DNA of 64,000 nucleotides from Bradyrhizobium sp. 170 (GTDB taxonomy: Bacteria > Pseudomonadota > Alphaproteobacteria > Rhizobiales > Xanthobacteraceae). Made by a program: the position numbers and the translations under genes. This document shows positions 1-64,000 of the stretch, one piece after another; the first letter of the stretch is position 1; each line of letters begins with the position of its first letter. The stretch is from positions 1,922,001-1,986,000 of the forward strand of contig NZ_CP064703.1 of assembly GCF_023101085.1 (NCBI RefSeq). Direction: 5' to 3'. Below the pieces are notes generated by a model. The model was not told where the DNA came from, did no database searches, and worked only from the letters and a program-made list of their open reading frames with translations.

Positions 1-21
1 AGGATCGAAACCGATTTCGCT

Positions 22-498
22 TCACTTCGCGAGCAGCGCAACGGATCCCTTCGGTACGAAGTAGGCTCGCCGCTTTTCTCCATCGCGCATATAGACAACC
101 TCGGCCCCGCCATGGCTATTCACGCCCGTTTCGGCGATGGTCAGCTTCATGCGAACGAAACTCGCCCGGGCTATCTTGTTTGCCAGAAGGACGGTGACAA
201 CGTCGCTGATCGTCTCCGCCATGAAGAAGGACGCGTCGGCGCCCCCAACCGGGCGCAACCCTTCAAGCACCGTCGCCACATGCCCGGCCCAGCCGGGATG
301 CGTCGTCACGAGCCCGAAGATGGCAGCTGCTATCTGATGGCCGGATAGCTTCTCCTCGCGCCGCTCCCTTCCGCGAGGAAGTCGGCCGTATCGACGGATT
401 GACTCAAATCGCTGATCCATTTCCTGCGGCGAGCTATATGATACGTCGCTATTCTGGTTCAGTAAGCCGAGGATACGAGCAAGGTTCTTTGCATACAT
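22..498 (-). CDS. hypothetical protein, 158 aa, partner of the ApeA-like gene
   Basis: I do not recognise this protein. It has no signal peptide or clear membrane segment. The N-terminal third is charged and rich in Arg, and the middle (about residues 55-110) is predicted helical with a hydrophobic core. It starts 33 bases downstream of the stop of the HEPN/ApeA-like gene on the same strand, so the two are likely co-transcribed. A role as accessory factor of that gene is only inference from position. Confidence 0.6.
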   Translation of the reverse strand: MYAKNLARILGLLNQNSDVSYSSPQEMDQRFESIRRYGRLPRGRERREEKLSGHQIAAAIFGLVTTHPGWAGHVATVLEGLRPVGGADASFFMAETISDVVTVLLANKIARASFVRMKLTIAETGVNSHGGAEVVYMRDGEKRRAYFVPKGSVALLAK

Positions 499-531
499 CG
501 CGTTTCTCTCTCCGCGGGGTCCCGCCTGCTT

Positions 532-1920
532 CTAGTCGCAGGCAAGCCGATAATCCCGGAGCACGGGATTGGACCCAGCTCGCGGTATTCCTTCTTCAGG
601 GATAGGTAGCTCGAGAGCGGTCAGAAGGTAGCAAAGCGCCTCCATCGCCCGCGTCGATTTCGAGAAGCCGCGGAATTGGGCGTCGCTCTCCGGATTGAAG
701 TGGCCATGGGCGCTCTTGCCGCGAAAGCTGATCGCGCGCTTGAGGTGGTAGACTGCCTCGTCGGGCAGAACGCCTTTGCCGAAGCGTGCTTCGACCATGC
801 CAACGAGCCGCTTGAACTGCTGCTCGGCAGTTTCCGCCCTGATCCAGCGGATAGCGCCCGCAATCCGCTCGCCAATGGCAACGTCATGGCCGAGCTCTTG
901 CGCTTTCGCCGCCGCCACGGCCAAGATTGCATCGATATCGGAACCGGAGAGCATGGGTTGCGCTTTCGCGATAGGGATGTCCTCAAGCCAGCGGCAAGCG
1001 TTGAGCAGCCGTTCCGAAGAGACCACATTCTTCAAGCCGAAGCTTGCCATCATGAGTGCGTTGGGTCGCCGCCATGCCGCCGCCCGGTTCATCCAGGCAA
1101 CAAGGCATTCCCGGAAAGAGGCCAGCTCCTTGTCGTCCCAGCATCGTACCGGCGAGCCGCCGACCCAGAGATCGCGATTGTCGACCTCAGCCTCGGGCCA
1201 GATATAGTGCACTTCATGCTCGCCGGGATATTCGTGCTGTTCGGCGGCTTCCATCATCTGCGCGAAGGAAAGGCGGTCGATCCGGATTGCCGATGGCTTA
1301 AGCTGCACACCGAAGCAAAACGACAGGAAATTCACGTAATCCGAGACGTGCTCGATGTAGTCCCGTAGGCTTGGCGGCTCTTCGAATTCGATTTCGAAGG
1401 TTGGCCAGAGCTCTTTCGGCCCCTCAAACTCCCCGCCATAGGTCGCGCTATACCAAGCTCGAACCGTCAAGCCCTGGGCAGTATCGTTGAAGATGATGAG
1501 GTGCTCTTCCGTTGGGAACCGGTTGCGGCCGATCGCTTTGACTTTACGGTCATGGCGCATCAGTCCATTCGTATGCTTCACGTGGAAGGAGACCCTCTTG
1601 ACTCTGTCCTCGGCTCTCCACGGATCGTGGCCAACGACAGCAACGTTTGAAAGAATTTCTTGCCGGTGCGTCTCCCGTTGCGGCGCGATGTTGCGCGAAC
1701 TCGTTCCTGCGATCGTCGTGACGTTGGAATGCAGCGAGACGATTTCATTCGTCTCGGTTTGCAAAAAGACCGGCTGCTCCCCCTTGATGTGAAAGAAGTC
1801 CGCGTAGCTATAGATCCGGGCGCGAATCTCTTCATCCGAGACCAGCACCGTTCCCGTGAGGTTTTCACCGGTAACAAGCTCGATGCAATGCAGCGGCTTC
1901 CCGCTCTCGATCTTCGGCAT
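532..1920 (-). CDS. HEPN/ApeA-like protein, candidate antiphage RNase
   Basis: This 462-residue protein resembles the ApeA architecture: a beta-rich N-terminal domain over roughly residues 1-210, with the characteristic stretch SLRDYIEHVSDYVNFLSF at 184-201, followed by a helical C-terminal HEPN domain. A HEPN catalytic motif R-x4-H is visible at R400-GKSA-H405. In ApeA-type defence, HEPN nucleases are known to cleave RNA and arrest growth after infection. Here the function is inferred from layout and motif. The start ATG at 1920 is the only good in-frame start. It probably forms a two-gene unit with the small gene downstream. The family could also be a non-defence HEPN protein. Confidence 0.65.
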   Translation of the reverse strand: MPKIESGKPLHCIELVTGENLTGTVLVSDEEIRARIYSYADFFHIKGEQPVFLQTETNEIVSLHSNVTTIAGTSSRNIAPQRETHRQEILSNVAVVGHDPWRAEDRVKRVSFHVKHTNGLMRHDRKVKAIGRNRFPTEEHLIIFNDTAQGLTVRAWYSATYGGEFEGPKELWPTFEIEFEEPPSLRDYIEHVSDYVNFLSFCFGVQLKPSAIRIDRLSFAQMMEAAEQHEYPGEHEVHYIWPEAEVDNRDLWVGGSPVRCWDDKELASFRECLVAWMNRAAAWRRPNALMMASFGLKNVVSSERLLNACRWLEDIPIAKAQPMLSGSDIDAILAVAAAKAQELGHDVAIGERIAGAIRWIRAETAEQQFKRLVGMVEARFGKGVLPDEAVYHLKRAISFRGKSAHGHFNPESDAQFRGFSKSTRAMEALCYLLTALELPIPEEGIPRAGSNPVLRDYRLACD

Positions 1921-2366
1921 GCAACACCTTTGGTGCTTTACGTGCTCTGCATCATGTACGAGCTAGAACCGCCATGCCGCCAGAGCCGCAAAAAAAGATC
2001 AACACTGCCGCACAAACCGCCAGCGCGCCGACCGCATTAATCCTGAATCCCCACAGACTGACTTCGAGCCTTGGCTCACGCATCGCGCAATTCTCCATTT
2101 AGAACTTAGAGAACGGCTATGCGGAGGGATTTCTTTTTGTCGCCGGTTTTCTGCCGGTCGTCAACCACGCGCGGCTTTTCGATCGTGGATGCTTTTAAAG
2201 GAGCTTTGAAGGGCATTTGAAGGCCGTTTGAAAACCTGCAGGGGCCCGGGAGTTCGGCTGCGCTGTCGTCTTAGCACGCATGGCCCAGGTGATTCGCCTG
2301 TTCTGTCAGAAGCAGCCGTCACAAAAGAGGGCTTGGGCGCGTGCGGCAAGCCGCACCGGCGCCACC
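1921..2366. other. intergenic stretch, no gene recognised
   Basis: This stretch separates the ApeA-like gene from the pabA fragment. Short ORFs occur in several frames, but none resembles a known protein or has a convincing ribosome binding site. Confidence 0.5.
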
Positions 2367-2540
2367 CGTCTACCGAAAACGATCCCAATACACTGGTGTC
2401 CGAGGCAGATGCCAAGAATGGGGAGGCACCTGAAGGTTCGCGGACATCGCCGTAGATATCCTGGCCTCACTTGGGGTGCAGGGGCCAGGAGAAATCACCA
2501 CTGCGAGCGGCTTGAGGTCAACAAATCTCTGACGCAACGA
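2367..2540 (-). pseudogene. fragment of a second pabA/trpG glutamine amidotransferase
   Basis: Nucleotides here align closely, over about 170 bases, with the complement strand of the intact pabA at about 46886-47060, including the region coding the ISPGPCTP motif (read here as ISPGPCTPSEA). Frame breaks and missing ends show it is a relic. It is either a remnant of a duplicated pabA or the trace of recombination between copies. Confidence 0.8.
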
Positions 2541-2952
2541 GAACACCGGCGGCCACACGGAAATCTATCCAACAAGGGCGTTTAGAAAGCCCTGTTCTGC
2601 ATGCTCCGGGCTTCACGTTACGGGGCATCTAGAACGTTTAAACCGTACTTTTGGATCTGTTCGGTCAGGAGTGCATTGAAGCAGGATAGGATGTTGTGCG
2701 GTCAAGGACCAAGCTTCGTCGGGCAAACGGGCGAACGATCCGTGTTGCCCGAGGCAGACTGCTGCCTCAACCCGCGGCTTGAAGGCGATGACAAAACGAC
2801 AGCATCTACATGCGCGCCAATTCAGCAACGAAAGCCCGTTCACAGGCTTCCACGTCGATCCATTGTCAGTTCCCATGCGTCCTGCGCCGAAGGCCGATCC
2901 TTTGTCCCGCCGCCGTAGGAGGGCGGTTGTCAGCGGAGTTTCAGTCATGGTC
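2541..2952. other. intergenic stretch, no gene recognised
   Basis: Overlapping ORFs are present on both strands, but none resembles a known family and their frames conflict. I see nothing supportable here. Confidence 0.4.
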
Positions 2953-3648
2953 CTATGCGTTCCGAAAAAAGCCGTGCCTTTGCAAAATTGGCAGCAGCTC
3001 ATGATGGTCATGAATGATGTAATCCGGCTGCGCAGCCTGCAAACGCGACTCGGAAACAAATCCGCCGGTAATGGATATGCTGATAAGCCCGAGGTCGCGT
3101 GCAATTTCCGTTTCAACCGGCATATCGCCGATGATGAAGGTTGACTCTGGCTTCAGATTATTTGCTTGCATATACAGGCGAAGCCGTTCGCCTTTGCTCA
3201 TGCTTTTGAATTGAGTGGCGCGGCTTTCGAAGGCTAGAACCTCGTTGACGCAATCGTCGATTCCAAGCCTGCGGATTTGGGAACGAAGAGGATCGACTAT
3301 ATAGCTGCTGAGAACGATCGTTGAGACCGCCTGTCGACGTGCCGCTTCTAAAATGCAGCGCGCGCCTTTGCGCAGATCGGCCTTGCGCGCCAGCGGTTCG
3401 TAGGTGTCGTGAAAAATAGCGCTGCCATCGCTATCCACGATTGCGGCTTCACCTTCCGACATTCCGACACTGCGGTAAAGAACAGAAAGCGGGAGCTCGC
3501 ACTGTTGCCGAAAAGTTGGCATATCGATATCAGGGCGACCGAAGCGCCCTAGAATGAGATTGATCGTTTTCAGCAACGCATCGGCGTCGTCGAGCAGCGT
3601 GCCATTCCAATCAAATACTAGAGTAGGTTTCATGATGACCTCAGGCAA
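2953..3648 (-). CDS. HAD-superfamily phosphatase
   Basis: A 231-residue HAD hydrolase of the phosphoglycolate-phosphatase type. Motif I is D13-W-N-G-T-L, so the second acidic position is Asn. This variant occurs in a subset of HAD phosphatases. Motif II Ser/Thr is in VLSSY (about residue 114), and motif IV is the GDMPVETEIA segment. The substrate is unknown. The start overlaps the end of the PurF-like gene by 8 bases, which indicates translational coupling. A second Met at residue 6 (3633) could be the true start. The pairing suggests dephosphorylation of a product made by the PurF-like protein. Confidence 0.8.
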   Translation of the reverse strand: MPEVIMKPTLVFDWNGTLLDDADALLKTINLILGRFGRPDIDMPTFRQQCELPLSVLYRSVGMSEGEAAIVDSDGSAIFHDTYEPLARKADLRKGARCILEAARRQAVSTIVLSSYIVDPLRSQIRRLGIDDCVNEVLAFESRATQFKSMSKGERLRLYMQANNLKPESTFIIGDMPVETEIARDLGLISISITGGFVSESRLQAAQPDYIIHDHHELLPILQRHGFFRNA

Positions 3649-5227
3649 CGGCTGATTCCGGGAAGGGAAGATCGGCGATTAACTTGTTCAAATTCTTGTT
3701 CGCGCGTTTTTGCCCCGCTGGGGTTGGCATCTCGAACGTAAACGGCGACAAATCGATTCCATCATGCCCCTGCGGAAGCAAGGATACGAGAACTTGGAAG
3801 GGTAGATAAGTGATAGTCGCAGCATCGATGGATACGGCAATTGTGCTTTCGATGATCCTGAGCATTTGCGGTTCGATGTTATGAAAACGCAGGCTTTGCT
3901 TCCGCTGTTCGGATGGCAGAGCTTTCCATATTTGCCAGAACACCAACTCATCCATCGTGTCGATACCCATGCCGTAGTAATTTGGCGCCACTATAGGTGG
4001 TGAACCGATTACCCAATGCACAGCCTTTGCCCCGGCGGAAAGGAGCATATTCGTGACAGCCCGACTCGTATCGCCGCGAATGAGGGCTTCATCGACCATG
4101 ATTATGGTGCTGTCAGCAACGTCCTCCTCTGCGACACGGTATTTCTGGTCAATAAGAGATCTTCGCTCGCTAATGATACCTACAAGCGTCCGCTGAGAAA
4201 ACTGTGTTGCGACGACTTCGTGACGTCGGACGATGGCACCGTCTTCGGCGAGTGATGCAAACAGACCATCAGCATACGGCCCTCCGGTTCGCGGCATGGA
4301 AGAAACGATAAAAGGGGCGGACCCCACTTCTACTGCCAGTCTCGGCGCAATAAGTTTACCAAGAGCCACTCCGATATTGTAACGGGTTTCGAGATGAGAT
4401 TGGCGTTTCGACGTGTTGGGGCTTCCTAGGTAAAGCGTCTCGTAGGCGCACAGCTTGGTTTTATGTCGAGCATCGCCCACAGATCGATCAAGGCATACTC
4501 CCGTTTTTCCGTTCACATACTTGATGTGGCCTGGTAAAATTTCGTCTGCCTTGCCTTGTAGTCCGGAAAAGGCACAGTTTTCCGAAGCAAAAAGCAGAAA
4601 GCCGTCGTCGGTTTGCATGAATTCCAAAGGTCGCAAACCATATCGGTTGCGGAAAGCAATGAGATTTCCTTCACCATCCAACAAGAGTGCGCTGACGGCG
4701 CCATCGACACGGTCATCTATCTCCCGAAAGAGGTTTTCGTGATTCACCGGCAGACCATGCTGCCAATAATCACTTTGACAGGTACGCTCAATCAGCTTGA
4801 GCAAGAGTTCGGCATCAGTTTTGCCGTCAAAGCTGTGCCCTTGGACGAGCAATTCCTCTCTAAGTTCATCAGCGTTGACCAAGGCCCCGTCTAGGGAAAT
4901 CGTCAAATGGCGGAAACCGTCTTTATGGTTGTGAACAGGCTGAACGTCGCTCTCGTCGCGCTCCCTGTTAGACGGACTACGAATGTGTGCAATCGCTACG
5001 CGGGGCCTGAAATTCGCATACTGTTCATTATAGTCATTTGTTGTTAATTCGCGTGCCGGCTGAGACGACTTTGTATACTGAACACGTTTTTCATGCATGA
5101 AGACGGCAAGACCGAACCCCGCCTGTCCACGAAGTGCAAGTTTCGGAAGCATGTGCTGGAGCCGATCATAAACGGTCTCCTGTGAATGACTTGAAGGCAA
5201 CAGAAAAACACCAGCAACGCCGGACAT
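3641..5227 (-). CDS. PurF-like amidophosphoribosyltransferase paralogue lacking the glutaminase Cys
   Basis: The protein has the two-domain layout of glutamine-PRPP amidotransferase: an N-terminal Ntn glutaminase-like domain (residues 1 to about 230) and a phosphoribosyltransferase domain with a PRPP loop, MVDEALIRGDTSRAV, corresponding to the classic DDSIVRGTTS motif. The start at 5227 is chosen because GAAGGA precedes it at good spacing and it yields the family N-terminus. The ORF itself extends to 5413. That N-terminus is MSGVAG rather than MCGI(V/A)G, so the nucleophile Cys is Ser. The usual NG pair is also altered (LDGALVN). It may use free ammonia, have a Ser nucleophile, or be a non-purine enzyme. 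It overlaps the HAD phosphatase gene. Confidence 0.8.
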   Translation of the reverse strand: MSGVAGVFLLPSSHSQETVYDRLQHMLPKLALRGQAGFGLAVFMHEKRVQYTKSSQPARELTTNDYNEQYANFRPRVAIAHIRSPSNRERDESDVQPVHNHKDGFRHLTISLDGALVNADELREELLVQGHSFDGKTDAELLLKLIERTCQSDYWQHGLPVNHENLFREIDDRVDGAVSALLLDGEGNLIAFRNRYGLRPLEFMQTDDGFLLFASENCAFSGLQGKADEILPGHIKYVNGKTGVCLDRSVGDARHKTKLCAYETLYLGSPNTSKRQSHLETRYNIGVALGKLIAPRLAVEVGSAPFIVSSMPRTGGPYADGLFASLAEDGAIVRRHEVVATQFSQRTLVGIISERRSLIDQKYRVAEEDVADSTIIMVDEALIRGDTSRAVTNMLLSAGAKAVHWVIGSPPIVAPNYYGMGIDTMDELVFWQIWKALPSEQRKQSLRFHNIEPQMLRIIESTIAVSIDAATITYLPFQVLVSLLPQGHDGIDLSPFTFEMPTPAGQKRANKNLNKLIADLPFPESAVA

Positions 5228-5948
5228 GCTATTATCCTTCAAAGAAAAGATGACGATTGTTATCGTCGTCATTCGACAAACTGCGTGTGTCGTGTTCAAC
5301 CAAGACTCCGCGCCCGAATCCGACACTAAGGCGATGTATTCCGCCGGCGCGGTGCGAAGCACGTCGTTCTGCTCCCCTTTCAGCAAGGAGCGTGCCAGCG
5401 TCTTAGGTGGCACGGCTCACGCCGGCAGATCGCGACGGCTCCGGAAATACGGGAGTTTTGATCAAACGGCCGCGATCCGAGCTGTTGGATCTACGACATG
5501 TTGGCTGAGGCGCGACGCGTTTTACGCAAATAGGCGTCGCGAATTGAACGTCCGCAGTCGGCGCGGCGCTAGAGTCATCCAGATCGCCCGCATGCAGTGT
5601 CGCCGGTAATTGTTACAAGATCATTGGCTCCCGGTGCACCATATGCGGTGCGCGTAAGTGCGGATAGCGCGACCAACCGCAAGAAGAACATGCACCTGAC
5701 CGTCGCGAAAGCCCGGTGGCTTGGTCGATGACGGCTGCAGGATCGGCCTACTCTCCCCAGTAGGCGCAACGTGCGCTCCGGTTTCGAGACGGTGGGATCG
5801 AAAGGAGAGGGCAGGCCAGGTGCAGATGATCGATGCCGTTGAGGCGCTCGCCATCGATCCCGCCGATGTCGCAAGCCGACCCCCTGGCACCACGTTCATA
5901 ACCGTCTGTCTGTGAAACCCGCGTTCCTACCCGAAGAACATCAGTCTA
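5228..5948. other. intergenic stretch, no gene recognised
   Basis: This stretch lies upstream of the PurF-like gene. It should contain that gene's promoter, but I could not assign -35/-10 boxes. Short conflicting ORFs from about 5575 to 5915 do not resemble known proteins. Confidence 0.4.
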
Positions 5949-6420
5949 TTGTCAGAGAGTGGATGGATCTGCTCCAATGAACAGGACCGCGATGTAGCTC
6001 TCATAGAGTGTGCGGTCTCAGTCGAGAAGGGGCAGGCTAACAGCCTCGAATATTGGCTGCGACAGCCAGACGGCGCTTTCCGCTGGTACCGGTGCACGGC
6101 CGTGCCGCTCAGGAATCGGGGCGGTAGCGTTCGGGAATTGCTCAGCTTTGGATGGATGTGCACCACGACAAACTTTCTGGCCGCCACAATGGCTCATCGA
6201 GGCTCACTGGGACGCAACTGCGGGCGCCCGGCGGCATTCTGAAATGGTCGGTCAAGCAGCTGGCCGGGCGAAGTGGGGATATCCTCCGCGGTCATTCGCC
6301 GGCTCGAGGAGTACAACGACACTCCGCCGATGGTCGACGAGTTGATGGAAATCCTCCGGAGCACGTTTTCGGCTGCGGAAATCGAATGTTTTTCCCGCTG
6401 TGGCAAGCCAGGTAATCCGG
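5949..6420 (+). pseudogene. relic of a PAS-domain/HTH regulator
   Basis: The first part (5949-6160) reads as the end of a PAS fold, with the PAC-like segment YWLRQPDGAFRWYRCTAVPL. After a frame change, the sequence GTQLRAPGGILKWSVKQLA follows (about 6209-6270). After a second frame change comes ISSAVIRRLEEYNDTPPMV (about 6277-6340). Together these form the helix-turn-helix typical of small rhizobial XRE regulators. At least two frameshifts and no intact start show that the gene is dead. Confidence 0.65.
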
Positions 6421-6489
6421 TCGCGATAGATTGAGCTTTGCCGGCGCAGGGCTCTGATGATCTTCTGTCGTCCCTCCAGTTGACCGATT

Positions 6490-7272
6490 CTAATTTCCCC
6501 GATAGCTAGGCGACCTCTTCTCAAAAAAGGCGTTCATTCCCTCTTGCTGGTCGGACGTCGTGAATGCGTGCCTGATGGCTTGTCGTTCAAATTCTAGACC
6601 GGCATCAAGCGTGGTTTGGTAGGCGGCGAGTACAGCCGCTTTAGCCAGTTCTATGGAACGCGGCGGCTTGTGCGCAATAATTTCGGCAACTTCGAGAGCG
6701 CGGCTCTGCGCCTTGCCGTCTGCCGTGACCTCGGCAACAAGCCCAGCTTGATGGGCTGCGCGCGCAGAGATGGATTGTCCGGTCAGGATCATGAGCATCG
6801 CGAGTGATTTGCCGGCCACGCGGGTCAATCGCTGGGTTGCTCCGTCTCCCGGCAATATCCCGATATTGATCTCCGGCTGCCCGAAGGCGGCGCCTTCACC
6901 GGCGATCACGATGTCGGCCAGCAGCGCGAGCTCGTGACCACCGCCAAAGCAAATCCCCTCAACCGCGGCAATAAGTGGCTTGGGGAAATTAGCGATATCC
7001 CGCCAGGCAGAACGTCGCGCGGAATTGTCGACGGCTTCGAACCCTCGTTGCCGCATTTCCTTGATATCGGCACCGGCGGAAAAGAACGCATCGCTGCCAC
7101 GAAGAACGACGCAGCGGACGTCATCATCCAGCGTGGCCTTGCAAAGGGCGGCCGCGAGTTCCGCGATCAGATCATTGCTCAGCGCGTTTCGTTTGGATGC
7201 CCTATTCAATGTCAAGAGCACCACATGCGGCAAGGGAGACGTCCAAAGAATGAGGTCAGGCTTGGCGTTCAA
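6490..7272 (-). CDS. enoyl-CoA hydratase/isomerase family protein
   Basis: A crotonase-fold protein of about 260 residues. The oxyanion-hole segments are FFSAGADIKEM and CFGGGHELALLADIVIA, and FGQPEINIGILPGDGATQRL marks the active-site region. A TTG at 7272 preceded by AAAGGTG gives the normal family length. An ATG at 7344 would add 24 residues. It probably hydrates or isomerises a 2-enoyl-CoA made in the adjacent CoA-transferase pathway. It lies 93 bases downstream of the LacI gene on the same strand, so the two may share a transcript. Confidence 0.85.
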   Translation of the reverse strand: MNAKPDLILWTSPLPHVVLLTLNRASKRNALSNDLIAELAAALCKATLDDDVRCVVLRGSDAFFSAGADIKEMRQRGFEAVDNSARRSAWRDIANFPKPLIAAVEGICFGGGHELALLADIVIAGEGAAFGQPEINIGILPGDGATQRLTRVAGKSLAMLMILTGQSISARAAHQAGLVAEVTADGKAQSRALEVAEIIAHKPPRSIELAKAAVLAAYQTTLDAGLEFERQAIRHAFTTSDQQEGMNAFFEKRSPSYRGN

Positions 7273-7365
7273 CGCAGCACCTTTGCAAATTACGGATAAG
7301 CGCCATTTACACTGAAATAGCATTCGCGAACAGCCGTCCTGCATGCCAGCCGGGGCTGCGGCCCT

Positions 7366-8442
7366 TCATCGCGGCCGCCTTGGCAGGCGGTCGGCGGTCC
7401 GTGGTGACGCGGTGGACGACCGCATCACCAGGCGATAGGGCAACAGGACGCTCTTGGGGACGGGCCTTCCCGCGATCGCATTGATGAGATAGTCGGCTGC
7501 GCCGCGGCCTATTTCAGCGGCGGGAATACTGATCGTCGTAAGCGGCGGATCCATCTGTGCCGACAGTTCCACGTCGTCGAAACCGGTAATCGAAAGCGCC
7601 CGCGGCACGCTCAAACCCATCTTGCGGGCTTCCGTAATGGCGCCGATGGCCAGCGTGTCGGTGGTGCAGATCACGGCGGTCGTGTCGGGATGGTCAGTGA
7701 GCAGTTGGCGAAGCGCGCTTCGTCCTTGCGCGAGCGAGTGGTCGGCCTTGATGACTTGAGTCGGCTGGAGTCGGATATCGACTTCAGCGAGAGCGCGCTG
7801 GATGCCATCGAGTCGCGCGCGCGAACGGTCATTTGACGGCCGAATGTTGGCAATTGCACCGAAACGAACGTGTCCCAGGCCGAGAAGAAATTCGGTCATC
7901 TCGCGAGTGGCGCGTTCGTTGTCGATGCCAATGGCAGGAATGCCGCCGCCCGCCTTGGAGACATAAGTCGTAATGACGGGCACGCCAGTTTGCTCTACCA
8001 GAGCTCGTAACTCCCGACCGTGCGAGCCTCCCACTAGCACAATGCCGTCTATGCCGCGCTCGATGAGGCTCTGCATCTCCTGCAACTCGCGGCGTTGATC
8101 ATACTGCGAATTGGCGATGAATAACGTGTAGCCGCTTTCGCTTAGTCGGTTCTGCAGGGCCTCCACGCCTTCGGCAAAGATGCCAAGGCCTAGCGTCGGA
8201 ACAATCGCGCCGATCGTCCGCATGCGTCCCGATTTCAGCGCCCGGGCCGCGCTGTCCGGCGTATAGGATAGATCGGTGATGTATCGCATCACTTTATCGC
8301 GCAGTTCGGGCCTGACAATTTCTGGATGATTTAGAACCCGCGACACCGTCGCCGGCGACACGTTCGCCTTTCTCGCGACGTCCTCGATCTTCACCCTTGG
8401 CTGCGACCGGCCTTTGGGATCAGCGATCGATTTCTTGTCCAT
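7366..8442 (-). CDS. LacI-family transcriptional regulator
   Basis: The N-terminal LacI helix-turn-helix (VKIEDVARKANVSPATVSRV, about residues 17-36 from the chosen start) is followed by a hinge and a periplasmic-binding-protein-like effector domain ending near residue 345. The start at 8442 (MDKKSIAD) is preferred over the ATG at 8481 because it gives the usual short leader before the HTH. It is divergent from the CoA-transferase/ABC operon. A LacI-type palindrome sits between them at 8664-8677, and an identical one lies at 27423-27436. It is the natural candidate to bind both, with a sugar or sugar acid as effector. Confidence 0.9.
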   Translation of the reverse strand: MDKKSIADPKGRSQPRVKIEDVARKANVSPATVSRVLNHPEIVRPELRDKVMRYITDLSYTPDSAARALKSGRMRTIGAIVPTLGLGIFAEGVEALQNRLSESGYTLFIANSQYDQRRELQEMQSLIERGIDGIVLVGGSHGRELRALVEQTGVPVITTYVSKAGGGIPAIGIDNERATREMTEFLLGLGHVRFGAIANIRPSNDRSRARLDGIQRALAEVDIRLQPTQVIKADHSLAQGRSALRQLLTDHPDTTAVICTTDTLAIGAITEARKMGLSVPRALSITGFDDVELSAQMDPPLTTISIPAAEIGRGAADYLINAIAGRPVPKSVLLPYRLVMRSSTASPRTADRLPRRPR

Positions 8443-8663
8443 CTGATCTGCTCGGATTGTCCCATAACGGGCTGTTAACATCCGTTCGAGTTAAACCACC
8501 TGAAGCGTTGCTATCTCAAGCGCAGTGTGCACGAGATCGGTGCTTTTTCATTGAACAGTATGCGCGCGCCCAAGCCACAGCAAGCAGAGCGCGCCGGCGG
8601 CCATGCTCCGACCGTGCGGCGCTTAACGCCCTTGACTCCGCTGGTCGGGGTGACTAGAAATCA

Positions 8664-8677
8664 TGAAAACGATTTCA
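8664..8677. promoter_or_regulatory. LacI-type operator, copy 1
   Basis: TGAAAACGATTTCA is a near-perfect palindrome with a central CG, the normal shape of LacI/GalR-family operators. It lies between the divergent LacI gene and the CoA-transferase gene. It overlaps the first in-frame ATG (8663) of the latter, which argues for the downstream start at 8738. The identical 14-mer occurs at 27423-27436. Confidence 0.7.
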
Positions 8678-8737
8678 GAGAGGCGGGAGTTCAGCGACAT
8701 CTCCGCGAGATCGTCAGAGAGAGCCAAGCAAGAACGT

Positions 8738-9952
8738 ATGGTCGATCTTCTCAAGGGCGTTCGGGTCCTCAGCTTCAACCACTTCCTGATGGGCCCGATG
8801 GGCGTGCAATTTCTCGCCGATCTCGGCGCGGACGTGATCGCTGTGGAGCCGCCGGACGGCGCCTTCCAGCGGAAATGGGGCGGGGCGGACAAGCAGGTAG
8901 ATGGCCAATCCATGCTGCTTCTGACCGGCAATCGCAACAAGCGTAGTCTGACGCTCGATCTCAAGAAGCCGGACGCGGTTGCCGTTGCGAAAAAGCTGAT
9001 CGCAACATCGGACGTCATCACCGAGAATTTCCGGCCTGGCGTGCTCAACAAGCTTGGGCTTGGCTATGAGGACGCCAGGAACATCAAGCCCGATATCATC
9101 TATGCCGCTGCGTCCGGATATGGCGCGGACGGGCCGTACGTCAATCGACCTGGCCAGGACCTCTTGGTTCAAGCGTTGGCGGGCCTTGCTACCATCACCG
9201 GAAGCCGCGAACACGGCCCGCGCGCTGTGGGTGTTTCGGCAGTTGATCATCACGGCGCCGTTCTCTTTGCGGCTGGCATCCTGGCCGCATTGGTGAGGAA
9301 AGCGCGCACTGGGCAGGGGTGTCGGGTCGATGTCAGCCTGCTGTCAGCAGCCCTCGACCTGCAGATGGAGTCCTTCACGTGCTATCTCAACGGGCAGAGA
9401 CCGGACGATGTCCGCCAGCCGGGGCCGATCGCAGGATGGTATTATGACGCACCTTACGGCATCTATGCCACCCGTGACGGACACATCGCGATTTCGCTCG
9501 GATCGCTCGACGTGCTGGCGGATGTGCTTTCGCTTCCCGCCGATCAGCGCGTTCCCGACACGGAAGCTTATCGGCGGCGCGACCAGGCATCGGCAGCTAT
9601 TGCGGCCAACATCGCCGAACGCACGACATCGGAGTGCCTTGCGCTGCTTGAGGCTGGCGGAATCTGGCACGCCCGCATCAATGACTATTGCGACGTCGTC
9701 GTCGACCCGCAGGTCGTTCACAATAAAAGCTTCCAGGTCGTGAAAGGGGCGACGGGGGCGCCGATTACCCTCGTCAGCCATCCCGTGTGTTACGACGGCG
9801 AGGTGCCGGAAGTACGTTTGCCGCCGCAGAAGCTCGGGGCGCAGACAGAAGAAATCCTAAAGGAGCTCGGCTACGACGCTCGGCAATTGAAGGATCTCTA
9901 CGACAGAGGCGCCGTCGGCTCTCTGACATCTCTTTACTCAAAAGGGCTTTAG
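8738..9952 (+). CDS. type III CoA-transferase (CaiB/BaiF family), locus A
   Basis: A 404-residue family III CoA-transferase. It has the N-terminal LLKGVRVLSFNHFLMGP segment, the NRNKRSLTLDLK region, and the RPGQDLLVQALAG motif containing the catalytic Asp. The start at 8738 aligns with the locus B paralogue (27972-29165), and the longer ORF from 8663 would run through the operator. It should move CoA from one acyl-CoA to an organic acid. The last codons derive from an inserted segment: the original end, GAVGSESLN then stop, can be read after the second copy of a 26-bp repeat at 10895-10920. Confidence 0.9.
   Translation: MVDLLKGVRVLSFNHFLMGPMGVQFLADLGADVIAVEPPDGAFQRKWGGADKQVDGQSMLLLTGNRNKRSLTLDLKKPDAVAVAKKLIATSDVITENFRPGVLNKLGLGYEDARNIKPDIIYAAASGYGADGPYVNRPGQDLLVQALAGLATITGSREHGPRAVGVSAVDHHGAVLFAAGILAALVRKARTGQGCRVDVSLLSAALDLQMESFTCYLNGQRPDDVRQPGPIAGWYYDAPYGIYATRDGHIAISLGSLDVLADVLSLPADQRVPDTEAYRRRDQASAAIAANIAERTTSECLALLEAGGIWHARINDYCDVVVDPQVVHNKSFQVVKGATGAPITLVSHPVCYDGEVPEVRLPPQKLGAQTEEILKELGYDARQLKDLYDRGAVGSLTSLYSKGL
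9897..9922 (+). repeat. direct repeat flanking a 1-kb insertion, copy 1
   Basis: A 26-bp segment ending ggcgccgtcggctct recurs at 10895-10920 with 23 of 26 bases identical. Copy 1 is inside the 3' end of the CoA-transferase gene. The 998-bp offset brackets the mosaic of pseudogene pieces between them. Confidence 0.8.
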
Positions 9953-10189
9953 CGAAGGCAGCGTTTGAGGGCGCGCAGCCCTTGGGTCTCCTCTATGCCG
10001 ACGTCGCGCTCGTCCATCGTCAGCAGGAAACGCGCTGGATGCAGCAGTTGATCGTGGGCGCCGGCTGGTAGCTGTCGCATGTGCCGGCTGGCATGGTGGC
10101 GTTCTGGGACCTCCAGGATCTGGCGATCCCAATACGCAGACCGATACGGTGGGCACCGCAATCGTCTGCTCGGCCTTGCTTAAAGTTAG
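9940..10189 (+). pseudogene. fragment of a GH88 unsaturated uronyl hydrolase
   Basis: This segment aligns with 16328-16575 inside the intact GH88 gene: the bases around agggctttagcga, the QQLIVGAGW segment, and VPAGMVAFWDL match their counterparts in the live gene. The frame is broken by a stop after GAGW. The match begins exactly where the CoA-transferase ORF ends, so its SKGL terminus comes from GH88 DNA read in another frame. Confidence 0.8.
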
Positions 10190-10330
10190 GACTTCATCGT
10201 CGCCTCCGAGACGGCGCGGTTCGGCTTTCCGGAGATTACCGTCAATATCATGCCGGGCATCGTCCAGCTCGCGCATCAGCGCCGGCGTGAACGCGTTCAG
10301 CTTGTCGGGACGATTGATGATGAGCAGGGG
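10190..10330. pseudogene. two rearranged enoyl-CoA hydratase fragments
   Basis: Bases 10190-10259 on the + strand encode DFIVASETARFGFPEITVNI, matching the interior of the intact hydratase at 34219-35043. Bases 10262-10330 on the - strand encode LLIINRPDKLNAFTPALM, matching the N-terminus of the same protein. The two pieces lie head to head, so an inversion or deletion has joined parts of one gene. Confidence 0.75.
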
Positions 10331-10560
10331 CGTGCCTTTGCTGACATGTGTTCCATAACGGCGGACAGAAAGCCGACCGACAGTGTTTCCTGCACGATCC
10401 GCTTTTTTGAAACGCGTGGTACTTGGCATATTCCTCGTTGAGGTGGACGCCATACAAATCGCCACGATGCCGGGCGAATGCATATACATCATATTCTGTC
10501 ACGGTCTTTGCGACGTTGGTCGGTATCGCCGATCGCAGTCATGTCAGGTCGCTTGGCCAT
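10331..10560 (-). pseudogene. N-terminal fragment of a MaoC-like hydratase
   Basis: The sequence matches 35230-35462, the start of the locus C MaoC-like gene, including the MAK start (complement of 10558-10560), TVTEYDVYA and the LNEEYAK segment. Frameshifts are present and the C-terminal half is absent. Confidence 0.75.
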
Positions 10561-10599
10561 GATGTTGGATTTGATCTTTCAAGCTGCCGGACATCCGCT

Positions 10600-10885
10600 A
10601 ACCCCTTGAAGCAGGCTTTGCTGCCGCGGACGTGTGGGCATACTCTTCCAAATGGTGGAAGGACGCGCTGCCAGCGTTAGCACACAGTGCGAATATTTGG
10701 ACTTTTCGGCGATCGCGCGCAGGGCGCTCGCAGAAGCGCGCGCACTTGTCACCGCAAAGCAATTTGTGCGTCGCAGCGAATGGATCGCACTATCCAGATG
10801 CCGATGTAACGCAAGAAAGTACAAGAAATTCGGAAAGGCGTCCTAACGCGTTGCGCTCTGTTCGCCAATACTTTCGCCGCTCATC
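10600..10885 (-). repeat. upstream repeat of the MaoC/hydratase cassette, copy A
   Basis: About 280 bases resemble 35530-35795 and, more weakly, 29905-30110. Shared landmarks include acgtgtgggc, ccaaatggt, tttggacttttcggc, agtacaagaaattcggaaa and gcgtcctaacgcgttgcgctc. It lies upstream of the MaoC start in copies A and C, so it probably holds the old promoter region. Whether it ever coded for a protein is unclear. Confidence 0.7.
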
Positions 10886-10894
10886 GACGTCAGT

Positions 10895-10920
10895 TCTACG
10901 GCAAGGGCGCCGTCGGCTCT
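10895..10920 (+). repeat. direct repeat flanking a 1-kb insertion, copy 2
   Basis: Second copy of the 26-bp repeat at 9897-9922. Reading on from here in the CoA-transferase frame gives GAVGSESLN and a stop at about 10934, a plausible ancestral C-terminus directly ahead of the ABC transporter genes. Confidence 0.8.
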
Positions 10921-10984
10921 GAGTCTCTCAACTGAACAAGAACAAGCTTCTCCAGAAGCACGCTTTTTCTAAGAGGAGGAAACC

Positions 10985-12283
10985 ATGGGAATGGAAAATA
11001 AGCTCGCGCGCGCGCTTCTTATCGGTGGCGCCTTCGGTGCCGTTTGCTCTTCGACGGCGGCGCAAGCGGAAACAGCGCTGAGCATCTGTTACATCAATCA
11101 TCCGGTGCAAGTCGCAAACGTCGCGATCCTGCAGAAATGGGCAATCAAGCAAGGCGTCAAGCTGACTAAGACGGTAACGTCCTACACCGTCTATTTGCCG
11201 AAGATCACCCAGATGCTGACCTCCGGGACGAACGACCAATGCGACATCATCTGGAACAATGATGACTGGGGACAGGATCTCGCCCACTATCTTGAACGGC
11301 TTGATGACGTTCCGAATGCCCGCAAGGTCGAGGTGGGGCAGCTTGAGCCATTCCATACTGCCGACGGAAAGACGACGGCGGTGTCGATGACGACCACGGC
11401 CGGCATTCTGTTCTATCGCACCGACCTCATTCCCGAGGCGGAACTGCCCAAGACATGGGACGATCTCGTCAAGATCAGTCAGACCCTGCAGTCCGAAAAG
11501 AAGGTGAAGTGGGGTTATGTCGGCGGCATGAGTTACACCAACACCTTCTTCAGCTTTTGGTGGACGCTCTGGAACAACAATTGCGACATCTATGCACCCG
11601 CGTATGAGCGCGACAACAAGAAGCTTGCAGCCGACGGTTGGAAGCCGATGATTTACTCTCCGTGCCAGGTGCAGACTGCGGAGTTTTGGTGGGATGCTCT
11701 CAATAGCAAGAAAATAAGCCCGCTTGGCATGACGACCTATTCGCGCGATGAGGCGAATGCGATCTTCCAGGCTGGTGATGCCGCATTTACGGTGGCCGAC
11801 ACCACGTTCCTCGGCACCTTCAATAACCCCGAGAGGTCATCGGTCGCAGGAAAGGTCGGCATTGCGCCGTTTCCGGTCGGCCCGATGAGCGACGGCGTCC
11901 GCACCTGGATCGACGTCTGGGGCTGGTCAATCCCAAAAACCCTTCCAAGTGATCGCAAGACTGCGGCCAAAAAGCTGCTTGGCGCGATGCTTGGCGATTC
12001 CGACGGTCAGATCGAGCAGTGGAAGCAGACCGGGGCCCCGCCGCCAAACACCGACGTCTGGCCCACGCTCGAAAAGAACGACCTGACCTGGCGCAGGCTC
12101 CGCATGATCCTTTTCAAGCCTGATCATGTCCATGCTGCCTACTATTTCCGCAACTGGGCGACCGTGCACAAGGTCTATTCGGACACGCTGATCCGCGCAA
12201 TGAAGGGCAAGCGTGAGGACATTGCTGCTACCCTTAAGGCTAGTTCCGATGCCATTCGTGCCGGCGCTGTGGCTAACGACTGA
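10985..12283 (+). CDS. ABC transporter sugar-binding protein (family 1)
   Basis: A 432-residue extracytoplasmic solute-binding protein with a Sec signal peptide cleaved after about residue 28 (STAAQA). The mature protein has the family 1 pattern, with ITQMLTSGTNDQCDIIWNND near the N-terminus and many Trp residues typical of sugar binding. A strong ribosome binding site (GAGGAGGAA) precedes the ATG. It heads an operon with two permeases and an ATPase, overlapping the first permease by one base. The ligand is unknown. The GH88 gene in the same run suggests an oligosaccharide or uronide. Confidence 0.92.
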   Translation: MGMENKLARALLIGGAFGAVCSSTAAQAETALSICYINHPVQVANVAILQKWAIKQGVKLTKTVTSYTVYLPKITQMLTSGTNDQCDIIWNNDDWGQDLAHYLERLDDVPNARKVEVGQLEPFHTADGKTTAVSMTTTAGILFYRTDLIPEAELPKTWDDLVKISQTLQSEKKVKWGYVGGMSYTNTFFSFWWTLWNNNCDIYAPAYERDNKKLAADGWKPMIYSPCQVQTAEFWWDALNSKKISPLGMTTYSRDEANAIFQAGDAAFTVADTTFLGTFNNPERSSVAGKVGIAPFPVGPMSDGVRTWIDVWGWSIPKTLPSDRKTAAKKLLGAMLGDSDGQIEQWKQTGAPPPNTDVWPTLEKNDLTWRRLRMILFKPDHVHAAYYFRNWATVHKVYSDTLIRAMKGKREDIAATLKASSDAIRAGAVAND

Positions 12284-13185
12284 TGATTGTTCGTTCCACG
12301 AAATTAGGACTCGATGAGAAAGAGCGCTTCATGCTCTTTCTCATTGCGCCGGCTGCGATCGTTCTCGCTTGCTTCGAGATCATTCCGATCTTGATCGGAA
12401 TGAATGCGAGCTTCCGCGACTGGTCGCTTGTCAACCCGCAAAGGACCTGGGTCGGACTGAAGCAGTACGTCGCCGTCTTCACCGACCCTGTCTTCTTGAA
12501 GATCGTTCTGCCCAATACGTTTCTCCTGATGACCGCATCGGTTGGCCTGTCGCTTGCATTCGGCCTCGCTCTGGCATCATTGCTCAACCGTCCGTTCTTT
12601 GGCAGGGCAGTTGTGCGGACCATCATCTTGCTGCCGCTGACGATCGCGCCTGTTATCACCGCGACTATGATAAGGTGGTCTTTCAATGATCAGTTCGGCG
12701 TAATTACTAACTTCCTCTCGTATCTCGGTCTTGCCGATATCGGCTGGCTATCCGACCGCTGGCCGAGCTTTGCGCTCGTCATCATGACTGACATCTGGAT
12801 CTGGACACCGTGGTTCACCATCATCCTGCTAGCCGCATTGCAGGGCCTGCCGCCCGAACCGTTCGAGGCCGCGCGGATCGATGCCGCAACGCCATGGTGT
12901 ATCTTCAGGCGCATCACGATGCCAATGCTGCGTCCGGTGATCATCGTTTGTGTCCTGATCCGCGCAATTGACGCGTTTCGCACTTTCGACCAGGTCTGGA
13001 TCCTGACCGGCGGCGGGCCTGCTCGATCAACGGAAGTATTCAGCGTCTACACCTATGTTCTGGCTTTCGTTGATCTGGACATCGGACGTGGCGCGGCCGC
13101 CGCCGGGGTCGGCGCGATCATCATGCTATTTGTTGGCGGCGTCCTCTATAAGCTCGTCAACCGAAGCGTGGAAGTATCGCGATGA
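12283..13185 (+). CDS. ABC sugar permease, MalF/UgpA type
   Basis: A 300-residue inner-membrane permease with about six transmembrane segments. The MalF-type cytoplasmic loop EAARIDAATPWCIFRRITMPML fits the EAA motif that contacts the ATPase (about residues 193-214). The start overlaps the stop of the binding-protein gene, and its end overlaps the next permease, so translation is coupled. Confidence 0.92.
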   Translation: MIVRSTKLGLDEKERFMLFLIAPAAIVLACFEIIPILIGMNASFRDWSLVNPQRTWVGLKQYVAVFTDPVFLKIVLPNTFLLMTASVGLSLAFGLALASLLNRPFFGRAVVRTIILLPLTIAPVITATMIRWSFNDQFGVITNFLSYLGLADIGWLSDRWPSFALVIMTDIWIWTPWFTIILLAALQGLPPEPFEAARIDAATPWCIFRRITMPMLRPVIIVCVLIRAIDAFRTFDQVWILTGGGPARSTEVFSVYTYVLAFVDLDIGRGAAAAGVGAIIMLFVGGVLYKLVNRSVEVSR

Positions 13186-13994
13186 TTGCGCTCGCTCTTG
13201 ATGGTCTGCGGCGTGCTATCTTTGCGATCAGCATCGTTGCTATATTCGTTCTGTTCGTCGGTCCCATTATGATCTTGGGCGTGACGTCGGTCCGTCCCGC
13301 GTCTGGCGCATTCTACATCTGGCGCGGCACCAATTTCACGCTCAACAACTTCGTCGAGGTGCTGCATCAGTCCCAGGTGCTGGAAGCGATGTGGAACAGC
13401 TTCGTGCTTTCAACATTGGCGACCATCCTCTCGCTCGGCATCACGGTCGGAAGCGGTTATATGCTGTCGCGCTTCGGCGGCTGGATCCAGCGCAGCTGGT
13501 TTGCGACCATCTACGTCTTCCGTACCGTTCCCTACATTTCCTGGGTGCTGCCGCTTTATCTGGTCAATACCCGCCTTGGGATTTACGACAGCTATCTCGG
13601 TCTGTTACTGCCGCACATCGCGGTGCACGTCTGCTTCTTCTCATGGCTGATGAAGGGCTTTTTCGACGGCGTCAACCCGTCGATGGAGTATGCGGCCCTG
13701 ATCGACGGCTGCACGCGATGGGGTGCGTTCTGTCGAGTCGCGCTTCCCGCCGCTATGCCTGGGATAGCCGCGCTGGCGATCCTTTGCTGGCTCTCGACGT
13801 GGAATGAGTTTTTGTTCGCCCTGATCCTCTCTGGCAAACGCACGCCCCTAATTACGTCAACTATGGCGCAATTCGTCACCGAGACCGGAACGGAATGGAA
13901 TTTGATGAGCGCGACGGCCGTGCTTGCGATGCTGCCGGCGCTGCTGGTGACCATCTTCGGTCAGAAATACGTCATTCGCGGGCTACGCATGTAG
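13182..13994 (+). CDS. ABC sugar permease, MalG/UgpE type
   Basis: A 270-residue inner-membrane permease with about six membrane spans. The EAA-type loop reads EYAALIDGCTRWGAFCRVAL (about residues 168-187). The 4-base overlap (ATGA) with the preceding permease gene indicates coupling. It forms the heterodimeric channel with the UgpA-type protein. Confidence 0.92.
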   Translation: MIALALDGLRRAIFAISIVAIFVLFVGPIMILGVTSVRPASGAFYIWRGTNFTLNNFVEVLHQSQVLEAMWNSFVLSTLATILSLGITVGSGYMLSRFGGWIQRSWFATIYVFRTVPYISWVLPLYLVNTRLGIYDSYLGLLLPHIAVHVCFFSWLMKGFFDGVNPSMEYAALIDGCTRWGAFCRVALPAAMPGIAALAILCWLSTWNEFLFALILSGKRTPLITSTMAQFVTETGTEWNLMSATAVLAMLPALLVTIFGQKYVIRGLRM

Positions 13995-14017
13995 CCGGCG
14001 CGACTCAGAGGAAGGTT

Positions 14018-15136
14018 ATGGCACAGATCGTTCTACATGATGTCGTAAAGAAGTACGGCACCTTTCAGGTTGTTCACGAGGTCAACCTCAATATCGCAGA
14101 TGGTGAATTCGTGGTGCTCGTCGGTCCATCCGGATGTGGCAAGTCGACGACGCTTCGCATGATTGCGGGTCTTGAGAGCATCAGCGCGGGGACTCTCCGA
14201 ATCGGCAACAAAGTCGTCAATGACGTGCCGCCAAAAGATCGGGACATCGCGATGGTGTTTCAGAACTATGCGCTTTATCAGCACATGACGGTGTTCGACA
14301 ACTTGGCATTCGGGTTGCGAAACAGGAAAGTCCCTGAGATGGAAATCAGGAGCGAGGTCACCCGCGCAACGCAAATGCTTGGTCTGGAGCCTCTCCTCGC
14401 TCGCAAGCCGTTTCAACTTTCCGGCGGGCAGCAGCAGCGTGTGGCTCTCGGACGGTGTATCGTAAGGCGGCCACAAGTCTTCCTATTCGACGAGCCGCTC
14501 TCGAACCTGGATGCCAAGCTGCGTGCGCAGATGCGGATCGAGATCAAGGCGCTGCGCGAGCGCGTGCCTACCACTTCCGTCTATGTCACCCATGATCAGG
14601 TCGAGGCGATGACGCTTGGTGACCGGGTCGTAGTCATGAAGGACGGTTGGATTCAGCAGATCGGCACGCCGCTGGAGATCTACAATCGGCCGGCCAACCG
14701 GTTCGTCGCGAGCTTCATCGGGGCGCCTGCCATGAATTTTATGGAAGTCGAGCTTGTCGAAGAACACGGCGTCGTGTCGGCGCAGGCGAAGGATTTCAAA
14801 GTCGAGCTGCCGGATGAACAGGCGGCAGTCCTACGCAAGCATAGCGCCAAAACGGTGACTCTGGGTATCCGGCCCGAGCAGATCCATCTAGGCATGCCTT
14901 CCGGCAATACGGGTTCATCTTTCAGCGGGGTCGTCACCGTCACCGAGCAACTCGGCTCGGAACTGGTGATCGCTCTCAACGTTGCGGACAGCACGATCAT
15001 GGTGTCGCGCATTTCGCCGGAGACCGAGGTAAGCCCTCATGCCAGGGTGCAGATGTGGGTGGATGGCAAGGCGCTGCAGTTCTTCGATCATGAAAACGGA
15101 AAGGCGATAACGTGCGCACCATGCACGTTGAGATAG
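14018..15136 (+). CDS. ABC transporter ATP-binding protein, MalK/UgpC family
   Basis: A 372-residue ATPase with Walker A GPSGCGKST, signature LSGGQQQRVALGRC, Walker B VFLFDEPLSNLDAKLR and the switch His in VTHDQ. A C-terminal regulatory OB-like domain (from about residue 240) is typical of MalK/UgpC. The ATG at 14018 with AGAGGAAGG upstream is chosen over the long upstream extension. It powers the importer encoded just before it. Its 3' end reaches the MaoC gene region. Confidence 0.92.
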   Translation: MAQIVLHDVVKKYGTFQVVHEVNLNIADGEFVVLVGPSGCGKSTTLRMIAGLESISAGTLRIGNKVVNDVPPKDRDIAMVFQNYALYQHMTVFDNLAFGLRNRKVPEMEIRSEVTRATQMLGLEPLLARKPFQLSGGQQQRVALGRCIVRRPQVFLFDEPLSNLDAKLRAQMRIEIKALRERVPTTSVYVTHDQVEAMTLGDRVVVMKDGWIQQIGTPLEIYNRPANRFVASFIGAPAMNFMEVELVEEHGVVSAQAKDFKVELPDEQAAVLRKHSAKTVTLGIRPEQIHLGMPSGNTGSSFSGVVTVTEQLGSELVIALNVADSTIMVSRISPETEVSPHARVQMWVDGKALQFFDHENGKAITCAPCTLR

Positions 15137-15159
15137 CTAATAGCGGAAGGGCAAGAACA

Positions 15160-15615
15160 ATGACTGAGATGCAGACGAAGGTTGGTGATAGCGTTCGATT
15201 CTCAAAGACAGTCGGAGAGTCCGATATCTATCTCTTTGCAGGTCTGACCGGAGATCTTTCGCAAAATCACGTAGACGACGAATTCATGAGCCATTCGATT
15301 TATGGCAAGCGCATTGCCCATGGCGCGTTGATGGTCGGATTCATATCCACGGCCTCGACCCGAATGATTGAGGAAAGCCTGAGGAAGGGTGTCGATTCGA
15401 CGCCCGTGTCGCTTGGCTACGATGGCGTGCGGTTTCTAAAACCCGTCTACATCAACGACACGGTGACAGTGACCTATACCATCAGCAAAATCGACGAGGA
15501 GCGCCGCCGCACGCTCGCCAATGTGGACGTCACCAATCAGCGTGGCGAACTCGTCGCCGTAGGCAAGCATCACCTCAAATGGACGCGCAACGCGACGAAC
15601 AGGCCTGCGTCCTAG
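15160..15615 (+). CDS. MaoC-like (R)-specific enoyl-CoA hydratase, locus A
   Basis: A 151-residue hot-dog-fold hydratase. The catalytic Asp/His motif is visible in GDLSQNHVDDEF and YGKRIAHGALMV. The start at 15160 has GGAAGGG upstream; an ATG at 15112 lies inside the ATPase gene. It should hydrate a trans-2-enoyl-CoA. The locus B paralogue is at 27529-27975, and each copy belongs to a locus that also holds a type III CoA-transferase gene and a GH88 gene. Confidence 0.88.
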   Translation: MTEMQTKVGDSVRFSKTVGESDIYLFAGLTGDLSQNHVDDEFMSHSIYGKRIAHGALMVGFISTASTRMIEESLRKGVDSTPVSLGYDGVRFLKPVYINDTVTVTYTISKIDEERRRTLANVDVTNQRGELVAVGKHHLKWTRNATNRPAS

Positions 15616-15688
15616 GCGGTCCCCTGGAGAAGGCGATCGCAGATGTATGTAGAGGGAAGAGGCGGTCGGAAAAAAACTGGAGGAAATA

Positions 15689-16849
15689 GTGAGCACAGCA
15701 GGGCCCCGATGGGGAGAGGCGATCGAACGAATGCGCTGCCGAGTCGATCAGACGCTCGAGAGCCTACAATCGGAGTTCCCGCATTGGGCCGAGGCCGCGA
15801 CGGGAAAATGGACGACGACTGTCGACGGCGACTGGACCGGCGGCGCGTGGCCGGGCATGTTGTGGTGGTTTGCGCGGCGAACAGGAAGCTACAGATATCA
15901 GGATGCTGCCGCGCTGTGGAGCGGCCGGCTCAAACCGCGGGCGCACCTGCAAACTGCGTTCAAGGGCTTTGGTTTCTATTACGGCGTTGCACTTGGCGAC
16001 CTCCTGTGCGCGGACAAGGATGCCGCGGCATTGGCGCTGGATGCTGCCAAATCGCTGAAGAGCCAGTATGACCCGAGGCTGGACCTCATTCCGCTCGGCA
16101 GCGACGCGGAGGAGTCGGAGGACGTCGGCAATTCCTTCAGCAGTATCGATTCCTTGCAGGCGGTTCCGCTCCTGTTCTGGGCAGCGGACAAGACAGGGGA
16201 AGCGTCATTCGCCGACGTCGCTGCGCGACATACGACGCGGGTGCTGGATATTCACATGCGGCCCGATGGCTCGATTGTGCAGTCGAGCGAGCTCAATCCG
16301 GCGAACGGCGAGATCGTCCGACAGTTTACTCACAAGGGCTTTAGCGACAGCAGCGTTTGGGGAAGGGCGCAGGCCTGGGGCCTCGTCTATGCCGCAGTCG
16401 CGCTTGCCCATCTTCCTCAGGAAAAGCGTTGGATGGACCAGTTGATCGCGGGCGCCGACTGGTGGTTGTCGCATGTACCTCCCAACCTCGTGGCGTTCTG
16501 GGATTTCGACGATCCTGCGATCCCCAGTACGGAGACCGATACGGCGGCTACTGCAATCGCTTGCTCGGCGCTGCTCAAGCTGGGGCGGCTTGCGCCGTCC
16601 GCCGATCTCCGCGCGAAATATCAAGACGCAGGCGAGCGCACAGCTAGGGCTCTGATCGACGGCTATCTTACGCCTGTCGCCGCAGGGGAGAACCGTCCGC
16701 AGGGCATGCTGGTCGGCGCCTGCTTCAACAAGCGGCGCGACGCCCGCGCGCGGGACTCCGCGGCCAATGCTGAGACGATCTTCGGCTCCTATTATCTGCT
16801 GGAGTCGCTGAACGTTCTGGATGGTTTGATCGAGGCGGAAAAGATCTAG
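15689..16849 (+). CDS. glycoside hydrolase family 88, unsaturated uronyl hydrolase, locus A
   Basis: A 386-residue alpha/alpha-barrel protein of the unsaturated glucuronyl/rhamnogalacturonyl hydrolase type. Family landmarks are DGDWTGGAWPGMLWW near the N-terminus, SSIDSLQAVPLLFWA with the candidate catalytic Asp, WGRAQAWGLV, and FWDFDDPAIPSTETDTAATA. It would release a 4,5-unsaturated uronate from oligosaccharides made by polysaccharide lyases. It starts with GTG preceded by GGAGG. There is no signal peptide, so it acts in the cytoplasm on imported oligosaccharides. A broken copy lies at 9940-10189. Confidence 0.9.
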   Translation: MSTAGPRWGEAIERMRCRVDQTLESLQSEFPHWAEAATGKWTTTVDGDWTGGAWPGMLWWFARRTGSYRYQDAAALWSGRLKPRAHLQTAFKGFGFYYGVALGDLLCADKDAAALALDAAKSLKSQYDPRLDLIPLGSDAEESEDVGNSFSSIDSLQAVPLLFWAADKTGEASFADVAARHTTRVLDIHMRPDGSIVQSSELNPANGEIVRQFTHKGFSDSSVWGRAQAWGLVYAAVALAHLPQEKRWMDQLIAGADWWLSHVPPNLVAFWDFDDPAIPSTETDTAATAIACSALLKLGRLAPSADLRAKYQDAGERTARALIDGYLTPVAAGENRPQGMLVGACFNKRRDARARDSAANAETIFGSYYLLESLNVLDGLIEAEKI

Positions 16850-16893
16850 ACATTCGACCGAACTCACCTCTCCCGATACGTGGGAAGCATGTC

Positions 16894-17823
16894 ATGACAA
16901 GAGCAGATTCTCCGGTCTACAGTGGCCTGTTCCCGGTCGCTCCCACCCCGTTCACGGAAAACGGTGACCTCGACCTCGAAGGGCAGAAGCGTGTGCTTGA
17001 CTGCATGATCGATCAGGGTGTCGATGGCATCTGCATTCTGGCTAATTATTCCGAGCAGTTCCTGTTGTCGGACAAGGAGCGCGACACGCTGGTCGATCTC
17101 TGCCTGTCGCATGTCGCCGGCCGCAAGCCGGTGATGGTGACATGCAGCCATTTCAGCACCCGGATCGCGGAGGAGCGGGCGCGCTATGCGACCGAGCGTG
17201 GTGCGAGCCTGTTGATGCTGATGCCGCCCTACCATGGCATGGGCCTGCGGGCGGATGAAGCGGGCATGTTGCAGCATTTCGATCGTGTTGCCGAGGCTGC
17301 GAAGATTCCAATCATGGTTCAGGATGCGCCGCTAAGCGGCGTGACGCTGACGGTGCCGTTTCTGGCGCGTTTAGCGCGTGCGGTGCCGCTCGTCAGCTAT
17401 TTCAAGATCGAAGTACCTTTTGCCGCGGCAAAACTCCGCTCGCTGATCGAGGCCGGTGGCGAGTCCATCATTGGCCCATTTGACGGGGAGGAGGCGATTA
17501 CCATGATGGCCGATCTCGATGCCGGCGCCACCGGCACCATGTCGAGCGCGCTGCTTCCGGATCTGTTGCGCGATGTTATCGATAATCAGAAGGCGAGACG
17601 TCGCGCAGACGCCGCGGCCGCGTACGCCCGCGTCCTGCCTTTGATCAACTTCGAGAACCGGCAATGCGGTTTGCGTGCCGCCAAGAGTGTGATGGCGGAA
17701 GGCAAGGTCATCAAATGCGAGGCGGTGCGCCATCCGCTCGAGCAGATTCATCCGGATACAAGGGCCGGGCTGATCGAGCTTGCGCAGGAAGCAAATCCTC
17801 TGGCGTTGCACTGGGGACGCTGA
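16894..17823 (+). CDS. DapA-family lyase/dehydratase
   Basis: A 309-residue class I aldolase-type TIM barrel. The Schiff-base Lys is in YFKIEVPF (about residue 171). The usual catalytic Tyr region of dihydrodipicolinate synthase reads IMVQDAPLSG, so this is not DapA itself. Related proteins act on 2-keto-3-deoxy sugar acids. Its place between GH88 and an FAH-family enzyme fits breakdown of a deoxy-keto acid to pyruvate, an aldehyde or a semialdehyde, but the exact reaction is not shown. Confidence 0.85.
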   Translation: MTRADSPVYSGLFPVAPTPFTENGDLDLEGQKRVLDCMIDQGVDGICILANYSEQFLLSDKERDTLVDLCLSHVAGRKPVMVTCSHFSTRIAEERARYATERGASLLMLMPPYHGMGLRADEAGMLQHFDRVAEAAKIPIMVQDAPLSGVTLTVPFLARLARAVPLVSYFKIEVPFAAAKLRSLIEAGGESIIGPFDGEEAITMMADLDAGATGTMSSALLPDLLRDVIDNQKARRRADAAAAYARVLPLINFENRQCGLRAAKSVMAEGKVIKCEAVRHPLEQIHPDTRAGLIELAQEANPLALHWGR

Positions 17824-17890
17824 CGACGGGACGCGGCTTGCAGTTCCGACGCGAAGGTCGAAGATACCGATGAAATCCTGAGGATTGCAC

Positions 17891-19063
17891 ATGATATCGC
17901 TGAACGCCGCATCAGTTCTGCCAGATGACGGCACCGCCGGGACACTGGTCGGCCGGGTCTGGCTGCCTTCTGCGGGCGGGCCTGCGGTGGTGGCTGTTCG
18001 GGAGAACGGCGTCTACGACTTAACCGCGCGGTTTCCGACCATGAGCATGCTGGCCGAGGAGGCTGATCCGGTTCGCGCGATTCGCGAGGTGCCCGTCACC
18101 CGGATCTCGGATCTTGATAGCATCCTAAGGAACACGCCTCCGGATAGCCGCGACTTAGGCAAGCCTTGGCTTCTGCCGCCGATCGATCTCCAGGTGTTGA
18201 AGGCCGCAGGCGTGACTTTCGCAGTCTCAATGCTGGAGCGGATGATCGAGGAGCGGGCGCTCGGGAACCCCTCGGCGGCCGCGAAAATTCGCGCTGAGGT
18301 GGCCCGCCTGGTCGGCGATGATCTTTCCAAACTCAAGCCTAGCTCACCACAGGCGATGCGATTGAAGGAGGTACTGATCGAACAGCAGGCCTGGAGCCAG
18401 TATCTCGAGGTCGGAATCGGGCGTGACGCTGAGGTTTTCACGAAGGCGCCGGTGCTGTCCTCCGTCGGAACGGGAATGGACGCGGGGCTTCATCCCAAAT
18501 CGACCTGGAATAACCCGGAACCGGAGGTCGTGCTCGCGGTCTCCAGCCGCGGCAAGATTGTCGGCGCTGCACTTGGCAATGACGTCAACTTGCGCGATTT
18601 CGAGGGGCGTTCGGTACTGTTGCTGTCGAAGGCCAAGGACAACAATGCATCCTGCGCCATTGGACTGCTGCTGCGGGTGTTCGACCGGGCCTTTTCGCTC
18701 GACGATATCCGCAAGATGGACATTGCAATGACCGTCACCGGCAACGATGGGTTCATTCTCGAGGCGCATTCATCGATGTGCAAGATCAGCAGAGACCCTG
18801 AGGATCTAGTTGCGCAGACCCTCGAGCCCGCGCATCAGTGCCCTGACGGTTTCGTGTTGTTTCTTGGTACGATGTTCGCGCCGGTAAAGGACCGCGATAT
18901 TGCTGGCCAAGGCTTTACCCACAAGCGCGACGATATCGTCACCATCAAATCGTCAGAGCTTGGAACACTCGTCAACCGGATGCGTCCGAGCGACGAATGC
19001 GAGCACTGGACTTTCGGCTTGACCGCATTGATGAAAAACTTGGCTGCGCGAAGATATCTGTAA
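17891..19063 (+). CDS. fumarylacetoacetate hydrolase-family enzyme
   Basis: A 390-residue protein with a C-terminal FAH fold. The metal-binding residues are in NPEPEVVLAVSSRGKIVGA followed by GNDVNLRDFEG. Long members of this type include 2-keto-3-deoxyarabonate dehydratases and 2,4-diketo acid hydrolases. The ATG at 17891 with GAGG upstream is preferred over the TTG at 17885. It is the last enzyme gene of catabolic locus A. Confidence 0.85.
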   Translation: MISLNAASVLPDDGTAGTLVGRVWLPSAGGPAVVAVRENGVYDLTARFPTMSMLAEEADPVRAIREVPVTRISDLDSILRNTPPDSRDLGKPWLLPPIDLQVLKAAGVTFAVSMLERMIEERALGNPSAAAKIRAEVARLVGDDLSKLKPSSPQAMRLKEVLIEQQAWSQYLEVGIGRDAEVFTKAPVLSSVGTGMDAGLHPKSTWNNPEPEVVLAVSSRGKIVGAALGNDVNLRDFEGRSVLLLSKAKDNNASCAIGLLLRVFDRAFSLDDIRKMDIAMTVTGNDGFILEAHSSMCKISRDPEDLVAQTLEPAHQCPDGFVLFLGTMFAPVKDRDIAGQGFTHKRDDIVTIKSSELGTLVNRMRPSDECEHWTFGLTALMKNLAARRYL

Positions 19064-19179
19064 TCTGATTCCGCACCAAGCGCGCATAGGCGCTTCCAAC
19101 GTTTACTCTACTGCCTCATCCGATCGCGAACTGCTCATCAGGTTTCCCGAATTTCGATCTCTTAAACATGGTCACAGCC

Positions 19180-19656
19180 ATGCAACTCGACAAAATCGAT
19201 GCTCGTCTTCTTGACCTCGTGCAGCGGAACAATCGTTTGAGCAGTGAAGAACTCGGCGCGAAGGTCGGTTTGTCTGCATCCGGAGTTCAGCGTCGACTGA
19301 AACGCCTACGATCGGAGCGCATCATAGAAGGAGACGTTTCAATCGTCTCCCCAAAAGCAGTCGGACGAAACGTGACACTGCTGGTTCACATTTCGTTTGA
19401 GCGTGATCGGAGCGACATAATCGATCGCTTTAAGCGGGCAATCCGCAAAATGCCTGAGGTGATGAGCGGATTCTACGTTACCGGACAGACCGACTTCGTT
19501 CTCCTCGTAACAGCAAATAATATGGAAGAGTACGAACACTTCACTCGGTGTCTAGTACACGAAAACCCAGACATAAAGCGCTTTGAAAGTATGGTCGTTT
19601 TGGACAGAGTCAAAACCGGCTTCACTTTACCAATGGCTTCTATCGCGTGCTGGTGA
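19180..19656 (+). CDS. Lrp/AsnC-family regulator 1
   Basis: About 158 residues: an N-terminal winged HTH (DARLLDLVQRNNRLSSEELG, VGLSASGVQRRLKRL) and a C-terminal RAM domain (GFYVTGQTDFVLLVTANN). The start at 19180 aligns with the paralogue at 59889-60365, though ATG 19168 is possible. The last few residues (MASIACW) differ from the paralogue, and foreign-looking DNA begins there, so the C-terminus may have been replaced. It probably senses an amino acid. Confidence 0.85.
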   Translation: MQLDKIDARLLDLVQRNNRLSSEELGAKVGLSASGVQRRLKRLRSERIIEGDVSIVSPKAVGRNVTLLVHISFERDRSDIIDRFKRAIRKMPEVMSGFYVTGQTDFVLLVTANNMEEYEHFTRCLVHENPDIKRFESMVVLDRVKTGFTLPMASIACW

Positions 19657-20022
19657 CCAGCGAGGCGTAGGGCGGCCAGCGGTTTGAGGTCCCGCTGGAG
19701 AACCCACTCGGCGGCCGAGCTTAGGCCGTGTGGTGTTACGACAAGCGTGAATTGTGGAACGACGGCTGGCCTCGTCAGCCGAGGCGGACAGGATTGAACT
19801 GACGCTGCGATCCTATTGGACATTGATTTGGTTGTACTTTTAGGTTCGGCGATCTGCTTTTGTGTTCTTGGGTGGCGCCGTTGCTCCCTAGAGAGCACTT
19901 TACAGGAGCCGTCCGCAAGCCCGCGCCGCCCATAGCCCGTTGGCGAATAATGCTCCCAGCGCAGTGACGGAGTTGACACTCCCACCTCACTGTTCCCATT
20001 TTGTTTCAACATCAATCCATGG
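19657..20022. other. intergenic stretch between Lrp gene and IS66
   Basis: There is no intact gene. The - strand encodes a run, LTRPAVVPQFTLVVTPHGL, that looks protein-like but has no start, and I cannot assign it. It may be the relic of an older insertion that also altered the end of the Lrp gene. Confidence 0.4.
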
Positions 20023-20030
20023 GGACTAAT
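20023..20030. repeat. IS66 target-site duplication, left
   Basis: The octamer ggactaat directly abuts the left IS end and recurs at 22575-22582 after the right end. Eight bases is the normal IS66 target duplication. Confidence 0.95.
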
Positions 20031-20117
20031 GTACGCATCCGACGAGCGCCGTCTTGCCTGACGCGTAGTATTTCGCGAAGCGTGTGACCTTAAGTCTAGC
20101 TTTAAGGTCATCAGGCG

Positions 20118-20519
20118 ATGCGGGTCGAGGTTTTAGGCGGGTTGGAGAGGCGGCGGCGCTGGTCGCAGGATGACAAGGCGCGGATCGTCGAGGAAACGCT
20201 GGTACCGGGCGCCAAGGTGACAGATGTTGCGCGCCGCAACGGTGTCGCGGCCAGCGTCGTGTTCACCTGGCGCCGCCAGGCCCGGACGGTCGAGAAGGTC
20301 GGGACGTGTTTTGCGCCGGTGCAGATTGCCTTGGCGGTGGAGCCGAGCGCGGAAGAAGCGAAGCCGCTATCCAAGGATGACCGGCGGTTGCAGCCCGTGC
20401 CGGCCGCCCGGAACGGATTGATCGAGATCGATCTTGGCAACCGGCGACGCATCCGGGTGGATGCACAGGTTGACCCCGAGGCGCTGGCGCGGGTCCTCGA
20501 CGTGCTTGAGCGCCGATGA
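20118..20519 (+). CDS. tnpA: IS66 accessory protein TnpA
   Basis: A 133-residue protein with the N-terminal RRRRWSQDDKARIVEETL helix-turn-helix (transposase-8-like) found in the first ORF of IS66 elements. It overlaps tnpB by 4 bases (ATGA). It is required for transposition with TnpB in this family; its exact role is unclear. Confidence 0.9.
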   Translation: MRVEVLGGLERRRRWSQDDKARIVEETLVPGAKVTDVARRNGVAASVVFTWRRQARTVEKVGTCFAPVQIALAVEPSAEEAKPLSKDDRRLQPVPAARNGLIEIDLGNRRRIRVDAQVDPEALARVLDVLERR

Positions 20520-20863
20520 TCGCCATACCAGGCAATGTGCGGGTGTGGCTTGCGACCGGCCATACCGATATGCGCCGCGGATTCCCGAGCCTGGCGCGTC
20601 TGGTTCAGGAGAGCTTGAAGCGTGATCCGCACGCTGGTGATCTCTACGTTTTTAGGGGTCGTCGCGGCGACCTGATCAAAATCATTTGGCATGACGGCCA
20701 GGGCGCGTGTCTGTTCACGAAAAGACTGGAGCGCGGCCGATTTTTGTGGCCATCGGTGGCGGACGGCGTTGTCACGATCAGTGTTGCACAACTATCCTAT
20801 CTCCTGTCCGGAATTGACTGGCGAATGCCGCAGGCAACCTGGCGTCCGCAGGCTTCCGGATAA
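20516..20863 (+). CDS. tnpB: IS66 accessory protein TnpB
   Basis: A 115-residue IS66 Orf2 protein with the family core TDMRRGFPSLARLVQ, DLYVFRGRRGDLIKI and TKRLERGRFLWP. Its start overlaps the tnpA stop, so translation is coupled. Confidence 0.93.
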   Translation: MIAIPGNVRVWLATGHTDMRRGFPSLARLVQESLKRDPHAGDLYVFRGRRGDLIKIIWHDGQGACLFTKRLERGRFLWPSVADGVVTISVAQLSYLLSGIDWRMPQATWRPQASG

Positions 20864-20932
20864 GCTGTGGCTTTTTGACTCACGACGGAAATCTAGCGGG
20901 ATTTTTAGTGGCGAATATGTTGGATTGTCGTC

Positions 20933-22522
20933 GTGACGACGCCCTCCGATCCGCTTCCCGCCGACCTTGCTGCTGCGCACGCAATGATCCTTGCGCAGCG
21001 CGAATTGCTGATGCTGGCAAAGAGCGAAGTGACCGTGGGCCGCCTGGAAATCGAGCGGCTGAAGCTGATGCTGGCCAAAGCACGGCGCGAACAGTTCGGG
21101 CAATCTTCTGAACGCGGCAAGCTGCTGGTCGAGCAGCTCGAGCTGGCCATCGAGGATCTTGAAGAAACCCAGGCTGAGCAGGAAACCAGGGCCGAGATCG
21201 CAGCACCAGAAGCCGCCAAACAGAAGCGTGCGCAAAATCCGCGGCTGCCTCGACGTCCCCTGCCGGACAATCTGCCTGTCGAACGTATCGTCGAACCCGC
21301 ACCTTGCGCGTGTGGCAAGTGTGGCAGCGAGCGGCTGCACAAGCTTGGCGAGGTGGTGTCGAAGACCCTTGAATGCGAGCCGCGGCGCTGGAAGATCATC
21401 GAGCACGTCCGCGAGAAGTTCTCCTGCCGGGATTGCGAGGCGATCACCGAGGCGCCGGCGCCCTCACATCCGATCCCGCGCGGCTTTGCCGGGCCGAGTT
21501 TGCTGGCGATGGTGCTGGTCAACAAGTTCCTGCTGCATCAGCCGTTGAACCGCCAGAGCAAGACCTATGCTCGGGAAGGGATCGAGATCGATGTCTCGAC
21601 GCTAGCGGATCGGGTCGGCGCCTGCGTGGTGGCGCTCGACCCCATTATTGAGGCGATCCGAACTCACGTCATGAGCGCGGAACGCATCCACGCCGATGAC
21701 ACGACGGTGCCCGTACTGGCGAAACTGAAGACTGTCATCGGCCGGATCTGGACCTACGTTCGCGATGACCGGCCGTTTGGCGGCAAAGACCCACCGGCGG
21801 CAGCGTTCCATTACTCGCGCAGTCGTGCCGGGGAACATCCACAAGGCCATCTTGCCGGCTATGTGGGCCTGATGCAGGCCGATGCCTTTGATGGGTACAA
21901 CCAGCTCTACAAGGCTCAAAGGAAGCCGGCGCCGATCCTTGAAGCAGCCTGCTGGAGCCACGGCCGGAGGAAGTTTGTCGACTTGGTGAAACAGGGAGAA
22001 GCGCCGATCGCCAGCGAGGCTGTGCGGCGCATCGATATCCTCTTCGAGATCGAGCGCACCATCAACGGCAAAACGCCGGAGCAGCGGCTTGCCGTGCGCC
22101 GCGAACGATCACGGCCACTCATTGCCGAGCTTGAAATCTGGATGCGCCAGCAGCGAGCGTTGCTCTCCACCAAGAACGATACCGCAAAGGCGATCAACTA
22201 CCTGCTCAACCGCTGGGCAGCGTTCACGCGCTTCCTCGACGACGGCCGCGTCTGTCTTACGAACAACGCCGCCGAACGAGCGTTGCGGGGTGTGGCGGTT
22301 GGAAGAAGAAACTGGACCTTTGCCGGTTCGGACGCGGGCGGCCATCGGGCTGCCGCTGTCTATACCTTGATCGAAACTTGCAAGATGAACGACGTCGATC
22401 CGCAAGCCTGGCTCGCTGACGTGCTGGCCAGGCTTCCAGACCACCCAGCCAACAAAGTCGACGAATTGCTTCCGTGGAATTGGAAGGCGAACCAACGGTC
22501 AAAGCCCGCCGTTGCTGCCTGA
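20933..22522 (+). CDS. tnpC: IS66 transposase TnpC
   Basis: A 529-residue transposase with a GTG start. It has an N-terminal coiled-coil/leucine-zipper region (about 20-85), a zinc-finger-like segment (CACGKCGSERLH and CRDCEA, about 124-170) and a DDE domain including RIHADDTTVPVL, DGYNQLY and the C-terminal NNAAERALRG. All parts are present and in frame. Confidence 0.95.
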   Translation: MTTPSDPLPADLAAAHAMILAQRELLMLAKSEVTVGRLEIERLKLMLAKARREQFGQSSERGKLLVEQLELAIEDLEETQAEQETRAEIAAPEAAKQKRAQNPRLPRRPLPDNLPVERIVEPAPCACGKCGSERLHKLGEVVSKTLECEPRRWKIIEHVREKFSCRDCEAITEAPAPSHPIPRGFAGPSLLAMVLVNKFLLHQPLNRQSKTYAREGIEIDVSTLADRVGACVVALDPIIEAIRTHVMSAERIHADDTTVPVLAKLKTVIGRIWTYVRDDRPFGGKDPPAAAFHYSRSRAGEHPQGHLAGYVGLMQADAFDGYNQLYKAQRKPAPILEAACWSHGRRKFVDLVKQGEAPIASEAVRRIDILFEIERTINGKTPEQRLAVRRERSRPLIAELEIWMRQQRALLSTKNDTAKAINYLLNRWAAFTRFLDDGRVCLTNNAAERALRGVAVGRRNWTFAGSDAGGHRAAAVYTLIETCKMNDVDPQAWLADVLARLPDHPANKVDELLPWNWKANQRSKPAVAA

Positions 22523-22574
22523 GCGCTTCGCGGATGACCATCGCGCCCGCCTGGGGTGCTGGCCGGATGCGTAC

Positions 22575-22582
22575 GGACTAAT
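22575..22582. repeat. IS66 target-site duplication, right
   Basis: The octamer ggactaat abuts the right end and is identical to 20023-20030. Confidence 0.95.
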
Positions 22583-22711
22583 TCGCCACAGCAAGCGACT
22601 AGCGTTGCTTGACAGCCTTTATGGTCCGTCGGGCATGGAGCGCCCTTGGTTAGCAGTTTGGTAACGGGGTTCTGGGGTAGTACGTACGATGCTCATTCTC
22701 GCTTTCGTGTT

Positions 22712-23935
22712 CTAGTGAGACATTTCGTAACTCTTGAAGTGCTTTCGCACCTCCCCTGTACCCACAAAATGAGATAGCAACCGATAATTCCGAAACTGAT
22801 GTCTAACTTTCCCAGCGACAATAGCCGGATGAATCTGAAGTGCGTTAGCGAGATTGATCACGCCGGTTGGAGTGGGGTGAAACCGCACATCAGTATTCTC
22901 CCAAATGGATCTGGGGATGCATGCTTCTTCGGCCCATTGGTCTGCTTCATCTTCTCTAGAATCGCGATTCGCTCCAGCACTATCACGCAAAGTGAGATCA
23001 TCAACAAAGCCAACGTCTGCTGCATTCTCAAGGTGTCTACCGACGTGGGCCAGCTCATGAAGTAAGCAGAACCAGAAATTATCAATCCGATCATAACGCA
23101 GCGTTAGTCCAACAACGGGCGTGCCATCCGCCAACTTTAGAGCGGCTCCATCCAGGTGCGTCTTGGAAAGATGCTCTAAGATGATCAGATGAATGCCGTT
23201 CTTTTCAAGAAACTCCTTTGCCAAAAGTGGCCCATTCTCAGACCAGCTCAATTTCGCAACCATCCTAAGGAAATCCGGAGTAACTGTTCCCGGCCTATAT
23301 TCCTTGGGTAGCTTTTTCTCTGAGGCTAACGCTAGTAGCTGCAAGCACCATGCATTCAGAGCAAACGGATCGGACTTTGCATTTGCGCGTGCATGATCAT
23401 TCTTTCTGTACATGGCTTCGACAACTAGACTTGTTCGCCCGGCTCGATGCATGAGGTCGCGCATTATTTCCTCAGCATAATGAGTTACCTTCGGGCGCTT
23501 CGGGAGCCATTTGAGCTTCATCATTTCGGCGACGGGAAATTTGGCCCAATCGATCTCAGAATCTTCAATGTTTCCAACAGATCTTCCCTTGAGCAGGACA
23601 TCGCTCGGAATACCTAGATGCTCGTGAAGAGCGCGCGCCATCGTCATAGTAATTTGGCGCTTCCCGGAAAGCACTTCAGAGACTTTCGCGCGACTGCCGA
23701 TAAACGGCACTAAGTCCCGCGCCGAAAGTCCCGACTGCTCCATACGAAATTCAATAGCAGCGACGGGGCTCGGAAAGCCCATAGGAATATTCTTGGATTC
23801 GTACAGCTCAACAAGATCAGCGAGCACATCCAATTCGGTGCCTTCGGGCGTACCGGCGCGCGCTTCCATCAGCTCGGAAATGCGATCTAAAGCCGCTTCA
23901 TAGTCAGCCTTGGTTCTAATCGGCTTCACATTCAT
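22712..23935 (-). CDS. HigA-type antitoxin fused to ImmA/IrrE peptidase
   Basis: A 407-residue protein. An XRE helix-turn-helix of HigA type (LSARDLVPFIGSRAKVSEVL, about residues 70-89) is followed by a long C-terminal ImmA/IrrE zinc-peptidase domain with the HELAH motif (H293-E294-x2-H297) and an acidic third-ligand region. The start at 23935 has a strong GGAGGAGGTG site that overlaps the end of the toxin gene. It should neutralise the upstream toxin and repress the pair. The peptidase may regulate its own stability or that of another repressor, as ImmA does. Much longer than plain HigA. Confidence 0.88.
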   Translation of the reverse strand: MNVKPIRTKADYEAALDRISELMEARAGTPEGTELDVLADLVELYESKNIPMGFPSPVAAIEFRMEQSGLSARDLVPFIGSRAKVSEVLSGKRQITMTMARALHEHLGIPSDVLLKGRSVGNIEDSEIDWAKFPVAEMMKLKWLPKRPKVTHYAEEIMRDLMHRAGRTSLVVEAMYRKNDHARANAKSDPFALNAWCLQLLALASEKKLPKEYRPGTVTPDFLRMVAKLSWSENGPLLAKEFLEKNGIHLIILEHLSKTHLDGAALKLADGTPVVGLTLRYDRIDNFWFCLLHELAHVGRHLENAADVGFVDDLTLRDSAGANRDSREDEADQWAEEACIPRSIWENTDVRFHPTPTGVINLANALQIHPAIVAGKVRHQFRNYRLLSHFVGTGEVRKHFKSYEMSH

Positions 23936-23936
23936 C

Positions 23937-24230
23937 TCACACCTCCTCCGCATCAATCCCGTCGTACTCCGCATGTGTCCCCACAAAGCGGATATAGATG
24001 ACCCGATAGGGATAATTGATGCTAACGACTAACCGGAATTCGTTCCCTTTGATGTTGAAGACGACTCTGCTGTTCTTCAGAATGCTGCTATTCCGGTACT
24101 GAGTTTTAACGGCCGACGGTTGATCCCAATCGGCTGCTTCGGCTTCGCGATACCAAGCAAGCAGCGGCTCCTCCGCCTCGGGGTATCGGCACCAGAAGTC
24201 GCGCAGCGTTCCTTTCGCAATGACACGCAT
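23937..24230 (-). CDS. HigB-type toxin (mRNA interferase family)
   Basis: A 97-residue RelE-superfamily HigB protein with landmarks LRDFWCRYPEAEEPL, VVFNIKGNEFRLVV and RFVGTHAEYD near the C-terminus. It likely cleaves ribosome-bound mRNA. The ATG at 24230 fits the family; an upstream in-frame TTG at 24251 is less likely. The stop lies one base before the antitoxin start, the toxin-first order normal for higBA. Confidence 0.88.
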   Translation of the reverse strand: MRVIAKGTLRDFWCRYPEAEEPLLAWYREAEAADWDQPSAVKTQYRNSSILKNSRVVFNIKGNEFRLVVSINYPYRVIYIRFVGTHAEYDGIDAEEV

Positions 24231-24517
24231 GACAATATAAGCCGTTCCCAAAACGCCCGCAAGCTATTCGCTCCCAAAATGTATGGAAGTGGTAGAAGCG
24301 TGTCAATGTCATTTTTCGTTAGTTAAATCAATAAGTTAAGTGAAGGCGAGGGGAATCGGGGCGAAGCGCATTGCTCACACAACCGGTGAGAGGTCCTGTC
24401 GGCCAAAGGGGCTGCATCAAGGGCGTGGCGCCTCGGCGGACCGATGCTCCTAGCCCGGACAGGCGCGGTTTCGCTATAGCGACGAAAGAAAGCCTGAGAC
24501 CATGCCGCAATCATTCT
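24231..24517. other. upstream region of the toxin-antitoxin pair
   Basis: This stretch holds the promoter side of higBA. An AT-rich patch at about 24295-24345 is the likely promoter area. I see no gene. Confidence 0.4.
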
Positions 24518-24665
24518 GGTCCGCATCGACGCCGGCAAGAAGATGCGTCGCTATTATAAGCTCGACGTACAGCCGGACCTGTTCGGCTGCTGGTCACTCA
24601 TTCGGGGAGTGGGGCCGCATCGGCCGACCGGGCCAGGCGCGCATCGACAACTTCCCGACGCGCGG
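24518..24665 (+). pseudogene. WGR-domain protein relic
   Basis: The sequence encodes RRYYKLDVQPDLFGCWSLIR, then after a frameshift near 24603, EWGRIGRPGQARIDNFPTRG. Together these make the WGR domain found in small rhizobial proteins and some polymerases. It is out of frame and truncated. Confidence 0.7.
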
Positions 24666-24677
24666 TACACAGCTACA

Positions 24678-25070
24678 GCGAATTGGTTCAAGCGCGCGTC
24701 GCCATGCGGGAGGCAATGAAGAAGGGGCAGCCACGGCATATATGCGCGATTTGCGGCACGCCGGTGCACCTGGTCGCTAACATGTGTAAACGCTTCTTCT
24801 TTCGCCATTAGACGGAAGATGGCTCATGTCCGGCGGTGCCGCGGAATTCGTTGAGCGAAGAAGAATTCGCACACGAAAATATCACGCTCTGCGCGAAAGC
24901 GGATCAAGCAGCTTATTGAACGCAGCTTACGAGCGGACCCGGCATTCGACAGAGACAATCATTCACGAGAAACGTTGGAATGCGGCACACGATCCCCTGA
25001 CGTGGCGAAAGCCCGACGTTCAGGCGACATCGACCGAGATTCCCGGAAGTCGCGCGTGCCGGGCAGATCA
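24678..25070 (+). pseudogene. relic of a CoiA-like/DUF6035-type protein
   Basis: Pieces in several frames read HICAICGTPVHLVANMCKRFFFRH, then EDGSCP, LSEEEFAHEKYHALRES, IKQLIERSLRADPAFD, EKRWNAAHDP and WRKPDVQAT. The order matches a large CoiA-like family with an N-terminal zinc-knuckle and a nuclease-like core. It is broken by frameshifts and ends where the GH88 gene begins. Confidence 0.55.
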
Positions 25071-25091
25071 GGTCGGCAACGCCAGTTCACC

Positions 25092-26315
25092 TCACGCGAG
25101 TGTCGGCACCGCCATCAGAGGTCGGAATTGACCGGGCAGCATGACGCGGCACAGCGCCTCGGTGAAGAAGAAGTCGCCGAACATGGTCGCGCTGCGCACA
25201 CCCTCATTGTGCGGCTTCGAGTAGCAGGAATTCTTCAACAAGCCGCGATGCGACCCCTCTCGCGCGAACTCATTCCGGCACAGCGCTTCCAGCATCGCCA
25301 ATCCCTGGTCGGTCCACGCTGAAGCTGCGGTGTCATCGGGATGCAGCCGCCCCAGTTCGAGCAACGCGGATGAAATCACGGCCGCTGCTGCCGTGTCCTT
25401 AATGTCGGCGTCGGCCTCCGCCGCATCGAAGTCCCACGGCGGGACCTGACGTCCAGCGAGCCGCTTCATATGGTAATTTGCAAGCTGTTCTGCGAGGTCC
25501 AGATATCGGCGCTGCCCGGTCTCTCGCGCGGAGTTGACATAGCCGTAGATGGCCCAGCTCTGACCGCGGGTCCAGGCGGATTCACTGCCTGCTCCCTGGA
25601 ACGTATAGCCGCGCTTCCGCGCGCCGCTCACCACGTCGTACTCCACCGCATGATAGGTGGAGTGATCGGGGCGAATGAAAGCCTTTGCCGTCATGTCGGC
25701 ATGCGCTTCGGCGGCCAGACGATAGCTGCGATCGCCGCTATAATTGGTTGCCCAATACAGCAGCGAGAGATTAGCCATGGTGTCGATCGCTGAACTGCAT
25801 TGCCCGCGGGGGTCGTCCAGCGGACCCCAGGAGGCGAGATACGCGCCGCTTCGCGTGGTGATAATCCGTGCCCGCAGCTTGTCGGCCGCCCTCATAGCGA
25901 TTTCCGCATACCAGCGATCGCCAGTGATCACGTGCGCGGGAATAGCGCTGCTGTCAAATATGAAGCCGATATCATGGGTGTTGGGGTCGTCCGCGCGCTG
26001 TGCCACTAGCCGCATGCGTTCGCGCGCCCAGATCAGGTATTTCGTCTCATTGGTATGCAGATAACAGGTCAACAACAGGCCCACCCAGAAGCCGCACAGC
26101 CAATTGCCGTGGCTCCAAGCTTCGCCGTTATAGCCAGCAGACAGCGAAGCCGGCAGCTTGATCCAGGAGCCGTCCGGTGCCGTGACATGCGGAAATTCGA
26201 CGCCCAATGTCGGCTCGTCTTCGGCCACTTTGCGGGCCATGACGTCCAGGACCTCGGTGAACAGTCGCCGCTGCGCGGCAGTGAGCTCGATCGAATTGTT
26301 GGCGGTGTCCGGCAT
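25092..26315 (-). CDS. GH88-type unsaturated uronyl hydrolase, locus B
   Basis: A 407-residue alpha/alpha-barrel hydrolase with the GH88 landmarks HGNWLCGFWVGLL, SSAIDTMANLSLLYWAT (candidate catalytic Asp), SAWTRGQSWAIYGYV and PWDFDAAEADADIKDTAA. The start at 26315 has GGAAAGAAG upstream; a longer frame reaches 26387. It is distinct from the locus A enzyme and so probably acts on a different linkage or sugar. There is no signal peptide. It lies downstream of the AraC gene on the same strand. Confidence 0.88.
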   Translation of the reverse strand: MPDTANNSIELTAAQRRLFTEVLDVMARKVAEDEPTLGVEFPHVTAPDGSWIKLPASLSAGYNGEAWSHGNWLCGFWVGLLLTCYLHTNETKYLIWARERMRLVAQRADDPNTHDIGFIFDSSAIPAHVITGDRWYAEIAMRAADKLRARIITTRSGAYLASWGPLDDPRGQCSSAIDTMANLSLLYWATNYSGDRSYRLAAEAHADMTAKAFIRPDHSTYHAVEYDVVSGARKRGYTFQGAGSESAWTRGQSWAIYGYVNSARETGQRRYLDLAEQLANYHMKRLAGRQVPPWDFDAAEADADIKDTAAAAVISSALLELGRLHPDDTAASAWTDQGLAMLEALCRNEFAREGSHRGLLKNSCYSKPHNEGVRSATMFGDFFFTEALCRVMLPGQFRPLMAVPTLA

Positions 26316-26406
26316 GCTTCTTTCCGAGAAAACATAGGTTAGGTGAGATCTTCGTGGCGACCGCCCGACGGGTTGGAGGGCAGCCATTTTGGTTTCGGCG
26401 ATCGGA

Positions 26407-27402
26407 TCAGAGATTTAGCGTGGCGAGGCTTTGGCGGAATTCGATCGGCGATCGGCTGGTGTGCTTCTTGAAACAGCGGCTGAAATAGGCGGGGTCCTCA
26501 AAGCCGAGACGATCGGCGATCTCGGCCACGCTGATATCGGAGTGCAGCAGCAGCCGCTTGGCCTCTAACATGATCCGCTCGCGAATGAGCTGGGCCGCAG
26601 TTGAGCCAAGGGCTTGGCGAGTGGCTTCGTTGAGCGCGCGCTCGGTTACCTTCAAAAGCCTGGCATATTCCGCCGTCTCGTTGATGGTGCCGAAATTCTT
26701 CTCCAGCGCGCTCTTGAAGCGGCGTGACAGGAGCAGACTTCGGGACGACAAGTCGACGATGGCGGAAGGTACGGCTATACGCGACGTCTTCATAAGGAAG
26801 ATCCGCAAATAGGACCAGATCACATCCTCATGTCCGGTCTTCTCCGCCGTGTATTCTTCGATCATGGCGTCCGTGATCTGGCGGAGGCTCTCGGCCTGCA
26901 TCTCGTCCAGATAAAGCGCATTGTTGAGATTTTCGAAACTGTAGATCGGAATTTCGGTGAGCGAATGCCGGTTGTGGACTCTGAAAGCGAAGAATTCCGG
27001 GCTGAAGCTGATGGTGTGCCCGATCGCGTCTTCCGAGAGCGTGAAATCGTGGATCTGCCCTGGGGCCATGAAGAACAGGCTGTTCGGCCGCACTTCATAT
27101 TTGACGGAGTCGATGATGTGGCAGCCGGTGCCGCGGGTCACCCAGACGATATGATAGAAGTCGTGCCGATGCGGGTAGGGCAGCGTCGATTTCATCTTCT
27201 CCAGCGGTGCAAAATGGATGTTGAGCGACTTGATCTCGGAGCCGTAATCGTAGTGCTCAATCTTCACGACCGGCAGTGAACAACACGGTTGCCGGTGCGC
27301 TGGCTGGCCTCGTGAAAAGAAGGAGCGGACTGCCGCCGGTCGTTGGCCCAGTCTCGCCGGAACTGATCCTTCTACGTCATCCATCGGCTCTGAGGACGCC
27401 AT
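26407..27402 (-). CDS. AraC-family regulator with cupin sensor domain
   Basis: About 331 residues. An N-terminal AraC-type cupin (PHRHDFYHIVWVTRGTG, LFFMAPGQIHDF) is followed by two C-terminal HTH motifs (ISVAEIADRLGFEDPAYFSR and FKKHTSRSPIEFR). The ATG at 27402 is preferred over 27441 because the latter would place the operator at 27423-27436 inside the gene. It likely activates the GH88 gene just downstream in response to a sugar, under control of the locus A LacI protein. Confidence 0.87.
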   Translation of the reverse strand: MASSEPMDDVEGSVPARLGQRPAAVRSFFSRGQPAHRQPCCSLPVVKIEHYDYGSEIKSLNIHFAPLEKMKSTLPYPHRHDFYHIVWVTRGTGCHIIDSVKYEVRPNSLFFMAPGQIHDFTLSEDAIGHTISFSPEFFAFRVHNRHSLTEIPIYSFENLNNALYLDEMQAESLRQITDAMIEEYTAEKTGHEDVIWSYLRIFLMKTSRIAVPSAIVDLSSRSLLLSRRFKSALEKNFGTINETAEYARLLKVTERALNEATRQALGSTAAQLIRERIMLEAKRLLLHSDISVAEIADRLGFEDPAYFSRCFKKHTSRSPIEFRQSLATLNL

Positions 27403-27422
27403 GGTCGGTGATCGTTGAATTC

Positions 27423-27436
27423 TGAAAACGATTTCA
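27423..27436. promoter_or_regulatory. LacI-type operator, copy 2
   Basis: TGAAAACGATTTCA, identical to the palindrome at 8664-8677. It sits just upstream of the AraC gene start and ties locus B to the LacI regulator of locus A. Confidence 0.7.
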
Positions 27437-27528
27437 GTCATTTTATAGCATCGGTCGCGGTAATATGCCAGCCCCGTCTTCTTTAAGGATCCGCCGTCTG
27501 GCGAATTTCTGCTGCAGGAACGAAGGCC

Positions 27529-27975
27529 CTATCGGAAACGCAGATACTTGTAAGCCGAAAGTCCGCTGAGGACTGCCTCGCCCGTCTGTTTGCGGACCAT
27601 CGTATCCAGGATCAGAATCCGCTTGGTTTCCTTCTTGCCGACGATAGTGACCTTGGCCGTGATCTTGTCGCCGATGAAAACCGGCTTCAGGAACCGCAGT
27701 TCTTGTCCGACATAGGCGAACCCGGGTCCCGTCAGTTGGGTATACGTCCGCGACACCACGGCGGCGGTGAGCAGGCCGTGCACAACCCGCCTGCCGAACG
27801 GGGAACGCGAGGCGAACTCGTCATCCATGTGCAGTGGGTTGAGATCTCCGGAGAGATAGCCGAATGTGTCCACTTCCGTTTCGGTGAACGTGCGGGTCAC
27901 CGCATGCGTTCGGCCAATCTCGAACTTGCTGAAGCTTGGTAGTCGCCAGGATTCCGGCTTGGTTGCGATGATCAC
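27529..27975 (-). CDS. MaoC-like (R)-specific enoyl-CoA hydratase, locus B
   Basis: A 148-residue hot-dog hydratase with catalytic motif SGDLNPLHMDDEF and FGRRVVHGLL, similar to the locus A protein and to PhaJ. It overlaps the CoA-transferase stop by 4 bases, so the two are translationally coupled. Confidence 0.9.
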   Translation of the reverse strand: MIIATKPESWRLPSFSKFEIGRTHAVTRTFTETEVDTFGYLSGDLNPLHMDDEFASRSPFGRRVVHGLLTAAVVSRTYTQLTGPGFAYVGQELRFLKPVFIGDKITAKVTIVGKKETKRILILDTMVRKQTGEAVLSGLSAYKYLRFR

Positions 27976-29165
27976 GAGGCGGCCTTATTGGTGATGGCTA
28001 TTCCGCCGTCAGACAATGCGTCGATTTCGTCCGCTGCATAGCCAAGCTCGGCCAAGATTTCCCTGGTATGTTCGCCTTGCCGCGGCGGCAATCGCCGTAG
28101 CGGTGGCGCCTCGCCATCGTAGCGGACCGGATGCGCCAAGAGCCGCACCTCGCCGGCTTGAGGGTGCTCGATCGTCATGATCATCTTGTTATGTGCGACC
28201 TGCGGATCGCTTTCGACCTCTTCATAGTCATTCACCGGCGCGTACCAGATGTTGTGGGCATCGAAGATCTCCATCCACTCCGCCGTCTTGCGGGTCTGCA
28301 CGCGCTCATAGACGATGTGATGGATCTCGTCGCGCCGACGCATCGGATCCTTAGGGTCGTTGAAAGCTGCCAGCTTCGGATAGTCGAGCGCCGCGGCCAT
28401 CTGCGATATAGGCGTTAGCGAAATCGCGATCCAGCCGTCCGCCGTGCGATAGATCCCGTACGGAGCGGGGTGGAAGCGGCTGCCCAGTGGCGGGTCCGTG
28501 CGCGCCCAGAGCCGGCCCTTGTTGAGGTAATAGGTAAACGGCTCAATCTGCATATCGAGGGCTGCATTGAGAAGGTTGCTCTCCACCAGGGCACCGCGTC
28601 CGGTGCGCTGACGCGAAAGCAGCGCCGAAACGACGCCGAACGCTGCAAGCACGGCGGCGTGCTGATCGACAATTGCGGAGCCAACCGGGGTAGGCGGCGC
28701 GTCGGCCCCGCCCGAGAGCATGGTCATGCCGCTCATCGCCTGCAGCAACATGTCTTGGCCCGGCCGTTTCAAGTAGGGGCCGGACGATCCATAGCCCGAG
28801 CAGGAGCAATATACGAGGCGGGGGTTGACGGCCTTCATGTCTTCATAGCCGAAGCCAAGCCGCTCCAGGACACCCGGGCGGTAGTTTTCAACCAGCACGT
28901 CGGCTTCGCGCACCATGTGCATCACGATGTCCTTCGCCTTTTCATTGCGAAGATCTAGCGAGAGGCTCCGCTGATTGCGATTGCCGAGCAGAAAGAAAAT
29001 GCTCACGCCTTCCTTGAAGGCATCGAAGCCGGACCAGCCGCGCTCAAATGCGCCTCCAGGAGGCTCGATCTTGATTACGTCCGCCCCGGCGTCAGCCAGC
29101 ATCTGCACGGCCGCAGGCCCCTGCAGAAAGTGCGTGAAACTCAAAACCTTAATGCCCTTGAGCAT
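27972..29165 (-). CDS. type III CoA-transferase (CaiB/BaiF family), locus B
   Basis: A 397-residue paralogue of the locus A enzyme. It has MLKGIKVLSFTHFLQGP at the N-terminus, NRNQRSLSLDLRNEK, and RPGQDMLLQAMSGM with the catalytic Asp. It has an intact C-terminus ending LSDGGIAITNKAAS. It is first in the order CoA-transferase, MaoC, AraC, GH88 on the - strand. The acid substrate is unknown. Confidence 0.9.
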   Translation of the reverse strand: MLKGIKVLSFTHFLQGPAAVQMLADAGADVIKIEPPGGAFERGWSGFDAFKEGVSIFFLLGNRNQRSLSLDLRNEKAKDIVMHMVREADVLVENYRPGVLERLGFGYEDMKAVNPRLVYCSCSGYGSSGPYLKRPGQDMLLQAMSGMTMLSGGADAPPTPVGSAIVDQHAAVLAAFGVVSALLSRQRTGRGALVESNLLNAALDMQIEPFTYYLNKGRLWARTDPPLGSRFHPAPYGIYRTADGWIAISLTPISQMAAALDYPKLAAFNDPKDPMRRRDEIHHIVYERVQTRKTAEWMEIFDAHNIWYAPVNDYEEVESDPQVAHNKMIMTIEHPQAGEVRLLAHPVRYDGEAPPLRRLPPRQGEHTREILAELGYAADEIDALSDGGIAITNKAAS

Positions 29166-29223
29166 GGAAACCTCAGGCTGGACTCAGCAGTTGTTCTCAA
29201 ACGTCAGCGCACACGCTTTGCTT

Positions 29224-29440
29224 TCATTGCGCGAGTAGTTCGCGCCAGATGATCGTGCGCTCCATTTCGCATGCGCTTTCCACGATTTTCAGCACCTTGG
29301 CATCCCCAAAGCCACGCACGATCGCAAACGCGCTCTTGATGTCGTAGATGCCATGGATCTGGAGCGCCTGATGCGCCGCCTCCATCGCTCCTTCCGTCGA
29401 GAACAGGTTGGTCATGGATGGCTGCCGAAGCTTGCTCCAG
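29224..29440 (-). pseudogene. C-terminal fragment of an acyl-CoA dehydrogenase
   Basis: The - strand encodes ALQIHGIYDIKSAFAIVRGF and, a few residues on, DAKVLKIVESACEMERTII. This is the FAD/flank and tail segment of acyl-CoA dehydrogenases (family form ALQIHGGYGY, then DAKILQIYEGTNEIQR). The catalytic part is missing, and it is fused directly to a hydratase fragment. Confidence 0.7.
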
Positions 29441-29770
29441 AAGATGGTCGGCGGGCACTTGGCAGTTCCGTTGATCGAGCCTGAACAGGACGCGCTGACC
29501 GCTTTGCATGTCGCGATAGGCTTCGACGCTATTCATCTCGATAAGGCCGTCGATGTCGCTGCCAGCCACAAAGGCCTTTTGACCCGCTCCTGTGATCATG
29601 ACGACGCGGGTCGCGCTATCCCACGCAGCATCGTCAGGCATGTGGTCCAGCTCGTGCATCAACGCCGGCGTGAACGCGTTCATCTTGTCGGAACGATTGA
29701 TGGTGAGCACGCGCACGGCGCCAAGCTGCTCCGCCACCACCAGGTTGTCGCCGTCAGCTGTTTGCATCAA
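29441..29770 (-). pseudogene. N-terminal fragment of an enoyl-CoA hydratase, copy B
   Basis: The first 98 or so residues closely match the intact copy C hydratase at 34219-35043 (MMQTADGDNLVVAEQLGAVR, DKMNAFTPALMHELDHM, KAFVAGSDIDGLIEMNSVEA). After RVLFRL the match ends abruptly and acyl-CoA dehydrogenase DNA begins. The crotonase oxyanion-hole half is lost, so it cannot be active. Confidence 0.8.
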
Positions 29771-29895
29771 AGGACCTTCAGGTAGTTGCTGCCCGACGCC
29801 GCGATCGTGCCGCTCTCTGGTTCGTGACCTCGTAATAAAATGCAGGCGTTGCGCTCCTCGTCCTTCTCAGCAACACCAGCTTTGCGGCGACGGCA
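29767..29895 (-). pseudogene. C-terminal fragment of the MaoC-like hydratase, copy B
   Basis: This aligns with 35040-35170, the end of the copy C MaoC-like gene. The N-terminal half is deleted, and the sequence runs straight into the upstream repeat at 29905. Confidence 0.7.
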
Positions 29896-29904
29896 TAGTC
29901 AGAT

Positions 29905-30110
29905 ATCTGGTAATCCAAATGGTAGAAGCCGTTCAGTGCCCGCGTTAGGACAGTTCGTGCGAATGCTTGTACTTTTCGGCAACCGTCCGCTGTGCGTTCA
30001 CAACAGAGCACTGCTTACTGCGGAATGAATTGTGCGCTGCAGCGAACCGAGGCCGGCGCATACAGAGATGCTGTTGTCCGCGAGAAGGCAGAAGAAATCG
30101 GAAAAGCGTC
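29905..30110 (-). repeat. upstream repeat of the MaoC/hydratase cassette, copy B
   Basis: A diverged copy of the repeat at 35530-35795 and 10600-10885. It shares tccaaatggtagaag, ttcgtgcgaatgcttg, acttttcggcaaccg and the cggaaa/gcgtccta end. Confidence 0.6.
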
Positions 30111-30274
30111 CTACCACGTGGCTCTGTGGCGCTGATTGCGCGCTTCAGAAGGTGTGACGAGGTTGTCTCCGAGGCCAATCGTCTTCCTAATGGACTCACC
30201 TGCCTTATACCCCGATCGACAACGCGGCTGCGAACGGGAGAACATCGAAAGGGCATGGATCACCCGTTGCACTT

Positions 30275-30390
30275 ACTGAGGTGCCATTCGGCGAAATCAG
30301 GGATTCCGGCTATGGCGCCGGAGGCCGGAGGCGATCGAGGGATAGGATATTCCAACACCAAGTTCGTAACCTGGGTCTGCGTATAGCTTG
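30275..30390 (+). pseudogene. C-terminal tail of an aldehyde dehydrogenase
   Basis: The sequence reads EVPFGEIRDSGYGAGG and then, in another frame, GYSNTKFVTWV. This is the normal end of succinate-semialdehyde-type dehydrogenases (family form PFGGIKDSGYG...). Only the last 35 or so codons remain. Confidence 0.7.
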
Positions 30391-31063
30391 GAACTGGGTT
30401 TTCTGGAGTAATAAACTAAGCGCGAACCTCAAAGCTGAATCGCCCTGAGCCGCTCGTGCTGCAACGTTCATGAAAAGAACGAGACGTTCGCTCCGGCCTC
30501 GACAAGTGCATGAGCGGACTGCTGAGGAAGTCGTCCGTGAAGAATGTCCAACGCACTGATGTGGAATCGAGAACGACGGCGATTGACTGAACGATTTTGC
30601 CGGAAAATGAGGGTTTGCGAGAGGGATTCGTTGCAAATTCGATGCGTGATTCTGTGGTCGTAAGATGCTTCGTGGAGGGGAGTTCGCGTTTCAGGTGAGA
30701 TATTTTCGTGTCTCGTGTTTCTTTTACGGAAGGCCGAGATACTCACAGCTGCTTTCGGTGCGAACGGATTGGATCACATTGGCAAAGGTCCCTCAGGTCT
30801 CGCGGTATGGGGGGTGACGATAAGTACGGCGTCAGCTTTTCTAATTCGGTAGATGACGCTGATCGCACTCAAGGCACCCGCTGTTCGAACATAGGCGAGA
30901 GTTGCCATTCCTACTCCCGAGCGGCAACGCCCTGCAAAGCAGCTTGGACGGCCAACCTCGTGCCGAATAACAGCGATCACGAAAGTAGTGGTGGCTAGCT
31001 AAGGTTGCGACACCTTGCATGGGAGCGAACATTGCAGGAGGGCTCGTTGCCCTGAATGAAAAA
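30391..31063. other. intergenic stretch, no gene recognised
   Basis: Short ORFs on both strands (for example 30468-30746 on the - strand) lack recognisable motifs and ribosome binding sites. I see no supportable gene. Confidence 0.4.
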
Positions 31064-32179
31064 TCAGCCATTGTGAGATAAGCCCAACACCTCACTGTGG
31101 TGCGATTGGAGCCCCTCTCGAAAGGATTGCAGAAATTCCTGTACTTTGACAGGCTGGCCGAGCTGTGCACTTTCAATGGCGGAGAACACCATCGCCACAG
31201 ACTGTAGGTTGTCCTCGACGTTGGTAGCCATCGCCGGGCCGCCGTCAAGCCAATGGCAGAATTGCTCAATCAACAGTGAATTGTGCCACTTCTTCCCAGC
31301 GAGCGGCGACACATGCTGCCCTTTCCCTTGCTGGCTCTTTTGATACATCCGCTTCGGGTCTCGATGGAACACCTCAACCTCGCGATGATCGAGGATAGCC
31401 GTCCCGGATGCCGTTTCGACTCGAAAATATTCGCACGTCCAGTCGTTGAGTCCCGTCGATTGTGCTGAGGACCCTTCGTATACTCCATGCGCGCCGTTGG
31501 CGAAGTCCATCAACACTATGACGTCTGTGTCGCCGTTGTATTCCGCCCATTCCGGCTTCCAACAACGGGCAAAAATTGACGTGCAGGGTGCCCCCGCCAG
31601 ATCGGCCATGATATCGAGGTGATGCACTGCGCCCTCGATTAGCATGGGATGAGCCATTTCGTGGCGAAAACGTCTCCACGAATCATGAACGCGGTAGTCG
31701 CCAGCGAACCGACACGATACCGTATTGACCCGGCCGAGAGCGTCCGCACTGATGAGTTCTCTCAGTGTCGATTTATCCTGATCGAACCGGTGGCTCATGG
31801 TTACTCCCATCTTGCGACCAGCAGCTTTCACTTTGTCAGCGATCCGGACAGAAGCTTCCATTGTGTCGGCAATCGGTTTCTCTGACAGAATATGCATTCC
31901 TCGAGCAAGGGCTAGATCGACGATGGACTCGTGCAGAGCGGGCGGGATCACGATAGTACAGAAATCGGCTTTTACCGCCCGGAAGCCTTCTTGTGCCGAG
32001 GTGAAGCACTGCTCCGTCTTCAAACTGAGGTGCCTCCGGCCCTTTTCCATGGCTTCGGTGTCGATGTCCACCAGGCCGACCACCTCGATCGTCCCGTCTG
32101 TCACGTATGGCGGCAGGAACGTATCGCACCAGCGCTCTCCAAAGCCGCCGGCTCCAATATGCAGGACCTTATAGGTCAT
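31064..32179 (-). CDS. Gfo/Idh/MocA-family oxidoreductase
   Basis: A 371-residue NAD(P)-dependent sugar or inositol dehydrogenase-like protein. The Rossmann motif HIGAGGFGERW is at residues 6-16, the conserved SEKPIA lies at about residue 96, and the C-terminal substrate region contains EGAVHHLDIMADLAG. The start at 32179 follows GAAGGAAAG; upstream extension to 32275 is unlikely. It is followed 5' by a cupin gene, probably one transcript. Confidence 0.9.
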   Translation of the reverse strand: MTYKVLHIGAGGFGERWCDTFLPPYVTDGTIEVVGLVDIDTEAMEKGRRHLSLKTEQCFTSAQEGFRAVKADFCTIVIPPALHESIVDLALARGMHILSEKPIADTMEASVRIADKVKAAGRKMGVTMSHRFDQDKSTLRELISADALGRVNTVSCRFAGDYRVHDSWRRFRHEMAHPMLIEGAVHHLDIMADLAGAPCTSIFARCWKPEWAEYNGDTDVIVLMDFANGAHGVYEGSSAQSTGLNDWTCEYFRVETASGTAILDHREVEVFHRDPKRMYQKSQQGKGQHVSPLAGKKWHNSLLIEQFCHWLDGGPAMATNVEDNLQSVAMVFSAIESAQLGQPVKVQEFLQSFREGLQSHHSEVLGLSHNG

Positions 32180-32216
32180 GAATCTTTCCTTCAAATGGGG
32201 TGGGACTTGAACCGAG

Positions 32217-32846
32217 TCACACCCGCTCCGCGCGAATGTCAGCCGGACCGTGCTTGTGCTCCCAGAGGTGCCCAAATCGCTTCTTGCCTTCGAGTGTTGT
32301 CTCGAAATAGGCGGCCGTTATGTCGGCCCGAACCTGAGGGAGATCGTGATGGTGGCCCATGCCAATGGCGACGCAATCACCCGCCTCGACTTCGAAGCTG
32401 CGCGATCCGACCAGGACGGTGCCAGCCCCCTCCATGATGACCCAGTATTCGTCACAGTCGTGATAGTGAGAGTCGAAATTGGTCGACTTGGGATAGCTAA
32501 CTGGGTCTCCCTTTGCCCAAGCTGGAGTGCTCGGACTAAACTTGAAAATGCCGCATCCGCCCAACTCAGTGCCCCATCTACCGGAAAAGATGAGGACTTG
32601 CGCCGTGAGATCGCCGGCATCCGCAGCAAAAGGACCGTTGGCCTCATCGACGTCACAGAACTGACCTTCACAGAGCACTTGCGCGCCCTCTCGGCTCGTC
32701 AACCGGCAAGATCCGCGTGTGACGAGTAGACGCTGTTTTTTGGCATTGACCCCTATCGGGCGAAGCTGCCCAGTGAGTTCGACAAACTCGAAACCCGTGA
32801 GTTCGCACCAATCCGACGACCGTTCTCCGCTTCTGAAAACCGACAT
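32217..32846 (-). CDS. cupin-domain protein
   Basis: A 209-residue protein whose second half has a cupin fold with metal ligands in SHYHDCDEYWVIMEG and GMGHHHDL. The N-terminal half resembles a second, degenerate cupin. The ATG at 32846 lies 7 bases after GGAGAGG and is preferred to 32861. It may be an isomerase or dioxygenase for the sugar-like substrate of the neighbouring oxidoreductase. The reaction is not known. Confidence 0.8.
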   Translation of the reverse strand: MSVFRSGERSSDWCELTGFEFVELTGQLRPIGVNAKKQRLLVTRGSCRLTSREGAQVLCEGQFCDVDEANGPFAADAGDLTAQVLIFSGRWGTELGGCGIFKFSPSTPAWAKGDPVSYPKSTNFDSHYHDCDEYWVIMEGAGTVLVGSRSFEVEAGDCVAIGMGHHHDLPQVRADITAAYFETTLEGKKRFGHLWEHKHGPADIRAERV

Positions 32847-32868
32847 AGTGTTCCTCTCCATTCTGCAG

Positions 32869-33330
32869 TCAGGCTGTTTGGCAGCAGATCGTCTTCAAGG
32901 CGACCGCTTGGGACTCAATTGCTTCCTCGGTAGGCACCCGATCCAAGCTGCTTGTTCCGTAGATTCCATGGCCGCCGGGGCTGGCACCGAGAATGAAGCG
33001 AGCATCTTCCGGGTTGGCATTTGGACCAGCCTGATAAGGGATGATGATATCGTCGCGAGTCTCTCGCCGCCGCCTCGATACACCAGTTGATAAGATCGTC
33101 GCAGTGATCCAGGGACTTGGCCGAGCGAGCACCACATCGCAGCGCCCCGTAGTCAGGCCATATGACACACGAGGATATCTGCCCCAGCCTTCTTCTGGAC
33201 TGAAGACGTAGAGGGTAGTCAACGCTTCGAGCTCGGTGGCCTCGACGATCATATCGCTCCCCTGCGCATAGCTCATTTCGGTCGTGTCGAGGTTCTGGCG
33301 GGCAAAAGTTCATCGATCAGACGACCGGTC
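32869..33330 (-). pseudogene. relic of a PEP-hydrolase-family (TIM-barrel) protein
   Basis: Pieces match the C-terminal half of the phosphoenolpyruvate-hydrolase-like family in order: LTTLYVFSPEEGWGR, YGLTTG, DDIIIPYQAGPNANPEDARF, LGASPGGHGIYGTSSLDRVP and TEEAIESQAVALKTI. The N-terminal half is gone and frames are disturbed. It sits 22 bases upstream of the cupin gene, suggesting it once headed the same operon. Confidence 0.65.
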
Positions 33331-33799
33331 GGTAAGTTCTGCACGCCAGAGAAACCGATCTCCTTATTTCCTTAGTTATCCCCTAAGATGCTTGAAATGA
33401 CGACGAACGGACCCGTGTTGTTGGGTCTGGTAGAACCTGTATGTGCTTACTTTGGGCAAGACCTCGCCCGCTATGTGCATGACGATCTAATCGGCATTTC
33501 CGGGCAAGCGCCACGGCCGCCCATGCGATAGCTCGCTTCTTGTCCGATCCAGCAAGGCTGACAATGTCCTTACGTTGGCAAAGTGGCTATCGCTTAGCAT
33601 AGGCTCCTTCTTGCTAGCCTCATAGAGGAGGCCCGTTCCATGGATACCAGCCTCGAGTAGCTTCTAACTGTCCTGAGCCCCGCATTCTCCTCCAAGAAAC
33701 GGTAGGGCCATCACCTCCGTGAGATGAGGTCGGCAAACTGGAGCGTTTTTGGTGAGTGTTGCGCTGCCGAATCCCCTCGGCTGGGAGAAGCGGGAGACG
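33331..33799. other. intergenic stretch, no gene recognised
   Basis: No ORF here resembles a known protein. I see no clear promoter or repeat. Confidence 0.4.
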
Positions 33800-33925
33800 A
33801 TGAAGGCCTCAAAATTGTCGGACGCTAAAAAGGAGTCCATTCGAAGCAGGGTAATGACGGGTCACGGTTGCGTACGTCCGCCGGTGATCCGTCGTGAATA
33901 CACGCAGGCAGACGTAAGGAACTGC
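33800..33925 (+). pseudogene. possible IS3-family orfA remnant
   Basis: MKASKLSDAKKESI followed, in another frame, by KQGNDGSR resembles the N-terminus of IS3-family OrfA (family form MKASKFSDAQKAFI and KQGEEGT). The resemblance fades after about 25 codons, and no orfB or inverted repeats were found. Confidence 0.4.
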
Positions 33926-34218
33926 GAGCGCACTCGCAGGCGAAGACGCCCGCTGCCAAAATCGCGCAACTTACAAAGCGAACAATCGTATCGTTGCGGA
34001 GATAAAATCAGGATTCCCTATCGTTCATGGACGATGGCCCGCGCCGCACAGTAGGGCAGGCCGGCAAGGCCGAGCCTGCAAGCCTTATTTCGTACAAAAA
34101 TGCTTCTTCTTCCCACAACTGCTGGGAGTAGGATGCGACCTGGCGTTTCGCGAAACGCCGAACGGAATTGGGGATCATCATGTGCTGATCGTTCAGAAAA
34201 TGGGGCATGCTCATGGGA
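33926..34218. other. intergenic stretch, no gene recognised
   Basis: This lies downstream of the hydratase gene on the - strand. A GC-rich imperfect hairpin near 34050-34075 has no T-run, so I do not call it a terminator. Confidence 0.35.
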
Positions 34219-35043
34219 TCACTTGGATTTCTCGGAAGTCGAACTGTCGGTGAGCGCTTTTTTGGGCTTGCGGCGCGCGGCAAAGGCGCGCAAACCCTCG
34301 CGGGCGGCAGTGGTGTCGAAGTTGACGGCGTAGTTCGCGGCCTCCAGATCCAGTCCCGCATTCAGCGGGATTTCGGCGGCGCGGTTGACAGTGCGCTTGG
34401 CCATTTCCATGGCGAACGAATCGTGTGTTGCGAGCTGTTCGGCAAAGGCCAGCGCCGCCGACTTCAGCTCTGGCGCGGAAGCGAAAACATGAATGAAACC
34501 AAACTCCCGGCATTCCGCGGTCGTATAGTGGCGCCCGGTCAACACCATTTGCTTGGCGCGCGCCAACCCCATCTTTCTGACCGCGAGCTGCGTTCCGCCC
34601 CAACCCGGGATGGTATTGAGTGTAATCTCCGGAAAGCCAAATCGCGCCGTATCGGACGCGACGATGAAGTCGCACGCCAGCGCGAGCTCGAAGCCGCCGC
34701 CCAATGCATAGCCATTCACCATGGCGATAGTCGGCTTTGCGAATTCATATAGCCTGAACAGGACGCGCTGACCCCTTTGCATGTCGCGATAGGCCTCCAC
34801 GCCATTCATCTCGATAAGGCCGTCGATGTCGTTGCCAGCCACAAAGGCCTTTTGTCCGGCCCCCGTGATTATGACGACGCGGGTCGCGTTATCCCGCGCA
34901 GCATCGTCAAGCATGTGGTCCAGCTCGTGCATCAACGCCGGCGTGAACGCGTTCATCTTGTCGGCGCGATTGATGGTGAGCACGCGCACTGCGCCAAGCT
35001 GCTCCATCAGCACTAGGCTGTCATCGTCAGCTGTTTGCATCAA
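34219..35043 (-). CDS. enoyl-CoA hydratase, cassette copy C (intact)
   Basis: A 274-residue crotonase-family protein. Oxyanion-hole segments are KAFVAGNDIDGL and NGYALGGGFELALACDFIV, and the catalytic loop region is FGFPEITLNTIPGWGGTQL with a Glu in the usual position. The start at 35043 or 35040 overlaps the end of the MaoC-like gene. This is the only intact copy of the cassette's hydratase; pieces of two others lie at 10190-10330 and 29441-29770. Confidence 0.9.
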   Translation of the reverse strand: MMQTADDDSLVLMEQLGAVRVLTINRADKMNAFTPALMHELDHMLDDAARDNATRVVIITGAGQKAFVAGNDIDGLIEMNGVEAYRDMQRGQRVLFRLYEFAKPTIAMVNGYALGGGFELALACDFIVASDTARFGFPEITLNTIPGWGGTQLAVRKMGLARAKQMVLTGRHYTTAECREFGFIHVFASAPELKSAALAFAEQLATHDSFAMEMAKRTVNRAAEIPLNAGLDLEAANYAVNFDTTAAREGLRAFAARRKPKKALTDSSTSEKSK

Positions 35044-35462
35044 AGGACCTTTAGGTAGTTATTGCCCGAGGCCACGATAGTGCCGCTCTCTGGTTCGTGA
35101 CCTCGGAGTAAAGATGCAGGTGTTGCGCTCCTCGTCCTTCTCACGCACCACCAGCTTTGCGGTGATGGTGTCCCCGAAATAGACCGTGGCATCGAAGGTG
35201 ACGCCATATCGGTAGGGCACTGCGCTTCCGGAGCCTTTGCTACCATATATCCCATCACGGTGGAGAGAAGGCCGACCGAGAGCGCTCCCTGCGCGATCCG
35301 TTTTTTGAAGCGCGTATTCTTGACGTACTCCTCATCGAGGTGCAGGCCGCAGAAGTCGCCGACAATGTCTGCGCATGCATATACGTCATATTCGGTCACG
35401 GTCTTCGCGACGTCGGCGATATCGCCGATGGCATAACAGTTCATGTTAGGTCGCTTAGCCAT
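35040..35462 (-). pseudogene. MaoC-like hydratase, cassette copy C, with paired frameshifts
   Basis: The first 81 codons (MAKRPNMNCYAIGDI to APEAQ) and the last 20 or so (ESGTIVASGNNYLKVL) are in one frame and match MaoC-like proteins. The middle, about 35105-35219, makes sense only in another frame, where it reads VPYRYGVTFDATVYFGDTIT and LVVREKDEERNT. Two compensating frameshifts therefore scramble some 38 residues while keeping the ORF open. It could be a pseudogene, or a sequencing error could exist at each end of the segment. The longer ORF runs to 35630 but its start region lacks MaoC similarity. Confidence 0.7.
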
Positions 35463-35529
35463 GATGTTGGGATTGATCTTTCGAGCTGCCGCTTCTGATC
35501 GTCTCGACCTCTGCGAACCTGGAAGTAAG

Positions 35530-35795
35530 CTTCGGCTGCCGTGGACGTGTGGGCTTACTCGTCCAAATGGTAGAAGCGACCCCGTGCCGGGGTTAGGACA
35601 CTTTGTGCGAATGCTTGGACTTTTCGGCAACCGCGCGCTGGGGGCTCGCAGAAGGGCACCGCACTTGTCACCGCCGAAGGCGGCGAATGGATCGGCGCAG
35701 CTATCCAGATGCCGATGTCACGTAAGAAAGTACAAGAAATTCGGAAATGCGTCCTAACGCGTTGCGCTCTGTTCGCCAATACTTTCGCTCAATCG
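35530..35795 (-). repeat. upstream repeat of the MaoC/hydratase cassette, copy C
   Basis: It matches 10600-10885 over most of its length and 29905-30110 in part. It lies just upstream of the MaoC-like start and probably includes the old promoter. Confidence 0.7.
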
Positions 35796-35905
35796 AAGTC
35801 TATCGTCGTGTATCAAAAAAGCACGGAGGGGGAGCGGCAGCATGAAACATTTGGCGTGAACTTCGGGTCCATCCTGAGGTCAAGGCACCGGCGGACCGTC
35901 TGCCC

Positions 35906-36362
35906 ATGATCACACATGGCGCGGTGCGGGACATTACCGACCTCGCGATGATCGGACTGGGCATCGTCTTCGTCCTCTACGGCGGCGAAATGCTCTCGCT
36001 AATTGGGACGGAGACTGCGTGGTCACTGCCGATCTCGATGGTCTACCCGAATCTTGCCGTTCCGGTCGGCGGTGCACTTTGCATGCGCTGGTGCGGATGG
36101 TCGTGTCGCGCCTCTCGCCTGGTACGGTGGAGACACCCGTCGGCGCGTCGGGATATCGAACCACATCTAACAGTTGGGGGGCGCGATCGTGTGGGGTCTT
36201 CGTGTTGGCTGCGTCCTTCTTGGGCTCCGTGCGCCGGTTGCGATCTGCATTGGAATTGCGAGAGCGCGTGCCGTCGCGCCGACCGGCGCACCGCTGCTGG
36301 TCATTCCACAGCAGCTCTTTGCCAACTTGTATAATGTCGGCCTGCTGACGATTCCGTTTTTC
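35906..36362 (+). pseudogene. TRAP transporter DctQ/DctM relics
   Basis: The first part encodes the membrane-spanning end of a DctQ small permease (IGLGIVFVLYGGEMLSLIG, ISMVYPNLAVPVGGALCM). A frame change is followed by DctM-like pieces (LRAPVAICIGIA, LFANLYNVGLLTIPFFM). Both proteins are truncated, with more than 300 residues of DctM missing. Confidence 0.7.
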
Positions 36363-36881
36363 ATGGACGCCGATCGCTACGAACTTAGCGGCCGCACCGA
36401 CATCGCTCGCGGCAAGCGGATTGTCTGCGGTGGTGGCGGATTGCGGCTCTTTGCGATCCGACTTCTGATTTTCGGACTTGGGCTGACGCTGACGCCCGGG
36501 TTCGCCGCGGCAGGCGACGGGCTGAAGGTGACGAATGCTCGGGTTTCCGCATCCGATCAGATCGGTATCGATCTGCCGCTTTTGATGACAATCAAAAACG
36601 ACGCAGCCGAAGCTGACGCCATTTTGCGCGTCCGCTGTCCATTCGCAAATTTTTCGGAAAAGCACACTGTCGATCGCGGCGAGGGCGCTCCCGCCATGCG
36701 TGCGATCAGGTCCATTCCGATTCCGGAGAACGAGACGCTCGAGCTCAGGCGGGATGGATACCATGTTATGCTGCTCCAGACGCGGCAGAAACTTATCGAC
36801 GGCGAGACGTTCACATGCGCCGTCGTTTTCCAGAAAGCCGGAACAAAAGAAACGGAGGTGCAGGTTTCACGAACGCCCTGA
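36363..36881 (+). CDS. PCu(A)C-type periplasmic copper chaperone
   Basis: A hydrophobic segment (LLIFGLGLTLTPGFAAA) acts as signal peptide, followed by a PCuAC domain. The copper motif H-x10-M-x21-H-x-M is exact: His in EKHTVD, Met in APAMRA, and the YHVML pair. It would deliver Cu(I) to periplasmic oxidases. The ORF is open from 36174 and reads through DctM debris. ATG 36363 still encodes DctM-like residues, and TTG 36441 is another candidate, so the true start is uncertain. It lies upstream of a methanol-dehydrogenase-type stub. Confidence 0.8.
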   Translation: MDADRYELSGRTDIARGKRIVCGGGGLRLFAIRLLIFGLGLTLTPGFAAAGDGLKVTNARVSASDQIGIDLPLLMTIKNDAAEADAILRVRCPFANFSEKHTVDRGEGAPAMRAIRSIPIPENETLELRRDGYHVMLLQTRQKLIDGETFTCAVVFQKAGTKETEVQVSRTP

Positions 36882-36990
36882 TCTCAGACAGTGGACCGGT
36901 GAGCCCGCTGGATAAGGCTTCTCAGCCGAACGCACGGACGCTTGCCGGACATTCGATCAACCATAACCATACCAAAGGAGGGCACTACTC

Positions 36991-37362
36991 ATGGAGCGAT
37001 TGTCAGATCGCGTAAGAATATCGACGCGAGCGCGGCTGCTTGCGGTTGCAATCGCCGCGGGAGGCATGATGGCTGCAGCGCAGGTCTGTGCCGCGGATGA
37101 GGTCACTCAGGAACGGCTGCTCAATGTCGACAAGGAGCCGCGCAATTGGCTTCATCATCATCAGAACTATTCGGCTCACCGGTTCTCTACTCTAAAGGAG
37201 ATCAACCGCGATAACGTGAATGTTTTCATCCGCGAGACATGCAGAAAGTCACTGCCCGACCGGTTGCTCACCGTCGAGCGCAACTTGTTCAGGCGAGCCG
37301 GCCGAGACGTGAGGGACTTCGTTGATCGGACGTATGTTCGGATTACCCGGGAGATGCAATAG
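36991..37362 (+). pseudogene. N-terminal stub of a PQQ-dependent alcohol dehydrogenase
   Basis: A good ribosome binding site (AAAGGAGGG) and signal peptide (cleaved near AAAQVCAA) lead into VTQERLLNVDKEP, NWLHHHQNYSAHRFSTLKEI and NRDNV, the N-terminus of methanol/ethanol dehydrogenases. Similarity stops about 80 codons in, at about 37230. Roughly 500 residues, including the PQQ and metal sites, are missing, so no enzyme can be made. Confidence 0.8.
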
Positions 37363-37496
37363 GGCTCCTCTGCCGAGCCGGTACATTGTGGTTTCCACTT
37401 CTTCAACTTGCGTCATCGGCTTGGAGAGTTGCCGAGGATGCAAGAGGGCGTGTGCTCGATGCGCAGGCCAAGCTCAGCCTCTCCAGGAAAAAAGAG

Positions 37497-37592
37497 ATGA
37501 GGTGGAACGCGCCGAAGATCGTAGAACTGCCGGTCGGCATGGAAATCAACATGTACGCCTGTGCCAGCCGCAGTCGGTATCCCGGAGTGTAG
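37497..37592 (+). CDS. pqqA: PqqA, precursor peptide of PQQ
   Basis: A 31-codon ORF with AGGAAAAAAG upstream encodes MRWNAPKIVELPVGMEINMY and an 11-residue tail. Glu16 and Tyr20, the two residues that are crosslinked to form pyrroloquinoline quinone, are in their exact places. The usual short basic C-terminus is replaced by SRSRYPGV, so the end may be decayed. No pqqB, C, D or E lies in the window, making it an orphan here; a functional gene set may be elsewhere in the genome. Confidence 0.85.
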   Translation: MRWNAPKIVELPVGMEINMYACASRSRYPGV

Positions 37593-37764
37593 GCTTCGTT
37601 TGAGGTATTTCGCCTGTTGCCTGATCGGCCCGGTGCAGGTCAGCTGCGGGCGGCTGCCGTAACTTTGCGAGTTGGAGCAGCTTTGCGATGCTGCCACTCG
37701 TTTTCACCGGAATCTAGTCAAGTTCAATCGCCTCGAATTCGCCCCGTAAGGAGGTTTTTGGCAA

Positions 37765-38259
37765 ATGGCAAAGTTAAACATCAACGGCAGAGATCTCTCC
37801 GTGGATGCGGCACACGATACGCCGCTGCTCTGGGTCATCCGCGAGCAATTACAGATGACCGGTACGAAGTTCGGCTGCGGCGCAGGTCTCTGCGGCGCCT
37901 GCACGGTTCACGTCAATGGCGAAGCCGTCCGTTCCTGCCAGACCATGGTCAGCGACGCCGTCCGGAAAAAGATCACCACCATCGAGGGGCTTTCCGCCAA
38001 GGGCGATCATCCCTTGCAGAAGGCCTGGATCGCCGAGCAGGTGCCGCAATGCGGCTACTGCCAGTCCGGCCAGATCATGCAGGCGGCCGCGCTGCTTTCC
38101 AAGAATTCGAATCCGACCAAGGATGAAGTAGTCGCGCATATGGACGGCAATCTGTGTCGCTGCATGACCTATTCGCGCATTCAGAAGGCGATCATGCGCG
38201 CCGCGTCCGAATGCGTACCGCCTCCAACGCCGGCACCGAGCGGAGGGCCACATGAATAA
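37765..38259 (+). CDS. [2Fe-2S] small subunit of an isoquinoline 1-oxidoreductase-type enzyme
   Basis: A 164-residue xanthine-oxidase-family iron-sulphur subunit. The plant-type cluster motif is [15 protein letters not shown], and the second cluster uses [10 protein letters not shown] and [18 protein letters not shown] lies 13 bases before the ATG. It is complete and overlaps the large-subunit gene by 8 bases, but that partner is truncated, so the enzyme is probably not assembled. Confidence 0.88.
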
Positions 38260-39187
38260 GCACATCAAAGTCACCGATAGCGCGCCGGCCGATCTCAGCC
38301 GCCGCTCGTTCCTGGTCGGCTCGGCAGCCACCGGTGTCGTGCTCGGCTATGCGGCGGTCCCCGGCATTGATCAGGCGCTCGCGGCGCCATTCAACTTCGA
38401 ACCTTCGGTCTGGTACTCGATCGCGCCCGACGGCCTCGTCACCGTCACCTGCGGCAAGGCCGACATGGGCCAGCATATTACATCCACGATGGCGCAGATC
38501 GTCGCCGAAGAACTCGGCGCGAACTGGAAGGACATGCGAGTGCAACTCGCGTCCAACGATCCGAAGTTCAACGACCCCGTGCTGGGCGCGCGCGATTTTA
38601 CGTACCGCAACTGGATGGATGCCGTGCGCAACGGCGATACGTTCATCACAGTCGGGCCGCTCGTGGATATGACGGTGGAAGGACGCCGTCCAGGGAGCAA
38701 GATCGCGCTTCCTGTTTCAGGCGGAACCGTCGCCGTCAACTGGCGGATAGAATCGGTCAGCGTCCGGCCAACGCGAGTCGAGTTGATTCGCAATGGCACC
38801 GCAGTCGACGAAGTGCGATGCAGTCACCTGTCATGCAACGGCCATTTCCCCCTACGCGTCACCGAGTCTTGCTGGGTCGCGATCCGTGTTCGAGGCAGTG
38901 TCGCCGGGCGCGAGGCCGACATCGCGGCCCACACCAGTGCAGTGTATGTCGGAGTCGGGGAAAAACCCATCTTTGCGATCGCAGACGCGATGTCGGTCCT
39001 CGCGCAGATCGAGGGATCGATCGCCTACGTTGATACGCTGGCCCCCCGGGCCGATGAAGCGCGGCACGCGCGGCTGCGGGCTACTCTGGAGCTTGCACAT
39101 CATCGCCTGCATCACAGGCTTCACGAACTCGGCGCCAGCCACGAGCATGTGCCAATCCATTCGGTTCATGTTGAACGCGAGCATTGA
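38252..39187 (+). pseudogene. chimera: molybdenum large-subunit N-terminus joined to a CehA/McbA-type C-terminus
   Basis: Residues 1 to about 114 match the start of the isoquinoline 1-oxidoreductase beta subunit: a Tat signal (SRRSFLVGS), SIAPDGLVTVTCGKADMGQH and AEELGANWKDMRVQLASND. From about residue 118 (RNWMDAVRNGDTFITVGPL) to the end, the sequence resembles the C-terminus of CehA/McbA-type metallohydrolases. The junction is near 38595-38605. The 311-residue ORF is open, but neither parent keeps its active site. A new function cannot be ruled out. Confidence 0.7.
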
Positions 39188-39671
39188 TGAGCGAAAACCT
39201 AGGAAAAGGAATCTGTTGTCCGTTTCCGCTTGTCTGTGTTGGCAGCGTCGCGTGGGCGCACCCGGACCATGGCACGTCCGGCTATGTCCACTGGCATTTC
39301 CAGCGACGTGCGCTCGGACAGATGGTAAGATCCTAGGTGCCCCGCAGTGAGATAACCATCGATCAGCGCCCTTGCAGTATTCGCCCGAGCTGGTTCAGAT
39401 TGTCTGAAAAATTCCCCATCGGGTAGGGGTGTCACGTTTCATCATGTTGTGCGGCGCAGCGCGGTTGGTCTGCGGTTATTAGGTTTCAAGTGACCTTCAC
39501 CAGTCAGCCGGTCTAGCACGCCTCATCCTCCAGATTTGACCAAGGTCAGCCGGTGGCTTACACCTCCGTCTAGCCGGCGGTAGGAGGGAATCGCCTATTT
39601 TTTGATCAAGGATTTCTAATGGCAACTTTTACGATGCATATGCGCATCGCTTCTGACCACGGTAAATTTTA
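39188..39671. other. intergenic stretch with weak protein relics
   Basis: On the - strand, 39199-39435 encodes ALIDGYLTAGHLGSYHL. This could derive from an ECF sigma factor C-terminus or, less well, from GH88. Neither is firm. The last 100 bases before 39672 are AT-richer and presumably hold the promoter of the papain-like gene. Confidence 0.35.
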
Positions 39672-41132
39672 ATGTATAAGTGGATTTCTTTGGCGACGAG
39701 CGCGGATCTCGCGCAGCTGTCCAATCACATCACCTCCGAGTACAACCCGGACCGGATCGCAAAGATTTTGAGCCAGGGGATCTCGGATGCGGTGAAGGGC
39801 GTCCTAATCGAGTACAACTACATCGATAAGGACTATCGCAGCACGTACTATAGTTTCTATTCGAAGAAGGGGCAGTATTATCGCAGCGACTGCGTCCGGC
39901 TGCATTTTTTTGACCAGACTGTGAAGTTAGATGACGCCAATGCTGCGCTAATTTGTCCCGATCGCGAGAAGCTCAAGTATCATTACTTCGGCTACATGGT
40001 ATTGCGGCCGACTGGCATTGCTACCATCGGCAGGACTGTGCTCTCTCCGGACATCCGCAAGGGCGCTGGACGTTTCATCATTACTGCTGATCATAAAGTG
40101 CATCTGCTCGGCTATAAGCTGGCAATACGCGGCTTTCCTTCCATGGATCAGCATGTCGATATTTCGGTTTGCGCACATGCTGCTTGTTGGTCCATCTTGC
40201 GTCACTATAGCGAGCGCTACAACGTTCATCGAGAATATTTGGTCCATGAGATCACGATGATGGCGCACGAGTTCAATCCGGGTGGTTTGGTGCCGTCTAA
40301 GGGCTTGCAGATCGCTCATGCCGAACGCGTGTTTCAAGAAGCGAACACTTTCCCTATCCATATCGCGCGCAACACCACGACAGGTACTCAGGACCATCCG
40401 TTCTATAGGCAACTGATTGCCTATATAGAATCGGGCTTCCCTCTGTTCGCCGCGATGCATTCGCGGCGCCATGCGGTTGCGCTCGTGGGCTATGAATGGC
40501 GTCAACCGGTGAAAGGTCACTGCGGTCTCCGGCATGCTTGGGACGAAGTCGAAACGCTTGCTGTTGTCGACGACAATCACCTGCCGTACTTGTCCATTCC
40601 GAAGTCGAGCGGAAGTGCCTATGCGGCGGAGGCGATTGACGCCTTTATCGTAGCGCTTCCTGAAAAGGTCTATTATCCAGCTGATGCCGTTGATCGGTTG
40701 GCTCCTGCCTTGTTCACGCTTGGTCGCGCGATCGGGCTCCCGCCCAAGGACGAGACCATTATCCGCTACTTCATCACCACCGGCTCGTCTTATCGCCGTT
40801 TTGCGCGAGAGCATGCATCCGAATTTGATCCGAAACTCCTGCAGTACATCATGACACTGCCGTACGCCCAGTTTATCTGGGTGGTCGAGTTTTCGACGGA
40901 GGAACAGTGGGCTAACGGAAGGGTTGAGGCGCGTGCGGTGATCGACGCCACGGCCAGCTTACGCGAGCAGATGCCCCTCTGGCTGTTCCACAGCCGCACC
41001 GATGCCTTGATTTTCGATCGGAAGCAGGTGGGCCAAATCGCTTCCGGCATGGGTGGCCTGAAACTTGCCAATGCCGGTCATGGAGGATTCTCGCGGATCG
41101 ATTGCAATTTGCGACCAACTCAGACGAAATAG
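39672..41132 (+). CDS. papain-like cysteine-protease-like protein of the ubiquitin-like island
   Basis: I recognise no named family for this 486-residue protein. A papain/C39-like catalytic pattern is visible: Q160, then C167 in VCAHAACWSILRHY, H267 in RRHAVALVGYEW, and D300/D301 in VVDDNHLP. These are in the order and spacing of such proteases. The N-terminal 150 residues and a 150-residue C-terminal part are of unknown fold. It lies upstream of a 63-residue gene and the ubiquitin-like operon. It may cleave conjugates or the ubiquitin-like protein, or be the effector. There is no signal peptide, so it is cytoplasmic. Confidence 0.75.
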   Translation: MYKWISLATSADLAQLSNHITSEYNPDRIAKILSQGISDAVKGVLIEYNYIDKDYRSTYYSFYSKKGQYYRSDCVRLHFFDQTVKLDDANAALICPDREKLKYHYFGYMVLRPTGIATIGRTVLSPDIRKGAGRFIITADHKVHLLGYKLAIRGFPSMDQHVDISVCAHAACWSILRHYSERYNVHREYLVHEITMMAHEFNPGGLVPSKGLQIAHAERVFQEANTFPIHIARNTTTGTQDHPFYRQLIAYIESGFPLFAAMHSRRHAVALVGYEWRQPVKGHCGLRHAWDEVETLAVVDDNHLPYLSIPKSSGSAYAAEAIDAFIVALPEKVYYPADAVDRLAPALFTLGRAIGLPPKDETIIRYFITTGSSYRRFAREHASEFDPKLLQYIMTLPYAQFIWVVEFSTEEQWANGRVEARAVIDATASLREQMPLWLFHSRTDALIFDRKQVGQIASGMGGLKLANAGHGGFSRIDCNLRPTQTK

Positions 41133-41181
41133 CGCTATCGACACGCGCCGAAGCGCATTCAAGACTTCAGGGAGATCACCG

Positions 41182-41373
41182 ATGGCTGACGATGCACAAG
41201 ACAAGACAAATGAAAGACCTGAAATGCTTCAAGGGCTTGCGCCGGTCGATGCCAAGCTTTTGCAGGAGTTCCTCAGTGAGATGAACGAGCACGTGATCCC
41301 CGACATCGTCAAAGCCGTGGAGGAGAGGCGTTTGCAGGCGGCTGAAAGCCGTCAATGGCAGCTAAAATGCTGA
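41182..41373 (+). CDS. small acidic protein of the ubiquitin-like island, 63 aa
   Basis: A short ORF with a good GGAGAT ribosome binding site 50 bases after the papain-like gene. The protein is charged and likely helical (LQGLAPVDAKLLQEFLSEMN, then a Glu/Arg-rich helix). I do not recognise it. Its spacing suggests co-transcription with the papain-like gene. It could be a partner or substrate. Confidence 0.6.
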   Translation: MADDAQDKTNERPEMLQGLAPVDAKLLQEFLSEMNEHVIPDIVKAVEERRLQAAESRQWQLKC

Positions 41374-41386
41374 GAGGTGCAGCGGC

Positions 41387-41773
41387 TTACTTGAGGGGCT
41401 TCTTCAGGCGCTCATAAGCCGCGCGTACGATTGCTTCCACCGCTTCTGCGGCCTCAGCGTCCAAGGCCGGATCAGCCCGCAAAAGGCTAGAAATTTGCAC
41501 CATGGGCTCTGGCTGGCTGGCGCGATAGGGCGCGTTGACAAAATCCGACGGATTAAGTCCGGCCCAGGCAGAAAGCGCGGCCAAACTGGCCGCGTCTGGA
41601 CGCCGGCCCTGCGCCATGCGCGTCAGGGTCGAAGCGCTAACGCCGGTTGCTTCTGACACCTCTTTCCAGGTGACGTCGCGAGTTTGAACCGTTGTTTCCA
41701 GCGCCCGGTAGAAGGCATCTCCGTCAAAGCCTTTGGTATCGTTAGCGTTTCTTGCGTTCTCAGAAATTGCCAT
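41387..41773 (-). CDS. XRE-type transcriptional regulator of the ubiquitin-like island
   Basis: A 128-residue protein with a helix-turn-helix at residues 35-56 (TWKEVSEATGVSASTLTRMA) and an acidic, Ala-rich C-terminal helix. It is divergent from the ubiquitin-like gene. Two identical palindromes ATTGC-N6-GCAAT lie in the 80-base gap, one across its own start codon, so it probably represses both itself and the operon. Confidence 0.85.
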   Translation of the reverse strand: MAISENARNANDTKGFDGDAFYRALETTVQTRDVTWKEVSEATGVSASTLTRMAQGRRPDAASLAALSAWAGLNPSDFVNAPYRASQPEPMVQISSLLRADPALDAEAAEAVEAIVRAAYERLKKPLK

Positions 41774-41781
41774 TTAGCAAT
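41766..41781. promoter_or_regulatory. palindromic operator 1 of the ubiquitin-like operon
   Basis: ATTGC-N6-GCAAT spans the start codon of the XRE gene. An identical arrangement lies 43 bases on, about four helical turns. Confidence 0.7.
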
Positions 41782-41808
41782 TGACTTTCTATTTCGGGTC
41801 CTCTATCT

Positions 41809-41824
41809 ATTGCTTGATAGCAAT
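41809..41824. promoter_or_regulatory. palindromic operator 2 of the ubiquitin-like operon
   Basis: Second ATTGC-N6-GCAAT palindrome, 30 bases upstream of the ubiquitin-like gene, in the position expected for a repressor site over its promoter. Confidence 0.7.
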
Positions 41825-41853
41825 TTGACTTCGGAATCGCAAGGGGAAAGCGT

Positions 41854-42354
41854 ATGACTACCGAACGCACGGATATCCTTGAGGCGGAAGGCCTCCGACA
41901 CGACCACTTGGTCACTGTGAAAGTGAATGAGCGCCCGCTAAAGCTGCTGGGCCCGCGTGAAACTGGCGAGCAGATCAAGATCGCTGCGATCGAGCAGGAC
42001 GTTGAGATCGGCAAGGACTACCTGCTGGACGAAGTCCTCCCCGATGGTACCCATCGTCACATCGAAGATCATGAGCCGGTAGAGCTTCGCGATCAAATGG
42101 TGTTCGTGGCGCACAAGCCTGAACACATCGTCATCATCACTGTCAACGAACAGCCGGTGAACCTCAAAGGCCACTCCGCCACCGGCACAGAGATCAAAGC
42201 CGCCGCCATTGCTCAAGGTGTAGCGATCCAGCCCAATTTCGTGCTGCAGGAAGAGCTGCCTAATGGCACCAGCCGTATCGTCGGCGACAATGACGTCGTT
42301 CATCTGCGCGAACATCTTCGGTTCACGGCGATCGCGCCAGACGACAACTCCTAG
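41854..42354 (+). CDS. tandem ubiquitin-like (multiubiquitin) protein
   Basis: A 166-residue protein with two beta-grasp repeats, about 19-87 and 91-160. Both have the pattern VTVNEQPVNL...G...A.TGxEIKxAAIxQGV...L...LPxGTxRxIxDxxxVxLRxxxxFxA. This matches the bacterial multiubiquitin family. The C-terminus is APDDNS, without the Gly-Gly tail needed for classical conjugation unless it is trimmed or conjugated differently. It heads an operon with the E2-like and JAB-E1 genes (12-base gap to E2). Confidence 0.88.
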   Translation: MTTERTDILEAEGLRHDHLVTVKVNERPLKLLGPRETGEQIKIAAIEQDVEIGKDYLLDEVLPDGTHRHIEDHEPVELRDQMVFVAHKPEHIVIITVNEQPVNLKGHSATGTEIKAAAIAQGVAIQPNFVLQEELPNGTSRIVGDNDVVHLREHLRFTAIAPDDNS

Positions 42355-42366
42355 GCAGAAATTGCC

Positions 42367-42753
42367 ATGAAAGTGGAAGTTTCTGCCGCCATCGAAGATT
42401 TGAAGAAGCAATTCCCCTCTGCCTCCGTCAACACGCGGGACGATGGGCAGGGCGGCGTCTATCTTACGGTCGAACCGGTCGCGCTTAGCGACCGGTTCGT
42501 TCCGAACAAGACCTGGGTGGGCTTCCACATCACCGCGCAATATCCCTATGCCGATATCTATCCCATGTTCATCGGTGGGGAGGTCCGGCGCGCCGACGGT
42601 CAGGGCTTTACGCCGCCGGTCACTGCAGGACATGCGTTTGAAGGAAGGCCGGCTCTGCAAATTTCCCGCCGCAACAGCACGGCCCAGAACGGTAAGCAAA
42701 AAGTTTGTGCCAAGGTTCTCAAGGTTCTGGATTTTTTGGAAAGATCGTCGTGA
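42367..42753 (+). CDS. E2-like ubiquitin-conjugating-fold protein
   Basis: A 128-residue protein matching the prokaryotic E2-like family that accompanies multiubiquitin proteins: a beta-rich core WVGFHITAQYPYADIYPMFI then VTAGHAFEGRPALQISRRN and a C-terminal helix. The only Cys is C114 (QKVCAKVLK), far along the C-terminal helix and not in the usual E2 active-site loop. Its stop codon shares a base with the JAB-E1 start (TGATG), so translation is coupled. It may be a non-catalytic adaptor or use another residue. Confidence 0.8.
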   Translation: MKVEVSAAIEDLKKQFPSASVNTRDDGQGGVYLTVEPVALSDRFVPNKTWVGFHITAQYPYADIYPMFIGGEVRRADGQGFTPPVTAGHAFEGRPALQISRRNSTAQNGKQKVCAKVLKVLDFLERSS

Positions 42754-44123
42754 TGTCCAAGTGCAGGCTCCGCATTGCCCGTTCGGACTACGAGTTACTC
42801 TGGCATCATCTCTATCAGGAGGATTGTGATGAGCACGGAGCCATCTTACTCGCGGGGCTGTCCGAACTAGGCACGATTCCACTCCTCACTGTTCGGGAAG
42901 TGCATCTGGCTAAGGACGGAATCGACTATGTAGCAGGCAAAATTGGTCACCGCGCCCTAACGCCGCAATTCATTCATCGGCTGGTTACACGCGCTCGCGA
43001 CGAGCGGCTCGTCTATTTGGCCGTTCACAATCACGGTAGCGATCGGCAAGTCGGATTCAGCGATATCGATATCCGGTCTCATGAGCGCGGCTATCCCGCT
43101 CTGTTGCAAATCGCCAAAGGCATGCCGGTTGGTGCTCTGGTATTGGGGCGGCGGGCCATGCAGGCAGATCTCTGGATGCCAGATGGCAGCCGTTGCGAAC
43201 TCGATCAGGCGAGCGTAATTGGCATGAAGATTGAGCGTCTTGCCCCTCAACTATCGAGAAATCTGAGCTCGATGGACGACCAATATGACCGCCAGATTCG
43301 TATGTTCGGTCGAGTGGGCCAGCAAACCTTATCGCGCGCCCATGTTGCGGTGATCGGGCTAGGCGGGATCGGTAGTCTGGTTGTGGAGTATCTGGCCCGA
43401 TTGGGTGTCGGCCACTTCACGCTCGTTGATGACGACGCGGTTGAGGCGTCCAATCTTGCACGACTTATCGGAGCATCGCAGTCCGACGTTGAAAATCGCA
43501 CGCCCAAAGTTCAGTTGGCACGGCGCCTCATCCAGCAGGCCAATCCATCCGCGCACATCGAGCACTTCAATGCGGATGTGGCTAAAGCTTCAGTGGCGGA
43601 CCGGCTCAAAGGCTGCGATTACATCTTTCTTGCGGCGGACTCAATGCGGGCACGCTTAGTAGTGAACGCGATGGTTCATCAATATCTTATTCCAGCCGTT
43701 CAGCTGGGCTCGAAAATCCGCGCTGATGAGCAGGGGCGGGTGATCGATGCGTTCAGTGCCATTCGGCCCATTCGTCCAGGTGCGGGTTGCCTTTGGTGCA
43801 ATCAGCTGATCGATCCTAATCTCTTGGCCAAAGAGGCCAAGACTGATGCGGAGCGAAAGGCGCAGGCTTATGGCGTTGAGGAGCCGAACCCCAGCGTTAT
43901 CACTCTCAACGCGGTCTCCGCGGGGCACGCCGTGAATGATTTTCTGATGGATTATCTCAGTCTACGCGCTGATCGCTCCTTGCATTACCAGCACATCAAT
44001 GCCCTGACCGGGAAGCTGCACTTAGTCGAACCGCGAAAGGACGCTGATTGTCCAGAATGCTCGAAAGGTGGAATGCGATTCGCTCGAGGTGATGCCGTGG
44101 ATTTGCCATGTACAGAAGGCTAG
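42753..44123 (+). CDS. JAB deubiquitinase-E1 (ThiF) fusion
   Basis: A 456-residue protein. Residues 1-165 form a JAB/JAMM metalloprotease domain with a complete motif: E27, H92-x-H94, S103-x2-D106. Residues 175-430 form an E1/ThiF adenylation domain with GLGGIGS at 202-208, the Asp of LVDDDAV at about 227 and NLARLIG. Zinc is likely bound by C346/C349 and C433/C436. No Cys lies between residues 350 and 432, where ThiF-type proteins carry the thioester Cys. The start at 42753 overlaps the E2 stop; the longer ORF from 42705 has no family match. It should adenylate the ubiquitin-like protein and also process or remove it. Confidence 0.88.
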   Translation: MSKCRLRIARSDYELLWHHLYQEDCDEHGAILLAGLSELGTIPLLTVREVHLAKDGIDYVAGKIGHRALTPQFIHRLVTRARDERLVYLAVHNHGSDRQVGFSDIDIRSHERGYPALLQIAKGMPVGALVLGRRAMQADLWMPDGSRCELDQASVIGMKIERLAPQLSRNLSSMDDQYDRQIRMFGRVGQQTLSRAHVAVIGLGGIGSLVVEYLARLGVGHFTLVDDDAVEASNLARLIGASQSDVENRTPKVQLARRLIQQANPSAHIEHFNADVAKASVADRLKGCDYIFLAADSMRARLVVNAMVHQYLIPAVQLGSKIRADEQGRVIDAFSAIRPIRPGAGCLWCNQLIDPNLLAKEAKTDAERKAQAYGVEEPNPSVITLNAVSAGHAVNDFLMDYLSLRADRSLHYQHINALTGKLHLVEPRKDADCPECSKGGMRFARGDAVDLPCTEG

Positions 44124-45637
44124 CAACCACCTCATGATATTGATCCCGCGCAGTCGCAAAAAGATCTAGATTGAAGCCAAGATGCAACCGATGCAGATGG
44201 ACATCGGAGCAGCGTGATATGGCGCGAGGTCCCTAGTTGCCGCACAAGGCGAAAGATACGTCGGACGGTGCTTCTGCGCGACGAAGCTTTCTTATCGGCG
44301 TACCGGCGGAAGTACCCGGGCTGCATCGCTCGCGAACTTCGATCTGATCAATAATGGAAGGCCTTCACCTCACGGTGGGCCCTCGCACATGAGCTCCAGC
44401 CAGACGCATTGTTTCGAAGGTCGACATCAGGCGCAACATCGCTTTGGGAGCCCTAACCAGCGTTTCAGCTGGTTCGTGTCGACGGTGAGTTTACTGGGAC
44501 AGCGGCATCTTCTCCAACGCGCCTACGGAATGGTATTGAGCGACACCCGACGCGAGCTCCCTGATCTTCTCGGTTCACTTCTGCAATCGAACAGCGTGAC
44601 CTCGGTATCGCTATAGCGAAGTTCGTCTTGTTGCGATCACGCGGGTCGGTCGTTGGTCTTAGAGCCCGAGCACCATTGTCCGCACGACTGGTATCGCCTC
44701 ACACACATCGGCTCGGGAGTCTCCGTCCTTGTACTCGCGCGCGGATCGCTGATGGCTTCCGCTGTTCTATGCAGCCACTCCTTCTCGGGGTCCTGGCGCC
44801 GCTGTCTTGACGCACAGGGAGGAAAAGCCGTTGCGCGGGAGCACGCCCCGCTGGTTCCGGATTGAGGAAGATCAAGCAGAAATTTGGACTGTCGTTGCTG
44901 TCTGAAGCGGGGCGTTTAGGCGTTCCATTTGCGTAAGCTACCTTCCTCAGTGACATCTTACCAGTTCACCAAGCTCTTCGTGTGCGACTTAGCAGCTCCA
45001 TCATTGCAAGAGCGGCGGCCGGCAGAGGAGGCCAGATACGCGCCAGTTTGACGCAACGTGATGTGACACGGAGTCTCTCAAGATGAGAAAATCGTTCCTC
45101 GTATTCTTCTGCACAAATCCTTCTGAAAATGGGCCAAGTCGAAGAGTTTATCTTCTCGTCCTCATGGGCTGGATCGACTTCACAGATGCTTGAACTCCAC
45201 TTGCACGACACAAATTTGAAATGAACCATTGCTGCTGGTAGTTGTGCTATAAGGCCTCTGGCAAGAAGCATCGTAAGGTTGAATATGAAACAGCTTCGAA
45301 ACCGCTGGGCTGCAATATAGTTCACTTCAGCTGTGGAATGAACAGTTGAAGGCCCTGCCGATGAGCCGCACGACATGAGATGCGACATGCTCATATATCT
45401 TTGCCACTCCACTGGATCCGATGCGATCGAGCAGGCCGTGAGCTGTCGAGATCTAAGGGGGCGGTACTCGCATCATTGGTTTTTAGGGTCTGTAGCACGG
45501 GAGCTCCCACGAAACTCTAAGTATCACATGAGTGCCAGAGCGGACAGCGCGGACCGCCAAATGACCGAGGAGTAGCGATCTGTGGTCGTCTTGTACCTTG
45601 AACTGAGATGCAATCCACTCGAACGGAGAAATCAAGC
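44124..45637. other. long stretch with no recognisable gene
   Basis: Several ORFs of 60-150 codons occur (44389-44616 and 45375-45575 on +; 44966-45412 on -), but none has a family resemblance and strands conflict. The composition changes from the ubiquitin-like operon, so this may be a junction of transferred segments. I see no inverted repeats or IS ends. Confidence 0.4.
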
Positions 45638-46282
45638 ATGAATGCCGTTGCCCCTAGTTTCATTCAGGATGAGAATTTTCATGCGGTAACTGCACGCCTG
45701 CTATCGGAGCAGTATCCCCTTGACGGTGGACCACGTAACAATCCCAAAGCGAGCCGCAATCCCTTCGATTACGTGGAGTACGGTCTCGGCATTGCGCCGG
45801 AGCAAGGCGAACTGATATATCTGCTCTGTCGGTGGCTGGGCACAAAGCGCGTTGCGGAATTTGCGACGTCTACCGGGATGTCAACGCTCTATCTCGCCGC
45901 CGCAATGCGTGACAATGGCGGTGGGATCGTGATTGGATCGGAACTCGTCTCCGCGAAGGCAGCAGCAGCGCGTCGCAATCTGCGCCATGTAGGTCTTTCG
46001 GATTACGCCGAGATTAGGGAAGGGGACGCCCGGAGAACTCTGCGTGATCTCGGTGGACCCGTAGATTTTGTTCTGATGGATGGCTGGTTTGTGAATGAGG
46101 GTCCCTCTTTGGCCCGACAAGTTATAGAGATTGTCGCACCGCAAGTGCGGATTGGGGGCTATGTGATGAACGAGAACGCTGAGCCCGATTTTCTCGAGTT
46201 TGTCAGGGATCCAGCAAACGGCTTTCTGCGTTTAACGTTGCCAATCAAAGTTGGCGCGGAGCTCTGCGTGAGGGTAGCCTAA
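45638..46282 (+). CDS. class I SAM-dependent O-methyltransferase
   Basis: A 214-residue protein of the catechol O-methyltransferase-like type. The SAM-binding region reads VAEFATSTGMSTLYLAAAM (about residues 79-97), with an acidic residue ending strand 2 (VIGSELVS) and VDFVLMDGWFVNEGP carrying the metal-site Asp. The start at 45638 has CGGAGAAA upstream. The substrate is unknown, and it stands alone between unassigned DNA and pabA. Confidence 0.85.
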   Translation: MNAVAPSFIQDENFHAVTARLLSEQYPLDGGPRNNPKASRNPFDYVEYGLGIAPEQGELIYLLCRWLGTKRVAEFATSTGMSTLYLAAAMRDNGGGIVIGSELVSAKAAAARRNLRHVGLSDYAEIREGDARRTLRDLGGPVDFVLMDGWFVNEGPSLARQVIEIVAPQVRIGGYVMNENAEPDFLEFVRDPANGFLRLTLPIKVGAELCVRVA

Positions 46283-46577
46283 GCCTACCCCTCGTTTTTC
46301 TCGGCCTCGTCTTGCGCAACGTGATCTGTCCGAAGGTCTTCAGATCCAATTCCGAAGCGGCATAACGCAAATGAGATGATCCCAACCATGAGAGTGCATC
46401 AACCTCATCGAATAAAGTCATGCTCTTTCGCAGCGGAGTTCTGTTAATTGAGTGCGGCTACCGCAGCTTCTGCTGGCATCTTGGATGGAATTCGTTTGCT
46501 CAGGAGGGAGCCAGCTCACTCTCACGTTGCGCAGCACGCCTCTTCCGACGTCGGACGTTGGCCATGCTGTTCGATCC

Positions 46578-47162
46578 TCAGGTTAACGAAGGTTCTGCTA
46601 TTCGCAAGAAGTTTGAAAGCAGTAGGTCCCCTTGTGGGGTAAGTATGGATTCGGGATGAAACTGTACGCCATAAGTTGGTTGATACCGATGCGCGAGGGC
46701 CATGATCTCGCCCTCCTCGGAACGCGCTGTCACCTTGAGATGCGGGGCGCATGTCTCATCGAGCTCAACAACAAGAGAATGGTAGCGGCCCACGCAAAGT
46801 GGCGATGAGAGTCCAGTGAATAGCCCCTGGCCGTCATGGGCAATATGCGAAGACCGCCCGTGCATGGGCCGACGTGCACGCACTACGCGTCCGCCGAACA
46901 CGCTCCCAATACACTGATGCCCGAGGCAGATGCCGAGAATGGGCAAGCGACCTGAAAGTTCGCGGACGATGGCCGTAGATATTCCGGCCTCGAGTGGAGT
47001 GCAGGGGCCAGGCGAGATAATCACTGCGCGCGGCTTGAGGCCAACAAGATTGCTGACGGTCAGCGCGTCATTCCGGATCACCACCGTTGCTGCGCCAAGT
47101 TTCCGGAGATAACGGGCAATGTTGAAGACGAATGAATCGTAGTTGTCGACGATAAGTATCAA
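46578..47162 (-). CDS. pabA: aminodeoxychorismate synthase component II (glutamine amidotransferase)
   Basis: A 194-residue class I glutamine amidotransferase with ISPGPCTP, the nucleophile Cys in GICLGHQCIG, and the His/Glu of GVQFHPES. It supplies ammonia to PabB for p-aminobenzoate and folate synthesis. The start overlaps the pabB stop (ATGA), so it is coupled to pabB. A broken second copy of part of it lies at 2367-2540. Confidence 0.92.
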   Translation of the reverse strand: MILIVDNYDSFVFNIARYLRKLGAATVVIRNDALTVSNLVGLKPRAVIISPGPCTPLEAGISTAIVRELSGRLPILGICLGHQCIGSVFGGRVVRARRPMHGRSSHIAHDGQGLFTGLSSPLCVGRYHSLVVELDETCAPHLKVTARSEEGEIMALAHRYQPTYGVQFHPESILTPQGDLLLSNFLRIAEPSLT

Positions 47163-48568
47163 GATGCGCCAGCTGTTTCAGCACGCAATGCGTGGAAGAT
47201 TCGCTGCGCCTTGGCGAGCGTCTCCTCGTATTCGGCCTCTGGATCAGACATCGCCGTTATCCCGCCACCTGCATGAAACACGGCCAAGCCATCGTCGATC
47301 GTTACAGTGCGGATCGCAATATTCGTATCCATATGACCGTTGAAGCCGATGAAACCGATCGCCCCGCAATAAACATCTCGCGCCACACGCTCGATTTCGG
47401 CAATAATCTCCATTGATCGCACCTTTGGCGCCCCCGTAACAGAGCCGCCGGGAAAGCAGGCTCGCAGTAGGGTGACTGCGTCTTGGTCTCCTGCGAGCTC
47501 CCCCCTTACGATCGACACGAGGTGATGCACTGAGGCATAGGATTGGAGGTCGCACAGCACTGGAACCTCGACCGAATGCGGAGTGCATACGCGCGACAAA
47601 TCGTTACGCAGGAGGTCGACGATCATAATGTTCTCGGCACGGTCCTTTTCGGACGCAACTAGGACTTCAGCGCGACGCCGGTCTTCCTCGAAATCGGCGG
47701 AACGCGCGATCGTGCCCTTGATGGGGCGCGTCTCGACCTCTTGTCCGTCAAGCTTTAGGAACCGTTCGGGGGAACTCGATGCGATGGTGAGCTTGCCGTA
47801 GCGCAAGAGGGCCGCAAAGGGCGCCGGGTTCAATGAGCGCAGCTGGCAGTAGAAGGCAAGCGGATCGAATGAGGGTGACAACCGGGCACAGAAGCGCTGC
47901 GCAATGTTGGCCTGGAAGACGTCTCCGGCCAGAATCAAGTCGATGACGCGCTGTACCGCCGTAATGTAGCCGTCACGGCTGAAGTTCGAATGCCGTACGC
48001 CGGGTGTGCCCAGGGAATCATTCCGCGGCGACTTTGGGTTAGCAAGGAGAGCTGCAAACTCATCGGCTCGACCGCGTGCACGCTCGCTCCGACGTACGGC
48101 ATCTTGTTCCGGCCATCCGGTAGAAACGATCCGGCACCTGTGGTCACTGTGATCGTAGCTGATTACCACATCATAGAAGTGTAAAACGGATTGGGGCAAA
48201 CCCAGACCAGGAATTACGGGCGCCGGCAATTGCTCCAGTGTCCTGTTCAGATCGTAAGCAAGAAAGCCGGCCACGCCTCCCTGGAACGGCGGGAGATCGA
48301 GGCGATGCTCTTGCGGATACATGGCAAGCAGGGTGCGAAGAACTTCCCATGGATCGCCCTCGAGAGCCTCTCCATTGCAACTCGCCTGTCCGTCCGCGAC
48401 CATATAGGTGCTAAATGGGTCGCAGCTCAGATATGAGTAGCGTCCAACCAACTCGTGTCTTGCCGCGCTATCGAGAAACGTAAGGTGCGCTCGATGCGCG
48501 AGAATTCGCATCGCTGTGACAGGCTCAATCCACTGCAATTCTCGGACGTGCATGGGGTTGTCAGTCAC
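47159..48568 (-). CDS. pabB: aminodeoxychorismate synthase component I
   Basis: A 469-residue chorismate-utilising enzyme. The motif VETRPIKGTIARS has the Lys (PIKGT) that marks PabB rather than TrpE (PIAGT). Other landmarks are DLLRNDLSRV, GSVTGAPKVRSMEII and the C-terminal GGGITAMSDPEAEYEET. It makes 4-amino-4-deoxychorismate with PabA. No pabC was seen in the window. Confidence 0.93.
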   Translation of the reverse strand: MTDNPMHVRELQWIEPVTAMRILAHRAHLTFLDSAARHELVGRYSYLSCDPFSTYMVADGQASCNGEALEGDPWEVLRTLLAMYPQEHRLDLPPFQGGVAGFLAYDLNRTLEQLPAPVIPGLGLPQSVLHFYDVVISYDHSDHRCRIVSTGWPEQDAVRRSERARGRADEFAALLANPKSPRNDSLGTPGVRHSNFSRDGYITAVQRVIDLILAGDVFQANIAQRFCARLSPSFDPLAFYCQLRSLNPAPFAALLRYGKLTIASSSPERFLKLDGQEVETRPIKGTIARSADFEEDRRRAEVLVASEKDRAENIMIVDLLRNDLSRVCTPHSVEVPVLCDLQSYASVHHLVSIVRGELAGDQDAVTLLRACFPGGSVTGAPKVRSMEIIAEIERVARDVYCGAIGFIGFNGHMDTNIAIRTVTIDDGLAVFHAGGGITAMSDPEAEYEETLAKAQRIFHALRAETAGAS

Positions 48569-48722
48569 TGAGGGCTAGAGTGCTGTGAGGCGTGCTCCGA
48601 TTGTGATTCTCACCTAAACGAGAGCGACGCTCGTCCATGATCAGCAAACTCTTGAGATCGGTTATCAGGTTAACCCCCGTCGATGGTACGGTGCGCGGAC
48701 CAAAATTGATTATCGCTGCTAT

Positions 48723-49028
48723 TTAAGCAATACGCACATCTGTTGATGCGTTGTAGTCGGCCGCGAACCGCAGTTCCCGGAGTGGTCGTACCCGACTGAT
48801 CGATTCCTGGTATAGATCATGCGCTTTGAAAGCTGCGAGATCCGCCTCGTTGTCGAACTCACCATAAACCACAACGTCAATGTCGTTGCCGAGCTGGTCG
48901 GTCTTGCGGTTGCGGGCAACCTCGAGCCGGCGGGCATGCGGGATTTTGGTGAGAACCGAGAGGCCTTCGATCATTTTATCGATGTGGGCCTTATCCTTAG
49001 CTGTGAACAGGACGATGTGACGTATCAT
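48723..49028 (-). CDS. Dabb (stress-responsive alpha/beta barrel) protein
   Basis: A 101-residue dimeric alpha/beta-barrel protein: N-terminal MIRHIVLFTAK, then DVVVYGEFDNEADLAAFKAH. Such proteins are small and diverse, and function is usually unknown. The start at 49028 gives the standard N-terminus. It lies upstream of pabB on the same strand, 155 bases away. Confidence 0.85.
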   Translation of the reverse strand: MIRHIVLFTAKDKAHIDKMIEGLSVLTKIPHARRLEVARNRKTDQLGNDIDVVVYGEFDNEADLAAFKAHDLYQESISRVRPLRELRFAADYNASTDVRIA

Positions 49029-49186
49029 GGATAGCCTGAGGAGTAATGAGTAGGTCGCATAACTATCGTGGGATTGAACCGGCTGCAACGCTAGCACCAC
49101 ATCCCGCGCTCGCCCGGCAAGATGGTCGCTGCTGCCGCAGTCTTGCCAGGACCGTGGTCTGCAACGGAACTCGCCAGAATTGCCGG

Positions 49187-49812
49187 TCAGGACGCAGGAA
49201 GGGCAAGGCGCTCAATCGATTGAATGTGGCGCGCGAGCAGGTTACAGGCTTGGTCGACGTTGCGCGCTCGCAATGCCTGCAGAATCAGGCGGTGATCCTG
49301 ATTGGATCGCGGTCGCCAACCGCCATCGCGAACACCAATCGAGAGTTTGCAAGCTGTAGTCCGTCGAGACTGGCGAGCAGGCGCGGCATCGCACACGGCG
49401 CCGCCAGCGCGTGGTGAAAGGCGCGGTTGGCCATCTCAAAATCCTGAATGGTCTGGGCATTCTCTCCTTCAACCAGGGCGAGCTTGATCCGTGCCAAATG
49501 GCTAGAGGTGAGCTTTGGAGCCGCATTGCGCAGGGCGACCACCTCGAGAGCTCCACGCATCTCGGCGATCTCCTTCACGGAATTGGTATCGAGTGGAGCG
49601 ACCCTCACGCCACGACGGGGCACAGCGACAACGAGATGTTGAGCCTCCAGTTGGCGAAACGCCTCGCGCACGGGGACATGGCTGGAATTGAACTCTCGCG
49701 CGACATGATCCTGCCGGAGCGGGGCGTCAGGCGGCAGAGCGCCGCTAATGATGCGCTCACCAATTGAGCCCGCAATGTGCTGGGCAATTGTGGTGTTCTC
49801 GTCTGTGATCAT
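49187..49812 (-). pseudogene. bioR: BioR-like GntR regulator with a C-terminal frameshift
   Basis: The first 165 or so codons form a FadR-type GntR protein: winged HTH (GERIISGALPPDAPLRQDHV, PVREAFRQLEAQHLV) and the start of the FCD domain. The ORF stops early at 49285. In another frame from about 49335, the sequence continues RDGGWRPRSNQDHRLILQAL to IERLALPAS, the normal FCD end. One frameshift thus removes the end of the effector domain. Its position divergent to bioB and the TTATCTAT sites nearby identify it as BioR-like. A sequencing error could mimic the shift. Confidence 0.7.
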
Positions 49813-49825
49813 AGATTATCTATCA
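49811..49825. promoter_or_regulatory. BioR-type box over the regulator start
   Basis: ATAGATTATCTAT (49811-49823) is a perfect odd-length palindrome across the regulator start codon. It contains TTATCTATCA, close to the published alphaproteobacterial BioR site TTATCTATAA. It suggests autoregulation. Confidence 0.65.
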
Positions 49826-50066
49826 CAACTGAGCGGATATATTGTGCCCCGTTCGGCGACCGGCCCGAGATGATTCGACATCGAACCTTGATTCGCCCGA
49901 TGTTGCAGGATTTCGCCGGGTTTGAGCAGTTTTTGCGGTCTTTGCGCATCGATTAGCTTTACATCTTTTTCGGAAAGGCTGGCTTTGGGCGGCGATAATC
50001 ATCTCCCAGCGGTTCCTAAGGCAATTTACTGGCATCGATCGCTCGACTATCGATAATCGGCGCTGG

Positions 50067-50076
50067 TATCTATGAT
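50067..50076. promoter_or_regulatory. BioR-type box upstream of bioB
   Basis: GTATCTATGA matches 8 of 10 positions of TTATCTATAA and lies 25 bases before the preferred bioB start, where a repressor would block transcription or initiation. Confidence 0.5.
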
Positions 50077-50101
50077 TGACGCGGGTAAGAAGGCAAGTGC
50101 A

Positions 50102-51103
50102 ATGGCTGCTGCTATAGGAGTGGAGCGGAACGACGGCGGCGACAGAGCGCCGCTCCGCAGTGGCTGGGAGCGCGCCGAGGTCGAAGCGCTCTATGGCCGG
50201 CCGTTTGCCGACCTGATATTTCAGGCGCAGAACGTTCATCGGGACAACTTCGATCCAAACCACCTTGAGGCCGCGAGCCTGCTCAGCATCAAGACCGGCG
50301 GCTGTCCGGAAGACTGCGCCTACTGCTCGCAGAGCGCCCATTACGACACCGGGCTGAAAGCCACCCGCCTGATGGATTGCGCCGATGTGGTCGCCGCCGC
50401 AAAGCGCGCGAAGGACGCAGGCGCGAGGCGCTTCTGCATGGCCGCGGCCTGGCGCAGTCCAAAGGACCGTGATCTCGATCAGATCTGCGACATGATCAGC
50501 GCTGTCAAAGGCCTCGGGATGGAGACTTGCGTCACGCTCGGCATGTTGACGCGCAAGCAGGCCACACGGCTCTTTGAAGCCGGGCTCGACTTCTACAATC
50601 ACAATGTCGAATCCTCGCCCGAGTTCTACGGCAAGATCATCACCACGCGCACCCTGCAGGACCGCATCGACACACTTGCACATGTGCGCGAGGCCGGCAT
50701 CAAGGTGTGCAGTGGCGGCATTATCGGCATGGACGAGCGCCTCGAGGACCGGCTCGCCATGCTGGTGCTGCTCGCCAATCTTCGAAAGCCTCCCGAAAGC
50801 GTGCCGATCAACCTGTGGAACCAGGTCAAGGGCGTGCCAGTCAACGACACCGCGGAGCGTCCCGATCCGATCGCGGTGGCGCGACTGGTCGCGACCGCCC
50901 GGATCATGATGCCGAAGAGCGTCGTGCGGTTGTCTGCCGGACGGCAGTACATGAGCGATGCACTGCAGGCTCTGTGCTTCTTGGCCGGCGCGAATTCGAT
51001 CTTCATCGGCGATGTGCTGTTGACCACCAAAAACCCGAAAGCCGACCGCGACGCGAATTTGCTGGGTCGGCTCGGCATCACGTCCGCACCTTGCCTCAAG
51101 TGA
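50102..51103 (+). CDS. bioB: biotin synthase
   Basis: A 333-residue radical SAM enzyme that inserts sulphur into dethiobiotin. The SAM-cluster motif is CPEDCAYC in [39 protein letters not shown] and [16 protein letters not shown] are also characteristic. The start at 50102 with AAGAAGG upstream is preferred to 50072, which lies in the regulator box. It is the first gene of bioB-panD-bioF-bioD-bioA. Confidence 0.95.
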
Positions 51104-51149
51104 AACAGGCAGCGAGCACGCTGTACGCAAACTCCAGTGTAGGGGACAA

Positions 51150-51503
51150 ATGCAGATTACGTTGATGAAAGGAAAGATCGATCGTGCCTCGGTGACCGAA
51201 GCCGATCTGCACTCTGAGGGCTCGATATCAATTGATCGCGCGCTGCTCGACGCGGCAGGTTTCCTGATCAACGAACGCGTCGAAATCTACAACACCGAAA
51301 CCGGAGTGCGCTTCGCCACCTATGTCACCGCAGCGCCCCCGCGGTCGGGCACCATAGACTTGAATGGTGCAGCTGCGCGACTTGCCATGCCCGGAGACAA
51401 AATTGCTATCGTTGCATATGCCTCCTTTGATGAGGCGGAAGCCAAGCTCTTTAGACCCCGTGTTGTGCTGGTTGACCCAGAAAACCGCATGCTACCAAGT
51501 TGA
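51150..51503 (+). CDS. panD: aspartate 1-decarboxylase
   Basis: A 117-residue pyruvoyl enzyme precursor. The self-cleavage site is Gly-Ser in HSEGSISID (residues 24-25), giving the pyruvoyl group. [20 protein letters not shown] and [11 protein letters not shown] are typical. It makes beta-alanine for pantothenate, CoA and ACP. Being inside the biotin operon links acyl-carrier supply to biotin synthesis. It is 46 bases after bioB and 81 before bioF. Confidence 0.93.
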
Positions 51504-51584
51504 AAGTATCAGGTGATGTTGGAGCCTTTGTGCTTGACGACATCAGAACTCTGGCGCGATCGATGCCTACGCTGGAAGTGAAGA

Positions 51585-52739
51585 ATGAACTCAATCCATT
51601 CGGTCAAAGTTGCCGATTACGTCGCACATTTGGATGCTCTGAAAGAGGACAACCGGCTGCGCAGCCTCAAACCGCGCGCAGGCGTCGATTTCGCATCGAA
51701 CGATTATCTCGCGCTGGCGAGCGCTCCACGTATGAAAATGGCTGTCTGCGCCGCGCTCGAGGCCGGCACGCCGATCGGAGCCGGCGGCTCGCGGCTTCTG
51801 CGCGGCAATTGTGAGGAGCACGAGAGCCTCGAAGCAGAAGCTGCCAGGTTCTTTGGAGCGGAGACGGCGCTGTTCTTTGGCGGCGGTTATGTCGCAAATT
51901 TTGCTCTCCTAACAACGCTGCCGCAGCGGGGCGATTTGCTTGTTCTCGATTCCCTGGTGCACGCGAGTATTCATGAAGGCGCACGAGCTGGCAGGGCCGA
52001 TTTTCGGATAAGCACCCATAACGACCCCCAGTCGGTCGAAAGCACAATTCGCGACTGGCGCGCGAAAGGCCGAACCGGCCGCGTCTGGATCGTGGTCGAA
52101 AGTCTCTACAGCATGGATGGCGACTTCGCACCGCTTGAAGACCTGGTCGCGATTGCGGATCGGTACGACGCGTTCCTGATCGTGGACGAAGCCCATGCCA
52201 CAGGCGTCTACGGCGAGCAGGGACGGGGGCTCACCGCACCCTATGAGGGGCGCGAAAATCTCTTAGTCGTTCATACCTGCGGCAAGGCGCTGGGTGCTGC
52301 CGGCGCACTTGTCACTGCTTCCAGTGCACTGCGCGACTTCATGGTCAATCGCTGCCGTCCGTTTATCTTCGCCACCGCGCCGTCACCGTTGATGGCCGTC
52401 GCCGTGCGGGAGGCTCTCTTAATCCTGCAGGAGGAGCCTGAGCGCCAGCAGCGTCTGGCCAAGCTGGTCGCGTTCACGCATCAGCAGATCAGTGAACGCG
52501 TTAGGCGAAGTCCTTCGGACTCGCAGATCGTGCCTTATATCGTCGGCGACAATTCACGTGCGATGCGGCTCGCCTCTGCACTGCAGGCTCGCGGCTTCGA
52601 TATCCGCGGAATCCGGCCGCCAACTGTGCCGGCGGGCACGGCCCGTTTGCGGATTTCACTGACACTCAACGTTGGGGAGGATGACGTGCGTGCAATGCTC
52701 GATGCGCTCGTTGAGGAGACGGGGGGCTGGCCGCGATGA
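51585..52739 (+). CDS. bioF: 8-amino-7-oxononanoate synthase
   Basis: A 384-residue PLP enzyme that joins pimeloyl thioester and alanine. [35 protein letters not shown] and the PLP Lys in [13 protein letters not shown] are all present. The 4-base overlap with bioD shows coupling. Confidence 0.95.
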
Positions 52740-53368
52740 GCCAGCGGATCGTGGTGACCGGTACGGATACCGGAATCGGAAAAACGGTGTTTTCCGCGGG
52801 GCTCGCCGATCTCCTCGGCGCGAACTATTGGAAGCCGATTCAGGCGGGTCTCGACGGAGAGACCGACACCCAGGTCGCCGCAAGGCTGGGCAGTCTCTCA
52901 CCCGATCGCATCGTGCCGGAGCGCTACCGCCTTCGAACGCCCGCTTCGCCGCATCATTCCGCCGAAATTGAAGGAGTTCGCATAGACGTAGATGCGCTCG
53001 ATATTCCGGACGCCGGGGAGCGACCGCTAGTGATCGAGGGCGCCGGCGGGGTAATGGTGCCGCTGAGGGGCGCCACACTTTATGCTGACATCTTCGAGCG
53101 ATGGCAGCTTCCAGTCGTGCTTTGCGCAAGCACAGCGCTGGGTACGATCAATCACTCGCTGCTGTCGATAGAGGCTCTGCGAAAGCGCCAGATCGGCATT
53201 CTTGGGATTGCCTTCATTGGCGAAAGAAACTCGGAGAATGAGAGCGCAATTTGCGAGATCGGGCGGGTGCGTTGGTTGGGGCGATTGCCCTGGCTTTCTC
53301 CTCTCACGGCAGACGCGCTGCAGGCCGCGTTCAACGCCTCGTTCCGTGCTGACGATTTCCAGCCATGA
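52736..53368 (+). CDS. bioD: dethiobiotin synthetase
   Basis: A 210-residue ATP-dependent carboxylase with the P-loop [10 protein letters not shown] near the N-terminus and [12 protein letters not shown] in the middle. It closes the ureido ring of biotin. It overlaps bioF and bioA by 4 bases each. Confidence 0.95.
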
Positions 53369-54651
53369 TGCCAAAGAAAAAGTCGCCGATCTGGCATCCG
53401 TTCACGCAACACGCGCTTCAAGACGAGATAACAAGGGTTGTGCGAGGTGATGGTGCTTATCTCCACACAGCCGATGGTCGCCGTATCATCGATGCAATCT
53501 CATCCTGGTGGGTCGTGACGCATGGACATTGCCATCCACACATCGTGAGCGCGATTCAGAAACAGGCAGAAAAGCTTAACCAGATTATCTTTGCCGGCCA
53601 TACCCACGAACCGGCTGAGGAGCTTGCTGCACAACTTTTGAAACTCGCTCCCCGCGGCCTCGACTATGTCTTTTTCTCCGACAGCGGCTCAGCCAGTGTG
53701 GAAGTCGCCTTAAAAATGGCACTCGGCTATTGGCACAATATCGGCAAACAGCGAATACGAATTGTCGTGATGCAACATTCCTACCACGGCGATACGGTCG
53801 GGGCGATGTCGGTCGGTGCTAGAGGTGTGTTCAACGCGGCGTACGGGCCTCTGCTGTTCGACGTTACCTCAATCCCGTTTCCCGCTAGAGGGCATGAACA
53901 GGCAACGCTCGATGCGCTCGAATCTGCATGTCGAAACGAAATGCCAGCCGCCTTTATTGTGGAGCCTCTGATATTGGGGGCGGGCGGGATGCTGATGTAC
54001 CCAGCCTGGGTGCTAAGAGAGATGAAGCGGATCTGCGAGGCCTCGGACGTCCTGTTCATTGCCGACGAGGTCATGACGGGCTGGGGCCGCACCGGAACAC
54101 TATTCGCTTGCGAGCAGGCCAATGTCACGCCCGATATTGCCTGCTACTCGAAAGGTCTCACGGGAGGGGCGCTTCCCCTTGCGGTGACACTCTGCCGCGC
54201 GGATATTTTCGACGCGCATTATTCCAAAGATCGTACGCGTACGTTCTTTCATTCGAGTTCATATACTGCAAATCCAGTGGCCTGCGCCGCCGCAAAGGCC
54301 AACCTGGATCTCTGGCAAGATCAGGAATGTCGCCAGCATGTGGCGTCGGTTGCCACAATGCAAGAACAGACAATTGAGCCATTCCGCGCCGACCCACGTT
54401 TCGAAAACGTCCGTCGGACAGGCACGATTACGGCACTCGATTTGACAGCAAAGGGAGCGGGCTATCTCGCGAGCATCGGTCCGAAGCTTCAGGCGTTTTT
54501 CAAGGACCGAAATCTACTGTTGCGGCCGCTCGGCAATACGATCTACGTTATGCCGCCGTATTGTGTCACGGCGGCCGATCTTGATGAAATCTATGGTGGC
54601 ATCAGGGATGCTGCCGATGCGCTAACTGGAAGGCACGCTTCGGTTGCGTAA
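53365..54651 (+). CDS. bioA: adenosylmethionine-8-amino-7-oxononanoate aminotransferase
   Basis: A 428-residue class III aminotransferase. WHPFTQHA at the N-terminus and [15 protein letters not shown] are typical BioA features. [14 protein letters not shown] and the PLP Lys of CYSKGLTGG complete the active site. It is the last gene of the operon. No bioZ, bioC or bioH follows, so the pimeloyl source is elsewhere. Confidence 0.95.
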
Positions 54652-55547
54652 CTCTCATGTGGAGTACGCCAACCCGATCCAAAGTCGCTCCTCATGACGA
54701 GTTTGCGGCTGGGAAGTTCGTAATTGATGAAGAGCAACTATCGGACCATCTCGATGTGTCTGTCTCTGATTTCTGAAAGGGTAGGTTTGTGTTTCCCCTT
54801 TTCTGCCATCTTTCTTAGGAAGCTCTCCACTGATGCGGGTCAATCGGTGGATCGGAATCCAAGATAAGGCACATTCGGAGGACGCCTCTCAGGCGAGATT
54901 TGACAGCTTGCGGGTTGTTCGTATCCTTCGTTCGCACGCGTGAACTCCCGGCGCTCTCGCTCCAAAGAGTTCCGAGATCTCGTGATTCCGGCTATACCGG
55001 CGCTCACCGACGCGCTGCTTCAGATATCCATGCCTATGGAAGTCGCCTCCGCAAGCCGATGGAGTTTGGAGATTCGGGACTGGCGACCTGTCGGCAAGCT
55101 TGGCCCGTTTTCTGAGGAATCCAAGAACCTCAGGTTGGCCTAGGCAGGCGACGAGCCAGTCCCAGCCCCATAGTGACCATGTATGTCAAGCAGAAGGCGC
55201 AAATGAGATTGTCGCGCTTTGACTGGGCAAAGGCAAGTTGGTGGCGCTGATGCTCCAAGCAAGGGTCGGTACATGCAACCGCTGGCTCGGCCAGTCGGAA
55301 TCCGTCAAAAGGGGTCACTCGAAAGCGGCATTTGAGCGTCGGTGCGAGGTTCATTGCATTAATCAAGATTGAAACGGCGTTACAGTCGGTAATCAATATT
55401 TCGTCAGCGGTGTTGACCCGGAACAAAATCCGCATGCCAGGAGACGGAGCACACCACGACCGACCATGCGCCCGATTGATAGCTCCGGAGATACAGCTCT
55501 CAAGCGAGCGTCCGGCGCATAGCAGATGCTTCAACCGGCCTAGCACG
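54652..55547. other. intergenic stretch after bioA, no gene recognised
   Basis: I see no intact gene, terminator hairpin or IS end. An ORF from 55332 joins the Crp/Fnr frame, but its first 70 codons lack similarity to that family. Confidence 0.4.
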
Positions 55548-56240
55548 GTGCGTCCTAATACGTGGTCCTTTGTCAAGAACGTAATCCTGAGGAGAATTTC
55601 TCGTCAAGACCTCGCGGCAATAGGGGAATTCCTTGAGCCGATCGTCCTGAAAGAACGCATGGTGCTGCAAGAGCCGAAAAGGCATCCTGATCATGTCTAT
55701 TTTATCGAGTCGGGCCTCGTCTCGCTAAGAATTGTCGCGTCGGGCAGCTTCCTCGAAACGGCGGTGATAGGACATCGGGGAGCGGTCGGCGCTTCGCTCC
55801 TTGTGGGAGCGCATCTTTCAACGCATCAATCTGTTGTGCTCTTTCCTGGAAGTGCGCACAGGATCCGTGTCGAAGATTTGTGTCGGGTGATGACCGAGTA
55901 TCCTGAAATCCGAAAACAGCTCTTTCAGTACGTTCAAGCGCTGACCTTGCATTGCGCTCACACCGGATTATGCGGGGTTCGGCACGATCGCGAAAAGCGG
56001 CTCGCGAGCTGGCTTTGTTTGGCCAGTGATGCTCTTGGCGCTCAGGTGCTTCCAGTCACCCATGACTGCCTTTCGTCTGCCTTGGGGCTGCGCCGCGCTG
56101 GGGTAACCGAGACCTTGACCCGATTCGAAAAACAAGGCTTGATTCGCAAGATGCGCGGCGTCTTGCAGATCGATGGACGCAAGGGCCTCGAGCAAACGGC
56201 ATGTGGGTGTTACAAACTAATTTCAGACGCTTATGCCTAG
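55548..56240 (+). CDS. Crp/Fnr-family regulator
   Basis: About 230 residues from a GTG at 55548: a cyclic-nucleotide-binding-like beta-roll (EPIVLKERMVLQEP, VYFIESGLVSLRIV, AVIGHRGAVGASLL) and a C-terminal winged HTH (SSALGLRRAGVTETLTRFEK). There is no N-terminal Cys cluster of Fnr/FixK2 type. The start is uncertain: ATG 55434 or 55332 are alternatives, none with a clear ribosome binding site. Target genes are unknown. Confidence 0.8.
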   Translation: MRPNTWSFVKNVILRRISRQDLAAIGEFLEPIVLKERMVLQEPKRHPDHVYFIESGLVSLRIVASGSFLETAVIGHRGAVGASLLVGAHLSTHQSVVLFPGSAHRIRVEDLCRVMTEYPEIRKQLFQYVQALTLHCAHTGLCGVRHDREKRLASWLCLASDALGAQVLPVTHDCLSSALGLRRAGVTETLTRFEKQGLIRKMRGVLQIDGRKGLEQTACGCYKLISDAYA

Positions 56241-56429
56241 TCGTGTCCGTGATTTCCAGCAAAACAGTGCCGGGGCTAGCAAAGTGCCCCCGGAATCAAT
56301 CGAAGTTGATTTAAGCGTCGAGTTGAGGGCGGCCAGCCGCTCCCGATCAGTTCCTTGCGCGTCGCCATGCTCAATCGCCTCATCATTGCCCCTGCGCTCA
56401 TCTGCGATTGGGGAGCAATTTACGTGAGG

Positions 56430-56745
56430 CAACAATTCCGCCGGGAATATTTCGGGCGACGCAATGCGGAAGGTTCTCGCATCCAGAGTGTCGCGCTACA
56501 CGATCTTGGGACGATCTTCAGGTGAGACGAGCTTCGAAACCAGAAGGTCTTCAAACTCCCGCCCGGGATCGTAAGGCTTAGCAGCACCGTCTCGCCGCGC
56601 AGGCACGTCCAGTAAACGGGGGGCGCGCGCAGTGAGCGGATGTTCATTGGGTAACACAACGAGAACACGCTCACTCCACAACAATATGGTTTTGCTGTCC
56701 AATAGGGGCAGCAATCCAGTGACGATCAGGATATCAAGCACGCCG
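56430..56745 (-). pseudogene. LysR regulator relic (effector domain)
   Basis: Two frames give LDILIVTGLLPLLDSKTILL, WSERVLVVLPNEHPLTARAP, then YDPGREFEDLLVSKLVSPED, a LysR substrate-binding domain. The N-terminal HTH is missing and at least two frameshifts are present. Confidence 0.7.
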
Positions 56746-56749
56746 TTGC

Positions 56750-57268
56750 AAAGGGCCCTTGTCAGACGCGTCCGTGATCGTTCAACGTCGCAAGTTCAAG
56801 TCGTGGAATTCGCTACATTTACTCGATTCTCGACGATTCACAGCGTCGAGGAGGAGGTGTCTGCGGCAGACGTCGTAATCGGTGCTGTGCTTATGCCCGG
56901 AGCGAGCACGCCGAAGCTAGTCAGCCGTAGAATGTTTAGCTCGATGCGCAAAGGCTACGTGATCGTGGATGTTGCTATCGATCAGGGGGCTGCTTCGAGA
57001 CGTCGCGTCCAACCACTCATGCTGATCCAACTTACGAGGTGGACGGCGTCATTCATTACTGCGTAGCTAATATGCCGGAGCTGTCCCGCTGACTTCAAGT
57101 CAGGCACTGAATAACGCCACGCTGCCCTTTGGTCTGGCTCTCGCCAACAAGGGTTTTTCCGCGGTGCTCGAAAATCCGCATCTGCGCGCAGGCCTCAATG
57201 TCTATCGGGGCCGCCTAACCTATAAGGCTGTAGCCGAGAGTCTCGGCCTGCCAATTTCACCGATCTAA
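56750..57268 (+). pseudogene. alanine dehydrogenase C-terminal relic
   Basis: [35 protein letters not shown], then in other frames [40 protein letters not shown] and [19 protein letters not shown]. These are consecutive parts of alanine dehydrogenase from the NAD domain to the C-terminus. Frameshifts and a missing N-terminus make it dead. Confidence 0.8.
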
Positions 57269-57322
57269 CAAGCTGCGGGCTGATCCCAGAGGTCCCCCAC
57301 AGGGACGTTTTCCTCCCTGACT

Positions 57323-57353
57323 TGGCCACTCCTTCGGAGTGGCCATTTTTTTT
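57323..57353 (+). terminator. rho-independent terminator
   Basis: A 10-bp stem TGGCCACTCC/GGAGTGGCCA with a TTC loop is followed by eight T. It lies about 55 bases after the end of the alanine dehydrogenase relic and is probably its old terminator. Confidence 0.9.
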
Positions 57354-57664
57354 GGAGGAATTTACACGTTACTGCAATCTGAAGCACTTGGAGCCCGAGG
57401 ATGAAGTCGAGCAGTTGTCCGGACGACGCACAGTTGCGTCTTGGCGATATGAAAGCTAGACCACCGGCTGAGATGTGCTGCGTTCGGTGGCGGGTACATT
57501 GGCCGACTCATTGGCAGCGGAGGCTCCATGTTGCAGCGAATCCTTTCGTAACTTGCTTCTGCGGGCGTCGTCTTCAGGCTCTGGGGAAGGCATCAACTGG
57601 CCGAGCCGCATGCACACCCTTCGCTTCAATCAGGAACGCGGATTTCTCGATTGCTAGAGCGCGA
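57354..57664. other. intergenic stretch, no gene recognised
   Basis: It lies between the terminator and the end of the MFS gene. The ORFs in it have no family resemblance. Confidence 0.4.
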
Positions 57665-59353
57665 CTATTGGCTGCCGCCGTGCTTGTAATGGTGGGGCAG
57701 AACTTCATTCGCGGCGTGGTCGGGCACGTCTTCCTTCCAGCGCACCGATCCGAATGGGCGCTCCAGCATCCGGCGGACACGCACGGGCCCAGGGCCGAGG
57801 TGGAAAGCAATCGCCTGCTGTTCAATCGCGCGCTCCGACCGCGTCGAGCGGTTGCGCTGGCGCAAGTAATCGAGCCATGTTGGGCAGTGATAGCGCTCGG
57901 TCCACAATTCGGGATCGGCGATGTCGCGCGCAATCGACCAGCCATAGGCGCCGTTGCGTTGACGGAACAGCTGTACGTCCTGCATCACATTGTGGAAGGC
58001 CCGCGCATTTTCCAGCGCAACTCGGTATTCGATCTCGACCACCAACGGCCCGCTGCGTCCGGTCAGCGCCAGCCGTACCTCGGGATCCGCAAGCACCTCG
58101 GCCTCTTCGCCCCGCGCACCGATGCGCGGAATAGGCAGCCAGAGCCCCAAAAGCGGCGAGACCAACATCAGAGCGGCAGAGACCAAGAGCGCAGTTTCGA
58201 CCCCGGCGGCATCGGTCAGATGGCCCCAGGCCCAGCTACCGATTGCAATCCCGCCTGAGCTCGCCGCTTGATAGGCTGCCAGCGAGCGCCCCGCTACCCA
58301 GCGCGGCGCAGACAGCTGCACGCCAATGTTGAACAGCGCCCACGCCATCATCCACACGGCCCCCGCGAGAACAAGCGCGGCGGCCGTCAATACTGGCTCG
58401 CCACTCAATGCCACTGCGGCAATCGCCCCGGCCATGGAAAGCGCGCAGGCGCGGATCGCGGCCTCACCATTCATGTGCTTGCGGACTTCAGTGACATTCA
58501 GCGCACCGATGACCGCGCCGAGACCAAAGGCGCTGAGCAGGATACCATAGGTCTGGGCATCGCCATGCAGGAGATCGCGCGCAACTAGCGGCATTAGGGC
58601 AATGATCGCGCCGCCGATCACACCGGTGACCATGGAACGAGTTAGAACAATCTTGATCGAGGGTGAATGGGCGATATAGCGCAGGCCCGAAACGATGGCA
58701 CGGTTGAGCTTCTCAGGCGGCAAACGCGAGGGTTCGGAAATGCGTTTCCACAGAAACAGCGCAAGCAATAGCGGCAGATAAAGCAGCGCGTTGAGCGCGA
58801 ACGCAGCCACTGCGCCGGCGGTCGCAACGACAATGCCGCCGATCGCCGGGCCCGCGCTACGCGCGATATTGTAGCTGATGCTGTTCAGCGTCACGGCCGC
58901 GGGAAGCGTTTCCAATGGCACCTGCTCACCGACCGAGGATTGCCAGGCCGGATCCATTAGCGCCGCGCCGATGCCGACTACGAAGCACAAAGCCAACAAC
59001 CAGTTTGGCGTGACTATGCCAAGCCAGGTGAACATCGCCAGTGCTGTCGCGCCGGCGAGCACGATACCAAGTGAGACCAGCGCCACGATGCGCCGGTCAT
59101 ACATGTCGGCAATGGCACCGGCCGGAATCGAGACCAGCATAACCGGCAGCATCAGCGCGGTCTGAACCATCGCGACCTTGTCAGCCGACTGTGTCATCTG
59201 CATCATAGCCCAAGCCGCGCCAACGCCCCGAATTAAGGCGCCAAGATTGGAGAGCAGGCTCGCCAGCCAGATGCGCCGGAAAGTGGTGTGGCGCAGTGGA
59301 GCGGTGATCCCATCGGCGGTGAATGTCCGTGGCTTGACCAAATCGTCGATCAT
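57665..59353 (-). CDS. MFS transporter (MFS_3 type) with C-terminal monooxygenase-like tail
   Basis: About 562 residues: 10-12 predicted membrane spans over residues 20-400, with MFS loop signatures around GAIADMYDRRIVAL, then a soluble tail of about 150 residues (VVEIEYRVALENARAFHNVM, RRNGAYGWSIARDI-type, LDYLRQRNRSTRSE). This matches large MFS_3 exporters with an antibiotic-biosynthesis-monooxygenase-like end. The start at 59353 has AGGAGCC upstream; the ORF extends to 59395. The substrate is unknown. Confidence 0.87.
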   Translation of the reverse strand: MIDDLVKPRTFTADGITAPLRHTTFRRIWLASLLSNLGALIRGVGAAWAMMQMTQSADKVAMVQTALMLPVMLVSIPAGAIADMYDRRIVALVSLGIVLAGATALAMFTWLGIVTPNWLLALCFVVGIGAALMDPAWQSSVGEQVPLETLPAAVTLNSISYNIARSAGPAIGGIVVATAGAVAAFALNALLYLPLLLALFLWKRISEPSRLPPEKLNRAIVSGLRYIAHSPSIKIVLTRSMVTGVIGGAIIALMPLVARDLLHGDAQTYGILLSAFGLGAVIGALNVTEVRKHMNGEAAIRACALSMAGAIAAVALSGEPVLTAAALVLAGAVWMMAWALFNIGVQLSAPRWVAGRSLAAYQAASSGGIAIGSWAWGHLTDAAGVETALLVSAALMLVSPLLGLWLPIPRIGARGEEAEVLADPEVRLALTGRSGPLVVEIEYRVALENARAFHNVMQDVQLFRQRNGAYGWSIARDIADPELWTERYHCPTWLDYLRQRNRSTRSERAIEQQAIAFHLGPGPVRVRRMLERPFGSVRWKEDVPDHAANEVLPHHYKHGGSQ

Positions 59354-59888
59354 CTCGGCTCCTGCCTCGCCTTCAAAGGCATGATTCTGGACCAAATCGA
59401 GGACGGTCCGGAAAACTTGGCCGCTAGCGCCTGACTAAGCGCTTTTTCACCCTCGTCTAACTTGCATATTTTGAATTCAAGGACTTCACGAGGCCCGCCG
59501 ACGGCCTGACGCATCCCTGTTGATCCGCAATCGCCTCTTCGCGCGCGCAACGCGGTATTGACTTCGAAATTACTGCCGCTGGCATAACGCGTGGACATGG
59601 CATGACGTCACGGCCGTTCAAGGCGAGGTCGCTAAATGATCGCTCTCAAACTGCCGAGTTCCTATGCTTTGAGTAGAGTCATCAGTGGATGGATGATGCA
59701 ACCGAATGAGACGCGATATTGGTGGCCTTGATCTCTTCTGAACATCGATCTGAAAAGAATCCTCAGCTCAAGTGCGTGCAGCATAGGATAGAGAAGGGAC
59801 GGTGAGGGGCTTTTTCTATGAGTGTTGGCTAAGAAAAAGTGCACAGTCACGAACCTACGGATCGAATCAGGCCGACGCCAGAGTTTGT
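59354..59888. other. intergenic stretch, no gene recognised
   Basis: It contains the promoter side of the MFS gene. The short ORFs have no recognisable product. Confidence 0.4.
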
Positions 59889-60365
59889 TTAATCCTCCGG
59901 CGGAGCTTCAATCGGAATAGCAAAGCTCACCTTCACGCGATCTACTATGACCATCGTCTTGAAGCCCTTAATGTTTGGGTTCTCATAGAAGAACCGTCGC
60001 GTGAACTGCTCATAATCCTCCATGCTATGCGCGGTAATGTACAGGACAAAGTCAGCGTCGCCAGTGACGTAGAATCCATTGACGACGTCAGCTGACGACT
60101 TGATGGCCTTCTTGAACCTGTCGATTATATCTGAACGCTCCCGCTCTAGGCTCACCAGCACGAGCATTTGAATAGATCTTCCTACCGCCTTTGGCGAAAC
60201 GATCGAGACATCAGCCTCGATGATGCCCTCGGTGCGGAGCCTCTTCAGTCGTCGTTGACATGCGGTAGCGGAAAGCCCCGCCATTTCGCCGATCACCTCG
60301 GAAGTTAGGCGGTTGTTCTTTTGCACGATCTCGAGGATGCGGGCGTCTGTTCGATCATAGGGCAT
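59889..60365 (-). CDS. Lrp/AsnC-family regulator 2
   Basis: A 158-residue Lrp-type protein: HTH (ILEIVQKNNRLTSEVIGEMA, GLSATACQRRLKRL) and RAM domain (GFYVTGDADFVLYITAHS). It is closely similar to the regulator at 19180-19656 except at the C-terminus (AIPIEAPPED). GGAG precedes the ATG. Divergent from the aminotransferase region, it likely controls amino-acid or polyamine catabolism there. Confidence 0.92.
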   Translation of the reverse strand: MPYDRTDARILEIVQKNNRLTSEVIGEMAGLSATACQRRLKRLRTEGIIEADVSIVSPKAVGRSIQMLVLVSLERERSDIIDRFKKAIKSSADVVNGFYVTGDADFVLYITAHSMEDYEQFTRRFFYENPNIKGFKTMVIVDRVKVSFAIPIEAPPED

Positions 60366-60589
60366 AATCGGCTCCAGCTTTCAGGTGAATCGCAGCGCCA
60401 AATGGCAGACCGGTGCAGGAAATCCTCCGAACCGCAGCACATACGACGCAAATATGTTCGCAACATCATTATCCTCAATGCATAGGCATTTCAACAAATG
60501 GCCGCTTCGGACTCGCAAATGATCTCCGAACCATTCGGCAGCCGATGGCAGGATCACAGCAAACGGCAAGCACGCTAGAAAGAAACTTC

Positions 60590-60900
60590 ATGAAAGCTGC
60601 GGTGCTCGCAGATGAGGCCGACGGCCTGCTGATCGCCAAGGAAGAGGCCTTTGGCGGGTTGCAGGATTCTTGCCGCATGACGATGAGAAGGAAGTCCCAG
60701 CGCGCTGCAACAATTTGGAACGGAGGCGCGGTGCCTATGTCTATACGTGCAAGCCCAATCGCACCATGCGACTCGCGGGCCGGCTTGAATGCGGCGTGGT
60801 GGCGGTCAATGCCCAGTTTACCGGCGCTATCGCTTTCAGCGAATGAAGACATTACAGCGTCGCTGAATGAAGGCTCGAAGCGCGGTTTCTCCGAATCCAG
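60590..60900 (+). pseudogene. aldehyde dehydrogenase relic
   Basis: VLADEADGLLIAKEEAFGG, then DDEKEV, and in other frames GAYVYTCKPNRTMRLAGRL and ECGVVAVNAQFTGAIAFSE. These are the C-terminal third of a succinate-semialdehyde-type dehydrogenase, with frameshifts. It lies directly before the aminotransferase gene. Confidence 0.75.
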
Positions 60901-60939
60901 AAGCCAAACATGTCCACGTTGCGATTGAGAGGGAGTGCC

Positions 60940-62343
60940 GTGACCACAAATATCGAAGAAATTAGCAAAAAGGACAGAAGCTCCGTTCTGCATCCTTTCA
61001 CGCATCTCAAGGATTTTGCGACCGGCAAGCTCGGGGAGCCAACGATCATCGAAACCGGTAAGGGTATCCGAATTCAGGACGCTCACGGTAATCAGCTGAT
61101 TGACGGTTTCGCCGGTATGTACTGCGTCAATGTTGGTTATGGGCGTACCGAAGTGGCTGAAGCAATCTCGCGGCAGGCTTATCGTCTCGCCTACTATCAC
61201 TGCTACGCAGCGCACACGACGGACGAGCTCGCGACCCTCTCCGATCGTCTCGTCAGGATGGCGCCAGGAAAGATGAGCAAAGTCTTCTACGGCATGTCCG
61301 GCTCGGATGCCAACGAGACGCAGGCAAAGCTCGTCTGGTACTATAACAACCTTCGAGGTGAGCCGAACAAGAAGAAGATCATCTCGCGCGAACGCGGCTA
61401 TCACGGCTGCAGCGTCGTTTCCGGTTCGATGACGGGTATGAGCTTTTACCACGACTACATGGATCTTCCGCTGCACCACGTTATGCGGACCGGTGTTCCG
61501 CATCACTATTGGGGCGCCAACCCTGAAGAAACCGAGCACGAATTCTCTGCACGTCGTGCGATTGAACTCGACCAACTCATCGAGCGCATCGGACCGGACA
61601 ATGTGGGCGCCTTCATCGCCGAACCGGTGCTCGGCACGGGCGGTATCACGCCGCCTCCGGAAGGATACTGGAAGGCAATCCAGGCTGTGCTCAAGAAGCA
61701 CGACGTTCTGCTGATCGCCGACGAGGTTATCACCGGCTTCGGCCGCACTGGGTCAATGTTCGGTTCTCAGCACTACGGAATCGAACCCGACCTGATCACG
61801 GTCGCCAAGGGCCTGACCTCCGGTTATTTCCCCCTTTCCGCCGCGATCATCGGCGAAAAGGTCTGCAAAGTCTTGGAAGACAGTTCTGACAGGGTTGGCC
61901 CATTTTCGCACGGCTACACTTATTCGGGTCACCCAATCGGCGCCGCTACGGCAAATGCCGTTCTCGACATCGTCGAGAAAGAGAACCTTCCTGGCAACGC
62001 CCGCGAAGTGGGTGCCTATTTCCAAGCTCAGCTCAAGACGAAGTTCGCGCAGCTGCCGATCGTTGGTGAAGTGCGCGGGGTCGGGTTGATGGGCGCTATC
62101 GAGTTCGTCAGCGACCGCGATAGCAAGAAGCGTTTCGATCCATCCCTCAAAGTTGGTGCTCGCGTTTCCAAGGCAGCCCGCGACCGCGGCCTAATCGCGC
62201 GCCCCATGCCCCATGGCGACATTCTCGGTTTCGCTCCGCCGCTCGTGACCACCAAGCCTGAAATCGATGAGATCATCTCTATCACCGAAAAAGCCATTCG
62301 CTCCGTCATGGACGAGCTCGTCCGTAGCGGTGAAAAGATCTAG
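60940..62343 (+). CDS. class III aminotransferase (omega-amino acid/diamine:pyruvate type)
   Basis: A 467-residue PLP enzyme. DGFAGMYCVNVGYG, RGYHGCSVVSGSMTG, IAEPVLGTGGITPPP, LLIADEVITGFGRTG and the PLP Lys of ITVAKGLTSGYFPLSA are visible. Related enzymes transaminate beta-alanine, putrescine, GABA or taurine with pyruvate. GTG 60940 with GAGAGGGAG upstream fits better than ATG 60910. The following aldehyde dehydrogenase would oxidise the semialdehyde product. Confidence 0.9.
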   Translation: MTTNIEEISKKDRSSVLHPFTHLKDFATGKLGEPTIIETGKGIRIQDAHGNQLIDGFAGMYCVNVGYGRTEVAEAISRQAYRLAYYHCYAAHTTDELATLSDRLVRMAPGKMSKVFYGMSGSDANETQAKLVWYYNNLRGEPNKKKIISRERGYHGCSVVSGSMTGMSFYHDYMDLPLHHVMRTGVPHHYWGANPEETEHEFSARRAIELDQLIERIGPDNVGAFIAEPVLGTGGITPPPEGYWKAIQAVLKKHDVLLIADEVITGFGRTGSMFGSQHYGIEPDLITVAKGLTSGYFPLSAAIIGEKVCKVLEDSSDRVGPFSHGYTYSGHPIGAATANAVLDIVEKENLPGNAREVGAYFQAQLKTKFAQLPIVGEVRGVGLMGAIEFVSDRDSKKRFDPSLKVGARVSKAARDRGLIARPMPHGDILGFAPPLVTTKPEIDEIISITEKAIRSVMDELVRSGEKI

Positions 62344-62595
62344 CGAATGGCGGCCGTAGGCCTTCGGCTGCGATCTCCCGGAGCCTACTGCCAACGATCT
62401 CCATTCGTTGCGATGGCGCTGTCTCTTTGGTTTGACATCGCGGGATGACATCGGTGTCGCGGGTACCACGATCCGGCCGAGGCTGACGCTGATGGTTGAG
62501 CCAAGTACCGGGACAGTGACCCTCAGACATGGACAAGCGGCAGGATAATCGTGGGCGTTCGTAAACAGTGGTCAACAGCAGGGCGGCGACGGACT
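62344..62595. other. gap between aminotransferase and aldehyde dehydrogenase genes
   Basis: No gene is recognised. The downstream gene could use an in-frame GTG at 62551. Confidence 0.4.
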
Positions 62596-64000
62596 ATGTC
62601 CGATAGCGGAAACTACAATCTTTTTATCAATGGAACGTGGCGCTCAGGCGGTAACGGCACCGATCTAGCGCTCATCAATCCTGCCACTGGGCAGAAATTT
62701 GGGCATGTCGCCGTTGCTTCCGCGTCCGATCTAGATGATGCTTTGAAGTCTGCAGAAGACAGTCTGCTGCGCTGGTCCAACACACCGGCCCATGAACGCG
62801 GAGCGCTTCTCGTGCGCGCCGCACAAATACTGAAAGGAAAGATCGAACCTGCGGCATCAGCACTTTCCAGAGAGCAAGGGAAGACTGTAGCCGAAGCGAA
62901 AGGCGAGTATGCGCGTGCGGTCGAAACCCTTGAATGGAATGGTATTCACGCGCAGGAATTGTCGGCTCGATTTTCGATCGATCAGAAAAGGATGATCGTA
63001 CCGGAAGCGATTGGTGTGGTTGCTGCATTTACACCCTGGAACTACCCAGCCGTTCTCAACGCTCGGAAACTTGCCGCTCCTATCGCAGCGGGCTGCCCGG
63101 TAATCCTTAAAGCGGCGGAAGAGACTGCAAGCGCTGGCGTCTACATAATGGAGGCCTTGGAGGAAGCAGGGATTCCAGCCGGCGTAGTGGGTCTGGTTTT
63201 CGGCCATCCGCCAACGATTTCCGAACACCTGCTCGGTTCGCCTGTCGTCCGAGTTCTGTCCTTCACCGGCTCAACGCCGGTTGGCAAGCAGCTGGCGAAG
63301 ATTGCAGCAACCAATCTGCAGCGATGTGTTCTGGAGCTCGGCGGCCACTGCCCTGTCGTAGTCTTTGAAGATACAGACGTTCCGAAGGCGGTTTCCGCAA
63401 TATCCGAATACAAGTTTGAGTGCGCGGGTCAGAGCTGCAACGCTCCCAGCCGCATTCTAGTCGCGCAATCGATTTATGAGGACTTCCTGGCAAAACTTGT
63501 TCACGCGTCAGAAAGGATCAGGGTCGGTCTGCCTGACGACCCAGAGACGGACATGGGGCCGATGGCGAACGCGAGACGCATTGAGGCAATGGAACGCCTG
63601 ACGAAGGACGCGATCAATCGCGGAGCAAGGGTCGAAACAGGCGGTAAACGTCTCGATCGACCGGGCTTCTATTGGGCGCCTACAATTCTCAGCAACGTTC
63701 ATCCCGAATCACAGGTGCTTCACGAAGAACCTTTTGGACCGGTCCTCACTGTTGAGCCCTTCGGTACGGTTGAAGATGCCATTGAGGTAGCCAATTCGAC
63801 TGAATACGGGCTAGCATCCTATATCTTCAGCGACTCCCCTGACATTCAGAAAAGAATGGTCCGTAGCCTTTCGACGGGTACTGTCAGCGTGAACTATCTC
63901 AAGGGCGTGTCCGCGGATGCCCCCCTCGGTGGCATCAAACAGAGCGGTTACGGCTACGAAGGCGGAGTGGAAGGGGTGAGGAGTTTCCAAAACCTAAAGC
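62596..64000 (+). CDS. NAD(P)-dependent aldehyde (succinate-semialdehyde-type) dehydrogenase, partial
   Basis: The ORF runs open to the window end, so its last residues are outside. From ATG 62596 it shows FTPWNYP with the oxyanion Asn, FTGSTPVGKQLAK, the catalytic Glu in LELGGHCP, the nucleophile Cys in CAGQSCNAPSR, and EEPFGPVL. About 468 codons are present, close to full length. It likely oxidises the semialdehyde made by the upstream aminotransferase. The two relics at 30275 and 60590 are of the same broad family. Confidence 0.92.
   Translation, partial: MSDSGNYNLFINGTWRSGGNGTDLALINPATGQKFGHVAVASASDLDDALKSAEDSLLRWSNTPAHERGALLVRAAQILKGKIEPAASALSREQGKTVAEAKGEYARAVETLEWNGIHAQELSARFSIDQKRMIVPEAIGVVAAFTPWNYPAVLNARKLAAPIAAGCPVILKAAEETASAGVYIMEALEEAGIPAGVVGLVFGHPPTISEHLLGSPVVRVLSFTGSTPVGKQLAKIAATNLQRCVLELGGHCPVVVFEDTDVPKAVSAISEYKFECAGQSCNAPSRILVAQSIYEDFLAKLVHASERIRVGLPDDPETDMGPMANARRIEAMERLTKDAINRGARVETGGKRLDRPGFYWAPTILSNVHPESQVLHEEPFGPVLTVEPFGTVEDAIEVANSTEYGLASYIFSDSPDIQKRMVRSLSTGTVSVNYLKGVSADAPLGGIKQSGYGYEGGVEGVRSFQNLK

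Follow-up and report, generated by a model that had tools for sequence, protein, structure and literature searches.

What does a papain-like cysteine protease do in the company of a bacterial ubiquitin-like (Ubl) operon? The question is raised by a six-gene cassette at positions 39531..44125 (unstranded) of the window, by which we mean the whole 64,000-nucleotide stretch of Bradyrhizobium sp. 170 DNA that was analysed. An earlier, sequence-only reading had claimed six open reading frames here, and all are present: a papain-like protein (P1), a 63-aa protein (P2), an XRE-type repressor, a Ubl protein, an E2-like protein and a JAB-E1 fusion. The tight spacing it described is also found, with one base common to the E2 stop and the JAB-E1 start and a gap of 12 bases between the Ubl and E2 genes. 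The 63-aa gene exists as well, but the Ubl operon does not begin with it; it lies 3' of the papain-like gene and is convergent with the XRE gene. Two loci, L006 and L007, counted as one because of their mutual identity of 99.7% over 11.8 kb, share 91.5% homology with the window from 39531 to 44125 and none beyond, where the flanks are unrelated. A further locus, L008, matches at 77.5% from 39672 to 44124, again with no homology beyond. Comparison of the window with L006 and L008 gave dN/dS values of 0.07–0.25 for each cassette gene. With homology confined to the cassette, the six genes are no chance set. No near match to the cassette DNA was found among plasmid records.

The three genes of the core are all on the + strand. 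The Ubl protein (BubA-like; 41854..42354) belongs to the multiubiquitin family, as had been claimed, matching Multi_ubiq PF14452 above the Pfam cut-off (E 1.2e-16), and its two beta-grasp repeats are 42% identical to each other. Its C-terminus, DDNS, is conserved as DD[N/H]S in 26 of 26 aligned rows; in operons without P1 the tail reads DDNS in four of six rows and HEDS in the other two (L042, L063). Two repeats were rejected as a hallmark of the cassette, since by length and alignment only the window and L006, L007, L008 and L009 have them among 26 rows. A Ubl profile matched a multi-ubiquitin domain protein in the PDB (9cd2, E 7.8e-4). Profiles of the E2-like protein and of P1 found no PDB match at E 1, and no useful match came from searching the PDB with individual E2, Ubl or P1 sequences.

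The E2-like protein (BubB-like; 42367..42753) lacks a conserved cysteine and carries an invariant Q-x-S-R-R motif (L014, whose sequence is cut, was left out of this comparison). Its match to Pfam Prok-E2_E, 0.0028, is below the family cut-off, and the E2 fold proposed for it is supported by structure comparison (VIA-align). The JAB-E1 fusion (BubCD-like; 42753..44123) starts at the ATG at 42753, with an in-frame TTG also at 42705. It contains a ThiF match (2e-41) and no match to a JAB family in Pfam; we assign the JAB half because residues 5–400 align with BubCD in the PDB (9ea4, E 1.4e-27) and because the JAMM residues H92, H94, S103 and D106 are invariant across 21 rows. The only E1 cysteines invariant in those rows are C4, C288 and two CxxC pairs. 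The proposal of a bacterial ubiquitin-like system is supported.

The core is a polyUbl operon of type 6e (Iyer 2006), that is, of the Bub family, an assignment which uses the molecule names of the PDB matches. Bub operons are reportedly the subject of Gong 2025 and Ye 2026. With this family the window shares a Multi_ubiq protein of one to three beta-grasp repeats (two here), a cysteine-free E2-like protein between Ubl and E1, JAB fused ahead of E1, and BubCD and BubB as the best PDB matches of its proteins; it differs by the addition of XRE, P1 and P2 and by the absence of an M78 peptidase. The metal-binding protein Y (C-x3-C-x35-38-H-x2-C) is also missing, in that no ORF of 80–260 aa with the motif lies near the window genes; such an ORF occurs in 2 of 36 loci, distant from the operon. 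This does not exclude type 6e, because Y is optional and present in part of the family. The JAB-E1 fusion, offered earlier as a novelty, was already described for type 6e in 2006, according to the accessible text of that paper (PMC1779556). Kinship to Bil in particular did not hold up either, and Bil membership is rejected. BilABCD likewise places Ubl, E2-like, E1 and JAB genes in one operon, but in the accessible text of PMC11354881 BilB carries a catalytic cysteine and JAB and E1 are encoded apart, as BilC and BilD; the window has neither feature.

Prokaryotic conflict systems that combine Ubl conjugation with caspase effectors, as presented in the accessible part of PMC7159879, resemble the window in having Ubl conjugation genes together with a thiol protease. 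There, a caspase-like protease is joined via shared adaptor domains, whereas the window has a papain-like protease, P2 and XRE. The new part is the company of P1 and P2 beside a known ubiquitin-like operon. In the literature covered by our search, which did not extend to the main Bub papers or Burroughs 2011, no paper could be recognised as linking a papain-like or C39 protein with polyUbl or Bub operons; the pairing is therefore a candidate novelty rather than an established one.

P1 (39672..41132, + strand, 486 aa) is a papain-like/C39-type cysteine peptidase in which C167, H267 and D300 are invariant. The Cys-His-Asp triad is intact, and the predicted model adopts a papain fold by VIA-align comparison, with phytochelatin synthase among its structure matches. 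The match to Pfam Peptidase_C39_2 (0.045) is below the family cut-off, and a distant homologue in L045 scores above it. P1 shares with C39_2 and C39 peptidases the fold of the central domain and the C-H-D order, and differs by extra N- and C-terminal regions (about 1–130 and 337–486) and by having no transporter. The UfSP/ZUFSP (C78) Ubl proteases have an Asp-x-His box at the catalytic histidine, which is not present at that of P1. P2 (41182..41373, + strand) matches no Pfam family. Its coding status is indicated by profile matches, by dN/dS values of 0.25 and 0.11, and by 96 homologues in a protein search.

The neighbours are conserved in other genomes. XRE, Ubl and E2 genes lie beside P1 in 25 of the 34 loci in which P1 was found, across six phyla as judged from record titles, and the P2 profile recognises the 63-aa gene in 24 of those 25 (24 of 34 overall). 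Left out of these counts were L011, whose contig ends inside XRE, and L036 and L038, which hold P1 fragments; the 20-row distance test omits L009, L013, L014, L019, L031 and L032, where a gene is cut, split or missing. P1 of L013 and L031 is in two frames, by sequencing error or decay, and was kept that way. P1-like genes also exist without XRE or Ubl genes, two of them adjoining caspase-domain genes, so P1 is not peculiar to Ubl systems.

Conversely, few Ubl operons overall come with P1. It occurs in 2 of 296 genomes of the window's family. Among 398 sampled genomes of the phylum, 14 have JAB-E1, 15 have Multi_ubiq and 18 have a member of the broad P1 family; a P1-like gene coincides with Multi_ubiq in the window's own genome alone. 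Plasmid records (72,556) yielded 153 with a JAB-E1 match and four with P1, all at 24–30% identity. Phage records gave 10 partial JAB-E1 matches, none at 80% coverage; viral contigs contained no JAB-E1 match and three P1 loci, two of nearly the same sequence. When P1 presence was mapped on a 37-row JAB-E1 tree, 5 changes were needed, at least 4 of them by well-supported branches.

The XRE-type repressor (41387..41773, - strand, 128 aa; HTH_26, 2.8e-5) is present in 25 of 25 P1-Ubl loci and adjoins P1/P2 in all of them, in three gene orders, with an M78 gene between in L032. L029 and L030 have XRE, P1 and P2 as one run of genes divergent to the Ubl operon, an arrangement that HTH-M78 pairs show in L041, L043 and L062. 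The palindrome ATTGC-N6-GCAAT, a candidate XRE operator, occurs twice in the window (both unstranded), overlapping the XRE start codon (41766..41781) and in the gap between XRE and Ubl (41809..41824). Taken alone, the pair of perfect copies in the window is no rarity: a Markov model predicts 0.22 per 64 kb, yet 2 were reached in 60 trials. Of 26 loci, 21 have TTGC-N6-GCAA ahead of Ubl and one has it ahead of P1; the sites ahead of Ubl total 33, against an expectation of 0.21 derived from the remaining sequence of these loci. The palindrome precedes Ubl in 5 of 7 loci whose XRE gene lies at the operon's distal end and in 0 of 7 comparison loci; it is absent in 5 of the 26 (L014, L016, L021, L023, L029). 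Given its divergence from Ubl and the conserved candidate operator, XRE is likely the dedicated regulator that had been suggested.

P1 and M78 nearly exclude each other in Ubl loci. Where P1 is absent, 16 of 21 Ubl loci have an M78 (ImmA/CapP-type) gene close to the operon; where P1 is present, 2 of 26 do. The Fisher p of 1.8e-6, or 0.0026 without six large fused proteins, overstates the case because the loci are related. Six loci, four of which lack P1, supplied the seed of the M78 profile; a match in L024, 3.3 kb from its Ubl gene, was not counted, and none was found between 32001 and 52000 of the window. Both genes are present in L022, L032 and the plasmid locus L045, whose P1 is distant. 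CapP is classed as an M78 metallopeptidase. The window resembles CapH+CapP in having an HTH repressor by the operon promoter and a protease gene adjoining, but here that gene encodes a papain-like cysteine peptidase, which has a small partner, rather than an M78 enzyme. In the accessible text of PMC13373217, CapP cuts the repressor CapH upon ssDNA binding, CapW or CapH+CapP occurs in 219 of 544 Bub operons, and phage protection by Bub is not demonstrated.

P1 and P2 may stand in for the protease to which control of such operons usually falls. We tentatively read the cassette as a Bub-type operon in which a papain-like protease, in place of the usual M78 metallopeptidase, controls the repressor, a possibility that falls somewhat short of even odds. 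XRE would bind the palindromes before the Ubl gene, as the conserved site suggests, and keep the operon off, while P1 would be expressed from its own promoter and restrained by P2. A stress or phage signal sensed by P1 would lead to cleavage of XRE and so to expression of the Ubl operon. By analogy with Bub, the E1 half of BubCD would then adenylate the DDNS end of Ubl, BubB would help pass Ubl to targets without a conserved E2 cysteine, and the JAB half would remove the tag again. This reading draws on the constant position of XRE beside P1/P2, the palindrome before Ubl, the near-exclusion of P1 and M78, the repeated gain or loss of P1 on the tree, the P1 triad and papain fold, and the CapH/CapP precedent; it is weakened by P1-like genes without XRE or Ubl, by loci with both P1 and M78, and by the five loci in which the palindrome is missing. 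More speculatively, and with somewhat greater doubt, P1 and its small partner could be a new stress-gated switch that replaced CapP, was recruited more than once, and has relatives plugged into caspase systems.

P1 and P2 could instead form a modular effector pair, P2 restraining a destructive P1 until Ubl conjugation, or elsewhere a caspase, frees it to kill or stall the infected cell. We consider this rather unlikely, as it leaves unexplained both the near-exclusion of M78 and the constant XRE neighbourhood. It also needs a fixed P1/P2 pair, which is not proven outside the window's clade because the P2 profile does not recognise the small ORFs beside the distant P1 genes and these were judged by eye. 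Since P1 is found without Ubl, and Ubl operons without P1, two other roles lose ground. A second Ubl-directed protease beside JAB, which would mature Ubl or strip it from targets, is accordingly improbable. Some papain folds, such as phytochelatin synthase, perform acyl transfer, and the cysteine-free E2-like protein and the few invariant E1 cysteines would leave room for P1 as a transferase, providing the missing catalytic cysteine and handing Ubl to targets. This role is very improbable, because the Ubl operons L041–L044, L062 and L063 have neither P1 nor the E2 cysteine, and conjugation must work without P1 there.

A conserved cassette of six genes that combines a candidate operator with a protease that can be named offers a direct handle on the purpose of Bub conjugation, its trigger being accessible through a reporter and the targets of the protease through mass spectrometry. 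Should P1 have replaced CapP, unrelated enzyme classes would be interchangeable in the protease slot of such switches. Additionally, as P1-like proteases adjoin caspase genes, the role of P1 may be relevant to other bacterial systems that rely on proteases.

The sequence-only reading had proposed a ubiquitin-like island of six genes, and its placement of all six is borne out by the ORF list and Pfam. The papain-like/C39-type cysteine peptidase gene P1 (39672..41132) and P2 (63 aa, 41182..41373) are read rightward, followed by the leftward HTH gene XRE (41387..41773), whose end adjoins P2. The Ubl (41854..42354), E2-like (42367..42753) and JAB-E1 (42753..44123) genes, also rightward, start from an 80-base gap common to XRE. 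The window's genome is one contig of 9.2 Mb, and the closest relatives of the six-gene locus found by our P1 alignment scan of genome contigs are from Bradyrhizobium. L006 and L007, Bradyrhizobium loci that are near-copies of one another, match the cassette at 91.5% with homology running from 39531 to 44125, 2 bases beyond the JAB-E1 stop, and L008 matches at 77.5% from the P1 start to almost the same end point. Because no homology to these three loci was found beyond the cassette limits, these six genes are the inherited unit. dN/dS was 0.07–0.25 across the six genes (window versus L006 and L008); by this measure purifying selection acts on all of them. Left of the cassette (37765-39187), the ORF list contains what by eye are apparent molybdenum hydroxylase pieces, a 2Fe-2S subunit and a truncated large subunit. 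Also in the window are an IS66-like transposase gene (20933-22522, by eye) and, some 16 kb away from the cassette, a 424-aa protein (22712-23986) whose start is HTH-like and which contains a HELAH motif.

The P1 scan, using one genome per species, yielded 34 loci, and XRE, Ubl and E2 genes adjoin P1 in 25. Among the remaining nine, L011 ends inside XRE, L036 and L038 hold P1 fragments only, and six (L025, L027, L039 and the short contigs L034, L035 and L037) have no Ubl genes in the stretch examined. A P2 profile detected P2 in 24 of the 25 P1-Ubl loci, the exception being L032. By record title the 25 span Pseudomonadota, Acidobacteriota, Nitrospirota, Gemmatimonadota, Chloroflexota and Spirochaetota, many being metagenome bins; records without a MAG label are Nitrospira moscoviensis, Pseudoxanthomonas, Novosphingobium and Bradyrhizobium. 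Three gene orders occur: window-like (16 loci, including L032, which has an M78 metallopeptidase gene), an inverted Ubl operon with XRE at its end (seven) and XRE-P1-P2 divergent from the Ubl operon (two). P1 pairwise distances correlated with those of each of the other five genes (r 0.88–0.93, 20 rows), and none of 2000 permutations was as high for any of the five. Scoring 8000 candidates from the protein database gave 1170 P1 homologues at E ≤ 0.001.

P1 and the CapP-type M78 metallopeptidase tend to exclude one another. M78 matches (E ≤ 1e-5, HExxH, near the operon) were present in 16 of 21 Ubl loci without P1 (L041-L044, picked from 153 plasmid records, and L062-L070 and L120-L127, from whole genomes) versus 2 of 26 P1 loci (L022 and L032), leaving out of the count a match in L024 3.3 kb from Ubl. 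Six of the 16 matches are weak; the proteins concerned lie next to the Ubl gene and are 1117-1157 aa long (L042:1435-4788, L063:10419-13784 and similar sizes in L066, L069, L124 and L126). In the two of these checked with Pfam, M78 scores above its cut-off and is fused to both a UvrD helicase and a PD-(D/E)XK nuclease, an arrangement that may couple a sensor of DNA damage to the control protease. Fisher's test gave p = 1.8e-6, rising to 0.0026 when the six large proteins are left out; the loci are not independent, and the profile was seeded on six loci, of which four lack P1. In a 37-row JAB-E1 tree the P1 label requires five changes, at least four by well-supported branches; P1 occurs in at least three separate places where most members lack an adjacent M78 (the window type, L029/L030 and L040), and together with an adjacent M78 once (L045). 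PMC13373217 describes CapP as cutting the repressor CapH on binding ssDNA, and counts CapW or CapH+CapP in 219 of 544 Bub operons. The simplest reading is that P1/P2 takes CapP's place. The window's own genome carries a second Multi_ubiq locus (L070, G000:C1:3572000-3589000; also L001), which encodes a Ubl (150 aa), an E1-like protein (400 aa), an HTH protein and an M78 protein (309 aa).

The perfect palindrome ATTGC-N6-GCAAT occurs twice, once overlapping the start codon of XRE and once between XRE and Ubl, with no third copy anywhere in the 64-kb window. A Markov model predicts 0.22 per window (maximum 2 in 60 trials), and one-mismatch versions number 5 versus 3.3 expected. By itself the pair is weak evidence; its strength lies in conservation across loci. 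Across the window and the 25 P1-Ubl loci, TTGC-N6-GCAA precedes Ubl in 21 of 26, at 33 sites where the remaining sequence of these loci predicts 0.21, and precedes P1 in one of 26. It is absent before Ubl in L014, L016, L021, L023 and L029, for some of which the assumed start codon may be wrong, and in all seven comparison loci (L040-L044, L062 and L063; L040 has a distant P1). Where XRE lies at the far operon end, the palindrome still accompanies the Ubl gene in five of seven loci (L017, L022, L024, L028 and L033). Because the palindrome is conserved before Ubl and nearly never found before P1, XRE would most likely repress the Ubl operon and not P1, the two XRE-P1-P2 loci excepted.

P1 accompanies only a minority of Ubl operons, which counts against a general role. 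A sample of 398 genomes from the phylum contained 15 with Multi_ubiq and 18 with a P1-like gene, the window's own genome being the only one with both; P1 was found at none of eight further Multi_ubiq and eight JAB-E1 loci. Elsewhere, P1 follows two caspase-domain genes in Massilia (L025:7244-11659) and a TrlF-type gene on a Shewanella plasmid (L046), and caspase-domain genes, including a caspase-DEAD helicase fusion, flank a P1-like gene on a Hymenobacter plasmid (L047:4592-11593). Since P1 is found in these contexts without Ubl genes, it has a function of its own, as perhaps does the P1/P2 pair. By eye, a small ORF adjoins P1 at many loci without Ubl genes; outside the window's clade the P2 profile recognized none of these save on the IMG/VR viral contig L095 (1438-10901), where P1 (67% identical) and P2 lie beside phage genes for portal and head and the examined stretch lacks Ubl genes. 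On a P. aeruginosa plasmid (L045:2226-9019), an HTH-M78 pair and genes for multiubiquitin, ThiF and DUF6527 are followed by a small ORF and a distantly related P1-like gene (726 aa).

PADLOC matched nine of nine flank proteins, picked by eye from 6 of 17 flank-listed loci with no control: a type III restriction pair (L008), Dsr1, a long prokaryotic Argonaute (pAgo) and an AbiZ-like protein (L023, cassette and neighbours at 2116-19472), part of a type IV restriction enzyme (L018), a SNF2-type helicase (L021) and weak matches of about 25 bits (L022 and L015). Defence-type genes near several loci are compatible with a defence or stress role. If P1 were a destructive protease restrained by P2, its caspase-linked and stand-alone occurrences would be better accounted for, whereas XRE, the palindrome and the M78 pattern are better explained by P1/P2 acting in CapP's role. 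The two views may both be right if P1 is a protease gated by a signal and licenses whichever partner accompanies it.
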